A DNA stretch of 45,717 nucleotides from a virus. The notes under the pieces are model-generated. The model was not told where the DNA came from. It saw only the letters and a list, made by a program, of their open reading frames with translations, and did not search any database. Shown piece after piece: positions 1-45,717 of this stretch; within the stretch, counting starts at the first letter, position 1, and the number at the start of each line of letters is the position of its first letter. A program made the translations under genes and the position numbers. The DNA is taken from IMG/VR virus record IMGVR_UViG_3300005915_000035, positions 1 to 45,717 of that record; one strand, written 5' to 3'.

Positions 1-2
1 AA

Positions 3-155
3 CTAGACAAGGCTATTGACTTGTTACATGGTTGTGCTGATATGATAGATGTTAAAGAGTGTATATCGAGGTTCGAAGATATAGATTTATACTCAATAGC
101 AAACGAAGCTAGGGACATAGAGAACGAAATTTCCAAGCTTTACAATAGGATATAG
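3..155 (+). CDS. Partial unknown protein, 5' end missing
   Basis: This frame is open from the first bases to a TAG stop and reads as a hydrophilic, helix-forming C-terminus with many D, E and I residues and three cysteine or histidine positions near its start. No family is recognised. The true start probably lies before the window. If the molecule is circular the frame meets a TAA just across the junction, and a TTG at 21 preceded by AAGG could then start a 44-residue protein. Early-gene context: the last promoter of the window (45655) would point at it. Confidence 0.5.
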   Translation, partial: LDKAIDLLHGCADMIDVKECISRFEDIDLYSIANEARDIENEISKLYNRI

Positions 156-210
156 TCGCAGAAACGCAACACTATTTATTAAGAAAGCAAAGGTAGGTGT
201 GGCGACAAAG

Positions 211-239
211 ATGTCCCACTGAGACATTAATGTCCCACT
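211..239 (+). promoter_or_regulatory. Operator-like direct repeat with central palindrome
   Basis: ATGTCCCACT occurs at 211-220 and again at 230-239. Between and partly inside them, 223-234 is a perfect 12-base palindrome, GACATTAATGTC. Repeats plus a palindrome in the gene-free stretch before the replication genes look like a binding site for a dimeric regulator or an initiator protein. No cognate regulator gene was recognised, so the function is inferred only from symmetry and position. Confidence 0.5.
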
Positions 240-290
240 TTTACCACTAATTTTATTTATAAAGTGCGATTATAGGCTAAAACAAAAATA

Positions 291-409
291 ATGAGTTTGG
301 CACGATTATCGCTTAAGGGTATACGACCACCATGCTAGAATATTTATCAAATAGAACCATACTTATGAGTCCGTTAATTCGGGGTGTAGCATGCACTAGG
401 TCAACTCAT
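291..409 (+). ncRNA. Folded RNA element before the initiator gene
   Basis: This gene-free stretch has nested complementary segments: 291-297 with 403-409 (ATGAGTT/AACTCAT), 325-328 with 399-402 (GACC/GGTC), 331-337 with 387-393 (CATGCTA/TAGCATG), and small hairpins at 341-353 and 371-382. It ends about 30 bases before the ATG of the initiator-like gene. It could be a 5' leader that regulates that gene, an independent RNA or part of a replication origin. It lacks a tRNA T-loop and the hammerhead core, and I cannot assign it to a known class. Confidence 0.4.
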
Positions 410-438
410 AGGTGTGGTTTTCTGTTTATAGGCATTAT

Positions 439-1164
439 ATGAAATACGGATGGATAAGTTTACACAGAAAGTTACAAAAGAATTGGGTTTGGGAAGATAA
501 GCCGTTCTCAAAAGGTCAAGCATGGATTGATATTTTGCTAGATTGTAACCATTCAGAGAACAAAGTCTTAATTAAAAATCAGTTGTTAAATGTTAAAAGA
601 GGTGAGAGCGTAAACTCTCTAAAAACTTGGGCTCAAAAGTGGGGATGGAATGTTGGTAGGGTTAGAAGGTTTTTGAGTTTGTTACAAAAAGATTCTATGG
701 TTGTAGTGAAAAACGACACGGTAACGACACGGTTAATAGTATGTAATTATATAACTTACCAAGAATTCCAACACGATAACGAATCGCAAGTGAATCGCAA
801 ACGGATCGCAAGTGAATCGCAAGTGAATACAAACAATAAAGATAATAAAGAAAACAATGATAATAAAAAGAAAATAGAGCCTAAAATGACTAAAGATATG
901 TTCGAACTATTTTGGACTAAATACCCAAACAAGAAAGACAAGAAGAAAGCACACGATAAATTCCTTAAACTAAATCCAGAATTATTCGACACAATTATGA
1001 TTAACCTAGATTACCAGATACAAAGTATTGGGTGGAAAAATGAAAACGGTAAATATGTTCCAATACCTACCAAATGGATAAATGGTGAAAGGTGGAATGA
1101 CGTGATAGAGGAAAAGAAAGGTAACGATGTTGATTTTACACCTAAACGAACAGTACATTACTAA
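439..1164 (+). CDS. Phage replication initiator-like winged-helix protein
   Basis: A protein of 241 residues. The first ~110 residues resemble the N-terminal DNA-binding domain of phage replisome organisers: a GWISLHRKL start, then a region with WAQKWGWN and VRRFLSLLQK that fits a winged helix. A polar linker rich in N, K and D follows at roughly 120-150. The C-terminal part (FWTKYPNKKDKK, then PTKWINGERW) is the module seen in many phage initiators that recruit or load helicase. The helicase gene follows two genes later, which supports this role. ATG 439 is preferred because it follows an AGG-containing stretch and opens at the conserved block; an in-frame GTG at 412 is possible. The exact initiator subfamily is uncertain. 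Confidence 0.7.
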   Translation: MKYGWISLHRKLQKNWVWEDKPFSKGQAWIDILLDCNHSENKVLIKNQLLNVKRGESVNSLKTWAQKWGWNVGRVRRFLSLLQKDSMVVVKNDTVTTRLIVCNYITYQEFQHDNESQVNRKRIASESQVNTNNKDNKENNDNKKKIEPKMTKDMFELFWTKYPNKKDKKKAHDKFLKLNPELFDTIMINLDYQIQSIGWKNENGKYVPIPTKWINGERWNDVIEEKKGNDVDFTPKRTVHY

Positions 1165-1186
1165 CTAAAACTAATGTGGTACATAT

Positions 1187-1564
1187 ATGAAAGAATTAAA
1201 AGAAGAATTTGAAGAAAAATTTACAGTAACCAGAAATTACAAATCGGTTAAGATTAAAACAACAGATTTCAAGAAAATTGTAGAATCCAAAGATGTTTGG
1301 GAGTGGATAGACGAGAAGCTAAAAGAGACTGAGAAATTCTACCGAGAAGTTGATATTGGTCGTGCTGCTGAAATGTTTGAGAACTTACGAGGCACTTATG
1401 ATAAAGCTATTTATGATGCTGAAAAAGTATGTGGTGAAATTGAAGATAGACACCCATACAAGCAAGTGGGTAATGTGGATTCTTATTCCCAATATAATGA
1501 AGGGTGGTCAGACGCTTGCGATATAATAGCATCCGAAATTGAACAACTAAAGGATCAAAAGTGA
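1187..1564 (+). CDS. Unknown 125-residue protein
   Basis: A charged, mostly helical protein with no family I recognise. The first 60 residues are rich in K and E with a WEWIDEKLKE segment; the end (YNEGWSDACDIIASEIEQL) looks like a small phage pattern seen in proteins that pair with replication genes. It lies between the initiator-like gene and the helicase, and its stop overlaps the helicase GTG by 4 bases, so the two are probably co-translated. A helicase-loader or accessory role is possible from position only. Confidence 0.7.
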   Translation: MKELKEEFEEKFTVTRNYKSVKIKTTDFKKIVESKDVWEWIDEKLKETEKFYREVDIGRAAEMFENLRGTYDKAIYDAEKVCGEIEDRHPYKQVGNVDSYSQYNEGWSDACDIIASEIEQLKDQK

Positions 1565-2817
1565 AAGAACTAGACATACTACACAACATATTAGCAGATA
1601 ACGCCTTGCTCTCAGAAATGGCTTACTTAGAACCTAAACACTTTATTAAGTTTGGTGAAGAGTTCGGCATCATACAAGAAATTTACCACGAGACTAACCA
1701 TGTGGATAAAATATCTCTGGATATGCACGATATAATATTACCTAAACTAGACAATTTTGTTGCAATACCTAAGCGAGCTATAAAACTAGGCAGAATGTTA
1801 TTTGATAGTTTCCACCGAGATTTAGCTATTGGCAGACTGAAGGGGATTGAGGGTAGAAGTTACGAGGATGTACGTTCACAAGTCAAAGAGATACTAGAGG
1901 AATCTGACCTAGCGTTTGATAAGCATCAAGACGAAGTGACCGCAGAGAGCCTCTTAGAGCCATTTATAGCCAAGGTGATAGATGCTAGAGAGAATGATAA
2001 GCCTTTAGGAATGCAATTAAACTCATTAACTAAGATGAATGATACCATAGGTGGTATATTACCAACTGACCTTATCGGAATTTATGGCAAGGAAAAATCA
2101 TCAAAGTCAACTTTAGCTATGGAAATGATGCTAGATTTATGTGTAGACCAAGACCATAACGGAGTTATTTTCTCTTATGAGATGGACAATGACCTAGTTT
2201 TGATGAAAGCTTTGTCAATGAGAACTGGAATAAACATCAATCATTTGCGTAATCCAGACAAAAGATACTTACCAGATCCACAATTTTATGAATATACTTC
2301 AGAATTTTCTAGGAAATTAAAGAATACTTCCCTATATTTAGTTGACGAATTACTAGACGAGTATGAAATTGAATCTAAGGTTAAAAAGTTGACTGAGAAA
2401 GGTGTCCAAATAGTATTGATTGATTATCTAATGTTGATAGATGCTAGAAAGAGATTCAAAACGACTAGAGAAGAGTTAAACTATTTATCTAAGTTCTTCA
2501 AAAGAATGGCTAAAAGGTTGAAAGTTGCGGTAATTTTGATTAGTCAAGCTAACGATACTGGAGAAAGAGAAGCTGAAGCTAAGGGACTTTCAAGAGATTC
2601 TAACTATTATTTTTATGTAGCCAAACTAGAAATTGGTGATGCTGTAATGGATAAAGGAGCTACGGTTCATGTTTGTGCAGCAGATGACGAATATGTCATA
2701 AAAAACCGTGGAATCAGACACGGTAAAACTGGCAGCTACTTCTTAACAACGTTCAATAATAACAAATATGAAGAGAAATATGAAGATCACAGTTTTATAG
2801 AAAACACGGAGATATGA
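1561..2817 (+). CDS. DnaB-type replicative DNA helicase
   Basis: A 418-residue protein with the two-domain plan of DnaB helicases, which unwind the fork on the 5'-3' strand as hexamers. Residues 1-60 fit the DnaB N-terminal domain. The RecA-like domain has a Walker A segment at 176-183 (GKEKSSKS), an FSYEM strand at 204-208, a Walker B strand ending IDY at about 283-289, and an ILISQAN motif near 325-331. The Walker A is unusual: serine 181 stands where the second glycine of GxxxxGK[ST] is expected. The start is a GTG overlapping the previous stop by 4 bases. No primase domain or primase gene was seen, so a host primase is probably used. The helicase call is firm; activity with the altered P-loop is inferred. 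Confidence 0.85.
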   Translation: MKELDILHNILADNALLSEMAYLEPKHFIKFGEEFGIIQEIYHETNHVDKISLDMHDIILPKLDNFVAIPKRAIKLGRMLFDSFHRDLAIGRLKGIEGRSYEDVRSQVKEILEESDLAFDKHQDEVTAESLLEPFIAKVIDARENDKPLGMQLNSLTKMNDTIGGILPTDLIGIYGKEKSSKSTLAMEMMLDLCVDQDHNGVIFSYEMDNDLVLMKALSMRTGININHLRNPDKRYLPDPQFYEYTSEFSRKLKNTSLYLVDELLDEYEIESKVKKLTEKGVQIVLIDYLMLIDARKRFKTTREELNYLSKFFKRMAKRLKVAVILISQANDTGEREAEAKGLSRDSNYYFYVAKLEIGDAVMDKGATVHVCAADDEYVIKNRGIRHGKTGSYFLTTFNNNKYEEKYEDHSFIENTEI

Positions 2818-2818
2818 G

Positions 2819-3001
2819 ATGAAAGACGTACCAACACAATACAAGCCATTAACCGACAGAGTTATTCTTGCCATTTCTGACGAAGTAGAAAAAATAATAC
2901 CAATTATTGATGAACTTGGTGACAGCCTAGAGTTTGAGCTAGGTGAACACACGGTCACGATAAAAAGGAACGTCCGAGTTGTCGGAGGCTATAATGGTTG
3001 A
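2819..3001 (+). CDS. Unknown 60-residue protein
   Basis: A small acidic protein, starting one base after the helicase stop. It contains IIDELGDSLEFELGEHTV, which looks like one helix followed by two strands. No family is recognised. It overlaps the next gene slightly. Confidence 0.6.
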   Translation: MKDVPTQYKPLTDRVILAISDEVEKIIPIIDELGDSLEFELGEHTVTIKRNVRVVGGYNG

Positions 3002-3197
3002 CCCATTTGATAAAGAATTATTTGATCTTTACGAATCCCTTAGAGAGTTGAACGAGCAACATAGGAGAAAGTCCAAGAAAATATCTAAGTCAATTAGCAT
3101 AATGCAAGATGGATGCGAGCACCCTAGAAAATACCACCAGATACAAACTGGTGATGGGTCAATGGTTTGCACTAGATGTAAAAAATGGATTAGGTAG
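2994..3197 (+). CDS. Small zinc-ribbon-like protein
   Basis: Starting at ATG 2994, which follows GGAG at a spacing of 6 to 7 bases, it encodes 67 residues. The upstream in-frame TTG at 2979 is less likely. The N-terminal half is a charged helix with many K, R and E. The C-terminal half has a Cys and His (CEH) and then a CTRC knuckle, which could bind one zinc ion. Small nucleic-acid-binding proteins of phage early regions often look like this, but the function is unknown. Confidence 0.6.
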   Translation: MVDPFDKELFDLYESLRELNEQHRRKSKKISKSISIMQDGCEHPRKYHQIQTGDGSMVCTRCKKWIR

Positions 3198-3203
3198 GGC
3201 AAT

Positions 3204-3404
3204 ATGAGACACACAATATTGGAGAAAATCCAACGATATAGAAGTTGTGCTGATGAAGATGAAACACACCTATACCATTTTTATCTAGGCATGAGAAACG
3301 TACAAAAAAATGGTTATAGTGCTGAATTTGTTAAAAAGTTAGAAGTCGAGACAGAATCTAAATCAGTTCAATCATACTTAAAAGGATATTTAGAAGGATC
3401 TTAA
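3204..3404 (+). CDS. Unknown 66-residue protein
   Basis: A helical, charged protein with a serine-rich C-terminus. It has no recognised domain. It lies 6 bases after the previous gene, in the same direction and the same tight early cluster. Confidence 0.6.
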   Translation: MRHTILEKIQRYRSCADEDETHLYHFYLGMRNVQKNGYSAEFVKKLEVETESKSVQSYLKGYLEGS

Positions 3405-3418
3405 ATAAAGGAGATGAG

Positions 3419-3601
3419 ATGGAAGAAAACGAGAAAATACCACAAGAGATTTTAGACAATTGGGCAGACTGCCCAGTGACAGGTTGCCCTAATAAATGTT
3501 GTTTGCGTTTGAATAGTAAATATTGTTTTCCGCATACAATGAGCGGTAAGAGTTTAGAGGAAGTTATTGCCGAAAAGAAATGCTTGATTTTAACTAAATA
3601 A
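3419..3601 (+). CDS. Cysteine-rich 60-residue protein
   Basis: It has a good ribosome binding site (AAGGAG before the ATG). The centre holds a dense set of cysteines, CPVTGCPNKCC, followed by YCFPH, enough ligands for one or two zinc ions. No family is recognised; a small zinc-binding regulatory or DNA-contacting protein is the most natural guess. Confidence 0.6.
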   Translation: MEENEKIPQEILDNWADCPVTGCPNKCCLRLNSKYCFPHTMSGKSLEEVIAEKKCLILTK

Positions 3602-3635
3602 AATGGTATATTGAGATACAAGAATAGGAGATAAG

Positions 3636-4013
3636 ATGAGTGAGCCGTTATTACAAATTCCGTCTATGATTACAAAAATAACCACGATGAACAATAACTC
3701 TATAAGACTACAAGTTGACACGCAAGAGGAAGTGACAGACATTGCCACAGCTATGGTTTTCGGGTATAGAAACAAAGTTGGGGTGTTCGCATTCGCTAAG
3801 TCCGAGATTGATAAGTCTGAATTAGTTATCCCGAAATATAGACCATTAGAGGCTGAACAAAAAACGCCCTCACAACGGCTTAGGTCTGTGCTATACCGAT
3901 TATGGGAACAAGACGGTAAGAAGGATTTATTCGGTGTTGGGTGTGACTCTGACACTCATTATAAACAAATGATGGACAAGTTAACCAATTTTTATAAAGA
4001 GAAGTTAGACTAA
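3636..4013 (+). CDS. Conserved-looking phage protein of unknown function
   Basis: A 125-residue soluble protein with an AGGAG-type ribosome binding site. The N-terminal half looks beta-rich (IRLQVDTQEEV, then FGYRNKVGVFAFA); the second half is helical, with SQRLRSVLYRLWEQ and a C-terminal YKQMMDKLTNFYKEKL. The SQRLRxVLYxLWEQ pattern is familiar from phage early proteins that lie close to recombination genes, but no function is known to me. It is the last gene before a gene-free stretch of about 310 bases. Confidence 0.65.
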   Translation: MSEPLLQIPSMITKITTMNNNSIRLQVDTQEEVTDIATAMVFGYRNKVGVFAFAKSEIDKSELVIPKYRPLEAEQKTPSQRLRSVLYRLWEQDGKKDLFGVGCDSDTHYKQMMDKLTNFYKEKLD

Positions 4014-4073
4014 ATAGTAAAAGATTTAGGTAGTACATCTAAAGAGATTGAGCAAGAAATAATAAACTTTTTT

Positions 4074-4295
4074 TGAGAGAGGGAGAATATGTTGGCGACC
4101 TAGGAATAGGTGGTATGTTTAGGGCTTTACGATTAAAACCCATTGACTAGCAAAGTTGATCAATTGTTACTCATAAAGGAACAAGCCAACGGAAGTGAAG
4201 CTAAAACTAGATTAAGCATAATTATAACGGTAGGCATACTGATGTAGGATAAACCGCTTCGGTGCTTGACACAGGTTACGATTCAAACTCTCTCA
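4074..4295 (+). ncRNA. Candidate structured RNA of about 220 nt
   Basis: The 311 bases between flanking genes (4014-4324) hold no credible ORF but many helices. TGAGAGAG at 4074-4081 pairs with CTCTCTCA at 4288-4295 and would close the whole element. Inside, GTTGGC near 4091-4096 pairs with GCCAAC near 4185-4190 and encloses two hairpins: ACCTA-GGAA-TAGGT, with a GNRA tetraloop, and GGG..TTTA-CGAT-TAAA..CCC. A second domain has TTAAGC near 4212 paired with GCTTGA near 4264, and ACCG-CTT-CGGT inside. The closing stem with GGTT-A-CGATTC just before its 3' strand is loosely tRNA-like, but no tmRNA, RNase P or group I intron core was found. The class is unknown. Confidence 0.5.
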
Positions 4296-4324
4296 GTTAT
4301 AAATAAATTTTATGTGAGGTTAAA

Positions 4325-4687
4325 ATGAATAAGCCAAAAGAATTGTATGGTAAAGTTGAGAAATTTGAAGATTGGGCTAAGAAAAATTTTAAGTTTAATA
4401 ATCTTATGGAGTTGGGTGAGTATGAATTATTAAATACTGCTTATACGTTGGTTAATTTCTACACCCAGAAGTTTACACCAGATATGATTGAGGAATATTT
4501 TGAGAAGTTAGGCTTTAATTGGTCTTCTTATTTTACAGATATGCGTCAATCCGAGTTCAGACTATCAAAAGAAGATTCTAATTGGGACGTAGAGGAAAGA
4601 CAAGCACTCTTTGTCCCACCACCACAAACTTTGTCAGACTTTATATCAGCTTGTATCAACAGTGAAATTAAACTTACTTGGAGATAA
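4325..4687 (+). CDS. Unknown 120-residue protein
   Basis: A soluble, aromatic-rich protein starting right after the structured RNA, with GAGG before its ATG. It has WAKKNFKFNNLMELGEYEL in the N-terminal part and a proline run (FVPPPQ) late. No family is recognised. It is followed one base later by the next gene. Confidence 0.6.
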   Translation: MNKPKELYGKVEKFEDWAKKNFKFNNLMELGEYELLNTAYTLVNFYTQKFTPDMIEEYFEKLGFNWSSYFTDMRQSEFRLSKEDSNWDVEERQALFVPPPQTLSDFISACINSEIKLTWR

Positions 4688-4688
4688 A

Positions 4689-4934
4689 ATGCCACAATAC
4701 GAATCATTACCAGAAATGACAGATAAAGATTATAATAAAGGGCTAGAAAAGTTAGCAAAAAAACTAGACAGAGCCATAAATGAACTAGAAAGATTAAAAT
4801 GTAGGGTGAAGAGAGAGCCTAGAGAGTTCTCAGTAGTGATGGATGACCCAGCCCATATGCCTTATATCATTGAGCGTTATTTAGAGTGGAGATACTCAGA
4901 CTTTGAAGTTATTAGAGCCCGTGAAGTGTTATGA
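4689..4934 (+). CDS. Unknown 81-residue helical protein
   Basis: The start chosen is ATG 4689, one base after the previous stop and preceded by GGAGAT. A longer frame opening earlier inside the upstream gene is not supported. Most of the protein is a likely amphipathic or coiled-coil helix (KGLEKLAKKLDRAINELERL), ending with a short basic tail. It overlaps ninG by 4 bases, so the two may act together. Function unknown. Confidence 0.6.
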   Translation: MPQYESLPEMTDKDYNKGLEKLAKKLDRAINELERLKCRVKREPREFSVVMDDPAHMPYIIERYLEWRYSDFEVIRAREVL

Positions 4935-5350
4935 AAAAAGAAACATGGCTTAAAAAACCAACTAAAGAACTATTAGCTAAACTAGAGAAGTCATTCAACT
5001 ATTACATTAGGCTCAGAGATTCAGAAAACAGAATGGCTAAATGTATTTCATGCGGTAAGCCTATTGAGTTAGGGACAAAAAACTATCAAGCTGGACACTA
5101 TGTCCCAGTTGCTATGTCTAGTTGGTGGAGATTTGAAGAAGACAACGTTAATGCTCAGTGTGGAGAACCTTGCAACGGACGTAAAAAAGGCAATTTACAC
5201 GAGTATAGGAAAGGTATGGAAGCTAAATATGGCGAATTCCGTGAACGTGAAATATGGGAAGATAGACACCATCAAGTTATTACGTGGGACAAAGAAAAGT
5301 TAGTTGACATGATATTCTATTACAATTCAGAATCAGATAAATTAAAATAG
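4931..5350 (+). CDS. ninG: NinG/Rap-like recombination nuclease
   Basis: A 139-residue protein with the features of the lambda NinG family (Rap), a structure-specific nuclease that cuts recombination intermediates such as Holliday junctions and D-loops. The pattern is clear: YIRLRD near 25-30, a CxxC knuckle at C38 and C41, QAGHYVP around 53-59 with H56, FEEDNVNAQC around 68-77 with C77, C81, then KKGNLHEYRKGME at about 85-97. It shares the genome with ERF and YqaJ-type recombination proteins. The stop is followed at once by a promoter, so this gene probably ends the first early transcription unit. Confidence 0.88.
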   Translation: MKKETWLKKPTKELLAKLEKSFNYYIRLRDSENRMAKCISCGKPIELGTKNYQAGHYVPVAMSSWWRFEEDNVNAQCGEPCNGRKKGNLHEYRKGMEAKYGEFREREIWEDRHHQVITWDKEKLVDMIFYYNSESDKLK

Positions 5351-5353
5351 TCC

Positions 5354-5384
5354 TTGACATTGAGCTGAATAAATTATAAATTTA
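5354..5384 (+). promoter_or_regulatory. Promoter, TTGACA-N17-TAAATTTA
   Basis: TTGACA at 5354-5359 and TAAATTTA at 5377-5384 are separated by exactly 17 bases. The downstream box matches the Bacteroidota -7 consensus TAnnTTTG at all but the last fixed base. It stands in the 56-base gap before the methyltransferase gene. Confidence 0.75.
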
Positions 5385-5406
5385 GAGTAACAAAACAAGG
5401 CACATA

Positions 5407-6273
5407 ATGGAGCAAACCACAAAAGATTCTGACTTATTCGGAAATGAAATAATAAAAAACCCACTATTGAGAGACAAATTTATAGAACCCCCGTTTAGTG
5501 TCTTAGACACCAAGTCTGGTAGTTGGCAGAATAGGAAGAGAGAGTGGGGTAAGTTAGGAATTAAGAGTGAGGTAGGTAGAGATTCAAAAGTCATAAATAT
5601 GGATACTACGGCAAAGAAAAACAATACCGCAGAGTATGTGTCAATTTTCGACCCATCATTGTGCGAGGTTTTGTATCATTGGTTCGTTCCTAATGGTGGT
5701 GGAATATTAGACCCGTTTGCTGGTGGTTCGGTCAGGGGCATAGTGGCGAATTATTTGGGCTTCGATTATACGGGAATAGATATAAGACAAGAGCAAATTG
5801 ATAGTAATAGGGACCAAGCGTCGGGAATTTTAGACGCCAACAATCAGCCCAACTGGTATGTGGGTGATTCTAATTTAATCCTAGATGACATTAACAAACA
5901 ATATGACTTTATCTTTAGCTGCCCACCCTACGCATATTTAGAAAAGTATAGTGACTTAGACGGTGATATATCGAATATGCCTTATGATAAATTCTTGGGG
6001 TCATATAAAAGCATAATTAAAAAAAGCTGTTCTTTGCTTAAGGTTGGTGGTTTTGCTTGTTTTGTTGTCGGGGAGGTCAGAAACAAAGATGGCAACTATA
6101 TTGGCTTCGTGCCAGACACAATTAAATCATTTGAGGAAGCCAACGTGAGATATTATAATGAGGCTGTCCTATTAAATGCAATAGCTAGTGCAAGTATGAG
6201 GGCTAATGGCAATATGAAAAGCAAAAAATTAGTCAAGACACACCAGAACATCTTAATATTTAAGAAATACTAA
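5407..6273 (+). CDS. Phage DNA methyltransferase (N4/N6-type)
   Basis: A 288-residue S-adenosylmethionine-dependent enzyme that would methylate adenine N6 or cytosine N4 in DNA. The cofactor-binding motif LDPFAGGSVRG is at about 101-111, the following strand YTGIDIRQEQ at 121-130, and the catalytic SCPPY (the D/N/SPPY motif) at 171-175. The later VVGEVRNKDGNY region and the HQNILIF ending are typical of phage members of this family. Motif order is cofactor first, catalytic second, unlike the second methyltransferase at 14401. It has its own promoter just upstream. Protection from host restriction is the usual role; the target site cannot be read. Confidence 0.85.
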   Translation: MEQTTKDSDLFGNEIIKNPLLRDKFIEPPFSVLDTKSGSWQNRKREWGKLGIKSEVGRDSKVINMDTTAKKNNTAEYVSIFDPSLCEVLYHWFVPNGGGILDPFAGGSVRGIVANYLGFDYTGIDIRQEQIDSNRDQASGILDANNQPNWYVGDSNLILDDINKQYDFIFSCPPYAYLEKYSDLDGDISNMPYDKFLGSYKSIIKKSCSLLKVGGFACFVVGEVRNKDGNYIGFVPDTIKSFEEANVRYYNEAVLLNAIASASMRANGNMKSKKLVKTHQNILIFKKY

Positions 6274-6287
6274 AATAGAGGATTATA

Positions 6288-6683
6288 TTGAGTAAATTAT
6301 GGCATTGTTCTAAATGTAAAGATGATAAGGAATATAACAAATTCTATTGGGATTCCTTTAGAGAAGAACCAATGAGATATTGTATAGAATGCCAGAAAGT
6401 AGAGTCTAAGAAGAACGCTGAGAAGAACAAAGAGAAAAACAAGGTTTATCAGTTACAATATAGGAAGTTGGCTAAGATTAAAAAAGACGAGAGAAGCCCA
6501 GAGTCCATAGAAAAGGGCAGAAAAAAACAACAACGGGCATGGGCTAAGAAAAAAGATAGGAGAAAAGCTTACCGATTGGCAAACAAAGAGAGGGACAAAG
6601 CTTATTGGAGGGGTAGGTATCTGCTCCTAGCCAAAGAGATCAAAAAGAAGAAAGAATTAGATAAAAGAGGAATTATATTATAA
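6288..6683 (+). CDS. Basic protein with N-terminal zinc-ribbon motif
   Basis: It starts at TTG 6288 behind AGAGGA. Residues 7-10 and 32-35 form two CxxC pairs (CSKC and CIEC) around a KEYNKFYW segment. This is the pattern seen at the N-terminus of phage endonuclease VII-type and HNH proteins. No nuclease motif follows; instead there are about 90 very basic residues with many K and R, probably a nucleic-acid-binding helix. It is therefore either a stand-alone DNA-binding protein or a shortened nuclease relative. Confidence 0.65.
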   Translation: MSKLWHCSKCKDDKEYNKFYWDSFREEPMRYCIECQKVESKKNAEKNKEKNKVYQLQYRKLAKIKKDERSPESIEKGRKKQQRAWAKKKDRRKAYRLANKERDKAYWRGRYLLLAKEIKKKKELDKRGIIL

Positions 6684-6688
6684 TTAAC

Positions 6689-6719
6689 TTGACATTGATA
6701 GTCCAAATCCATATCTTTA
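6689..6719 (+). promoter_or_regulatory. Promoter, TTGACA-N17-TATCTTTA
   Basis: TTGACA at 6689-6694 is followed after exactly 17 bases by TATCTTTA at 6712-6719, close to TAnnTTTG. It lies between the basic zinc-ribbon gene and the small genes leading into the terminase region, and is the last site of this type before the long structural operon. Confidence 0.72.
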
Positions 6720-6735
6720 ATAGTGAAGGCAACTT

Positions 6736-6996
6736 ATGAAAGCTAAACCAAAAACACCAAATAATTTCGAAGATTTCGCATACTCAAACGGGTGTAACCC
6801 AGAAGATTTTGATGGTTTATCAATAATCCGTGTGATGCCGAAGGATTATAAAAGTAGAATGAAGTATTCGGAGATTTACAACTCTTTTGACGAATGGTAT
6901 GATGATTTATATGACGACCAGATCGAGTATGAAACTAGGCGTGCTTATATCCAGTTTAAAAAAGATTACCAAGAAGAAATAAGGGCTCAAAAATGA
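6736..6996 (+). CDS. Unknown acidic 86-residue protein
   Basis: Rich in D, E and Y, with a stretch FDEWYDDLYDDQIEYE in the second half. No family is recognised. It follows the promoter at 6689 by 16 bases and overlaps the next small membrane protein gene by 4 bases. Confidence 0.6.
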   Translation: MKAKPKTPNNFEDFAYSNGCNPEDFDGLSIIRVMPKDYKSRMKYSEIYNSFDEWYDDLYDDQIEYETRRAYIQFKKDYQEEIRAQK

Positions 6997-7142
6997 TAAC
7001 AGATATTGCTTTATTACTTTTGCTAGGTGTAGGTGTTTATACTATGTACCTAGTGGATAAAATAAAGAAAGCTCTTGACTTATTTCTACAATTAGTCGTA
7101 TCAGCAGCCGAAAAGGAAGAACTAAAAGTTAATGGAGAATGA
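6993..7142 (+). CDS. Small single-pass membrane protein (49 aa)
   Basis: An ATGA overlap with the previous stop gives the start. The protein opens with a hydrophobic stretch of about 18 residues (IALLLLLGVGVYTMYLV) and continues with a charged amphipathic helix. This is the layout of an N-terminally anchored inner-membrane peptide. No function can be assigned. Confidence 0.55.
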   Translation: MITDIALLLLLGVGVYTMYLVDKIKKALDLFLQLVVSAAEKEELKVNGE

Positions 7143-7293
7143 CAGACTTAAAGAAACTGCCACTTTAATACAAGATGTCTTTGATGCAGAGGATATTAAC
7201 GTTATGGAGGGAGTTTTTCTTTTACAATATATGTTACACAATATCCTAGATAATGTGAAGCAAGAAGATGAAGACAATTATGACGATGAATAA
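7132..7293 (+). CDS. Unknown acidic 53-residue protein
   Basis: It starts inside the end of the membrane peptide gene and overlaps it by 11 bases. The protein is soluble, helical and ends in a strongly acidic tail (KQEDEDNYDDE). It is a credible gene because it keeps the tight overlapping layout and fills the space before the terminase genes. Confidence 0.5.
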   Translation: MENDRLKETATLIQDVFDAEDINVMEGVFLLQYMLHNILDNVKQEDEDNYDDE

Positions 7294-7345
7294 TATAATA
7301 TTAAGTTAATAGGGTATCGTTAAATAAACGGGATTTTATACTGAT

Positions 7346-7633
7346 GTGGGACAGTTTGAGAAGGGGAACAAAGCTAGTGCGGGAAGACCGAAAGGGAGTA
7401 AAAACAAGACCATTCTTTCCGTTGATTGGATTGAAGCCGATCTAAAAGAGATTAAATTAGCTATAATGAGATTAGTTAAGAAAGATAACCCGACAATAGT
7501 CGGTAAGTTCATTGACAAATTGGAAGCAAACAAACTGGCTGATTCTCTCCAAACAGAAGAAAATCCTTATCCAGAGTTTGATGATATGAGTGAAAAAGAC
7601 TTAGACAATTACATCGAGAGCAATAGTGATTGA
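7346..7633 (+). CDS. Small terminase subunit candidate (DUF5681-like)
   Basis: A 95-residue protein beginning at GTG 7346. Its first 25 residues, FEKGNKASAGRPKGSKNKT, match the pattern of DUF5681 proteins, whose GRPKGSKNK segment is thought to contact DNA and which commonly lie just before the large terminase gene. The middle is helical and the C-terminus acidic, which could contact the large subunit. It overlaps the large subunit gene by 8 bases. The small-terminase role rests on position and on this motif; the oligomeric ring cannot be seen from sequence. Confidence 0.6.
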   Translation: MGQFEKGNKASAGRPKGSKNKTILSVDWIEADLKEIKLAIMRLVKKDNPTIVGKFIDKLEANKLADSLQTEENPYPEFDDMSEKDLDNYIESNSD

Positions 7634-8948
7634 AGCTAAACGACAACTCGCTAAAGCTATTTACACTAAGAACAAACGTAAAGAGACAAGACCAGTTGAT
7701 TACTTTGAGCCTATTTCTAACAAAAAACTTAACCAAAAAGCATTTCTTGAATCACCTAAGAAAAATAAGTCTGCGTTTGGTGGTAACAGAGCTGGTAAAA
7801 CAGAAGTAGGTGCTTATTACTGTGTAAGTCGTTGTCTAAACGAACCTAATCTAAGAGTTAGAGCCTCAACATGGGCTGATATGCAACTCCCAGTACAAAT
7901 GGCTAAGATATACAGCATTCTACCTAAAGACGACTCTGTAAAGTATGCAATCTACACCGATAAGCGTGGATTTACTAATAAGATAATCATATTTAAGAAT
8001 GGCTCAACTATTAGATTTAAGACATACGATCAAGGTCAAAAATCTTTTCAAGGTGCTGATTTAGACATTGAGTGGGCTGATGAAGAACCACCAGAAGACA
8101 TACTCAAGGAAATGAAAGCAAGATTGATTGATAGGGCTGGTACAATCATAAGAACTATGACTCCATTAAACGGATTAACATATACTTATGATGAAGTCGT
8201 GTTAAACGAGAAAGGAACCGATTTAGAATATTGGTACTTTGATTCAGCATTTAATCCTTACATTAGTCAAGCAGCAAGAAACGAGATACTTAACCAATAC
8301 CCAGACAAAGAGAAAACAGTAAGATCAAAAGGTACGTTTATGAATCTTACATCTGGTTTGGCTTATTACTCATTTAGCGAACAGAATATAATAGAAGAAG
8401 ATAAGTTTAAGTACCTCAATTATAGACCTTTAGAGCTAACGTGGGATTTTAACGTTGATATAATGACTGTAGGAATACATCAAGAACAATATGGCAATGA
8501 TTACCTATTTGATTACGTGGAACTTGAAGGGCAAGCCAATACAGACCTTTTATGTGATATGATAATGAATAAGTTTGTAGACCATAAAGGCGGTTGGATT
8601 CATTATGGAGATATAAGCGGTAATTCAAGAACACCTAATGCAAGTCGTACAAATTGGGCTATAATAAGAGATAAGTTTCCTAGCTCAGACATACATTATC
8701 AAAATATACGCAACATTCACGATAGAGTAACAGATACAAATGGTAGATTGGAAGACGGTACGGGGACAATTCATTATTTTGTTACTAAGAACTGTAAAAG
8801 GCATATCTCAGATTTTCGTAAAACTACATGGGAAATGCTGCTTAATAAAACAAAGGCTGGCAAAGTGACTCATGCTTCCGATGGAATAAGTTATATGATA
8901 CACTGGAAATACCCATTAAGAGGTAAATTAAAGGTTATACAGAGATGA
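7626..8948 (+). CDS. terL: Terminase large subunit
   Basis: The 440-residue DNA-packaging motor. The ATPase domain has Walker A GGNRAGKT at 52-59 and Walker B IEWADEEP at 148-155, with the catalytic glutamate right after the aspartate. A TMTPLNG motif follows at about 177-183 and fits the coupling motif. The nuclease domain has three acidic positions in the expected order: D274 in LTWDFN, D329 in YGDISGN and D419 in HASDG. The start is GTG 7626, overlapping the small-terminase candidate. It would translocate DNA into procapsids and cut it. A headful or cohesive-end mode cannot be judged here. Confidence 0.93.
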   Translation: MIEAKRQLAKAIYTKNKRKETRPVDYFEPISNKKLNQKAFLESPKKNKSAFGGNRAGKTEVGAYYCVSRCLNEPNLRVRASTWADMQLPVQMAKIYSILPKDDSVKYAIYTDKRGFTNKIIIFKNGSTIRFKTYDQGQKSFQGADLDIEWADEEPPEDILKEMKARLIDRAGTIIRTMTPLNGLTYTYDEVVLNEKGTDLEYWYFDSAFNPYISQAARNEILNQYPDKEKTVRSKGTFMNLTSGLAYYSFSEQNIIEEDKFKYLNYRPLELTWDFNVDIMTVGIHQEQYGNDYLFDYVELEGQANTDLLCDMIMNKFVDHKGGWIHYGDISGNSRTPNASRTNWAIIRDKFPSSDIHYQNIRNIHDRVTDTNGRLEDGTGTIHYFVTKNCKRHISDFRKTTWEMLLNKTKAGKVTHASDGISYMIHWKYPLRGKLKVIQR

Positions 8949-8987
8949 ATAAAGTGCGATTCTATCCATTTTTTACGGGTAAATACA

Positions 8988-9107
8988 ATGAAAATATTAG
9001 ATAAGTTTTTATGGAGAATGTTTCTTAGAGGTTATTATGATTTAGTGTGTTATGGTTTTATAATTGTGGTATATATAGGGTTAAATTATCTCGTATATTC
9101 CCTATGA
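8988..9107 (+). CDS. Tiny membrane protein (39 aa)
   Basis: A 39-residue peptide with a basic start (KILDKFLWRMFLRG) and a hydrophobic second half (FIIVVYIGLNYLVYSL). It overlaps the next tiny ORF by 4 bases. A 19-residue frame at 8945-9004 overlaps terL by ATGA but is weaker. No function is known. Confidence 0.45.
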   Translation: MKILDKFLWRMFLRGYYDLVCYGFIIVVYIGLNYLVYSL

Positions 9108-9163
9108 AATTAGCGATAATACTCATAATAGTAATAGTTATAGCGTTGTTTAAGCAAAGATAA
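9104..9163 (+). CDS. Tiny hydrophobic peptide (19 aa)
   Basis: This frame starts with an ATGA overlap and encodes an almost purely hydrophobic helix, AIILIIVIVIALF, flanked by lysines. One membrane pass and nothing else. The overlap and the composition make it credible, but so short a frame could be chance. Confidence 0.35.
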   Translation: MKLAIILIIVIVIALFKQR

Positions 9164-9167
9164 TTAA

Positions 9168-9246
9168 GGTGGTTTATACAGTTCGGGAGACGATGCGCAT
9201 CGTATAAGTAACAGCCCGTTAAGTGATTCGTAATCACATGACCACC
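9168..9246 (+). ncRNA. Compact pseudoknot-like RNA element
   Basis: In 79 bases it combines an outer helix GGTGGT (9168-9173) with ACCACC (9241-9246), a helix TTATAC (9174-9179) with GTATAA (9202-9207), a hairpin GTGATT-CGT-AATCAC (9223-9237), and CGGG (9184-9187) facing CCCG (9215-9218). The last pairing crosses the second helix and would form a pseudoknot. An alternative is the palindrome ACGATGCGCATCGT at 9190-9203. A tRNA reading fails: the anticodon arm has no 7-base loop. It sits between tiny membrane genes and a 60-residue gene, so it may be a cis-regulator, a processed RNA or a ribozyme. Confidence 0.5.
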
Positions 9247-9277
9247 AATTAAATTAAAGGTAATACAGAGGTAATAC

Positions 9278-9460
9278 ATGGAACCAAATATTATATTAAG
9301 CAAAAAAGAAGATTTAGACAAGTGTAAAGAAATAATTGAGAGTACTGATGCAAGACCATTCAGACCCGATTTTGTAGAAGATACAGTCAAGGGCATATAC
9401 GACTTATATATGTCAGATGAATGGACGCCAGAAAACGCTAAAAGTTGGAGGGTTCGTTAA
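9278..9460 (+). CDS. Unknown 60-residue protein
   Basis: A soluble charged protein that starts 31 bases after the compact RNA element, with GAGG before its ATG. No domain is recognised. If the RNA element is a leader, this is the gene it would control. Confidence 0.55.
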   Translation: MEPNIILSKKEDLDKCKEIIESTDARPFRPDFVEDTVKGIYDLYMSDEWTPENAKSWRVR

Positions 9461-9461
9461 A

Positions 9462-9560
9462 ATGGAATTTGGTACAGTATTAGTATTTATATTTGGCATA
9501 TTTGTAGGCATGGTACTACAAGCTAAGTTTAAGTGGTTTAGGATAAAAGATAAGGGTTAA
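9462..9560 (+). CDS. Small membrane protein (32 aa)
   Basis: One membrane-spanning helix (VLVFIFGIFVGMVL) followed by a basic tail (KFKWFRIKDKG), so the tail should stay in the cytoplasm. It starts one base after the preceding stop and shares one base with the next gene (TAATG), so it is probably translated. Confidence 0.5.
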   Translation: MEFGTVLVFIFGIFVGMVLQAKFKWFRIKDKG

Positions 9561-11125
9561 TGGAAGCAATACTAAGTAAACTATCTAAGATCGACTCTCA
9601 GATTCAATCGAGAGTTAACCAATTACTAGCAAGTGGTAAGTCGTCTGATATTATCATAGGTATAGTAAACGGTGAATTAGATCAAATGATACTAGGCTTA
9701 GGACTTGAAGATTTAGCAGATAAGTACGCTAATGAGTTATTAGTTTCTGGTTTAAGCACGGCAAAAGGATTGGCTGGTGTTAGTAATGTAGAGAACCTCA
9801 TTCAATCAGTTGGTCAAAGTGTTGAAGTAATGGCTCAGACTTATAGAGAAACGATATTGGGTCATTTTGCTGGTAATGTAGGGCAATTAAAGACCGAGCT
9901 ACTTAACGGGCTATTAAACGGTGTTCCAACAGCTCAGATAACAAAGAACTTACAAAAGACATTCACTAGATTAACGGATGGAACAACTCATTATCTTAAC
10001 AATGCTAATATCAATACAGTTATCAGTACAAGTTACTCAAATGTTAGCAGAATTGCAACCTCTCAAGCTTTCACAGACGACAAAGAACAAAGATTCGAAT
10101 ATGTTGGTGGTGTTATACCAACTTCATCTAAACAATGTGAATATTTAATGACTAATCAGAATCCAGAAGGATATACTAAGGCAGAAATTGATGCTGGAAT
10201 AGATACACCCGATGGAATGATAAACTGGATGGGTCGTCAGCCTAATTATAATTGTATTCATCAATGGTTTCCAGTAGACAACATATCTAACTTTGCAGAA
10301 CCAAATAGATTGCTTAAAAAAGTAGTTCCTAAGAAAGTTGTGACAAGCAAGGGTTTAGTTAGAAACTTAGCATTTACACCAGCTAAGACGGTTAAAGAAG
10401 CTGAACAATATTTGGTTAAAAACGGTATTACAGAGAAGGTTAACTATTCAAATGTTTCAATAGAGCAAGCCAATGAAACAAACAGAGTCCTGTCCAAAAT
10501 ACACAAAGGCGAAAAATTAAAGAACATTAACTTTAAAGATGTATTAAAAGATGACCATTTCATCCAAGGATTTTATGATTCAGAGACTAAAGAAATAATG
10601 TTGAAGCGTAGTTTAAAAACAAAAATGAACACTGGTAACGCTAAATTCAAAACACTAGAGTTCCACAAGAACAAGGTTAAGGAGATAGAGGGTTACTTGG
10701 TTAGTGAGCCAAACAACCCAGAATTATTGAAGCAGTTAAACGGTGCTAAGTATAGAGTTAAAAACTTTGTGGGTACGAATGAAACGGTAGGTGAAACGTT
10801 GAGTGATGTCTTGGCGCATGAATACGGTCACAAGTTGGACTATATTAACACTGGTGTAAAAACTCAAAAGCATGGTGGTATGGTGGTTGATACGGGCACA
10901 GCATTTCAAAAGTTGTGGAGTAAGAACTTTGACAGCATAGGCAATAAATATTTTAATGGGTCTAATGCCAAACTGAAAGAGTGGATTAGAACAAATATAA
11001 GCGAATATGCAACAGTGAACAGAAGAGAGTTATTCGCAGAGGCTTACTCCTTAAAAAACAAAGGTGGGACATTGCCGCAATGGTTAGACGACTTAGTGAT
11101 TGAGGTGGTCAATAATGCAAAATAA
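9560..11125 (+). CDS. MuF-type minor head protein with metalloprotease-like domain
   Basis: A 521-residue protein with two parts. Residues 1-240 fit the Mu gpF/SPP1 gp7 head-morphogenesis family: a long helical region, then IATSQAF near 168-174 and a Cys-containing segment ending NYNCIHQW at about 230. The second part, from about 280 to the end, carries LAHEYGH with H420, E421 and H424, the HExxH zinc-peptidase motif, and a downstream RRELFAEAYS with E490 and E494 as possible third ligands. Such C-terminal domains on MuF proteins are known as polymorphic toxin-like modules that can be carried in the virion. Here it could act on host proteins after ejection, or process head proteins. It lies before the portal gene rather than after it. 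Confidence 0.8.
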   Translation: MEAILSKLSKIDSQIQSRVNQLLASGKSSDIIIGIVNGELDQMILGLGLEDLADKYANELLVSGLSTAKGLAGVSNVENLIQSVGQSVEVMAQTYRETILGHFAGNVGQLKTELLNGLLNGVPTAQITKNLQKTFTRLTDGTTHYLNNANINTVISTSYSNVSRIATSQAFTDDKEQRFEYVGGVIPTSSKQCEYLMTNQNPEGYTKAEIDAGIDTPDGMINWMGRQPNYNCIHQWFPVDNISNFAEPNRLLKKVVPKKVVTSKGLVRNLAFTPAKTVKEAEQYLVKNGITEKVNYSNVSIEQANETNRVLSKIHKGEKLKNINFKDVLKDDHFIQGFYDSETKEIMLKRSLKTKMNTGNAKFKTLEFHKNKVKEIEGYLVSEPNNPELLKQLNGAKYRVKNFVGTNETVGETLSDVLAHEYGHKLDYINTGVKTQKHGGMVVDTGTAFQKLWSKNFDSIGNKYFNGSNAKLKEWIRTNISEYATVNRRELFAEAYSLKNKGGTLPQWLDDLVIEVVNNAK

Positions 11126-11291
11126 AAGATGTTTCAACTGTGTCCATTACCGTGGTAAATTAGAGTGTAATGCTTTTACGGGTGGCATCCCAGAAGAAAT
11201 CCTTTTGGGTGAAGATAAACATATTAAGAAACACCCCAAACAAAAGAACGATATATTATTCAAGCAAATTGACAAAGGAAGTGTAAAATGA
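11115..11291 (+). CDS. Small cysteine-containing phage protein
   Basis: 58 residues from ATG 11115, overlapping the head protein gene by 11 bases. It opens with CFNCVHY and has a third cysteine (LECNAF), then IPEEILLGEDKHIKKHP. This pattern is familiar as a short phage protein encoded next to MuF-type head proteins; its role is unknown. The cysteines and histidines could bind one zinc ion. Confidence 0.6.
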   Translation: MQNKRCFNCVHYRGKLECNAFTGGIPEEILLGEDKHIKKHPKQKNDILFKQIDKGSVK

Positions 11292-11695
11292 TCTTTGACC
11301 CCATCCAGTCGTTGCCACTTGCTAGAAATGGGGATGCCTATTTACCAGAAATAAAAGTAGGGAAAGGTACTACATTATATTTGGGCTACCCGTTGAAGTT
11401 GCAAAGTGAGTTTTATGGAATTGATGTTTTTTCAACTAGTCTTAGTGATTATTTCACATATAAAACAAAAGATTTAGACTCAAGTGGAACTAGATATTTC
11501 GATTTAACATTCAGAGATAAATTTTTAGTTGTTAAACTTAAGAAATATGATTCTACTTTAAAGACCTTATACAAGTGGGAAGTTGATTATTCAGATTTAC
11601 AAAATTATATTTATTATGATTTCCCAGAATATGTTAATGGGTTACGCCAGACCCGCCCAGCATTAAAACAAAAACTAATATATGCGAATGGCTAA
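11288..11695 (+). CDS. Unknown 135-residue structural-region protein
   Basis: A mainly beta-strand protein with many aromatic residues (YFDLTFRDKFLVVKLKKY). The start overlaps the preceding stop by ATGA. No family is recognised. Its place between head genes suggests a head or neck component. Confidence 0.6.
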   Translation: MIFDPIQSLPLARNGDAYLPEIKVGKGTTLYLGYPLKLQSEFYGIDVFSTSLSDYFTYKTKDLDSSGTRYFDLTFRDKFLVVKLKKYDSTLKTLYKWEVDYSDLQNYIYYDFPEYVNGLRQTRPALKQKLIYANG

Positions 11696-12230
11696 ACAAA
11701 AACTAGACATACAAAAGGTATTGAAGTTTAAGAAATCATTCTGGATGAAATTGTCCACGTTAATCAAGAAATGGATATTCCAAGATATGATTAAGGGTAA
11801 AGTACAAGCTTTCACTGGTTTTGGTGGAGTCTATTCTGAGCAATATAAGAAGTATAAGACTAACCAGATGAGACGTTTCACAGATGGTAAGAGATTAGGC
11901 TCTCCACGTAAATTAAAAGATGGTACAACCGCAGTATATAAGAACAACACATTAAAAGGCAAAAGTACGAATACTTCAGACACTCCAAATATGATGCTTA
12001 CTCGTGAACTTATAAACGGATTGGCATATCTTAGTTCTAGTGCTATTTCAATGATAATGAGCTACAAAGAAAAAGATAAGATGAAAATAATAGGCAATAG
12101 AGACAGAAGTATTACAACACTAAATCAAAAGAACATGGAACGAACCAAGAAAGCTTTTATAAATGAATTAGACGCTAATGTTAAAAAGTGGGCTCGTAAA
12201 ACAATAGTAATAAATGTAGGTGCTAAATGA
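11682..12230 (+). CDS. Unknown basic protein, possible morphogenesis factor
   Basis: 182 residues, very rich in K, R, T and M. It starts inside the previous gene's end. Helical segments and the late NRDRSITTLNQKNMERTKKAF region recall virion morphogenesis or tail-completion proteins, but the likeness is weak. The alternative is a DNA-contacting assembly protein. Confidence 0.55.
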   Translation: MRMAKQKLDIQKVLKFKKSFWMKLSTLIKKWIFQDMIKGKVQAFTGFGGVYSEQYKKYKTNQMRRFTDGKRLGSPRKLKDGTTAVYKNNTLKGKSTNTSDTPNMMLTRELINGLAYLSSSAISMIMSYKEKDKMKIIGNRDRSITTLNQKNMERTKKAFINELDANVKKWARKTIVINVGAK

Positions 12231-12241
12231 GAGAGGGAATA

Positions 12242-12652
12242 ATGAAGGTTTTTATAATATTAGTGTTACTGTGTAGTGGGTTGTTTGCACAAGCTGATTA
12301 TAATGCAGAGCAAAAGGAAGTAACAGTTGTAATATCGACTGATTCGGTAATAGTCGACTTATATACAGTATTTGGGGTTAAGGGAGTTGAAGAACTTAAA
12401 TTGTTAGGCGTTATGACGGATGCCACAATGACTTCAGACACTTTAACATTCAAGGTCTACGATGCTGTTAATGATGCTTATAAAACTATGGCAGTATTCA
12501 ATGGTGGATCTGATTTAACTTATACAATCGAAGCTAATAAAACATATCCACTAGATCCACGTTATTTTAACTCAGTTGATAGACTGGTGTTAAAGTTTGA
12601 TGCTAGTGAAGCTGCAGCACGATCAATTGTCTTAATCGGAAGAGTATTTTAG
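12242..12652 (+). CDS. Exported virion-family protein with signal peptide
   Basis: 136 residues from ATG 12242, which follows GAGGGA at a spacing of 7; an in-frame ATG at 12227 would spoil the signal. The start (MKVFIILVLLCSGLFAQ) is a clear Sec signal peptide with probable cleavage before the glutamine of AQ. The mature part (LTFKVYDAVNDAYKTM, then YPLDPRYFNSVDRLVLKF) resembles a common small phage beta-sandwich family found among structural genes, normally made without a signal peptide. A virion part made with an export signal next to the portal gene is odd. Confidence 0.7.
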   Translation: MKVFIILVLLCSGLFAQADYNAEQKEVTVVISTDSVIVDLYTVFGVKGVEELKLLGVMTDATMTSDTLTFKVYDAVNDAYKTMAVFNGGSDLTYTIEANKTYPLDPRYFNSVDRLVLKFDASEAAARSIVLIGRVF

Positions 12653-12660
12653 GAAAACCT

Positions 12661-14121
12661 ATGGTTGAATTAGATTTAGCTTATAAAGAACATCTATACA
12701 AGCAAGAAGACGAGAGGAAAACTAGCCAAGAGAAGCTCTATTACTATTACAATGGTGATGAAGATGAACTCTTAAAATATCTTGATGAAGCCTTAGGAAA
12801 AACCTTTGATGAGAAATCTATTGAGGAGTTTCAGAAGGATTATCTTAATATAACTCAGAAGCTTATTAAAGAAACGTCTGCGGTCTACACAGAACCAGCT
12901 ATAAGAACATTATCCGAAGGTGAGACAGAAAAAGAAGAGTTAACCAAGTATTTTAATGAAGTCTTAACAGACAGACTTAACTCGAAGGATAAGAAGATTC
13001 ATAGATTTGGTAAACTGTTTAACACGGCTTTAATGGAAGTGTTTTATAACAAGATAACTGGTAAGATAGACTTCAAGATAATCAATCCCGCAAAATTAAC
13101 AGTAATACCACATGACGATGACGACTTTAGAATTGGAATGCTCTTATATGATAAGTATTACAAGAACGGCAAAGACAAAGATGAGTTGTATACGGTTGTT
13201 GTCACAGATAAAGACCTTTTCAAGTTTGATGCTAATGGTAACAAAGTACCGTTCAAAGAAAACCCTAAAATGATTAACCCGTTCGGTCTTGTCAACTTCG
13301 CCATTATGAGAATGGAAGAAATGGAAGACTTTTGGGGTGTTGGTCAACATAACATAGTGAACACTAATGAACTTGTTAATGTACTCTTAACAGACTTATT
13401 AAATCAGACAATATTGGGAGCATGGGGAACACCTTTGTTTGTTAATTGTGGTTTAGACAAGAAAGCTAGTGACGATGACGGTGATGGGGTTAAAAGATTA
13501 GCAGTCGGTCCAAAACACCCAGTTTCAGTAGATAATGTCAACACAGATATGGTTGCTCCACGTATAGAATATGTTTCTCATAATGCAGAGATAGATAAAG
13601 TTAAAGCCTTAATTAGTTGGCGTATCGAAACGCTTGCAGCTAATTATGGATTAGACCCTAATACATTTGCACATGAGATTAAGGCAACTTCTGGCTTTTC
13701 TAAGGTAATGGATAGGATAAACCAAATAGAGATAAGAGAAGACGACTTAGAGCCTTGCAGAGAGTTTGAACAAGACAGATTCAGAGTAATTAAAGCAGTT
13801 AACAACTATTACGCTTCACTTAAAGATAACAAACTAAAAGAGATCCCAGACAATACAGAATTAAGAGTTGATTTTGCTGAAATAGGCATACCTAAGACTG
13901 AAGATGAGAAGTGGAAAGATAGAGAAGAACAAGAAAAACGATTTATGGGTAATGCGGTTGATTGGTTAATGGAAGATAATCCAGACTTGAAGAAAGAAGA
14001 AGCTGAACAGATATTAAAAGATAACAAAGCTTTAGCAGACGAATTAGCAGTAAAACCTATGACTCAATTTGAGAATTTGTTTAATGAACCAGAAGAAACG
14101 GTAGAAGATGATAATACATAA
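12661..14121 (+). CDS. Portal protein
   Basis: A 486-residue protein with the make-up of SPP1/HK97-type portals, which form the dodecameric ring through which DNA enters and leaves the head. Characteristic parts: ITQKLIKETSAVYTEP near 63-78, INPAKLTVIPHDDDD near 137-151, a central helical NELVNVLLTDLLNQ segment at about 236-249, and a long acidic C-terminal helix. The family assignment comes from overall pattern, length and position among terminase and head genes. The start is ATG 12661, 8 bases after the previous stop. Confidence 0.82.
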   Translation: MVELDLAYKEHLYKQEDERKTSQEKLYYYYNGDEDELLKYLDEALGKTFDEKSIEEFQKDYLNITQKLIKETSAVYTEPAIRTLSEGETEKEELTKYFNEVLTDRLNSKDKKIHRFGKLFNTALMEVFYNKITGKIDFKIINPAKLTVIPHDDDDFRIGMLLYDKYYKNGKDKDELYTVVVTDKDLFKFDANGNKVPFKENPKMINPFGLVNFAIMRMEEMEDFWGVGQHNIVNTNELVNVLLTDLLNQTILGAWGTPLFVNCGLDKKASDDDGDGVKRLAVGPKHPVSVDNVNTDMVAPRIEYVSHNAEIDKVKALISWRIETLAANYGLDPNTFAHEIKATSGFSKVMDRINQIEIREDDLEPCREFEQDRFRVIKAVNNYYASLKDNKLKEIPDNTELRVDFAEIGIPKTEDEKWKDREEQEKRFMGNAVDWLMEDNPDLKKEEAEQILKDNKALADELAVKPMTQFENLFNEPEETVEDDNT

Positions 14122-14404
14122 AGAATACTTCATAGAATCTACTGTATCGGGTACTTTCTCAGTCAATACCGAGGCTTCAATTAGAGGTATAATGAGACAG
14201 TTTATTATAAGCCCTTTAAGTGATGCTAATGAGTATAATCTTAACATTATAGATGATAACGACATGGATGTATTTTGTGAGAGTTCAATTACTGGACATT
14301 TCGCTCCAGAAGTTGCTATACCGATAAGAGGTGTCGTTACAGTCACGGTTTCAAGTTCTACATTAGATGAAAGCTTTACTATTAAAATGATGGTGGAAGA
14401 ATGA
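14108..14404 (+). CDS. Unknown 98-residue structural-region protein
   Basis: A beta-rich protein. Its two halves look alike: STVSGTFSVNTEASIRGIM and SSITGHFAPEVAIPIRGVV, suggesting an internal duplication of a domain of about 45 residues. It overlaps the portal gene by 14 bases and the methyltransferase by 4. No family is known to me. Confidence 0.6.
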   Translation: MIIHKEYFIESTVSGTFSVNTEASIRGIMRQFIISPLSDANEYNLNIIDDNDMDVFCESSITGHFAPEVAIPIRGVVTVTVSSSTLDESFTIKMMVEE

Positions 14405-15108
14405 TTAACCTAATACATGGTGATTGCCTTATTGAGATGCAAGGGATAGAGTCTGGAAGTGTAGACGTTGTTATTTGTGATCCTCCTTACGGAACAACAG
14501 CTTGTAAATGGGACTCAGTTATACCATTTGATTTAATGTGGGAACAATTAAATAGGATAATTAAACCTAACGGAGCAATAGTATTATTTGGGAGTGAACC
14601 TTTTAGTAGTGCTTTAAGAATGAGTAATATCAAGAATTATAAATATGATTGGATATGGAACAAGAAAAAGGGTGGCAACATATTTAATCTGAAACATTCA
14701 CCATATAAAACACATGAAATAATAAGTGTATTTAATAGTCATTCATATTATCCACAAATGACTAAAAGAGACAAGATAAAGAGATCAAAAAATTACGGAA
14801 CTGGTGAGGCATTCGGTGGAAATGGAGAAAAAGAGAGCAAGTTATATGAATATAAAGAAAGATACCCAATATCTATCCAAGAGTTTTCTAATGCTTCACA
14901 GAAAGGGAAAGTACACCCAACACAAAAACCAGTAGCCTTAATGGAATACTTAATTAAGACATATACGAACGAAAATGAAACTGTACTAGATTTCACAATG
15001 GGTAGTGGTTCTACAATGATAGCGTGTCAAAATACAGATAGAAATGGAATAGGCATTGAGCTTGATGATAATTATTTCGAGATAGCAAAAAAGAGAGTTG
15101 GACAATGA
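14401..15108 (+). CDS. Beta-class DNA methyltransferase
   Basis: A 235-residue N4/N6-type DNA methyltransferase with the motif order of the beta class: DPPYG at 27-31, a target-recognition stretch in the middle, HPTQKP at 172-177, and the cofactor loop VLDFTMGSGST at 195-205 followed by GIGIELD at 216-222. The cofactor loop has DFTMG where DPFxG is usual. It overlaps both neighbours by ATGA. It sits inside the head gene block, so it would be made late. Possible jobs are protection of progeny DNA from restriction or marking DNA for packaging. Confidence 0.88.
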   Translation: MINLIHGDCLIEMQGIESGSVDVVICDPPYGTTACKWDSVIPFDLMWEQLNRIIKPNGAIVLFGSEPFSSALRMSNIKNYKYDWIWNKKKGGNIFNLKHSPYKTHEIISVFNSHSYYPQMTKRDKIKRSKNYGTGEAFGGNGEKESKLYEYKERYPISIQEFSNASQKGKVHPTQKPVALMEYLIKTYTNENETVLDFTMGSGSTMIACQNTDRNGIGIELDDNYFEIAKKRVGQ

Positions 15109-15335
15109 CAACTAAACATAAAATTAAGCTTATTTGGGCTCGTTTTAATTGGTGGTTATCTTTTACTAAACGGTCTAAGAAGTATGCGGATAAAATGATT
15201 GAGTTTTCATTAGTTGAACTGACATTGAGGGCTAAACAAGCACAATTTATTAAAGCACATAGAGAGAACAAAGATTCAGACGTGGTTACTATACTTAAAA
15301 TAGAAATTAGACTATTAGGTGAATTACTTGGCTGA
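15105..15335 (+). CDS. Unknown 76-residue basic protein
   Basis: A basic helical protein with a tryptophan-rich start (IWARFNWWLSF) and then a long charged helix. ATGA overlap with the methyltransferase gene. No family is recognised; the N-terminus could lie on a membrane surface or on another protein. Confidence 0.55.
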   Translation: MTTKHKIKLIWARFNWWLSFTKRSKKYADKMIEFSLVELTLRAKQAQFIKAHRENKDSDVVTILKIEIRLLGELLG

Positions 15336-15540
15336 TTGTGGAAAGAAATTAACTAGTCATAGTAAAGGCACTACATTTCCAACTGGTACAGAAACAACAG
15401 AGGGGAATCAAGAGAAATCTAACGTAACAGATATAAGTGCAGAACAATTGCAAACAGATATATTAAAGGAATTGAAGAAAATGAATTTATACCTAAGTTT
15501 AATGACAGATACAACGATAAATAATGCAGAGGTTGAGTGA
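15319..15540 (+). CDS. Unknown 73-residue protein
   Basis: It opens at GTG 15319; a TTG at 15328 with AGGTG seven bases upstream is an alternative giving 70 residues. The protein has a low-complexity TGTETTEGN region and then a helix with ILKELKKMNLYLSLM. This looks like a small phage protein that links to the two paralogues that follow. Function unknown. Confidence 0.5.
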   Translation: MNYLADCGKKLTSHSKGTTFPTGTETTEGNQEKSNVTDISAEQLQTDILKELKKMNLYLSLMTDTTINNAEVE

Positions 15541-16130
15541 TGCCAGATATGATTAAAGATGGAACGGGGAAAGGGTTCTTAGCTAAAGTTAATGACGATA
15601 ATCAGTTAATTACAAGAGCTACAGCCGTTGAACAAAGACTACACGCTTCTGTAGATGGACAATATTATGAAGCATCAACTAGTGAAGTCACAATTACAGA
15701 TGCAGCCGAAACACCAATGATTTACATTAAAAATGATAATACAAATCCAGATATGGTGATTATTATTGATAGAGTCTTCGTTGATATATGGGCGAGTACG
15801 GGTGGAACTGGTTCTGGTGTTATTGAGTATTATAAAAACTCAACTATAACTGGTGGAACAGATATAGTACCAGTTAATAGCAATTTTGGAAGTGGTCTTA
15901 GTATGGTTGGGACTTTTAAGAAAACCATGACAACTCAAGTAGATGGTTCTGGCTCACATTTTTGGTGGGGTGCTTTGGGTGAAGGGAGTAATGTAATAGA
16001 CGAGGGTAGAATTGTAATTCCACCAGGATATTCTATAGGTATAAATTATACAGCACCAGCAAGTAATACAAGCCAAATTATAGCGATAAACGTGGCGATG
16101 TTTGAGCTTGATGTTACAAAAATACAATAA
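15540..16130 (+). CDS. Structural paralogue A
   Basis: 196 residues from ATG 15540 (TGATG junction; a GTG at 15537 is possible). The N-terminus, IKDGTGKGFLAKVNDDNQL, is shared with the next gene. The rest is a beta-rich domain with many G, T and S residues. Proteins of this pattern are common in the head region of tailed phages and are likely virion surface or decoration components. Position and paralogy support that; no biochemical function is known. Confidence 0.65.
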   Translation: MPDMIKDGTGKGFLAKVNDDNQLITRATAVEQRLHASVDGQYYEASTSEVTITDAAETPMIYIKNDNTNPDMVIIIDRVFVDIWASTGGTGSGVIEYYKNSTITGGTDIVPVNSNFGSGLSMVGTFKKTMTTQVDGSGSHFWWGALGEGSNVIDEGRIVIPPGYSIGINYTAPASNTSQIIAINVAMFELDVTKIQ

Positions 16131-16139
16131 GAGGATAAG

Positions 16140-16706
16140 ATGGGTTTACAAATAGAAGGCGCAACGGGTAATGGATTTGGGGCTGCTGTAAATAGCGAGA
16201 ATCAATTACTTACATCTGCGGTTATGGTTACAAAAGAGCATGAAGTCAATCATGATGATGGTCAAGCATTTAGTGTATTTGCATCACTTACACCAGCAGA
16301 AGTTACTGGTGCTGCACTCGGTTGTTTTATGTATATAAAGAATACTAGCGAAACAGATATGATAGTTTCTGAAATGATGATGTATGCAGCATCAGCAGAG
16401 ACGTTTAGTATCAAATTGGGAGATGGAGGAACAGCGGTAGATGGAACAACAACAACACCAGCAAATAGAAACGCTGGGAGTGGTAATGTTGCAACTGGAA
16501 CGTTCGAAACTGGGACAAATATCACGGGGCTAAGTGGTGGAGTAACGGTGTTCGGTTTTACTAAATCGACTGGTAGTAGTGAAAGAATAGCACCCGCAAG
16601 TAGTTTCATAGTGCCGAAAAACAAAGTATTGACGGTTTATGTTACAACGGGCAATATAGCTATTAGATTTGGAATGGGAATCAGTTATCATCAAAAACAT
16701 AGATAA
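16140..16706 (+). CDS. Structural paralogue B
   Basis: 188 residues, preceded by GAGGAT. It shares the opening pattern with the previous gene (IEGATGNGFGAAVNSENQL) and the same arrangement of an early conserved block followed by a beta-rich body with a YIKNTSETDMIV strand matching YIKNDNTNPDMVI in paralogue A. The pair likely arose by duplication and probably forms part of the head surface or neck. Confidence 0.65.
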   Translation: MGLQIEGATGNGFGAAVNSENQLLTSAVMVTKEHEVNHDDGQAFSVFASLTPAEVTGAALGCFMYIKNTSETDMIVSEMMMYAASAETFSIKLGDGGTAVDGTTTTPANRNAGSGNVATGTFETGTNITGLSGGVTVFGFTKSTGSSERIAPASSFIVPKNKVLTVYVTTGNIAIRFGMGISYHQKHR

Positions 16707-16708
16707 TA

Positions 16709-17785
16709 ATGGCAGTTAAATCACATATAACAGATAGTGCGACTAAGATAACAGCGGAAGTTGTTAAGAAAGATACTTGTGGTTGTCAAGCTTTAGCTGT
16801 GGCTACTGTACCTTATCGTGAATTTGAGAATAAATTAGCTTATTTCTCAAATGATACTTATGGTATCGAGATGAATCAAGATGCTGGGTTCGGTGTTGGT
16901 GCTGAGTCGGTTTATACTGCGGAAGCTATATTATGGGTCTTTAATGACATCGTAGGTGGTGGTAAAACAACACCTATAAATGATGAGCACCCGCATTCTG
17001 GAACTTATGCCTTAAAGGTTGATAACTCACCAGTGGGTGATGTTTATGACTTTGATAATGAAGCTGATTTTGATTTAACAAGTCATGTAGCTATTACTAT
17101 GTGGATTTATGTAGATAAAGATTGGAAACTAGGTGATGCGGTAGAATTTTATGCGTGGGACAAAGCGGGCTTAAATGCTCAAGTTGGGACTGCGGTAGAT
17201 TTAAGTGATTATTTTGATTTCTTAGATTATGATGTTTATCATAAGATAACAATACCATTATCGGATATGGGATTAACAGATTTGACTATTGATTCGCTTA
17301 GAGTTTTACAAGCAGCATCAGAAGGTAAAGCCCCTAAGTATTATCTTGATGATATTCAGATTGAAACAACTGGCGACCCTATTACTTATGAATTAAAACC
17401 AGATTTAGGCACTTGGTTATTAGTTAAAAGCTTCCAGATAGTATGTGCAGCGGTGGGAGATGCAACCCCGCCTCAACTTCCCTATGGTAGTTTACTTGGT
17501 GTTTCAATAGCAAATGGTATTGGTTATAAAAGAATAACCAATGGGGTAACTGTAAACGCAGCAACAATAAGCAAGTTTGTTGATTTCATGACATTAAGTA
17601 ATGCAACTATCACGGGTCAAGGTGGAGATGCCACAAATAATTGGGTATCTGTTAACATTCAATTTAATGAAGAAATTGTACTTAAAGCAGAAGATGAAGA
17701 CAAGATGACTTTAACAATAAATGATGATTTGTCTACATTATTATACTTCAGAGTTGGTGTAGGTAGCAAGGTAGAACAAAGATAA
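16709..17785 (+). CDS. Virion protein with jelly-roll (carbohydrate-binding-like) domain
   Basis: 358 residues. Residues of roughly 70 to 225 have the strand pattern of a carbohydrate-binding jelly roll: HSGTYALKVDNS, an ITMWIYVDKDW strand, then KAPKYYLDDIQIET at the end. A C-terminal beta-rich part follows. A similar domain opens the exported deacetylase at 35847. It probably decorates the head or neck and may attach the virion weakly to polysaccharide. No catalytic residues are evident. Confidence 0.6.
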   Translation: MAVKSHITDSATKITAEVVKKDTCGCQALAVATVPYREFENKLAYFSNDTYGIEMNQDAGFGVGAESVYTAEAILWVFNDIVGGGKTTPINDEHPHSGTYALKVDNSPVGDVYDFDNEADFDLTSHVAITMWIYVDKDWKLGDAVEFYAWDKAGLNAQVGTAVDLSDYFDFLDYDVYHKITIPLSDMGLTDLTIDSLRVLQAASEGKAPKYYLDDIQIETTGDPITYELKPDLGTWLLVKSFQIVCAAVGDATPPQLPYGSLLGVSIANGIGYKRITNGVTVNAATISKFVDFMTLSNATITGQGGDATNNWVSVNIQFNEEIVLKAEDEDKMTLTINDDLSTLLYFRVGVGSKVEQR

Positions 17786-17816
17786 CAGCCAATAAAGGCA
17801 ATAAACAACGGGTAAG

Positions 17817-17835
17817 TTGGAATGCAATTTTCCAA
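17817..17835 (+). other. Weak hairpin between structural genes
   Basis: TTGGAA at 17817-17822 and TTCCAA at 17830-17835 can pair around a 7-base loop. No T-run follows, so it is not a convincing terminator. It lies in the only gap of about 90 bases within this part of the structural operon. Confidence 0.3.
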
Positions 17836-17875
17836 GGCAGATAATAAATGTCCCTAGTTAAAGGAGTTATAAAAG

Positions 17876-18838
17876 ATGGGTTTAACACATTTTCCAAACG
17901 GAGTTTCAAGTTTCGGTCAAACAATTTACGGTGGTCAATTGCCTTTTAATTTTGGCGAAGTCTATTTTGTAGATTATCGTAATGGCGATGACAGTTATAA
18001 CGGTACAAAGGCACAACCAAAGAAAACACTTTCTGGTGCTTATGCAGTTTGTACTTCAAACAACGATGACGTAATAGTTATTGATGGAGATTCAGAAGTA
18101 GTAGAAACAGCTATGATTACATGGGCTAAAAACCGTATCACAGTAATCGGTGCTAATGGGGCTAAACATTTCGGTCAAGGTGCTAGAGTTTCAATCGGTG
18201 TAACAATAGCAGCTACTGATTTAGGTGTATTAAAAGTCACTGGTGTAAGAAATAATTTTATAGGTATCAAGTTCTCTTCAAGTAATACAGTAGAAGAAGG
18301 TCTTTATGCTGTAGTCGATGCTGGTGAATTTACAACTTATAAAAACTGTTCATTCTACAAATCTAGTGATTTAGATGACGCTGGAGCTTCAGAATTTGCA
18401 CTTAATGGTGATTCGACACAATGTTATGACTGTACTTTCGGCTCAACTGCTAATATTACTGGTGGTATAAGACCTAATGTAATAGTAACTGGTGGTATTG
18501 TAGCTGGTAAGAAATGTAGAGATGGATATTTTGAAAACTGTCTATTCTTAGCAAAAGCTGATGATACTGATAAAGTATTTATCTATGGAGCAAATGCAAC
18601 AGATGTGGAAAGAATGTTAACCTTTAAGGGTTGTACTTTCTTTAACAATCCATTATCGGCGGGTGTACCAGCAGCAGCAATAGCTTTCGGAGCAGCTCAA
18701 ACAGAAGGTGCTGTATTCTGTGACGGACTTTGTGCTGTAGTAGACGTTACTGTAATGGGAACAACTGGACAGAACATATTTGTTATTCAACAAGATGGAG
18801 CAACATACGCAACTGCTGGATTATCAGCACAATCTTAA
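17876..18838 (+). CDS. Beta-helix-like virion surface protein
   Basis: 320 residues, with AAAGGAG before the ATG. It opens MGLTHFPNGVSSFG, a start seen in phage structural proteins, then VYFVDYRNGDDSYNGTKAQP, the opening typical of pectate-lyase-like right-handed beta helices. Repeating short strands with aligned cysteines and asparagines follow (YKNCSFYKS, YDCTFGS, FENCLFLA, FKGCTFFNN), as expected for helix coils. No enzyme motif is visible. It is most likely a head surface or fibre component. Confidence 0.68.
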   Translation: MGLTHFPNGVSSFGQTIYGGQLPFNFGEVYFVDYRNGDDSYNGTKAQPKKTLSGAYAVCTSNNDDVIVIDGDSEVVETAMITWAKNRITVIGANGAKHFGQGARVSIGVTIAATDLGVLKVTGVRNNFIGIKFSSSNTVEEGLYAVVDAGEFTTYKNCSFYKSSDLDDAGASEFALNGDSTQCYDCTFGSTANITGGIRPNVIVTGGIVAGKKCRDGYFENCLFLAKADDTDKVFIYGANATDVERMLTFKGCTFFNNPLSAGVPAAAIAFGAAQTEGAVFCDGLCAVVDVTVMGTTGQNIFVIQQDGATYATAGLSAQS

Positions 18839-18862
18839 TAAATTAAAAGGAATTATGACAAG

Positions 18863-19477
18863 ATGTCAGAAATTAAAGAAATAGTGGTAGACCCACAAGA
18901 GGAACCAAAGGTAGATCCTATACAACCTTCAGACTTAGACAGTTTGGATGTGAAAGAACTCGTAAGAATAATAAAAGAAACCAGAGGAGATGCGGCTTCA
19001 AATAGAATCGCAGCAAAAGACTTGCAAACGAAACTAGATAAAATCGCTGCTGGTGAGAAGAAAGAAAAAGAGGATGACCTAAAGAAAAAAGGTGAGTTTG
19101 AATTATTGTTAGTAGAGAAAGAAAAACTCATTGCAGAATTATCACCTTTAGCAAGTGCATACACGGAAATGGAAACTACTGAACGTGAATTGATTAAAAC
19201 CGCACTAGGTGAAGATTATGACGAGTCATTTGACGTGCTAAAATTACCAGCCTTAAAGAAGTTGAGTAATAAGCTATTAAAAACCGTTGCTAATATTGGA
19301 GTCGACAACCCTAATAAGGGTGCTAAAGAATATGCAAAGGTTGAGTTAACTGAACAAGAAAAACATACTGCTATAATGCAGTTTCCTGGTCACGATACAG
19401 AAAAAGCTTATGAGGCTTTCAAAGATTTGAAGATTAAAAGAATTGATTTAGAAAACAAACACAAAAAGGAAACATAA
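18863..19477 (+). CDS. Capsid scaffolding protein candidate
   Basis: 204 residues, highly charged, with an acidic proline-containing start and a long K/E-rich coiled coil at about 45-95 (AAGEKKEKEDDLKKKGEFELLLVEKEKLI). Position just before the decoration and major capsid genes, helical content and length all fit an internal scaffold that guides procapsid assembly. No protease domain is seen, and no separate prohead protease gene was recognised. Confidence 0.7.
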   Translation: MSEIKEIVVDPQEEPKVDPIQPSDLDSLDVKELVRIIKETRGDAASNRIAAKDLQTKLDKIAAGEKKEKEDDLKKKGEFELLLVEKEKLIAELSPLASAYTEMETTERELIKTALGEDYDESFDVLKLPALKKLSNKLLKTVANIGVDNPNKGAKEYAKVELTEQEKHTAIMQFPGHDTEKAYEAFKDLKIKRIDLENKHKKET

Positions 19478-19965
19478 TGAGTCTAAAATATGGCGCACTA
19501 AACATAGCCGAAACTGTTATGATGCCAGTCGCTGCTGACCAGTTTTTCTATCATGAAGGGGTTAACGCTGTCTTCTTAGATGGATCTGGGCATATAGAAT
19601 TGGCAATAACAGCAACAGATAAGCTATATGGAATAGCACTACCACCCGCTGGTAAAGGACAAAGCACAAGTGATGACTATTGGAAATCAAGCGCAACAGC
19701 TGGTGCTGACGAAATCCCAGTAATCCCAGTTCGTGCAAACGCACGCTTTTTACTACCAGCAGATGACACTGTCACTGCTGCAATGAAGGGAAATGCTTGT
19801 GATTTAGTTTCTGTTAATGACGGAACAGCCACTACTGTAGATGTTGGCACATCTTCAACTGATGTATTTATAATTGACGGACTAGGCACAGACTATAAGC
19901 ACGATGCTGCTGTAACTGATGTGGTTGTTCACCTTAATTCAGACGAAGCTCAAGGTGACACATAG
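19477..19965 (+). CDS. Capsid decoration protein candidate
   Basis: 162 residues, starting on the last base of the scaffold stop (TAATG). A beta-rich protein with a VLVS-like small-domain feel: DGSGHIELAITATDKLYGIALPP, then a DEIPVIPVRANARFLLPA strand. The length and the spot between scaffold and major capsid gene are typical of head decoration proteins that stabilise the shell after expansion. Confidence 0.62.
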   Translation: MSLKYGALNIAETVMMPVAADQFFYHEGVNAVFLDGSGHIELAITATDKLYGIALPPAGKGQSTSDDYWKSSATAGADEIPVIPVRANARFLLPADDTVTAAMKGNACDLVSVNDGTATTVDVGTSSTDVFIIDGLGTDYKHDAAVTDVVVHLNSDEAQGDT

Positions 19966-19976
19966 GAGGTTGAATA

Positions 19977-20939
19977 ATGGCTTTTAGAAGTGATTTTACA
20001 AGAGGTATGCAGAAAGATATGTATCAGTATTACATGGAAGCTGAACAATACCAAAAACTACAAGCTGTCTACCCTCAGCTTTTTGAAGTAGTTCAAATGG
20101 AAGGTGCTTACGAACAATCTACAAGTGCTTTAGGAATGAGCAAACTTTCAGAAAGAAAAGAAGGTGACAAGATAGCACAATCAAACCCAGGCGAAGGATA
20201 TACAATTCCGCATAAAGCTAGAGATTTCTCAGATTCATTTACACTAACTAGCAATACAGTGGAAGATTTTACACCTTCAAAATTGGGAAATATTTTACAA
20301 AAATTTGCATCTGGCTGGCAACAAGGCTTAATTGACACTAAAGAAGAATTTGCAGCTAAGTTCTTTAATAAAGGTGGATATACAGCGGGTCATGATGTAT
20401 TTAATAATGCAATTACTGGTGTTATCGCAGATGATACTGGCGATTTAGGTTATGATGGACAACCTTTCTTCGCACTTGAAGGGAATGAGCATACAACAAA
20501 GGGTGGTGGTAGTTACTTCAACTCAATCGCTCAAGCTTTTAGTGGTGCTAACTTGCAGACTGCTTATAACCGAATGACAAACTCTAATAACTATGATGAG
20601 AAAGGCAATAAAATTGCTTTAAGACCTCAAGTTATTCTTATTCCGTCAGCTCTTAGATTCTCAGTAGACGAAGTGTTAAGAAATACAGATACAGCTAATC
20701 TTAGATCAAGTGTTGAAGGATTAGTTACACCTATTGAATGGCAATATCTAACAGATACAGATGCTTGGTTCTTAGGCGTTCCTAAAAAGGGTCTTAAATT
20801 CTACGAAAGACGTGCTCCAATTATAGACGTTTATCAAGACGAAGAAGACAAGAAATATCACGTAACAATAGATACAAGATTTGGTGCCGGTATGGATAAC
20901 TGGAGATTCTGGCAAGGTAACAATTTATCAACTTCATAA
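19977..20939 (+). CDS. Major capsid protein (Mu gpT-like)
   Basis: 320 residues with AGGAGG before the ATG, a strong ribosome binding site. The opening FTRGMQKDMYQYYMEAEQYQ and the middle region RPQVILIPSALRFSVDEVL match the Mu gpT-like major head protein family, which has the HK97 fold. The segment RFGAGMDNWRFWQG near the end fits too. It would form the icosahedral shell. No long cleaved N-terminal arm is evident. It is followed by a UUCG hairpin, fitting a heavily expressed gene. Confidence 0.85.
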   Translation: MAFRSDFTRGMQKDMYQYYMEAEQYQKLQAVYPQLFEVVQMEGAYEQSTSALGMSKLSERKEGDKIAQSNPGEGYTIPHKARDFSDSFTLTSNTVEDFTPSKLGNILQKFASGWQQGLIDTKEEFAAKFFNKGGYTAGHDVFNNAITGVIADDTGDLGYDGQPFFALEGNEHTTKGGGSYFNSIAQAFSGANLQTAYNRMTNSNNYDEKGNKIALRPQVILIPSALRFSVDEVLRNTDTANLRSSVEGLVTPIEWQYLTDTDAWFLGVPKKGLKFYERRAPIIDVYQDEEDKKYHVTIDTRFGAGMDNWRFWQGNNLSTS

Positions 20940-20945
20940 TTAAAC

Positions 20946-20961
20946 GGGGCATTCGTGCCCC
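20946..20961 (+). terminator. UUCG hairpin after the capsid gene
   Basis: GGGGCA-TTCG-TGCCCC is a perfect 6-pair stem with a UUCG tetraloop, 6 bases after the major capsid stop. No run of T follows, so it probably protects the 3' end of the capsid mRNA or partly attenuates transcription rather than fully ending it. Confidence 0.7.
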
Positions 20962-20979
20962 TATATTAAAGGAAATACA

Positions 20980-21186
20980 ATGAGTAAAGAACTAACAATC
21001 GGTGAAATAGCCGCACTAGTTAAAACTCCAGAAGAGTTGAAGGAAATAGAATTAAAAGAAAATTTTGATTGGGTCGTTTATAGGACAATGTTATCTAAAG
21101 TTGGCAAAGGTGAAATATTAAAAGAAATTCACGTCTTTAATGGAATAAAAAAATACGGTTTCTTGAAAGATGAAAATAACAGCTAA
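20980..21186 (+). CDS. Unknown 68-residue protein
   Basis: A soluble charged protein right after the capsid hairpin, with AAGGAAA before its ATG. The segment IAALVKTPEELKEIELKENFDWVV is helical. It overlaps the next gene by 17 bases. No family is recognised. Confidence 0.55.
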   Translation: MSKELTIGEIAALVKTPEELKEIELKENFDWVVYRTMLSKVGKGEILKEIHVFNGIKKYGFLKDENNS

Positions 21187-21415
21187 TTGTAGAACTTGTG
21201 GTCAACACTTAGTAACTAATGTTGAATATTGGCATGGCAGACCTTATTGTCATATCCATTATCAGCATGAAGCCGAAAAGTCTGTAAATAGACGGATAAG
21301 GCAAGAGACTGAACGATTAGAAAGATTAACAGAACCTTATAGTAATTTAGTAGCAGACATAGACGAATGGTCTGAAATAGAAGCTACCGTTAGTGGTAGT
21401 ACAATAACAACGTGA
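21170..21415 (+). CDS. Small LIM/zinc-knuckle-like protein
   Basis: 81 residues. It has CRTCGQHL near residue 7 and YCHIHYQ near 26, an arrangement of two Cys then Cys and His with a tryptophan-histidine between, resembling half of a LIM or GATA-type zinc finger. The rest is a charged helix. Unusual within the head-tail genes; it could be a regulator of late genes or a structural zinc protein. Confidence 0.55.
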   Translation: MKITANCRTCGQHLVTNVEYWHGRPYCHIHYQHEAEKSVNRRIRQETERLERLTEPYSNLVADIDEWSEIEATVSGSTITT

Positions 21416-21422
21416 GAATTTT

Positions 21423-23192
21423 ATGAGTCTATCAGTAGTCAAAGCAAGTGAATATGAAGATAATCAATTTTTAGTTAAAACAACTACTGATAGTGTAGAG
21501 GTATTTGAAGGAAAATATCTCAATCAAATAAATGTAGATGATTATGGTTTAACTGGAGATGGTGTAGTTGATGACACTACCCTTATGACAACAGCTTTAA
21601 CCGCTGCCGCCTCTTCGGGTGCTATCTTGAAAGGTGGAATTGGCAAGACTTATCTAGTTTCTATTATAACAATACCTAGTGGAGTTAAGGGGTTCGATTT
21701 TTCTGAGTCTACAATATTGAGTAGTGATGGTTCCACTCTGGGCGTTATCGTAGTTGACTCAGATGTTGAGGATTGTTTTGTCAAGGTTAATTTGAATATG
21801 GCTGGTGGTGATTATGTCGGTATATATAGTAACGGAGCCTCATATAATTACTACTTAGATTCTAACATATATGGATTTATTAATAGTGCTACATTAAATC
21901 ATTATGGTATTCTGTTGGGTGCTGGCTCAAATTATAATAAAATTTCTGGTAATACAATAACTGGTTATGACTCTCCGACCCAAAGAGGGTTATTGGTTGA
22001 TTTATTGGGTGAAGAAAGTGCTGATGGTTTCGGTGGTTTCTTTGATGGAGCTTTCGCTGACCCGATCACACCTTGCAAATATAATATAGTAACTGATAAT
22101 ATTTTAATAAATGGTAGCTATGCAATAAATATAATAGCCAGTGACCACAATATTATACAAGGCAATCAATGCGTAAATCAATCCCATAGAGGTGTATACA
22201 TAGCTGCTGGTTCTACATACAATATTATAAATGATAACCAGTTCCTAAGCTTTGGTAGTTCGGGTGTTTTGTTAGCTTATAATGCTTGGCATAATAAAAT
22301 ATCTTGTAATGTTATGAGAAATGTTTCTGGTGATCCCGTAGGTGGTGAAGCTGGTGTTAGTATTCAAACTGGTTCAAGCCATAATACTGTTTATGACAAT
22401 ATAATTGATGCTGGTACAAATTACGGAGTTTACATAGCTTGTGATACTAATTATAATATCGTTGATGCAAATAAAATAAAGAATTATTATTCATGTGCAA
22501 TCGCAATAGAAAATCATTGGGAAGATTCGCCTGATGCTGGTGCTCTATTTTCAAGACCTAATTACTCAGCACCCCCAGATGGAGAGGCTTGGTCACACAT
22601 GGATGTCGAAGGAAATGTAATAATAAACAACGTTATAGATGACCCTTATCCCGCAAGAAGTGGATGTGCAATTTATCTAGCACAATTAGCCAGTACGTAT
22701 AAAAATACAAAGCAAACTATAAATGGCAATATAATCAGAGGAACTATTGGAAGTCATTTTTTCTTATTTGAAGAGACAGCCGATTATTTAGATTCTTTAG
22801 TCGCAATAGGTAATACATTCGATGGTATAATTGTTGGGAAAATAAACATACCAAGAGATCACAATCATTTTAGGGTGTTAGAAAACAACGAATTTATAAA
22901 TGATTATTTAGAAGGCAAATCTGATTCATTCACTGCGGGTGATGCAACACCATCAGTTCTTGGGTGGGGTTATTATGCTTGTGCTAACTCCGCGGCAACA
23001 GATATTACAGATTTCGATGATGCAACCGAAGGGCAAGAAATCAAAATTAGGTTAGATCCTAATTCAACTATCAAATACGGTAGTGCGTTAATAAGACCCA
23101 AAGGGAATGCAGATGTAACAGGCAATAGTAATAATTTTGTTGTATTCAAAAGTATTTCTGGTGTTTGGTTTGAACAATATAGGAGTTTCTAA
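21423..23192 (+). CDS. Right-handed beta-helix protein (pectate-lyase-like)
   Basis: 589 residues. Residues 35-80 have the entry strand of pectate-lyase-3 type helices (VDDYGLTGDGVVDDTTLM). Then come many coils built around NxIxxN (GNTITG, DNILIN, GNQCVN, DNQFLS, DNIIDA, GNIIRG, NNEF), running to about residue 500, and a small C-terminal beta domain. Such proteins are usually tail spikes or depolymerases that bind or cut polysaccharide. This one lies between the capsid and connector genes rather than with the tail fibres. No signal peptide is present, unlike the helix protein at 32951, so this one can be a virion part. Confidence 0.75.
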   Translation: MSLSVVKASEYEDNQFLVKTTTDSVEVFEGKYLNQINVDDYGLTGDGVVDDTTLMTTALTAAASSGAILKGGIGKTYLVSIITIPSGVKGFDFSESTILSSDGSTLGVIVVDSDVEDCFVKVNLNMAGGDYVGIYSNGASYNYYLDSNIYGFINSATLNHYGILLGAGSNYNKISGNTITGYDSPTQRGLLVDLLGEESADGFGGFFDGAFADPITPCKYNIVTDNILINGSYAINIIASDHNIIQGNQCVNQSHRGVYIAAGSTYNIINDNQFLSFGSSGVLLAYNAWHNKISCNVMRNVSGDPVGGEAGVSIQTGSSHNTVYDNIIDAGTNYGVYIACDTNYNIVDANKIKNYYSCAIAIENHWEDSPDAGALFSRPNYSAPPDGEAWSHMDVEGNVIINNVIDDPYPARSGCAIYLAQLASTYKNTKQTINGNIIRGTIGSHFFLFEETADYLDSLVAIGNTFDGIIVGKINIPRDHNHFRVLENNEFINDYLEGKSDSFTAGDATPSVLGWGYYACANSAATDITDFDDATEGQEIKIRLDPNSTIKYGSALIRPKGNADVTGNSNNFVVFKSISGVWFEQYRSF

Positions 23193-23480
23193 TTGAGCTC
23201 ACCAATATATGAAATAGACGGAGAAAATATAGGAAACGGGTTTTTGTTAAGGACTTCACCCCTTCTTATATTTGAGAATGATAATATGACACTGGGAAAA
23301 TCTTATAAAATAGACTTTGAGTCTGATGGTGACATAACGGTTTCAAATAGTGGCAGTAGTTTCAATACACAAGAGATTAAATCTGGTGAAAGATTTATGG
23401 CAAGAGGTAAGCTTCTAATAATAGAATTGGCTGAAGATAAAGAAATAGATGTAACTAAATTTAGAATGAGTGAGATATGA
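23193..23480 (+). CDS. Unknown 95-residue beta-rich protein
   Basis: It starts at a TTG directly after the beta-helix gene stop. The sequence is beta-strand rich with SDGDITVSNSGSSF. No family is recognised. It overlaps the next gene by 4 bases. A small neck or fibre-linked protein is possible. Confidence 0.55.
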   Translation: MSSPIYEIDGENIGNGFLLRTSPLLIFENDNMTLGKSYKIDFESDGDITVSNSGSSFNTQEIKSGERFMARGKLLIIELAEDKEIDVTKFRMSEI

Positions 23481-24193
23481 TTGAAACAAACTTAGTACAT
23501 AAAGATTTAATAGATAACGAGCCTTTACTTGAAGATCATTTACACGACAACCAAGTAGATTATCAAGAAGCTATCTCAACTTCTTATAAGTTAATGATAC
23601 AAGATATTAAGAACCAAAACTTAGACCTTAGAAAGCTATGTAAGAAATTATGGCTACAAGAAACATCTAAAACGGTTACAGCGACTACCTACAACGGTAC
23701 TGAAAGCAAAGAGGATAGAGTAGAACGATTGAGGTGGGTGGTCAATGTAACTTCTTTAACTGGGAATGCTATATTTGCTTTACAAGGTCGTAATTCAACT
23801 TCTGACAGTTGGTCTACTGTGAGTACAGAGCAAGTAAATGAGATAGGTAATCATAAATTTTTAATGTTAGAAGTTAGAGCTAATACTGAATTAGAGATAT
23901 ATAAATTTTACAGAATACAGAAAACGGACTCCACGTCTACGGTAATATTTAAGTCTTACTTAGTTGAAACGACCTATGAGAACCTACACTTATGGAGAGC
24001 GTTAAGTTTGGTATGTGAGACATTGGTTTTAACTGGTGCCGACATATTTACCGCAAAGGCAGAGAAATATGAAAGAATGTACCAAAATTACTTAGTTGAA
24101 AATAAATATTATTATGATTCGGATGACGATGAGGAAATTGGTATTGAAGAAAGTGAAGCTGATTATAGACAAGTAACTATAAGTAGGGGATAA
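23477..24193 (+). CDS. Head-tail connector candidate
   Basis: 238 residues: a helical N-terminus (HLHDNQVDYQEAISTSYKLM), a beta-sandwich middle with NSTSDSWSTV, then helices with LWRALSLVCETLVL and a strongly acidic end. Helix, sandwich, helix and an acidic tail at this place between capsid and tail tube genes fit an adaptor or head-completion protein. The identification is by position. Confidence 0.5.
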   Translation: MIETNLVHKDLIDNEPLLEDHLHDNQVDYQEAISTSYKLMIQDIKNQNLDLRKLCKKLWLQETSKTVTATTYNGTESKEDRVERLRWVVNVTSLTGNAIFALQGRNSTSDSWSTVSTEQVNEIGNHKFLMLEVRANTELEIYKFYRIQKTDSTSTVIFKSYLVETTYENLHLWRALSLVCETLVLTGADIFTAKAEKYERMYQNYLVENKYYYDSDDDEEIGIEESEADYRQVTISRG

Positions 24194-24579
24194 TGAGTTA
24201 TAAAATAGATGTAAAAGTCTTGAGAGATAGATTAAAAGAACTGGGTTATAAAGAAATGCCTAATGTCTTAGACACTGATACAGAAGATATATCAACTGCA
24301 TATATGAATATGGGATATAGCTTAATATTTTATAGTATTGATGGTGAAACTGTATCTGGTGGTTCTTTAGTAGGGACTAGGTTTTATAGATTAGTTGTGA
24401 CTTATAAAGCTCAGACAGCTAGAGAATATGATAATGTATGTGATAAGTTCGAAGTATTACACTCAGCTTTCCATAAGTTAGCTAGAGAAATAACAGATAA
24501 TGAAATAGTTAAAAAAGAAGATAACCAATTTATATATTTAGGAAAGCTAGAGTTTGGATATGGAGATAAACAATGCTAG
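24193..24579 (+). CDS. Tail terminator or neck protein candidate
   Basis: 128 residues with one-base overlap to the previous gene. Mixed alpha/beta: a first helix KVLRDRLKELGY, beta strands FYRLVVTYKAQTA, then a helix LHSAFHKLAREITD. This order and length are usual for tail terminator or completion proteins of siphoviruses, placed just before the tail tube gene. Confidence 0.5.
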   Translation: MSYKIDVKVLRDRLKELGYKEMPNVLDTDTEDISTAYMNMGYSLIFYSIDGETVSGGSLVGTRFYRLVVTYKAQTAREYDNVCDKFEVLHSAFHKLAREITDNEIVKKEDNQFIYLGKLEFGYGDKQC

Positions 24580-24767
24580 AAAATAAGACTTATAAAGTAA
24601 TCAAAGACAAATTAACTAATCGAGTTTCTATTCCTAAGATATTGGGGCGTGAAAGAGGAACAGCCCTAAGGTCTGGTGAAATTATTGAAGTTACAAAAGA
24701 AGAACTTGATTTAATGAAAATAAATCAATGGGTCAAGTTAAACAAAGAGGTAAAAAATGGCAACTGA
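24573..24767 (+). CDS. Unknown 64-residue protein
   Basis: A small basic protein with YKVIKDKLTNRVSIPKI and a SGEIIEVTKEELDLMK segment. That latter pattern is common in short phage neck proteins. It overlaps both neighbours (7 and 11 bases). Function unknown. Confidence 0.55.
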   Translation: MLENKTYKVIKDKLTNRVSIPKILGRERGTALRSGEIIEVTKEELDLMKINQWVKLNKEVKNGN

Positions 24768-25857
24768 TATTCTAGCCAAAAGACAGACAGTAGGGATAAT
24801 AGAAGAAACAGCAACAGCAGCGTGGTCTACACCCGCAACTGCTTCAACACAATTTAAGCGACAAGGTTATGACGTTGGTGTCGCTTTGCCAGATTTCGGT
24901 AAGACTGAAGATAATTTTGAGCTTACTGGTTCATTCAGTGAAATGGCTGAACAAGGACGTAGAGTTAATGATTCGATTTCTGGATTAAAGAGAATACCTT
25001 TTAGTGGTTTCTTAACTGAAAAGAATGCTGCGGATCATCTTAAAGCTGCCTTTTGGGATTTATATGGTACAGAGGGAGCAACTACACCTTATTCTAAAGT
25101 GTTTGATTGTGGTGATAGTCAGTATGCTTTTGAAAGTGGTGATGGAGTAACTTTCTCAGTAGCAACAGATTCTAATCATAGTAATACACCTAGTGAGATA
25201 AATGACGGTGAATTATTAGAGAATGCAGTAATTGACAGCCTAACAGTCGAGTGGGATCAATTAGGTACTGGACAAAACAAATATGTGAAAATGAACGGTG
25301 TTTGGGTAGGACGTGAACTCAACACAGAGCAAGACTTTTCATCTGTGTGGTTAAATGAAGATGGAACGACTTATTCTAACTCTTATGAGCCCAGTTATTA
25401 TAATATTGGTAGTGCTTCTACTAATTGGTTCACATTAGCATCTACTCAACTAACAGTTGGTGGTGATAATATGGGTGGTTGTTATCGTAAATTTGCAATG
25501 ACATTAAATAACAACATTACAAGTGATTGTGTGACTACTGGTGGAAAACCTAACAACTATAAAAGAACAAGAGACTTAAGTTTTACAGTTGATATACCTT
25601 ACAACTCATCAACTTATAAGGCAGTCAAAGGTTATAAAGACGGTGATGTAGTAGTGTTGACAGCATTTAATAACGGAACTTCTTGGTCAAATGATGGTGG
25701 ATTAGAATTTGGTCACGCAATAAATTATTTAACAGCTTCACCTAAAATAATTGAAGGTGATTACTTCGCAATTAGATTCGAATTTATGGCATACAGACCG
25801 AATGCTGGTTTTATCGGTATAGTTGGAATGTCAGACTCTATTGATAAGGGGTGGTAA
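24757..25857 (+). CDS. Major tail tube protein
   Basis: 366 residues. Placed after the neck genes and directly before the tail chaperones and tape measure, a position held by the tail tube protein in siphoviruses. It opens ILAKRQTVGIIEETATAAWSTP, like tube proteins that begin by describing a reference group, and is beta-rich throughout, with NDSISGLKRIPFSGFLTEKN. It is longer than many tube proteins (about 150-250 residues), so an extra domain on the tube surface is likely in its second half. Confidence 0.72.
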   Translation: MATDILAKRQTVGIIEETATAAWSTPATASTQFKRQGYDVGVALPDFGKTEDNFELTGSFSEMAEQGRRVNDSISGLKRIPFSGFLTEKNAADHLKAAFWDLYGTEGATTPYSKVFDCGDSQYAFESGDGVTFSVATDSNHSNTPSEINDGELLENAVIDSLTVEWDQLGTGQNKYVKMNGVWVGRELNTEQDFSSVWLNEDGTTYSNSYEPSYYNIGSASTNWFTLASTQLTVGGDNMGGCYRKFAMTLNNNITSDCVTTGGKPNNYKRTRDLSFTVDIPYNSSTYKAVKGYKDGDVVVLTAFNNGTSWSNDGGLEFGHAINYLTASPKIIEGDYFAIRFEFMAYRPNAGFIGIVGMSDSIDKGW

Positions 25858-26198
25858 TGAAATTAACGAGAAACCCATTTAAGCCATATTGGAAAACGGT
25901 AGGCGAGTTAAAGTTCTTAATAACACAACCAAATGAAGATCAAGAGATGAGGTTGCAAGAAATACAGATAGATAGCTCTATTGACACAGCCGTAAAGAAC
26001 TTAAAATATGCAAGACTATATATGAAGTTTGTTATAAAGGGATGGGAAGGTATAGACGAGGAATGTGTTATCGTGGACAACGAGTTAGAGGATAGTTTAT
26101 GGAAAATCTTCGTTTTAGACGTAGCCAAACTAACAACTTTGTGGAGTATTATTTATAAAGACTTAAAATTCACCGAGAATGATAAAAAAAAGTCTTAA
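25857..26198 (+). CDS. Tail assembly chaperone, frame 0 (gpG-like)
   Basis: 113 residues from ATG 25857, sharing one base with the tube stop. It is a small alpha/beta acidic protein ending in ENDKKKS. Just before its TAA stop the mRNA has a slippery run that would let a share of ribosomes move into the -1 frame and make a longer product with the next ORF. This is the classic arrangement of siphovirus tail chaperones, which bind the tape measure protein during tail assembly. The two products would be 113 and about 241 residues. Confidence 0.78.
   Translation: MKLTRNPFKPYWKTVGELKFLITQPNEDQEMRLQEIQIDSSIDTAVKNLKYARLYMKFVIKGWEGIDEECVIVDNELEDSLWKIFVLDVAKLTTLWSIIYKDLKFTENDKKKS
26186..26192 (+). promoter_or_regulatory. 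Programmed -1 ribosomal frameshift site, A AAA AAG
   Basis: In frame 0 the heptamer reads A AAA AAG and lies 3 bases before the frame-0 TAA stop. The -1 frame is open from here (AAA AAA GTC) through 26581. A small hairpin around 26206-26220 (TCAGT-TAATG-ACTGA) lies about 13 bases downstream and could stimulate slippage. The heptamer is the same as that of the bacterial dnaX frameshift. Confidence 0.8.
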
Positions 26199-26212
26199 TT
26201 GCTGGTCAGTTA

Positions 26213-26581
26213 ATGACTGATGGTAAGCTTTCTGGCAAGAGAGAAAAGTTCCCAATTATAATAAATAGATTTGAGGGTAGAGGTCATAGAAAGATTGGGA
26301 TAGAAACATTAGACAAACTTATTGACTTATATACAGAAGTTGCAGAAAGCAGAGATTCATTTATTGAGATTGACGGTAAAACGAAACGTAAAAAGACATG
26401 GCAAATATTAGAAGAATTAGGAATTAGTGGTTTGCAGATTATTGACCATAGAACTGAAGTGATAGTAAAAGAATATTTATACCGTAAAAGTGAGGCTGTG
26501 CCACCAGTCGATTATAATTGTTCAATGTGGAAAGATAGCGTAACTATTCTAGATAGTATTTTAACAACAAGGATATTTTAA
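26213..26581 (+). CDS. Tail assembly chaperone, -1 frame extension (gpT-like)
   Basis: This frame is open from about 26186. The first ATG is at 26213, but no good ribosome binding site precedes it, so the part is probably made only as an extension of the upstream gene by -1 frameshifting, as a fusion of about 241 residues. The segment has helices and a beta hairpin, ending in a SMWKDSVTILDSI tail. In known systems the extension binds tube protein while the shared part binds the tape measure. Confidence 0.75.
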   Translation: MTDGKLSGKREKFPIIINRFEGRGHRKIGIETLDKLIDLYTEVAESRDSFIEIDGKTKRKKTWQILEELGISGLQIIDHRTEVIVKEYLYRKSEAVPPVDYNCSMWKDSVTILDSILTTRIF

Positions 26582-27963
26582 TGCCAACTAAAGATATATT
26601 GATGAAGGTTAAGGCTGATACTAAGCAAGCCGAAAGTGGTTTCAAAAGGTTGGGTGCTAGTGTATTAAGACTAGGTGCTGGGCTTGGATTAGCTTTTGGC
26701 GTGACAAAGTTAATACAATTCGGGAAAGAGTCTGTAAAATTAGCTGGCATCCAAGAGACGGCAGAGAAAAAACTACAAATTGCCTATGGCAAATCTACCG
26801 AGGGGCTAAAAAAATATGCGGCTGAATTACAAAAACAAACTGCATTCGGTGATGAAGCTATAATTGAAGCCCAAGCATTGATCGCTGCATTCACTAAAGA
26901 TGAAGAGGCAATAAAAAAATTAACCGTAGCTACTTTAGATTTAGCAGAAGCGAAGGGAATGACATTAGTCACTGCTGCTGATTTATTGTCTAAAACAATA
27001 GGCTCTTCTACAAACGCATTATCTAGATATGGTATAGAGGTTATCGGCGCTGTTGGTTCAACTGACAGATTAAACTCTTTAGTCGGCAACCTTAATGATA
27101 AATTTGGTGGTCAAGCTGCTGGTGCTTTAGATACTTATGCTGGGAAGATGAAAAATATTTCTAATGAATTGGGTGACATTCAAGAAGAAATAGGGCAAGA
27201 ATTGTTGCCAGTAGTTTTGGATTTAGCAATAGCATTCAAGGATACTGTATTATGGATTAAGGGTGCGGTTAAGTCAATACAAGATTTTAAGGTAGCTTAT
27301 CAAGAATTTGTAGGACTTAAACACCCAAACGAAGGGGCACTCACTGGCGAAAAGAATTTAACGCTAGAAGAGTTTGCTAAACTACTACGGAAACGGCTAC
27401 AAGATGAGGCAAATTCGCTGGAATTAGTAACAACAGAAATAAAGAAACAAAAGAAAGAAATATCTTTTATAGTTCCTTTATTTACTAAATATGTAGACGT
27501 ATTGACAAAGGCAAGTCAACTAGGTGGATCTGGTGCTACAACTGGTATGCCAACAACAAGTAAATCAGCACTCGGGATATTAAGCAGTCCGAAAGTTTTA
27601 CCAGATGTTGAAATTATGCGATCTGAATTTAGAGAGTTTGATGTAATAGCGAATGAAAGTGCAAGAACTTTATTTAATGCGTTCAGTGATGCTTGGACTA
27701 ATATTTTTGGCGAAGCGAACTCATTATTTGAACAACTAGCACAAAATATAGGAATGGGACTAGCTGACTTATTTGCTCAAGATGTTTCAAGCTCAATTTT
27801 TGGTGCTTTGATACCTGGTGGTGGGTTGTTAGACGGTTTATTTGGCTCAACACAGAGTAATAGTTCAACTTTAGTACAAGTAGGTAGCCAACAGATACAA
27901 AGAGCCACAGAGGTCGCTATACCTAACGTACAAGGTCAATTAGAAAAGAGAAGAGTTCTTTAA
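26581..27963 (+). CDS. Tail tape measure protein
   Basis: 460 residues, starting on the last base of the chaperone stop. The N-terminus has LKVKADTKQAESGFKRL-like tape-measure repeats, then a hydrophobic glycine-rich segment (LGAGLGLAFGV) and long helical regions (AEKKLQIAYGKSTEGLKKYAAELQK) typical of tape measures. The C-terminal third has a hydrophobic SIFGALIPGGGLLDGLFG segment that could aid membrane passage of DNA. At about 0.15 nm per residue, a tail length of near 70 nm is expected, rather short for a siphovirus. No lysozyme-like domain is seen. Confidence 0.78.
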   Translation: MPTKDILMKVKADTKQAESGFKRLGASVLRLGAGLGLAFGVTKLIQFGKESVKLAGIQETAEKKLQIAYGKSTEGLKKYAAELQKQTAFGDEAIIEAQALIAAFTKDEEAIKKLTVATLDLAEAKGMTLVTAADLLSKTIGSSTNALSRYGIEVIGAVGSTDRLNSLVGNLNDKFGGQAAGALDTYAGKMKNISNELGDIQEEIGQELLPVVLDLAIAFKDTVLWIKGAVKSIQDFKVAYQEFVGLKHPNEGALTGEKNLTLEEFAKLLRKRLQDEANSLELVTTEIKKQKKEISFIVPLFTKYVDVLTKASQLGGSGATTGMPTTSKSALGILSSPKVLPDVEIMRSEFREFDVIANESARTLFNAFSDAWTNIFGEANSLFEQLAQNIGMGLADLFAQDVSSSIFGALIPGGGLLDGLFGSTQSNSSTLVQVGSQQIQRATEVAIPNVQGQLEKRRVL

Positions 27964-29273
27964 TGCGAACACTTAACATGACAGCTGGATATGATAAAGA
28001 CCTTATTTGGGTATTCAAAATTAACCTAGACTTAGGGACTGTATATCTATCTACTAATGATATTCAGTTGACTAATTTTTATGACGGTAAAGTTTTGAAG
28101 ATAAACCAACATAGCGAAAAATTAACCGATGGTGAACTTTCTTATAGTGGTGGAATGTCTGTTTTAGGGTCAATGAGTCTTTTAATAAGTAATAGCACAG
28201 ATAACACAACTTTTAATAGTTGGTATGATAGTTTTTATCCTAATAATAGTGTTTATATTATAAACCGTGAAACCGAAGTAGGTATAGTTTGGAATACTGC
28301 GACATCTGATACTCAAATTACTTGGCTTTCAGACCAAAATGTAATAGACTACTCTTATACTGGAGATCAAACAGACTTATTGTGCTACGCAAATAATGAA
28401 TTTACTAATGTAAATATTCCACATTACAAAGTGCAAGACACTTATGACGATGGCATATCTTATATAGAAGACGTTTCCACAGATGAACAAGGCTCAGTTA
28501 TTCCTTTAATCTATGGTAGTTTTAATCAATATTTAACAAGACCAGCTCTTTTAGGTAAGTCTATTTTATTTGATAAAGATACTTTAGAATATAAATATGC
28601 TTATCACGAATGCTATTCAGACGAGGCAAGTGGAATATTATTAAAATATATCTCTGGTATAAATAGTTTTATGAGAATGGAAGCCGATGTTTATACTAAA
28701 ACAAATAGTTTTGAAGGATCTTCTATACAATTAAATCCAACAACGAGAGTTTATGGGTCTGATATTAAGGGCACATTATATATGTATGACTTTGTAGTTG
28801 GTTCTGAATCTGAGGTTTTTAGTATTAAAGAATTAGACAACGATATTACAACTGATTATGTAAGTATTCCAGTAGGAGATAAGTTATCCATTACATTAAA
28901 CAGTAGTGTTTCAACTTCCGATACTGGGCTTTTAGATCCATTAACAGCTAATGCAGCAATATTTGGCTCAACTTTAGCTTGTGGAACGGGTACAAGTAGT
29001 GTAGATATAAGAAGGAACTCAGACAGAGGGTCTACAACAAGTGCTAGTGTAAGTGTAACAACTACACCAACTATAAATCAAAGAGCTTTCGGAACAACAA
29101 TAGATAAGAAACCGAACCAAGAATTACCTTGGACATTAGAGGAATTAAGTTCGATCGAATATATAATAGAAAATACTGGCTCAGAAATAGTTAGAGTTTC
29201 AGATGCTTATGTATTAGCAACGGAGATCACTATACAACAGTTCTATGGTAACATTACCATAAGGAGAGGTTAA
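27963..29273 (+). CDS. Distal tail / baseplate protein candidate
   Basis: 436 residues, beta-rich, overlapping the tape measure gene and the next by one base. It has FYDGKVLKINQHSEKLTDGELSYSGG-like N-terminal strands, an SVIPLIYGSFNQYLTRPALL segment and a late beta domain. Position directly after the tape measure is that of the distal tail protein or its neighbour. The detailed family is not recognised. Confidence 0.58.
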   Translation: MRTLNMTAGYDKDLIWVFKINLDLGTVYLSTNDIQLTNFYDGKVLKINQHSEKLTDGELSYSGGMSVLGSMSLLISNSTDNTTFNSWYDSFYPNNSVYIINRETEVGIVWNTATSDTQITWLSDQNVIDYSYTGDQTDLLCYANNEFTNVNIPHYKVQDTYDDGISYIEDVSTDEQGSVIPLIYGSFNQYLTRPALLGKSILFDKDTLEYKYAYHECYSDEASGILLKYISGINSFMRMEADVYTKTNSFEGSSIQLNPTTRVYGSDIKGTLYMYDFVVGSESEVFSIKELDNDITTDYVSIPVGDKLSITLNSSVSTSDTGLLDPLTANAAIFGSTLACGTGTSSVDIRRNSDRGSTTSASVSVTTTPTINQRAFGTTIDKKPNQELPWTLEELSSIEYIIENTGSEIVRVSDAYVLATEITIQQFYGNITIRRG

Positions 29274-30451
29274 TGGGCGATTTTTTATCTGAGAAAAAGA
29301 AAATAGATCAATTACGAAACGCTTATTTAAGATATAACTTTGGTGAAATTAAATATAATGCCGATTCTAAAGTTTATGCAAGCGTTAAAGGAATGCCTTT
29401 TAGACCTTGGATAGACTTAACTGGTAGAACTAACTCTTTTAATGAAGGTGACTTAATTGAAAACATAGTGTATCAAATTGAGTCAGTTATAAGAGATGTA
29501 ATTTTATGTGAATACGATTTAGAGGCTTCTGGATATAGTATAGGTTATATATCATTTAATAGTACACATGGGTTAATCTCTACAGCAGATAACTATTATA
29601 AAGATGCTTATTTAATAAATGTGACAAAGGGTTGGATTAAGAAAGTAGACTCTTATGTTGGGTCAACAAAGAGATGTAATATAAGCACAGTAGATACGGT
29701 TGATATAGGTTATACTGACAAACTTTATATGACTAATATTCAAGGTAATAATTTAATTGATACTGATTATTTCGATGCGTGTGCAACTATTAAAACAAAT
29801 TGGAAGGGTAGAATTAACCTAGATTCACAAATAGAAGCTTATACATTTTTAGACAATATAGCTTTTGAGGCTCAGTGTTCTCTATATAAAGCTTATGGTA
29901 AATATAGAATCATGCCAATCGAAACGGGGACAAGTGACGGTACTTTATCAAGTCCTTTAATAGAAAAAGGTGGGAATCTTTTATGTGATGCAGCCTTATC
30001 AGATGTTGACGATATATTTACAAGTTTTATAGTTAATTATAATTATCTACCTCAAGAAAATAAGTATTCTAAGACTTTGACTTGTAATAAAAATGAAACA
30101 AATAGTACCTCTTTAACTTCTTATAAAACTTACTGCGAAAACGCTGAAGTAAATTATAGAGTTTCAAGAGAATTAGAAATAGACTTAAATTTTATACATG
30201 ATGAAACAACGGCTTTAGCATTTATTCAAAGGATAATAAAAGAAAAGACTTTCCAAAGATTAGTAGTTGGATATATTGGTGATGTTAAAGACCATATAAA
30301 ATATGAAAAAGGTGACTTAGTTAAAATAAACGTACCTACAAGAATGCCAACAAGCAAGAATAATTCAGCACAATTTTTAATCACAAAACAAGACATTTCG
30401 TTTAAGGAAGGTTTGGGCGAAGTCACATTTAAGTTAGTGGAGATGATATGA
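29273..30451 (+). CDS. Tail hub / baseplate protein candidate
   Basis: 392 residues of mixed alpha/beta, with RAYIxFNNYGE-like N-terminal elements and a C-terminal part (YEKGDLVKINVPTR, then FKEGLGEVTFKLVEM) of the kind that ends tail-associated hub proteins. It has several cysteines (LCEYDL, RCNIS, ACATI). Its position next to the distal tail protein fits the hub that closes the tail tube and holds fibres. Confidence 0.55.
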   Translation: MGDFLSEKKKIDQLRNAYLRYNFGEIKYNADSKVYASVKGMPFRPWIDLTGRTNSFNEGDLIENIVYQIESVIRDVILCEYDLEASGYSIGYISFNSTHGLISTADNYYKDAYLINVTKGWIKKVDSYVGSTKRCNISTVDTVDIGYTDKLYMTNIQGNNLIDTDYFDACATIKTNWKGRINLDSQIEAYTFLDNIAFEAQCSLYKAYGKYRIMPIETGTSDGTLSSPLIEKGGNLLCDAALSDVDDIFTSFIVNYNYLPQENKYSKTLTCNKNETNSTSLTSYKTYCENAEVNYRVSRELEIDLNFIHDETTALAFIQRIIKEKTFQRLVVGYIGDVKDHIKYEKGDLVKINVPTRMPTSKNNSAQFLITKQDISFKEGLGEVTFKLVEMI

Positions 30452-30936
30452 GTTTGACTAAAAATCTATACCTTGTTAAAGGAGAATCAAAAAACTTTCC
30501 TTTACAAGCTTTTAACAATGCGGGTGGTGTTATAGATTTATCATCTGCTTTAATTACAATGACGGTGAAAGAGTCTACAACATCTACCGACACAGAATTT
30601 CAAAGAAAGAATGCTGCTGCTGGTGGAAGTACAACTGAAATAGAAGCTACTTCAGCAACTGATGGACTTTTCTTAGCTAAACTAACAAGAACCAATACAC
30701 TAAGTTTAGATGTACAAGCTTATTATTATGATGTAACAATAGACACTGGCTCAGATTATATATCTCACACGGGGTCTTTAATAGTACAGCAAAGTGTTAA
30801 TGATGGAAGCACAGTAACAAAAACTTATGGAACAACAGCAGAAAGACCAACTTTAGATACGTCTAATGTTGGGTTTATGTATTTTGATACGACAATAGGT
30901 TCTGCCATATGGTGGGACGGGAGCGCATGGGTATAA
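30448..30936 (+). CDS. Baseplate/fibre-linking protein (BppU-like N-terminus)
   Basis: 162 residues with an ATGA overlap. The first 110 residues are a beta-sandwich of the BppU-N type: YLVKGESKNFPLQAFNNAGGVIDLSSA and then YYYDVTIDTG. The end carries the pattern TTAERPTLDTSNVGFMYFDT, then SAIWWDGSAWV, a common phage module at the base of fibres. It has no signal peptide, so it should be a virion part of the distal tail. It is followed at once by the exported fibre gene. Confidence 0.65.
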   Translation: MSLTKNLYLVKGESKNFPLQAFNNAGGVIDLSSALITMTVKESTTSTDTEFQRKNAAAGGSTTEIEATSATDGLFLAKLTRTNTLSLDVQAYYYDVTIDTGSDYISHTGSLIVQQSVNDGSTVTKTYGTTAERPTLDTSNVGFMYFDTTIGSAIWWDGSAWV

Positions 30937-32951
30937 TGAAGAAACTTATTTTATTATTATTTATTTCAAGTTTAGCATACGGGCAGACATTAACTAAAAA
31001 TGCAAGAGTCGGGGATATAAACGATTCCTTGACAACTTTCACGGTTACGGTTAAAGCCCTAATATCTGATTCCTTGAGTGGTACTACTCTTGGTAATGCT
31101 GATTCTTTAGGTGGTTCGGTTGCATCTGATTATATGTTAAAGGCTGATTCTACTTTATATAATACTAAATATAATCATGATACTTTAGCTACTGACGTGG
31201 CAACCAATGTGACCAATATAGCAACAAATACAAGTGGTGTCTCAGATAATGCGGATTCTGTAACAGCAATAAGAACTAACGTGAATACAAATACTGCGGG
31301 TATTTTATTGAGATCGACTTTAGCAAGTCCTACTTTTACTGGCACAGTTGTTATACCAACTCTAAATGTTACAACAGCTTTCCAATTATCGGGGGTGGCT
31401 TTAACTGCTTCAATGGCTGAATTGAATTATGTAGACGGTGTAACAAGTGCAATCCAAACTCAGATTAACTTAAAAGCCTTGAATGCAAATCCAACATTTA
31501 CGGGTGAAATTGGTATAGGTTCTGTTAATGTTTCTGAAACTGAATTGGGTATTTTAGAGAGTGCGACTTTATCTACAACTGAATTAAACTATGTTGATGG
31601 TGTTACTTCTGCAATTCAAACACAAATAAATTCAATAACTTCTGGTACGACTTCTGCCTTAACAGATGGATATATCTATATAGGTAATGTTTCAAACGAA
31701 CCAGCCATGAAAGCTATTACTGGTGATATTGCAACAACTAGAGAAGGTGTTACTTCTATAAGTTCTGGTGTTATACTAGATGCTGATATAAATGCAAGTG
31801 CTGGAATTACAGCGACTAAATTAGCTGGTGGCGGTGTTAATAATACAGAGTTCGGATATATAGGTACTTTATCATCAAACGCACAAACACAATTAACAGC
31901 AAATGCTGGTGGTATTGCAACTAATTTAAGTAGTATTTCAGACATAGGAGATACCAATACAGCTCAAAGAACTGACATAAATACTAATGTAGCTGGTTTA
32001 GTTTCAACTGTTTCAAGTACCTCAACTAATACAAGCAATATATCTGGACTAACGACTTTAGCTAATGGTAAAATTTATATGGGCAATGGGTCAAATGTCG
32101 CTGCTGAAGTTACACCAAGTGGTGATGTGACAATGACAAATGCTGGTGTTAATTCTATCACTGCGGGGTCTATTATAAATGCAGATATAAACGCTTCAGC
32201 AGCTATTAGTGCCACTAAGTTAATTGATGGTGAAATTACAGACACAGAATTAGGATATATAAATACATTAAGTTCAAACGCTCAGACTCAAATAACAACT
32301 AATATATCAGATATAGATGCCTTAGAGACTTTGGCTAACGCTAAATTTTATCTAGGTAATGGATCTAATGTAGCAACCGAAGTAACTTTAACTGGTGATG
32401 TTACATCTACAAATGCGGGTGTTATGGCTATAGCTTCTGGAGTGATTGTCGATGCTGATGTTAATGCTTCTGCAAATATTACAGCAACTAAATTGGGAAC
32501 TGGTGTTATATCTAATACTGAACTTAATTATCTAAATGGTACTACTAGTGCGATTCAAACTCAGATAGATGGTATAGTAGTCTCAGACACAATTAAAGCT
32601 CGTGGTGGGTCTTATTCATTTATTATTAGTGCCCCTCAATCAAGCGAGGAAATACCTTTAGGACGTAGAAAATACGCCTATACAGTTGATTCTGTGACTG
32701 CGGTTAATATAACATCTAGTACGACTAATGAAGTACCTTTTAATATGGTATTTAATGCAAGCGCTTTATTTGCCTCAGATCAAACAGTAGATACATATTC
32801 ACCATTGGCTATAAATGTTACTACATGGGATTTATATACTTCGTTTTCTGATGCCACAATAACGGCTGGTGAATTTGCTCATATTGAATTAGGTACAATA
32901 ACGGGAACACCTTTATATACTGAATTTACAGTATTTTATACGGAGAATTGA
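30936..32951 (+). CDS. Exported repeat-containing fibre-like protein
   Basis: 671 residues from ATG 30936, which shares one base with the previous stop; in-frame ATGs at 30909 and 30927 would add residues in front of the signal. The start (MKKLILLLFISSLAYGQ) is a Sec signal peptide. The body has modules YxGNxSN-GD-DADINASA-ATKL-TELxY in three copies (31667-32575) and three copies of ELNY..GxTSAIQTQI, with many N, T, S and A residues, as in trimeric fibres. The last 110 residues form a beta domain. It looks like a tail fibre, yet the signal would send it out of the cytoplasm where tails assemble. Confidence 0.7.
   Translation: MKKLILLLFISSLAYGQTLTKNARVGDINDSLTTFTVTVKALISDSLSGTTLGNADSLGGSVASDYMLKADSTLYNTKYNHDTLATDVATNVTNIATNTSGVSDNADSVTAIRTNVNTNTAGILLRSTLASPTFTGTVVIPTLNVTTAFQLSGVALTASMAELNYVDGVTSAIQTQINLKALNANPTFTGEIGIGSVNVSETELGILESATLSTTELNYVDGVTSAIQTQINSITSGTTSALTDGYIYIGNVSNEPAMKAITGDIATTREGVTSISSGVILDADINASAGITATKLAGGGVNNTEFGYIGTLSSNAQTQLTANAGGIATNLSSISDIGDTNTAQRTDINTNVAGLVSTVSSTSTNTSNISGLTTLANGKIYMGNGSNVAAEVTPSGDVTMTNAGVNSITAGSIINADINASAAISATKLIDGEITDTELGYINTLSSNAQTQITTNISDIDALETLANAKFYLGNGSNVATEVTLTGDVTSTNAGVMAIASGVIVDADVNASANITATKLGTGVISNTELNYLNGTTSAIQTQIDGIVVSDTIKARGGSYSFIISAPQSSEEIPLGRRKYAYTVDSVTAVNITSSTTNEVPFNMVFNASALFASDQTVDTYSPLAINVTTWDLYTSFSDATITAGEFAHIELGTITGTPLYTEFTVFYTEN
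31667..32575 (+). repeat. Three internal repeats of the fibre-like protein
   Basis: Repeat units begin near 31667, 32068 and 32341. Each reads YxGNxSN, then GD, then a block with the pattern D-A/N-DINASA-I-ATKL, then TELGY or TELNY followed by about 10 residues ending with QTQ. The protein is similar but codons differ, so the duplications are old and held by selection. Confidence 0.75.
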
Positions 32952-35854
32952 TGAAAAGTATAATTATACTTTTATTTTTATGTGTTAATTTATTAGCACA
33001 AGATATAATACTCATAGGCAATCCACCTACATTAGTTGGTGCTGATAAAGACTTAGGTAATATAGCGGTCGGTACTACACACGCTGATTCTATGACCCTA
33101 AGCGTTGTTGGTCGGTCTGTAACAATAGATTCGATTAAGAGCGACTTGACATCTCTTTCATTAAGTGGTGATTCTGTTATTACTTATTATGATAGTCAAA
33201 ATTTACGTTTTACAGCAGATATTAGCACACTTGGTTCTATAGATAAAGACCTAATAATATACAGTAGTTCTTCCGATGGGGTTGATACAGTAAATGTAAC
33301 TGGTGAAGTAGTGACCCAAATCCTATTAGCACCTACAAGCTTAATTGCAACCGCTCAAACTGGTGGTATAAATTTAATGTGGACTGATTCAAACCCCACT
33401 ACAGACACATCTTTAGCACAAAGATACTTAGATTCTACATGGACTATTGAATCCAATTCTACTAATGCAACATTCACAAATATTTCCGATAATAAATATA
33501 AATTATTAGATGCTGCTGGTTGCACTTATGGTTATCCTTCTTATTATAGAGACTTTACACTAGATTCTGCTAAATGGTATGCGTGGGAAGTAGACATAGA
33601 ACCATCGGGTAGTTTTAATGCTTACTTAGTTTTTAGAGATGCGGTGGAAGATACTCTTATGAGTCAAAAATATTCAGCTACAACAACAACTCTCAAAGAT
33701 ACAATAACTGACTTTGGTGGTACGGTAAGGGTTTATTTGCAAATCCTTGGTGATACTAACGATGACAGATACGCTTATTTCAGTAATATGAACTTTAAGT
33801 ATTCAGCACCAAGTTATGATTCTGTGCTAGTTCAAGCTAGAGAATATGCAAGTGATTTAGCGGGAACGTGGACACCTTCAGCTTTTGGAACAATAAATAC
33901 AACAGCGAACACCAATCCATCTTATGCTCACGATTTAACATCCTATACAGATACAGCAATGTTCGATTATCGTGTGAAATTCAAAAATGATGGTGTTTCT
34001 ACAGCCTATTCTAATATAGCAATAGATACTTTTATTGTATCAACACCTAGTGGAAATATAAATTTTGCTGATTATTATCTAGTTTCTGGTAGTACATCAA
34101 CATGGGCTCTTGGTGCTGCGGATTCAGCCCTTGGTGTTTGTTCAGATACTTTAGAGGCTCATGTGGCTGATATAGGTACTGGCAAGACTATTTCAGTTAA
34201 AGACACCAATATTGGTTCATTGATATTAGACGGTGTTGGTGGTAGGTTAAATAATTTAACACTACAAAGCTACTATACTGATACTAATGGAGTTATAACC
34301 TTATATGACACTTTAAGGGGTTCTGGTGCTACGGCTAATTGGGTCGATAAGGGTGATAGTTCTTATCAATTCCAATTTACTACTGCTGGGTGGTCTGATT
34401 CTACTTTCGGAATACATAAACTTTGGCTTGACGATAAAGAATATCAAGAAGCAATTAAACCATCATTAACTGGCTATACTACTTATGGGATAGAAGATTC
34501 TGCATGGGCTAGTTATGGAGATAGTGTAAGATGGTTGGGTATGTGGGGTGAAAGTATTGGGGCTGATTCTGGTAATAGTTTTAACCAATTAAGGCTTAAA
34601 GTCTGGACTCCAGACGGTACAAACCCAGCGAGTTATTATACTTCTATTAAACAAGCGGTTGTAGACCCGTCCCGTGGCGTTGGTTTAACTAATAGTAGTT
34701 ATGCTTGTAAATTAGAAAATATTGACAACCTAACTGTTGAGGGGTTAACTTTCGATGGTGGTGATTACGTAACATTAGAGATAATGAATTGTGATAATTT
34801 CACAATAGATGACAATCTTGTAAGAAAGGTTCATACAAATGGTATAAGAGCAATCAACTCTGAGAAGGGGTCTATAACAGACAATGTAGTTGAGGGCTTT
34901 ACTGGCATAGCTGGTGATAATGTTTGGTATGAATACATGGATGCACAGCAAGGCATAGATGTAGCATGGGAATCTGATTCTATAACTGTGAGAGGGAATA
35001 CAGTAAGAGATATGACAAGTTATGGCATAAGAGCTATAGGACGTGATGGGGTTGGACACGGCACACCAGATTATTGTATAATAGATTCAAACGACATACT
35101 TAATACTGAAGGGTTAAAATATTTTAGAGGAATTGGCTCTATTGGTTTAACTACAGTAGCACAACCAGAAGGTGTTATAATTACTAGAAATTTAGTTGAT
35201 GGGCAAACAGTAGGTTCTTATATAGGCTCAAAAGATTTAACCGTTGCTTTTAATGTTATGGAAGGTGCTGATCTAACAACTTCTGTAGTAATTGATCACA
35301 AAGAAGTGAAAACATCCAATGATGGATATGCTTTTGAAGCTCTTTATGCATTAGGTGAAGGTATAACTTATTTATTTAATAACACATTTTATAATATGCC
35401 TTATTATTTAATTAAACTCTATACCAATGGCATAAATACATCGCTTATTTTGAATAATTTAATGGTTAATAATAATAGGTTGCGATCTTCTAGTGATATA
35501 GATTTATCAATTGAGTCACGGTCTGGTGAATATGTTTGGGTTAAAAATAATCTAAGTTGGAATGATAATTCGCTAGACTCTAATGCTTATTATGTTACAA
35601 GTGGATTATACTATTCATGGGCTAATTTCAATATAGCAGAATTAGGAAGTGACGTATTTAGCGGAAACGCTTATTCGGGAGAATCTACTATTGGTGCGGT
35701 CTTAGATGTTTCGAATTATGAGGCTAAAACAAATGACGCCATTGGTCAAGGTACTCCCACAACATCTTACTTACCAAGTTGGTTAACAAAAGACAGAAGC
35801 GGTAACACCATTACTGGAACTGGTGATAATATTGGAGCAATAAACAATGATTAA
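32951..35854 (+). CDS. Exported beta-helix spike-like protein
   Basis: 967 residues from ATG 32951 (TGATG with the previous gene); in-frame TTG 32948 is less likely. The first 17 residues (MKSIIILLFLCVNLLAQ) are a signal peptide. Residues about 20-120 form an Ig-like domain of the kind with VxxxDKDLGNIAVGTT, followed by a fibronectin-like region (LAPTSLIATAQTGGINLMW) and, from about 550 to 900, right-handed beta-helix coils (NLTVEGLTFDGGDYV, NFTIDDNLVRKVHTNG, SITVRGNTVRDMTSYG). Such proteins bind or cut polysaccharide. No catalytic site can be named. It overlaps the deacetylase by 8 bases. No T9SS sorting tail is visible. Confidence 0.72.
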   Translation: MKSIIILLFLCVNLLAQDIILIGNPPTLVGADKDLGNIAVGTTHADSMTLSVVGRSVTIDSIKSDLTSLSLSGDSVITYYDSQNLRFTADISTLGSIDKDLIIYSSSSDGVDTVNVTGEVVTQILLAPTSLIATAQTGGINLMWTDSNPTTDTSLAQRYLDSTWTIESNSTNATFTNISDNKYKLLDAAGCTYGYPSYYRDFTLDSAKWYAWEVDIEPSGSFNAYLVFRDAVEDTLMSQKYSATTTTLKDTITDFGGTVRVYLQILGDTNDDRYAYFSNMNFKYSAPSYDSVLVQAREYASDLAGTWTPSAFGTINTTANTNPSYAHDLTSYTDTAMFDYRVKFKNDGVSTAYSNIAIDTFIVSTPSGNINFADYYLVSGSTSTWALGAADSALGVCSDTLEAHVADIGTGKTISVKDTNIGSLILDGVGGRLNNLTLQSYYTDTNGVITLYDTLRGSGATANWVDKGDSSYQFQFTTAGWSDSTFGIHKLWLDDKEYQEAIKPSLTGYTTYGIEDSAWASYGDSVRWLGMWGESIGADSGNSFNQLRLKVWTPDGTNPASYYTSIKQAVVDPSRGVGLTNSSYACKLENIDNLTVEGLTFDGGDYVTLEIMNCDNFTIDDNLVRKVHTNGIRAINSEKGSITDNVVEGFTGIAGDNVWYEYMDAQQGIDVAWESDSITVRGNTVRDMTSYGIRAIGRDGVGHGTPDYCIIDSNDILNTEGLKYFRGIGSIGLTTVAQPEGVIITRNLVDGQTVGSYIGSKDLTVAFNVMEGADLTTSVVIDHKEVKTSNDGYAFEALYALGEGITYLFNNTFYNMPYYLIKLYTNGINTSLILNNLMVNNNRLRSSSDIDLSIESRSGEYVWVKNNLSWNDNSLDSNAYYVTSGLYYSWANFNIAELGSDVFSGNAYSGESTIGAVLDVSNYEAKTNDAIGQGTPTTSYLPSWLTKDRSGNTITGTGDNIGAINND

Positions 35855-37139
35855 AAAGATAATAATAATAACGCTATTAACATTTGTTTCTATAAATGCA
35901 CAGAGTCAGTTATTAACTATGTTTGCGGGTGGTGGAAAAGAAACTGCTACGCCAACAACATATACACAACTTGGCGAAGGTGTCCTAATTGAGGGGTTTG
36001 AGAATATCGCTGATTGGACACTTTCTAACCTACACGCTGGGACGACTACGGCATCAACGGCAAGCACAACAACGCAAGGCGATTCATCTTTAAGGGTAGC
36101 AGTTACCGAAGGACGGGGGTATGCTATTAAGTCTTTGGGCAATGTTGATTTAAGTTCTTATGAATCGTTCACTATTGATGTGTATAACCCAGACTCTTTA
36201 TTGACACTAAGAATTGGTTTCGCTTTATCTGATGACGACCCATTTAATACCGAAGATGGTGTTGACCCAGCAATAGGCAACCGCATGAACAAAGGATGGA
36301 ACAGATATGCTTTTTCAAAAGCTGACTTTACACCCTCTATCGATTGGAGCACAGTGAAAAGCATGAGGGTTAGATGTTCAAATTTTGCTAGATCTGCGAC
36401 TAATATAACTTATGATAATTTTAGAGGGTACAATCCAAAGCAAAAAGCAGTTTGTTTGTTAACATTTGATGACAATTATATATCCGTAGATACTATCGCT
36501 GCACCAATTATGGATTCTTTGGGTATTGTTGGGACAATATTTACGATTGGGCGATATGCAAACGGTACTATTGGTTCACCAAGTTATTTACAATACGCAG
36601 AGCTAGATGAGAGGTATGCTTCAGGTTGGGATATTGCTAATCATGGGTACACATCTGTTAATTGGACAACATTAAGCATCCCAGCCATGATAGCAGATAT
36701 TGAAGATAATAGGGACACTTTGATCGCACATGGTTATACAAGGAGTTCTGATTTCGCAGCTTACCCCAATGGTGCTTTTAATAGGGATATTTTAGACCAA
36801 ATAAAAATTAATCACAAAATGGGTAGGTCGGTAAGAACGCAAATGTCTGAAGGACACCCGATAGATGCAGATGACGATTACTTTTTACTTAACACTATTG
36901 ACGGTAATACTGGTGGTAATTTAGCTACGCTTGAAGGATATGTTGATGCTCAAATTGCGAGTGGTGGTGTGATTATTTTTATGTTCCATGAACTAGAGAG
37001 TTATTCGGGCAAGTTTAATTCTTTAATGATTTATATATCTGAAAAGCAAGACGCTGGGGGTATCACTATCATGCCGATAAGCGAATATTACAATAGTTTG
37101 CAATCCACATTTGGTGATGATATAATTACAGTGGAGTGA
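35847..37139 (+). CDS. Exported polysaccharide deacetylase (NodB-like)
   Basis: 430 residues. Residues 1-18 (MIKKIIIITLLTFVSINA) are a signal peptide. Residues 45-195 are a jelly-roll carbohydrate-binding-like domain. The NodB domain (about 200-425) has LLTFDD at 204-209, with D208 as catalytic base and D209 as metal ligand, ANHGYTS at 264-270, AAYPNGAFN at 304-312, and FMFHE with H381. In the second motif only H266 is present; the second His expected four residues later is a serine (S270), so metal binding may be altered. Related enzymes remove N- or O-acetyl groups from extracellular polysaccharide. Together with the two exported genes before it, it could strip or modify host capsule. Confidence 0.8.
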   Translation: MIKKIIIITLLTFVSINAQSQLLTMFAGGGKETATPTTYTQLGEGVLIEGFENIADWTLSNLHAGTTTASTASTTTQGDSSLRVAVTEGRGYAIKSLGNVDLSSYESFTIDVYNPDSLLTLRIGFALSDDDPFNTEDGVDPAIGNRMNKGWNRYAFSKADFTPSIDWSTVKSMRVRCSNFARSATNITYDNFRGYNPKQKAVCLLTFDDNYISVDTIAAPIMDSLGIVGTIFTIGRYANGTIGSPSYLQYAELDERYASGWDIANHGYTSVNWTTLSIPAMIADIEDNRDTLIAHGYTRSSDFAAYPNGAFNRDILDQIKINHKMGRSVRTQMSEGHPIDADDDYFLLNTIDGNTGGNLATLEGYVDAQIASGGVIIFMFHELESYSGKFNSLMIYISEKQDAGGITIMPISEYYNSLQSTFGDDIITVE

Positions 37140-37179
37140 TTCAGGTTATTGGAAGTCACTAGCAGACGTAACCATTTAA

Positions 37180-37298
37180 GGAAGTTATTGTATGGAAGAA
37201 TTAAAATGTCCAGAACTACCGACACTTAAACGTATTGAAGAGAAAGTTAATTAGGCAAGTATTATGAACCCCAATGATAGGAAGATTATTGTATGGAA
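37180..37298 (+). repeat. Duplicated start-region sequence
   Basis: GGAAGTTATTGTATGGAA (37180-37197) and GGAAGATTATTGTATGGAA (37280-37298) differ by one inserted base. Both contain a ribosome binding site and an ATG. The second copy starts the 37293 gene and the first starts the 20-residue frame at 37192, suggesting a small tandem duplication or gene decay. Confidence 0.6.
37192..37254 (+). CDS. Possible 20-residue peptide
   Basis: A short frame with the same leader as the next gene (GGAAG and ATGGAA). The peptide MEELKCPELPTLKRIEEKVN is charged. It lies in the 150-base gap after the deacetylase. It may be the leftover of a partial duplication. Confidence 0.35.
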   Translation: MEELKCPELPTLKRIEEKVN

Positions 37299-37610
37299 TT
37301 TATATCGGAACATCCAGAAGTAGCATTTTTAATAATAGGAGTTATGGTGGCACTGTTAGGTTTCTTTTTCAGATCAGAACACAAAGATTTACGTGACACA
37401 ATGGATTCAGTTGAAAGAGTGAAATCTAATTATCTCGACAGATTCGAGGCACTCCACGCTGATAACAACGAGAAACATATTGAATTGTTGGGTGTAATAA
37501 ATCCATTAGCAGTTGATTTGTCTTCAATCAGAGCAGAAATGAGTATGATAAAAGAAGATGTTTCAAAGCAAAAAGATTATTGTGCTAGTGTGCAATTAAA
37601 CAAGAAATGA
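37293..37610 (+). CDS. Membrane-anchored coiled-coil protein
   Basis: 105 residues. A single membrane segment at about 9-27 (VAFLIIGVMVALLGFFF) is followed by a long helix with heptad character (LRDTMDSVERVKSNYLDRFEAL, then MSMIKEDVSKQK). It starts the lysis block and lies before the holin candidate. It could be a holin accessory or antiholin, but it shows no known family signature. Confidence 0.55.
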   Translation: MEFISEHPEVAFLIIGVMVALLGFFFRSEHKDLRDTMDSVERVKSNYLDRFEALHADNNEKHIELLGVINPLAVDLSSIRAEMSMIKEDVSKQKDYCASVQLNKK

Positions 37611-37620
37611 AAGGAATAAG

Positions 37621-37842
37621 ATGGAATTAAGAGGCAAGAGAAAGTTTATAGCATTTTTAGTAACTATTGGAATGTTCTTCTTTTTAATGGGTGGAGTTAT
37701 CTTGTCTATGACGACTTTCGATAATTCAACACTAACTGGACTAGGTATCTTTTCTGGTGCTTTAGGTGGTGCTTTAATGGCTATCTCTGGAGCTTTTTAC
37801 GCTGGTAATGCAGTAGTACATAAGAAATCTAATGACTCTTAA
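37621..37842 (+). CDS. Holin candidate
   Basis: 73 residues with an AGGAAT start context. Two membrane-spanning segments: about 10-30 (AFLVTIGMFFFLMGGVILSM) and about 40-62 (GLGIFSGALGGALMAISGAFYAG), with a short loop between and charged ends (KRKF and HKKS). Two-pass proteins of this size beside a spanin candidate and an endolysin are typical class II holins, which open the inner membrane at the time of lysis. It overlaps the next gene by 11 bases. Confidence 0.6.
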   Translation: MELRGKRKFIAFLVTIGMFFFLMGGVILSMTTFDNSTLTGLGIFSGALGGALMAISGAFYAGNAVVHKKSNDS

Positions 37843-38314
37843 ATATATATTCTATATAATAATATTTGCTTCATGTGTGGGCTTCGGTTGGTTCTTAAAT
37901 GAGAACTTAACGGATAAAGAAATAAAAATATCTTATGGTGATATTACCGTTGAGCAAATTAAGACATCTTATAAACCTTTAGCACCTATTATTGTGTTTG
38001 ATAATAAGACTGTTTTAATTGAGAACATAATACAAGACGGTATTGAATATAAAATGTTAACTGATTCTCTCAGTAGCTATTCAGACTCATTAAACTATAA
38101 GATTATCCATAGCACTTTATTAGACCCAGACTCAATTGAAGCTAAAACTTTCTGGAATGTATTTATTGAAATGACGGCTAGACAAGACTCTATATTCTTA
38201 GACAGAGAAGTAATTAAATTGCAAGAAGTTCCAAGTCCATTCTATAAAAATCATTGGTTTTATGCTTGGTTAGGTACTTTGGGTGGTCTGATATTGTTCA
38301 TATTTGGTGGGTAA
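37832..38314 (+). CDS. Spanin candidate (u-spanin-like topology)
   Basis: 160 residues. The N-terminus is hydrophobic and ends with FASC, cysteine at residue 15, a possible though weak lipobox; if processed, the protein would be a lipoprotein. The middle has the length and beta/coil content of a periplasm-crossing segment with S/D/N-rich stretches. The C-terminus has a clear membrane segment (YAWLGTLGGLILFIFGG). Lipoprotein at one end and membrane helix at the other is the layout of unimolecular spanins, which fuse inner and outer membranes. Alternatively it is a double-anchored membrane protein. Confidence 0.5.
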   Translation: MTLKYIFYIIIFASCVGFGWFLNENLTDKEIKISYGDITVEQIKTSYKPLAPIIVFDNKTVLIENIIQDGIEYKMLTDSLSSYSDSLNYKIIHSTLLDPDSIEAKTFWNVFIEMTARQDSIFLDREVIKLQEVPSPFYKNHWFYAWLGTLGGLILFIFGG

Positions 38315-38320
38315 TATCTA

Positions 38321-38349
38321 ACATTAAGTCACAATTATATACTTAATGT
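38321..38349 (+). promoter_or_regulatory. Inverted repeat after the spanin gene
   Basis: ACATTAAGT at 38321-38329 and ACTTAATGT at 38341-38349 form a perfect 9-base inverted repeat around an 11-base spacer; a second possible pairing (GTCACA with TGTGAC) overlaps it. No T-run follows. It could be a protein-binding site or an mRNA end structure. Confidence 0.45.
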
Positions 38350-38372
38350 GTGACAAAACCAACCAAATTTAT

Positions 38373-38400
38373 TCCTATTATTAGAAAAATAGGACAATTT
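38373..38400 (+). terminator. Weak terminator-like hairpin
   Basis: TCCTATT at 38373-38379 pairs with AATAGGA at 38388-38394 and a T-rich stretch starts five bases later. The stem is AT-rich. It may end some of the late transcripts before the endolysin gene. Confidence 0.4.
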
Positions 38401-38466
38401 TTGGTGTTATATTGGAAAATTAAGACAAAATATTCAACAAACGTGGTTATAGTAGAAAATTGAACA

Positions 38467-38515
38467 TGGTTCTAATCCAAGGCATTAGTTTAATTTGAGC
38501 CTTGTAAATGAACCA
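38467..38515 (+). promoter_or_regulatory. Nested hairpin upstream of the endolysin gene
   Basis: TGGTTC (38467-38472) pairs with GAACCA (38510-38515), and inside CAAGGC (38478-38483) pairs with GCCTTG (38499-38504). The 5-base spacers on both sides have equal length, so the two helices could stack. It lies 32 bases before the endolysin ATG, so it may tune endolysin expression. The remaining part of this 232-base gap shows no gene. Confidence 0.45.
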
Positions 38516-38546
38516 ATAGTATATCTTACTCAATGAAAATAAACTA

Positions 38547-38951
38547 ATGAATATATTAAAAGAAATTTGGGAACGTCTTAATATCGAACACTTTGCTATT
38601 GAGGAAGTGACTTTAGGACGTTCTATCCCAGAAGCTAAACTTGTTAATATAGAAGAAACAATTAAATTTGCAGACGCTATGAGAGAGTCAGTAGGCTTTC
38701 CCATAGTAATTACCTCATCTTACCGTAATCCTAGCTTAAACGAGTCCGTAGGCGGTTCATCTACCTCTTTACACTTACAATTCAATGCGTTAGACTTAGT
38801 ACCGATGTCTGGCAAGAAAGAAGACTTAGTAGAAATGAGAAAGTTTGTTAATAAGAATAGAACTAGACTTATGGGCGTTGGATTCTACGATTCGTTCATT
38901 CATCTGGACTTTAGGGGTCTTTTATGCAGACCTTCACCTAAAACTTGGTAA
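38547..38951 (+). CDS. Endolysin, M15-family peptidase
   Basis: 134 residues with the single catalytic domain of M15 peptidases (VanY/L-alanyl-D-glutamate type), which cut peptide stems of peptidoglycan. ITSSYRNPSLN at about 55-65 and STSLHLQFNALD at 72-83 give ligands H76 and D83, and FIHLDFRG at 117-124 gives H119. The usual G after the first His is replaced here (SLHLQFNALD). No signal peptide, so release needs the holin. It follows the holin and spanin candidates, completing the lysis block. Confidence 0.83.
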   Translation: MNILKEIWERLNIEHFAIEEVTLGRSIPEAKLVNIEETIKFADAMRESVGFPIVITSSYRNPSLNESVGGSSTSLHLQFNALDLVPMSGKKEDLVEMRKFVNKNRTRLMGVGFYDSFIHLDFRGLLCRPSPKTW

Positions 38952-38960
38952 AAATAGTTC

Positions 38961-38991
38961 TTGACATTAACCCAAAGTTTTTGTAATATAG
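38961..38991 (+). promoter_or_regulatory. Promoter, TTGACA-N17-TAATATAG
   Basis: TTGACA at 38961-38966 is followed after 17 bases by TAATATAG at 38984-38991. The second box fits a sigma-70 -10 better than the TAnnTTTG form. It opens the membrane-glycosyltransferase cassette and separates it from lysis genes. Confidence 0.7.
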
Positions 38992-39011
38992 GTTATGAAA
39001 ATGAGAATTAA

Positions 39012-39719
39012 GTGAATAAACCAGCTAGAGTTATATCTATAATTTTTATCATTCTATTAGCCTTTATTCTGAGAGATCAAAAACATGGCTATTGGGTAGA
39101 TGAATATTTCCCTTTCAACTATGTTAATTATTACATGGAACATGGGATAGTAGAAGGGATTGAGCAATACAATGGTAAAGAAGCCCTTGCAACTATCATA
39201 TCTGTATCTTTAGGCTTAGACACACCAGAAAAAATAAGAGGCTTATACAAGGTTTGTGGGCTTTTATTAGTCGCATTAGTTCCTTTAATATTTAGAGAAT
39301 GGCAGAAATATTTACCGCTAATGTTAATCTTTGCTTGTTCTCCACTACTAATTTATTGGTCTTGTTTTGCTAGACCTTATATAGTTGCTGCTATGTTTGT
39401 TCTATTAGCTTGGAAATACCCACCCTTTATAATACTTGCTGTCTTAACTAATCCGTTGGCAATAGTAGGTATCAATTTATTTAAGGTAAAACAATGGTGG
39501 TTATTCTATCTAATATTATTTATAGGTGCTATTGGGTTTTTCTTAATTCAGCCTTTACCTCATAGTGGTTTGTTTAATTCTGATTTTTTAATGAATGCTA
39601 GGAGAATTTATGTTATTCCGTTCGTTGTTGCTTGTTTGTATATTTATACTATCCCTAACATTTGGCTACAAAGGGTACAACTTTATGCAGTCGGATTGGT
39701 CAAACACACCCGATCTTGA
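39012..39719 (+). CDS. GT-C glycosyltransferase-like membrane protein
   Basis: 235 residues with about five to seven membrane segments. After the first segment comes YWVDEYFPFN, whose acidic pair in the first outer loop is the catalytic hallmark of GT-C enzymes such as PMT and ArnT. Later WSCFARPYIVAAMFVLLAW matches the ARPY motif found in bacterial members. Known enzymes transfer sugars from lipid carriers on the outer face of the membrane. At 235 residues it is half the usual size, so it may be truncated or minimal. It could change host surface sugars and block other phages. The start is GTG 39012. Confidence 0.65.
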   Translation: MNKPARVISIIFIILLAFILRDQKHGYWVDEYFPFNYVNYYMEHGIVEGIEQYNGKEALATIISVSLGLDTPEKIRGLYKVCGLLLVALVPLIFREWQKYLPLMLIFACSPLLIYWSCFARPYIVAAMFVLLAWKYPPFIILAVLTNPLAIVGINLFKVKQWWLFYLILFIGAIGFFLIQPLPHSGLFNSDFLMNARRIYVIPFVVACLYIYTIPNIWLQRVQLYAVGLVKHTRS

Positions 39720-40023
39720 CTATGTAACTAATACTGTACCAGCTAATTATTACGGTGCTAGTGGTAAATTTTACAGAGAGATGACATTAAAACCACCTTT
39801 TTATTCTATCGGGAATCAGTATTTAATACCAGAAGAAGTTAGGGTAATATTGGCAAAGGGTGATACAGTCAAAATTGGTGTTGACTATTACGGGTCTTTG
39901 GGTGTTTCAAGACGACTTATACCACCTCTTGTCATGCAATCAATAGACTATAAGAATGGTGAAGTTGGATATTTTAATGTTTACGTTAAAAATAATTTAA
40001 TATATTGGGGGGAAATGCAATGA
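39610..40023 (+). CDS. Membrane-anchored protein of the glycosyltransferase cassette
   Basis: 137 residues from ATG 39610, six bases after AGGAG, lying inside the glycosyltransferase gene in another frame (overlap 110 bases); ATG 39595 is also in frame. One N-terminal membrane segment (LLLVCIFILSLTFGY) is followed by a soluble region of unknown kind. The strong internal ribosome binding site argues for a separate gene; a frameshifted half of a longer enzyme is the alternative. It ends by overlapping the 32-residue peptide gene. Confidence 0.6.
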   Translation: MLFRSLLLVCIFILSLTFGYKGYNFMQSDWSNTPDLDYVTNTVPANYYGASGKFYREMTLKPPFYSIGNQYLIPEEVRVILAKGDTVKIGVDYYGSLGVSRRLIPPLVMQSIDYKNGEVGYFNVYVKNNLIYWGEMQ

Positions 40024-40118
40024 TAAGAATAGTAAAATACTTAAAATCATTAGTTAGATCATTAGTTAAATCATTTAGAGAAAATAGCTTCATGCACAAG
40101 TATAAAAACTTGCTATAA
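40020..40118 (+). CDS. Cationic amphipathic peptide (32 aa)
   Basis: Starts with an ATGA overlap and GGGGGGAAA upstream. The peptide begins MIRIVKYLKSLVRSLVKSF, with lysines and arginines every three or four residues and leucine/valine between, which gives a basic amphipathic helix. The central part comes from a 12-base tandem repeat (TCATTAGTTARA). It may lie on the membrane surface. Function unknown. Confidence 0.5.
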   Translation: MIRIVKYLKSLVRSLVKSFRENSFMHKYKNLL

Positions 40119-40127
40119 AAATAACAC

Positions 40128-40158
40128 TTGACATTACCACATATTTTAATTACCTTTG
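40128..40158 (+). promoter_or_regulatory. Promoter, TTGACA-N17-TACCTTTG
   Basis: TTGACA at 40128-40133 and TACCTTTG at 40151-40158 are exactly 17 bases apart; the downstream box is a full match to the Bacteroidota TAnnTTTG. The transcript would run into the terminator at 40220-40246 after about 80 bases. Confidence 0.8.
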
Positions 40159-40219
40159 TTGAAACGTTATTCACTCACTAAATGGAATGCTTTGATAGTA
40201 TGTTAAATAGTTTTACGGT

Positions 40220-40246
40220 TGCGGAGATCCCCTCTCCGCATTTTTT
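40220..40246 (+). terminator. Strong intrinsic terminator or attenuator
   Basis: TGCGGAGA pairs perfectly with TCTCCGCA (8 pairs, 5-base loop TCCCC) and six T follow. It lies between a promoter (40128) and the exonuclease gene, 20 bases before its ATG, so it could be an attenuator or the end of a short RNA. A 22-residue frame (40182-40250) runs through it but has no ribosome binding site. Confidence 0.88.
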
Positions 40247-40265
40247 ATAATGACTTGGAGAGAAG

Positions 40266-41135
40266 ATGGAAATTACAGATAATGTTATTGAGGTTTGTGA
40301 GTATGCTTACGCACACACAGATGATATGGCTAGTGAACATTTTGACATTTCTTTAGAAACGATTAACAGATATAAAAGAACTTATAATAAGAAACCAACA
40401 GCTAAAGTTTTATTATTTGACATTGAGACAGCACCAGTTATGGCTTTTGTTTGGCAGATGTGGAAACAGAATGTAAACAAAGACCAGATTATTAACGACT
40501 GGTTTATATTAACTTGGTCTGCAAAGTGGTTATATAGTCCAGAAATAATAAATGCCAAGTTGACACCTAAAGAAGCAAAAGCACAAGATGACAAAAGAAT
40601 AACCATACCTTTATGGCATTTGTTTGAGGAAGCTGACATTTTAATAGCTCACAATGCAATTAACTTTGATGTACCTAAGATGAATACAAGATTCATAATG
40701 AACGGACTTAAACCACCCTCACCTTATCAGATTATTGACACACTGAAAGTAGCAAGAAAAGAATTTGCGTTTAGTCATAATAGATTAGATTACTTAGGCA
40801 CTCTTTTTGGTGTAGGTAATAAAAACAAGACTGATTTCGACTTGTGGAAAAATTGTTATGCTGGTAAGAAAGATGCGTTGGCTGAAATGCTTAGTTATAA
40901 TGACCAAGATGTAATACTATTAGAAGATGTTTATGTTAAATTAAGACCTTGGATAAAGTCTCATCCTAATATGAACCTATATACAGAAGATAATGTTTGC
41001 TCAAATTGTGGGTCAAGAAGAATTATAAATACTGGCACGTATAGAACTAATGTAAACGAGTATCTTTCAGAGCAATGTGAATGTGGTGCTTGGAGTAGGA
41101 AAACAAAGAAAAGTAAAATGAGTATTGCCAGATGA
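40266..41135 (+). CDS. DEDD-family exonuclease with zinc ribbon
   Basis: 289 residues with GGAGAG before the ATG. Residues 20-40 look like a small HTH (ASEHFDISLETINRYKRTY). The RNase H-like exonuclease domain has FDIETAP with D52 and E54, AHNAINFD with D135, and YNDQD at 211-215 in the YxxxD form (DEDDy). A C-terminal zinc ribbon (CSNCG at 245 and CECG at 271) follows. Related phage proteins are 3'-5' exonucleases on single-stranded or nicked DNA. It starts the early block and probably works with ERF and YqaJ. The start is well supported. Confidence 0.82.
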   Translation: MEITDNVIEVCEYAYAHTDDMASEHFDISLETINRYKRTYNKKPTAKVLLFDIETAPVMAFVWQMWKQNVNKDQIINDWFILTWSAKWLYSPEIINAKLTPKEAKAQDDKRITIPLWHLFEEADILIAHNAINFDVPKMNTRFIMNGLKPPSPYQIIDTLKVARKEFAFSHNRLDYLGTLFGVGNKNKTDFDLWKNCYAGKKDALAEMLSYNDQDVILLEDVYVKLRPWIKSHPNMNLYTEDNVCSNCGSRRIINTGTYRTNVNEYLSEQCECGAWSRKTKKSKMSIAR

Positions 41136-41194
41136 CAGAAAATAAATTATATTGTTGCCTTTTACTCATATTCTTAGTAACTTTGTTCTTATGA
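41132..41194 (+). CDS. Tiny hydrophobic peptide (20 aa)
   Basis: It begins with an ATGA overlap with the exonuclease and is a single hydrophobic helix with two adjacent cysteines (LYCCLLLIFLVTLFL). A second tiny hydrophobic frame follows. Credible mainly because of the repeated overlap pattern. Confidence 0.35.
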   Translation: MTENKLYCCLLLIFLVTLFL

Positions 41195-41271
41195 AAACTA
41201 AGCAAATTTACTGCATATTATATTTCATACTAATCATCTTTTTCATTCTTTCATTTATCATATCTCCTTAG
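41191..41271 (+). CDS. Tiny hydrophobic peptide (26 aa)
   Basis: ATGA overlap with the previous tiny frame. One helix of about 20 hydrophobic residues (ILYFILIIFFILSFIIS) preceded by a KTKQ start. It ends right before a terminator-like RNA. Role unknown. Confidence 0.35.
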   Translation: MKTKQIYCILYFILIIFFILSFIISP

Positions 41272-41275
41272 GTAG

Positions 41276-41355
41276 GCTCGGTGGAAATGCCGTCATTTTG
41301 TTTTGGGTTTGATCTCCAATCAGATGAACAACGGCAGATTACACCGAGCTTTTTA
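41276..41355 (+). terminator. Large nested hairpin with T-run (structured terminator or RNA)
   Basis: GCTCGGTG (41276-41283) pairs with CACCGAGC (41342-41349) and five T follow. Inside, TGCCGT (41288-41293) pairs with ACGGCA (41331-41336), TGTT (41299-41302) with AACA (41327-41330), and ATCT with AGAT near 41312 and 41322. Internal loops are GAAA on one side and GATTA on the other. It closes the exonuclease transcript; its size exceeds what a simple terminator needs, so it may also be a stable RNA or a regulator. Confidence 0.7.
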
Positions 41356-41395
41356 TATCCCCACAAAACTATTTTCGCATTTCGGAAGATTTCTC

Positions 41396-41426
41396 TTGAC
41401 ATTGCCATAATCTATACATACCTTTG
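41396..41426 (+). promoter_or_regulatory. Promoter, TTGACA-N17-TACCTTTG
   Basis: TTGACA at 41396-41401, 17 bases, then TACCTTTG at 41419-41426, identical in both boxes to the site at 40128. It starts the early operon of small genes and recombination genes, with transcription beginning about 41433. Confidence 0.82.
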
Positions 41427-41452
41427 TGTTAGACATTAAAAGAGAGGATAAA

Positions 41453-41614
41453 ATGGACATACGTGAAGAATATCTACTAAAAGCTATCAAATATGCCATT
41501 AGGAACACAGAACAAGATTATTTTTACATCATTACTGAAAAAGCTATTAAAAGGTTAAAGGAAACGGTTTCGGTTTATAACAAGTCGGTTAAAGATGATA
41601 GAGGTGTGAAATGA
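41453..41614 (+). CDS. Unknown 53-residue protein
   Basis: Start at ATG 41453 with GAGAGGA upstream; a GTG at 41426 overlaps the promoter, so it is excluded. Helical and charged. First gene of an early operon whose members join by ATGA overlaps. No family. Confidence 0.6.
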   Translation: MDIREEYLLKAIKYAIRNTEQDYFYIITEKAIKRLKETVSVYNKSVKDDRGVK

Positions 41615-41877
41615 ACTTCGACAAAGAAATTGTAAACGTACCAGAATATGAAAGAGAAGAGATAGGGTGTTTAGATATGTGCTTAAACATTCATAATACA
41701 GTAGAATCCCTAATGGAATACATGGATTGGGATTGGGAGTTTGTGCACGAGATTATGAGAGAAGCAGAACACCCTAAGATGTTATTAAACTGTGTTACGT
41801 ATTACGATGCGTTATATAACTTATTAATTCATGCTCAAGCACCAGAAATTGAGCAAAGATATAGGAGTGAAATGTAA
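41611..41877 (+). CDS. Unknown acidic 88-residue protein
   Basis: Acidic, with cysteines (CLDMCLNI, LNCVTYY) and WDWEFVHEIM, a soluble helix. ATGA overlap with the gene before and TAATG with the gene after. No recognised family. Confidence 0.6.
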   Translation: MNFDKEIVNVPEYEREEIGCLDMCLNIHNTVESLMEYMDWDWEFVHEIMREAEHPKMLLNCVTYYDALYNLLIHAQAPEIEQRYRSEM

Positions 41878-42053
41878 TGACACAATATGATGTAAAAAGA
41901 TTAGCATTAGTTTTAGCTATACAAGCAGAAATTGAAGGAATGAAAGCTAACAATTCACAACATGAACAAGATCAACCATACGAAGAAACAGATTTCGAAA
42001 TGAAAGCCCATGAATTAACATCTCTCGCTTATAAACACGATGAGGAAATGTAA
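41877..42053 (+). CDS. Unknown 58-residue protein
   Basis: A TAATG junction at each end ties it to its neighbours. It starts with a helix of leucines and alanines (LALVLAIQAEIEGM), then a glutamine- and histidine-rich middle and an acidic end. No function known. Confidence 0.55.
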   Translation: MTQYDVKRLALVLAIQAEIEGMKANNSQHEQDQPYEETDFEMKAHELTSLAYKHDEEM

Positions 42054-42298
42054 TGGAAAATGTATTCCCTATTTACGTTAAGAATGGTATTCAATATTTT
42101 AAGGCAATAAGCCCAACTCACTATTTAAGAGTGGCACGTTGGTATGGTGGTAGAAATACTGAGATAGAAATGGAAAATAACAAATATATTACACAAAGAT
42201 TTTTAACAGAGGGCGAAGAAATAAATGAAGACGCTTTCGAAGGTTATTATACACTTGCCTTAATCGATCTAAACAAAGCACTTATAGGTGACAGATGA
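42053..42298 (+). CDS. Unknown 81-residue protein
   Basis: A soluble protein with many aromatic residues (YVKNGIQYFKAISPTHYLRVARWYGG). It may be a beta-sheet plus helix. Overlaps the next tiny membrane gene by 4 bases. No family recognised. Confidence 0.55.
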   Translation: MENVFPIYVKNGIQYFKAISPTHYLRVARWYGGRNTEIEMENNKYITQRFLTEGEEINEDAFEGYYTLALIDLNKALIGDR

Positions 42299-42375
42299 AA
42301 AACTTCTTGTATGGCATAGTATTTTTTATTAGCTTGTGGTTGTTAATGATTTTAATAATTATTCTAGGGAGTTGA
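42295..42375 (+). CDS. Tiny membrane peptide (26 aa)
   Basis: ATGA overlap. A single helix of hydrophobic residues (IVFFISLWLLMILIIILG) after a KNFLYG start. It fits the pattern of other very small membrane peptides in this genome. Confidence 0.45.
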   Translation: MKNFLYGIVFFISLWLLMILIIILGS

Positions 42376-42376
42376 G

Positions 42377-42598
42377 ATGAAAAAGAAGGGCAACAAGGGT
42401 AGCGATTATTTGAAAGGTTATTTGCCATTCTTAATGATGAGTGGAATGTTAGAAAGTAGTCTTATGGGAGAGCCATTTAAGAAAGTTGACCTCAAAGATT
42501 ATTACTGTAAGAAATGTGGCAAACTATTTGTCCCAAAAAGTGAGAATAAAAAGATTTATTGTAGTGTAGAATGTTTCAAAACTAGGAGAATAAAATGA
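42377..42598 (+). CDS. Small zinc-ribbon-like protein (73 aa)
   Basis: A basic start, a hydrophobic FLMMSGMLESSLM helix, and a zinc ribbon with YCKKCG and YCSVEC (CxxC and CxxxC). It starts one base after the previous stop. DNA or protein contact through the ribbon is likely; nothing more can be said. Confidence 0.6.
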   Translation: MKKKGNKGSDYLKGYLPFLMMSGMLESSLMGEPFKKVDLKDYYCKKCGKLFVPKSENKKIYCSVECFKTRRIK

Positions 42599-42828
42599 GT
42601 GGTAGAAATTTCAAAGTTAAATACGCTAAAGATCAATTGAGCGAGTGCAGGGACAATCTCGATGTATTATCTGAAGGTGATAGAAAGATTATAGAGGATA
42701 TTGTCGAGAGGCTAAAAATGGGAGAATGTACTTTCGAGTATTTAACCACAGAAGACTACAACTCTATACACATAATTTGTGAAAGTTTAAGCATAGCAGA
42801 CAACATGGAGGATGAAGAAGATGACTAA
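42595..42828 (+). CDS. Unknown 77-residue protein
   Basis: Charged helical protein with two cysteines and an acidic tail (DNMEDEEDD). ATGA overlap at the start and an 8-base overlap with the next. No family recognised. Confidence 0.55.
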   Translation: MSGRNFKVKYAKDQLSECRDNLDVLSEGDRKIIEDIVERLKMGECTFEYLTTEDYNSIHIICESLSIADNMEDEEDD

Positions 42829-42970
42829 AGTATATTTATTAAAGAGGAAACAATATAAAAGACAATGCCACATAGTGTCTATGGGTCGTTTCCAGAATAT
42901 CATATTCAAAAAATACGTGCTACCGTTTTTGGGATATGCTAATTCTAATAACTATAAAATAATGAATTGA
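42821..42970 (+). CDS. Unknown basic 49-residue protein
   Basis: A basic peptide (LLKRKQYKRQ, later IIFKKYVLPFLGY). It overlaps the previous gene by 8 bases and ends 10 bases before the next. Its basic charge fits nucleic-acid or membrane surface contact. Low certainty. Confidence 0.45.
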   Translation: MTKVYLLKRKQYKRQCHIVSMGRFQNIIFKKYVLPFLGYANSNNYKIMN

Positions 42971-42980
42971 GGGTATTAAG

Positions 42981-43112
42981 ATGACACATTATAGACAACC
43001 AGACAAATATTTACGAAGGACTATTATAGTTCTTTCCGTTATAGTTTTATCAGCCATAGTTTATTTTGGCTACTTAATTTATGATTTATTCAAATCGTTG
43101 GGTGCGTTATGA
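42981..43112 (+). CDS. Small single-pass membrane protein (43 aa)
   Basis: A basic start (HYRQPDKYLRR) followed by one membrane segment (TIIVLSVIVLSAIVYFGYLIY). The charges put the N-terminus in the cytoplasm. ATGA overlap with the YopX-like gene. Confidence 0.5.
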   Translation: MTHYRQPDKYLRRTIIVLSVIVLSAIVYFGYLIYDLFKSLGAL

Positions 43113-43546
43113 GGGAAATAAAGTTTAGAGCATATTATAAGGGGATTGCTAGTGGTTATATTATTGAAGGCGAATACACAATGAAAGACCTAACTGATAG
43201 AGGGATAAAATTCTGCCAGACATCTATTACGTGGGCTGAATACACCGGCTTAAAAGACTGTAAAGGAAAAGAGATTTATGAGGGTGATATAGTTAAAACA
43301 AGCATAACAACGGAAGCAAAAGCTGGTGAGGATTTCGACTATTACAATACGGATGAACATGATAATAGAACAAAAATGTCTTGTTCCCACAAACCAGCCT
43401 CAGTAAAATATGGGGATAGTGGTTATTATTTCGAACACGCAAGTGGGGTTAAAAAGCCGTTTTGGGTGTGTACAAAAGACATCAAAGGTGAGAGTGAAAT
43501 CATCGGCAACGTATACGAAAACCCAGAATTATTGGAGGCGTTATGA
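43109..43546 (+). CDS. YopX-family phage protein
   Basis: 145 residues matching the YopX family: MREIKFRAYY at the start, EYTGLKDCKGKEIYEGDIV around 45-63 and SEIIGNVYENPELL near the end. The middle, with a histidine and cysteine pair (CSHKPASVKYGD), is variable. Members are widespread in phages of many bacteria; their function is not established. It lies in the early operon before recombination genes. Confidence 0.85.
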   Translation: MREIKFRAYYKGIASGYIIEGEYTMKDLTDRGIKFCQTSITWAEYTGLKDCKGKEIYEGDIVKTSITTEAKAGEDFDYYNTDEHDNRTKMSCSHKPASVKYGDSGYYFEHASGVKKPFWVCTKDIKGESEIIGNVYENPELLEAL

Positions 43547-43761
43547 ACAACGATTTCAAGTGCAAGGGCGAGACAGACAGATCTGGTTTATATATAATAA
43601 TATTTATAATGTTCTGGAATATTCTAAACATTAGGGTAGATGTGAAAGAGATTAAAGACCAAGTAATACCACAAGATTCTACCAAAACCGAGCAACCAGA
43701 CAGCTTAAACTTACTAGAGAAATTAGACAAATGGCACTTTGAAACATTGGGCGGTAAATAA
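43543..43761 (+). CDS. Unknown membrane-anchored 72-residue protein
   Basis: ATGA overlap with the YopX-like gene. One membrane segment near 16-30 (GLYIIIFIMFWNIL), then a soluble tail with DVKEIKDQV and LNLLEKLDKWHFE. A short single-pass protein with a cytoplasmic or periplasmic helix. Confidence 0.55.
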   Translation: MNNDFKCKGETDRSGLYIIIFIMFWNILNIRVDVKEIKDQVIPQDSTKTEQPDSLNLLEKLDKWHFETLGGK

Positions 43762-43770
43762 GGAGACACA

Positions 43771-43941
43771 ATGGAAAAGAAAATAGAAGACTTTAACATA
43801 GAGATACTACAAAAACAGAGGGCACACTTAGTAAAACAACGTGATAGATTAAGCCATGATATTAGAGAAATAGACTTGCACATTAAGTTAGAAATGAGTA
43901 AATTAGAATCACAATTATTAACAAACTACAAGGAGAAATGA
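43771..43941 (+). CDS. Small coiled-coil protein (56 aa)
   Basis: AAGGAGA upstream of the ATG. The whole chain is a long amphipathic helix with heptad spacing (IEILQKQRAHLVKQRDRL, then IREIDLHIKLEMSKLE). It overlaps the ERF gene by one base, so it may be a partner or loader. Function unknown. Confidence 0.55.
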   Translation: MEKKIEDFNIEILQKQRAHLVKQRDRLSHDIREIDLHIKLEMSKLESQLLTNYKEK

Positions 43942-44498
43942 TGGACAAACTAATTAAAATTCAATCACAGTTGAAGGCACCAAAGGGACAATTCAATGCT
44001 TTCGGCAAATACAAATACCGTTCTACTGAAGATATTTTAGAAGCATTGAAGCCTTTGTTGAAAGAAAATAACTGTACCTTAGTGATCTTTGACGATTTAG
44101 TAATGATTGGTGACAGATATTACGTCAAGGCACTAGCTCAAATCAAAGATAATGAGTCCAAAGAGGTTTTCGCTGTACCCGCTTTCGCAAGAGAAGAAGA
44201 GAATAAAAAAGGCATGGATCAATCACAGATAACTGGTGCTGCTTCTTCTTACGCACGTAAATATGCCTTAAATGGTTTGTTTTTAATTGATGACACAAAA
44301 GATGCTGATTCTACTAACGATCACAAAGACACACCGATTGATAAATTGGAAGTCACGTTGACTCCACAAATGGAAGGTATTTGGTTCAACGCACTTGACT
44401 ACTTAAAAGGTGGTGGTGATATTAAGAAAATTACTGGCAAATATAAAATGACACAGAAACATCTTAAAAAGTTAGTTGAGGAATCTGAGAATGGTTAA
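43941..44498 (+). CDS. erf: ERF-family single-strand annealing protein
   Basis: 185 residues from ATG 43941, with AGGAG five bases upstream; ATG 43938 is also in frame. KYKYRSTEDILEALKPLLKENN (about 25-46) and GMDQSQITGAASSYARKYALNGLF near 90-113 are the signature of the ERF family, which anneals complementary single strands during phage recombination. A C-terminal helix-rich tail follows. It is paired with a YqaJ-type exonuclease and an SSB-like protein in the same operon, a complete recombination set. Confidence 0.88.
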   Translation: MDKLIKIQSQLKAPKGQFNAFGKYKYRSTEDILEALKPLLKENNCTLVIFDDLVMIGDRYYVKALAQIKDNESKEVFAVPAFAREEENKKGMDQSQITGAASSYARKYALNGLFLIDDTKDADSTNDHKDTPIDKLEVTLTPQMEGIWFNALDYLKGGGDIKKITGKYKMTQKHLKKLVEESENG

Positions 44499-45132
44499 AT
44501 ATTATTTTGACATAATCCAGTTAAGTGAGGAATGGTTTGCTAAGAAAGTCGCTCACTTTTCTGGAACGTCTAGTGCTGATTTGCTAATGGATGAAAAGAC
44601 AAAGGGCTATCAAAATCTAGTAGCTAAAATATGTGAAGAAAAACATACTGGTGAACGTTGTGAATCTGATACATTTGGTGGCAATAAAGCGACTGAGAGA
44701 GGTTTAGCTTTCGAACCAATAGCAATAAACGATTTTGAAATGAGATACTTTGATGACGTTAAATCTGTTGGTATAGCTGAAAGGGATGAGTGGATTCTTT
44801 GTAGCCCAGATGGGTTAATTAACGAGAATGGTATGATACAGATAAAGTGCCCCATATATAAAACACAAAGGAAATATCAGAAGTTATATGATAAGCACAA
44901 AGACTTGACAGATAATGAGATCCTACAAAAGATTGAGAATGTCTATTACAAACAAATGCAATTTGAACTAATGGTAACTGATAGGGAGTATAATATATTC
45001 TATTCATTCCATCCCAAACTAAAAGAAATCAAGTTGAAGATACTAAGAGACGAAGTTTTAATTAAGCAAATATTAGACAAGATAGAGTTAGCTAAAATAA
45101 CTATGAATAATGAACTAAAGGAACTAAAATGA
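44491..45132 (+). CDS. YqaJ-type exonuclease (lambda exo-like)
   Basis: 213 residues from ATG 44491, overlapping ERF by 8 bases. The YqaJ pattern is clear: ERGLAFEPIAINDFE at about 69-83 with E75, CSPDGLI with D107, and IQIKCP with K119, then YYKQMQFELMVT near 152-163 with the QxxxF/Y-type helix. The usual glutamate of (D/E)xK is a glutamine here (Q117), a variation known in some PD-(D/E)xK nucleases but worth noting. It would degrade DNA ends to leave single strands for the annealing protein. Confidence 0.82.
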   Translation: MVKYYFDIIQLSEEWFAKKVAHFSGTSSADLLMDEKTKGYQNLVAKICEEKHTGERCESDTFGGNKATERGLAFEPIAINDFEMRYFDDVKSVGIAERDEWILCSPDGLINENGMIQIKCPIYKTQRKYQKLYDKHKDLTDNEILQKIENVYYKQMQFELMVTDREYNIFYSFHPKLKEIKLKILRDEVLIKQILDKIELAKITMNNELKELK

Positions 45133-45437
45133 GCGATAATAAAGTAAAAGGAATAATTTCCTTCAAACCACATGATGACGCACCAGACTTTGTGAAAGGT
45201 GTTGTTAAGATTACAATAAACGAGTTCTTCACATTCTGTAAGGAAAATCCAGACTTGATGACAGAGTATAAAGGTGAGAAGCAATTGCCGTTACAGATAC
45301 TAGACGGCGATTATGGGCTATACCTTGCGGTAGACACATACAAACCAAATTCAAACAAACCAAACAGTGTAGCGAATGACCAACATAATTTTAAGAAAGA
45401 CGAGGAAGACGACTCAGATTCGTCACTTCCCTTCTAA
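45129..45437 (+). CDS. SSB-like protein with SSB tail
   Basis: 102 residues with an ATGA overlap with the exonuclease gene. The body (GIISFKPHDDAPDFVKGVVKI, then LQILDGDYGLYLAVDTY) has an OB-like strand pattern, and the C-terminus is acidic ending DDSDSSLPF, the acidic tip and final PF of single-stranded DNA-binding proteins that docks partner enzymes. It likely protects ssDNA made by the exonuclease and recruits partners. The small size is below a typical SSB, so the OB fold is inferred. Confidence 0.7.
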   Translation: MSDNKVKGIISFKPHDDAPDFVKGVVKITINEFFTFCKENPDLMTEYKGEKQLPLQILDGDYGLYLAVDTYKPNSNKPNSVANDQHNFKKDEEDDSDSSLPF

Positions 45438-45454
45438 AATAGGAGCAATATCAA

Positions 45455-45646
45455 ATGAGTAAGGACAAGATAATCAGACCAGGACAATATAGACCTAATA
45501 TTGATACAATTTGGGAGGTTAAGCAAATCAAAGTCGGCAGTTTCGATATAAAATTAGTCGCAGATAGTAACGTTCCGAGAGATGAAATTTGGTTTGTTGA
45601 TGAAGACAGTTATATAAAAAGATTCAAAGTGATACCAACGCCATAA
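45455..45646 (+). CDS. Unknown 63-residue protein
   Basis: Starts with AGGAGCAATATCAAATG context. A beta-rich small protein (FDIKLVADSNVPRDEIWFVDEDSYIK). Last gene of the early operon before the final promoter. No family recognised. Confidence 0.55.
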   Translation: MSKDKIIRPGQYRPNIDTIWEVKQIKVGSFDIKLVADSNVPRDEIWFVDEDSYIKRFKVIPTP

Positions 45647-45654
45647 AATAACAC

Positions 45655-45705
45655 TTGACAAAACAACATAATTTAATTACATTGAACTGTCAATAATTAC
45701 TTGAC
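45655..45705 (+). promoter_or_regulatory. Promoter, TTGACA-N17-TACATTGA, with inverted repeat at start point
   Basis: TTGACA at 45655-45660, 17 bases, then TACATTGA at 45678-45685. The boxes and flanks resemble the 40128 site (both have ATAACACTTGACA). A short inverted repeat GTCAA/TTGAC (45689-45693 and 45701-45705) lies at the expected start point and could be an operator. It would read out of the window, or into the start of the window if the DNA is circular. Confidence 0.65.
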
Positions 45706-45717
45706 GGTTGAACTAAA

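What the first reader, a model, noticed from the sequence alone, without database searches (positions are those of the whole stretch)
30936..37139. Exported fibre, beta-helix and deacetylase operon
Three large genes joined by tight overlaps all start with Sec signal peptides (ends GQ, AQ, NA): a fibre-like protein with three repeat modules, a beta-helix spike-like protein of 967 residues and a NodB-type deacetylase. Virion fibres assemble in the cytoplasm, so signal peptides here are unexpected. The baseplate-linking gene before them has no signal. Hypothesis: a phage-encoded set that is exported during late infection to modify capsule or biofilm, helping release or blocking re-infection, rather than a normal tail fibre set. 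An alternative is that the proteins are lipid-free membrane-tethered adhesins.
Basis: partly seen in the sequence, partly recalled or inferred. Interest (0 to 1): 0.85.

Follow-up and report, generated by a model that had tools for sequence, protein, structure and literature searches.

The report
Phage tail-type proteins with export signals
This virus carries a run of tail-fibre-like and sugar-deacetylating proteins that, instead of the part that would fix them to the virus particle, begin with the host's own export signal, and similar arrangements in other viruses suggest that such phages send virion-type adhesins and enzymes to the cell surface of their host.

Summary
Genes 30936-32951, 32951-35854 and 35847-37139 overlap and each starts with a Sec signal peptide; a fourth sits in the head module (12242-12652). 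All four predicted cleavage sites are followed by Gln, the Bacteroidetes 'Q-rule'; a random N-terminus meets my rule plus Gln about 7.5 times in 100,000. The 430-aa protein is a CBM-like sandwich plus CE4/NodB deacetylase. Its best solved match is the HFTV1 turret head, a virion protein whose N-terminus inserts into the particle; here a signal peptide stands there. All eight other phage CBM-NodB loci lack signal peptides. In IMG/VR I found the same swap elsewhere: a signal-peptide tail fibre with an acetylesterase domain (L101), a signal-peptide fibre sharing repeats with this one followed by a signal-peptide acetylesterase (L055), and a signal-peptide lectin plus GDSL esterase (L114). Best reading: late-expressed, host-exported adhesin/deacetylase proteins that act on envelope glycans, probably protecting progeny from re-adsorption or blocking superinfection. 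Export is well supported; the role is inferred. Exported Q-rule proteins of unknown function are already reported in Porphyromonas phages; the tail-type cargo and recurrent fibre-plus-esterase pairing look new. Interest 0.7.

The parts
30448..30936 (+). 162-aa virion-type adaptor protein without signal peptide, ends in a GFMYFDTT...WWDGSAWV tag
   Evidence: phrog_20787 virion structural protein E 3e-10, phrog_1084 E 2.5e-7; no signal peptide
30936..32951 (+). 671-aa tail-fibre-like protein with three repeat modules; signal peptide 30936-30983, Gln +1
   Evidence: repeats match the tail fibre of Prochlorococcus phage P-RSP2 and the signal-peptide fibre in L055, 68% over 47 aa
32951..35854 (+). 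967-aa beta-helix protein; signal peptide 32951-32998, Gln +1
   Evidence: Pfam Beta_helix E 8e-7 and phrog_7458 tail spike E 3e-8; no phage or PDB sequence match
35847..37139 (+). 430-aa exported deacetylase: signal peptide 35847-35900, CBM-like sandwich about 35976-36434, CE4/NodB domain about 36435-37121
   Evidence: Pfam PF01522 E 5e-16; model pLDDT 66.8, pTM 0.68; Foldseek PDB best hit 8qpg HFTV1 turret E 1e-18 over 400 columns
12242..12652 (+). 136-aa protein in the head module, just before the portal-position gene; signal peptide 12242-12289, Gln +1
   Evidence: no confident family; single-sequence model poor, pLDDT 47
37293..38951 (+). lysis module right after the run: two small membrane proteins (37293, 37621), a two-TM protein 37832-38314 and an M15 endolysin 38547-38951
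   Evidence: endolysin phrog_894 E 9e-19 and Pfam Peptidase_M15_3 E 9e-18; the others by hydrophobic segments only
21423..23192 (+). 589-aa beta-helix tail-spike-like protein without signal peptide (ordinary virion spike candidate of the same phage)
   Evidence: phrog_2234 tail spike E 1.5e-9, phrog_14558 E 2e-8, Pfam Beta_helix; not flagged

Best explanation
The three genes are tail-type receptor-interacting modules re-addressed to the cell envelope. They follow the adaptor gene and precede the lysis genes, so they are probably made late. The host Sec translocase exports them, signal peptidase I cuts before a glutamine (to be cyclised to pyroglutamate), and the mature fibre, beta-helix protein and CBM-deacetylase end up in the periplasm or outside the cell. 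There the fibre and beta-helix protein bind surface glycan and the CE4 enzyme removes acetyl groups from it, altering the phage's own receptor or capsule. This would keep sister phages from superinfecting and keep progeny from being trapped on debris and spent cells, like a receptor-destroying enzyme. Shown here: signal peptides with the Q-rule, protein families, loss of the virion-insertion part in the NodB protein relative to virion relatives, recurrence in other contigs. Inferred: timing, crossing of the outer membrane, substrate, benefit.
For: Four of four signal peptides with Gln +1, expected about 0.0075% per N-terminus; Bacteroidetes average about 71% Gln +1 (PMC5837995). Promoter-like repeats with TACCTTTG fit a Bacteroidota-type host weakly. 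The CBM-NodB module is collinear with tail-protein C-termini of Gordonia, Bacillus G and other phages, none with a signal peptide, and with the HFTV1 turret head. Same swap elsewhere: L101 1071-aa signal-peptide protein matches tail-fibre families only from profile position about 402-440 on, carries a SASA acetylesterase domain and lies before an endolysin; L055 signal-peptide fibre then signal-peptide SASA esterase; L114 signal-peptide LamG then GDSL esterase. Three different esterase families in the same kind of position point to de-acetylation as the common task. 22 of 120 sampled loci have tandem Q-rule genes; reference phage records gave 2 such genes in 522 kb, none tandem.
Against: No secretion, virion-proteomic or enzyme data. 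The position directly after the adaptor gene is where a phage's real fibres normally lie, and in L101 the signal-peptide fibre is the only large fibre seen in the tail region. How the proteins would cross the outer membrane is unknown: no T9SS sorting-domain or autotransporter model matched. The NodB motif 2 is HGYTS, lacking the second His zinc ligand, so activity is not assured. The host is not identified. The IMG/VR pattern required Ala-Gln by design, so those loci do not independently test the Q-rule; some may be host DNA.
Confidence: 0.55

Rival explanations
1. Exported virion fibres: the proteins are the phage's real adhesins, exported by Sec and loaded onto virions only when cells lyse, docking to the signal-free adaptor 30448-30936.
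For: Gene order adaptor-fibre-spike-enzyme is that of an adsorption module; in L101 the signal-peptide fibre is the only large fibre seen in the tail region; HFTV1 shows the CBM-deacetylase as a separate virion protein bound to a base protein (PMC12494034).
Against: No precedent known to me for tailed phages; the phage has a separate signal-free tail-spike candidate (21423-23192); the HFTV1-type insertion stalk is replaced by the signal peptide.
Confidence: 0.2
2. Host-type surface proteins acquired as accessory genes (morons), acting in biofilm or nutrient biology of the host rather than in the phage cycle.
For: Signal peptides are host-like; CBM-NodB proteins are found on haloarchaeal plasmids; exported accessory proteins such as lambda Lom are classical (own knowledge).
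Against: Fibre repeats are phage tail-fibre type, GC matches the phage, genes overlap with tail genes, and no integrase or repressor was recognised among the ORFs read (not searched by profile throughout).
Confidence: 0.15
3. The N-termini are uncleaved hydrophobic anchors for virion assembly or for oligomerisation, not export signals.
For: Some phage structural proteins score as signal peptides and are thought to be cut by the prohead protease instead (stated for Porphyromonas phage capsid proteins in PMC10367356).
Against: Short n-region, core and Ala/Gly-Gln cleavage site in all four, far beyond chance; the signal replaces rather than precedes the virion-binding part of the NodB protein.
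Confidence: 0.07

Closest known systems
Q-rule signal-peptide proteins of Porphyromonas gingivalis phages (Nixviridae, PMC10367356; noted again in PMC10653852)
   Same: Phage genes whose products follow the Bacteroidetes Q-rule for Sec/SPase I export.
   Different: Those five genes had no assigned function; here the cargo is identifiable as fibre, beta-helix and CE4 deacetylase in a tail-gene run.
HFTV1 turret head protein gp31 (PDB 8QPG, PMC12494034)
   Same: CBM-like (galactose-binding-like) domain plus deacetylase-like domain, collinear over 400 columns.
   Different: gp31 is a virion protein with an N-terminal part inserted in the turret base; the window protein has a signal peptide and a short linker there, and lacks the second His of motif 2 (gp31 has NHGYNH).
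NodB-bearing minor tail proteins (Gordonia phages, Bacillus phage G gp673, BppU-NodB proteins)
   Same: Same CBM-NodB C-terminal module, 21-26% identical in the alignment.
   Different: All eight loci examined lack signal peptides; most show an N-terminal tail-attachment part ahead of the module.
Phage superinfection-exclusion proteins exported to the envelope (T5 Llp, Cor; lambda Lom), from own knowledge
   Same: Phage-encoded, exported, act at the cell surface.
   Different: Those are small lipoproteins or barrels, not tail-type adhesins with a carbohydrate esterase.

Membership tests
Bacteroidetes Q-rule SPase I substrates | Sec signal peptide with Gln directly after the cleavage site | tested here: met
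   rule-based detector, SignalP not available
Bacteroidetes Q-rule SPase I substrates | Host of a high Q-value phylum; Gln cyclised to pyroglutamate | not testable with these tools
   host not identified; Ignavibacterium album (77%) also has a high Q-value
CE4 / NodB polysaccharide deacetylases | Family profile match over cut-off | tested here: met
   PF01522 59.1 bits against a cut-off of 23.1; CE4 folds among top PDB matches
CE4 / NodB polysaccharide deacetylases | Catalytic and zinc residues: TFDD, H(S/T)xxH, YPxG, final His | tested here: inconclusive
   D208, D209, H266, P307, H381 conserved; second His of motif 2 is Ser in HGYTS
Virion-bound CBM-deacetylase (HFTV1 turret head type) | CBM-like plus deacetylase two-domain order | tested here: met
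Virion-bound CBM-deacetylase (HFTV1 turret head type) | N-terminal virion-insertion part | tested here: not met
   signal peptide and about 25-residue linker in its place
Phage tail fibre (virion) | Tail-fibre repeat sequence | tested here: met
   match to P-RSP2 fibre E 9e-12
Phage tail fibre (virion) | N-terminal virion-attachment domain | tested here: not met
   protein starts with a signal peptide; no Pfam, NCBIfam or PHROG attachment domain found
T9SS cargo | C-terminal sorting domain | tested here: not met
   no such NCBIfam or Pfam model matched
Trimeric autotransporter adhesin | C-terminal YadA-type barrel | tested here: not met
   no Pfam match in the fibre

The most novel reading that the evidence does not exclude
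Tailed phages of Q-rule (Bacteroidota-type) hosts carry a recurrent export module in which tail-fibre or lectin modules and carbohydrate esterases of different families (CE4, SASA, GDSL) have exchanged their virion-attachment part for a host Sec signal. It works as a phage receptor-destroying system at the cell surface or, in the stronger form, supplies fibres that load onto virions outside the cell.
Probability: 0.4. Interest if true: 0.88.

Novelty: new variant of a known kind. Interest (0 to 1): 0.7.

Why it matters
Tail-fibre and spike genes are taken for virion adhesins when host range is predicted. If a class of them is exported instead, many annotations in Bacteroidota phages need revision, and the infected cell's surface becomes something the phage edits during infection. 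It also offers a direct test of whether phages use a receptor-destroying step before release, as some animal viruses do.

Tried and rejected
IMG/VR scans with single window proteins (deacetylase, tail protein 29273, terminase, fibre, adaptor) found no relatives by exact peptide words; the endolysin gave eight loci, the ones inspected being high-GC and unrelated. Genome scan gave one irrelevant Omnitrophota NodB. A Bacteroidota genome could not be used as centre for the genome search. Portal and 12242 proteins have no phage match. The 12242 model is too poor to use. Seven reference Bacteroidota phages show that signal-like N-termini there are mostly spanins, holins or spurious ORFs; only FCL-2 has a Q-rule fibre-like gene, and the Hankyphage hit looks like a holin. 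Counting TAnnTTTG promoters over the whole window was not significant. Host-moron origin by composition: no GC outlier. T9SS cargo and autotransporter readings rejected for lack of their C-terminal domains.

Full report
What is there. The window is a whole IMG/VR virus record of 45,717 bases with an ordinary tailed-phage layout: terminase (7626), portal-position gene (12661), major capsid protein (19977, distant matches), tape measure (26581), two tail proteins (27963, 29273), adaptor (30448), the three genes of the finding, then a lysis module ending in an M15 endolysin (38547), and ERF and YqaJ-like recombination genes near the end. No integrase or repressor was recognised among the ORFs read.

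The signal peptides. The three genes overlap (TAATG, TGATG, 8 bases) and begin MKKLILLLFISSLAYG^Q, MKSIIILLFLCVNLLA^Q and MIKKIIIITLLTFVSINA^Q. A rule-based detector (SignalP is not available) flags them, the membrane proteins of the lysis region, and one more gene in the head module, 12242-12652, MKVFIILVLLCSGLFA^Q. All four have Gln directly after the predicted cleavage site. That is the Bacteroidetes Q-rule: most SPase I substrates of Bacteroidetes expose Gln, later cyclised (PMC5837995; PMC10653852). For N-termini drawn from the window's composition the rule with Gln +1 is met 7.5 times in 100,000; 8,714 internal segments gave none. So the signals are real as sequence features and point to a Bacteroidota-type host, although Ignavibacterium album has the same habit. 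Promoter-like repeats with TACCTTTG agree, but TAnnTTTG is not enriched over the window.

What the proteins are. The first has three fibre repeat modules and matches the tail fibre of cyanophage P-RSP2. The second has a beta-helix. The third has a CBM-like sandwich and a CE4/NodB domain. Its catalytic Asp pair, motif-2 first His, YPNG and final His are present; the second motif-2 His is Ser, so activity is uncertain.

The key comparison. An alignment-guided IMG/VR scan found eight phage loci with the same CBM-NodB module. In all of them the gene lacks a signal peptide, and in most an N-terminal tail part precedes the module. The predicted structure matches, over 400 columns, the turret head of haloarchaeal virus HFTV1 (8QPG; Foldseek E 1e-18; profile E 1e-12 starting at residue 50). 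In HFTV1 this protein is in the virion, inserted by its N-terminal stalk into a base protein, and is proposed to bind and deacetylate surface glycan (PMC12494034). In the window a signal peptide and about 25 residues replace that part.

Is it a one-off? Because the pattern demands Ala-Gln, only the identity and position of the genes count as evidence. L101 has a 1071-aa signal-peptide protein that matches tail-fibre families (E 1e-32) only from about position 402-440 of the profiles, has a SASA acetylesterase domain, and is followed by an endolysin. L055 has, after genes that read as tail and baseplate genes (not profile-tested), a signal-peptide fibre with repeats 68% identical to the window's over 47 residues, then a signal-peptide SASA esterase. 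L114 has a signal-peptide LamG protein, then a signal-peptide GDSL esterase, then a membrane protein and a peptidase-like gene. L065 and L046 carry signal-peptide fibre-like genes in similar positions by reading only. Tandem Q-rule pairs occur in 22 of 120 loci; 17 reference phage records (522 kb) gave two single Q-rule genes. Among seven Bacteroidota reference phages signal-like N-termini are mostly spanins, holins or spurious ORFs; FCL-2 has one 148-aa Q-rule fibre-like gene.

Mechanism. Export is well supported. The theme of acetyl-removing enzymes of three families with fibres or lectins suggests that the infected cell's surface glycan is edited, which would favour release or exclude superinfection; this is inference. 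The main rival is that the exported fibres are the real adhesins and join virions outside the cell. Virion proteomics separates the two.

Novelty. Q-rule proteins of unknown function in Porphyromonas phages are known (PMC10367356), as are virion CE4 modules. I found no paper on signal-peptide-bearing tail fibres or the fibre-plus-esterase pairing, within an open-access library only. Hence 'new variant of a known kind'.

Noticed in passing
12242-12652: Fourth Q-rule signal-peptide gene, in the head module next to the portal-position gene; L065 also has a small Q-rule gene among its head/tail genes (3360-3824).
   Followed up: partly
39012-40023: Multi-TM protein resembling the start of a GT-C type mannosyltransferase, overlapped by a second ORF (39595) with a hydrophobic N-terminus; possibly a surface-glycan-modifying gene, or one gene with a frameshift.
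   Followed up: no
38951-38989, 40118-40156, 41386-41424, 45645-45683: Four related promoter-like repeats, TTGACA-N17-TACCTTTG or similar, ahead of rightward genes.
   Followed up: partly
L045, L093, L097, L098, L124, L140: A recurrent triplet of Q-rule signal-peptide genes (about 550, 765-870 and 298 aa); in L093 the last reads like an outer-membrane barrel. Some come from contigs of 40-250 kb.
   Followed up: partly
L002:23391-25466: Pelagibacter phage HTVC023P has two consecutive signal-peptide genes just after its capsid genes (gp45, gp46), not of the Q type.
   Followed up: no
L035:45363-45806: Flavobacterium phage FCL-2 AIX11853: 148-aa Q-rule fibre-like protein, a cultured system for testing the idea.
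   Followed up: partly
5407-6273 and 14401-15108: Two DNA methyltransferase-like genes, the second inserted in the head module.
   Followed up: no
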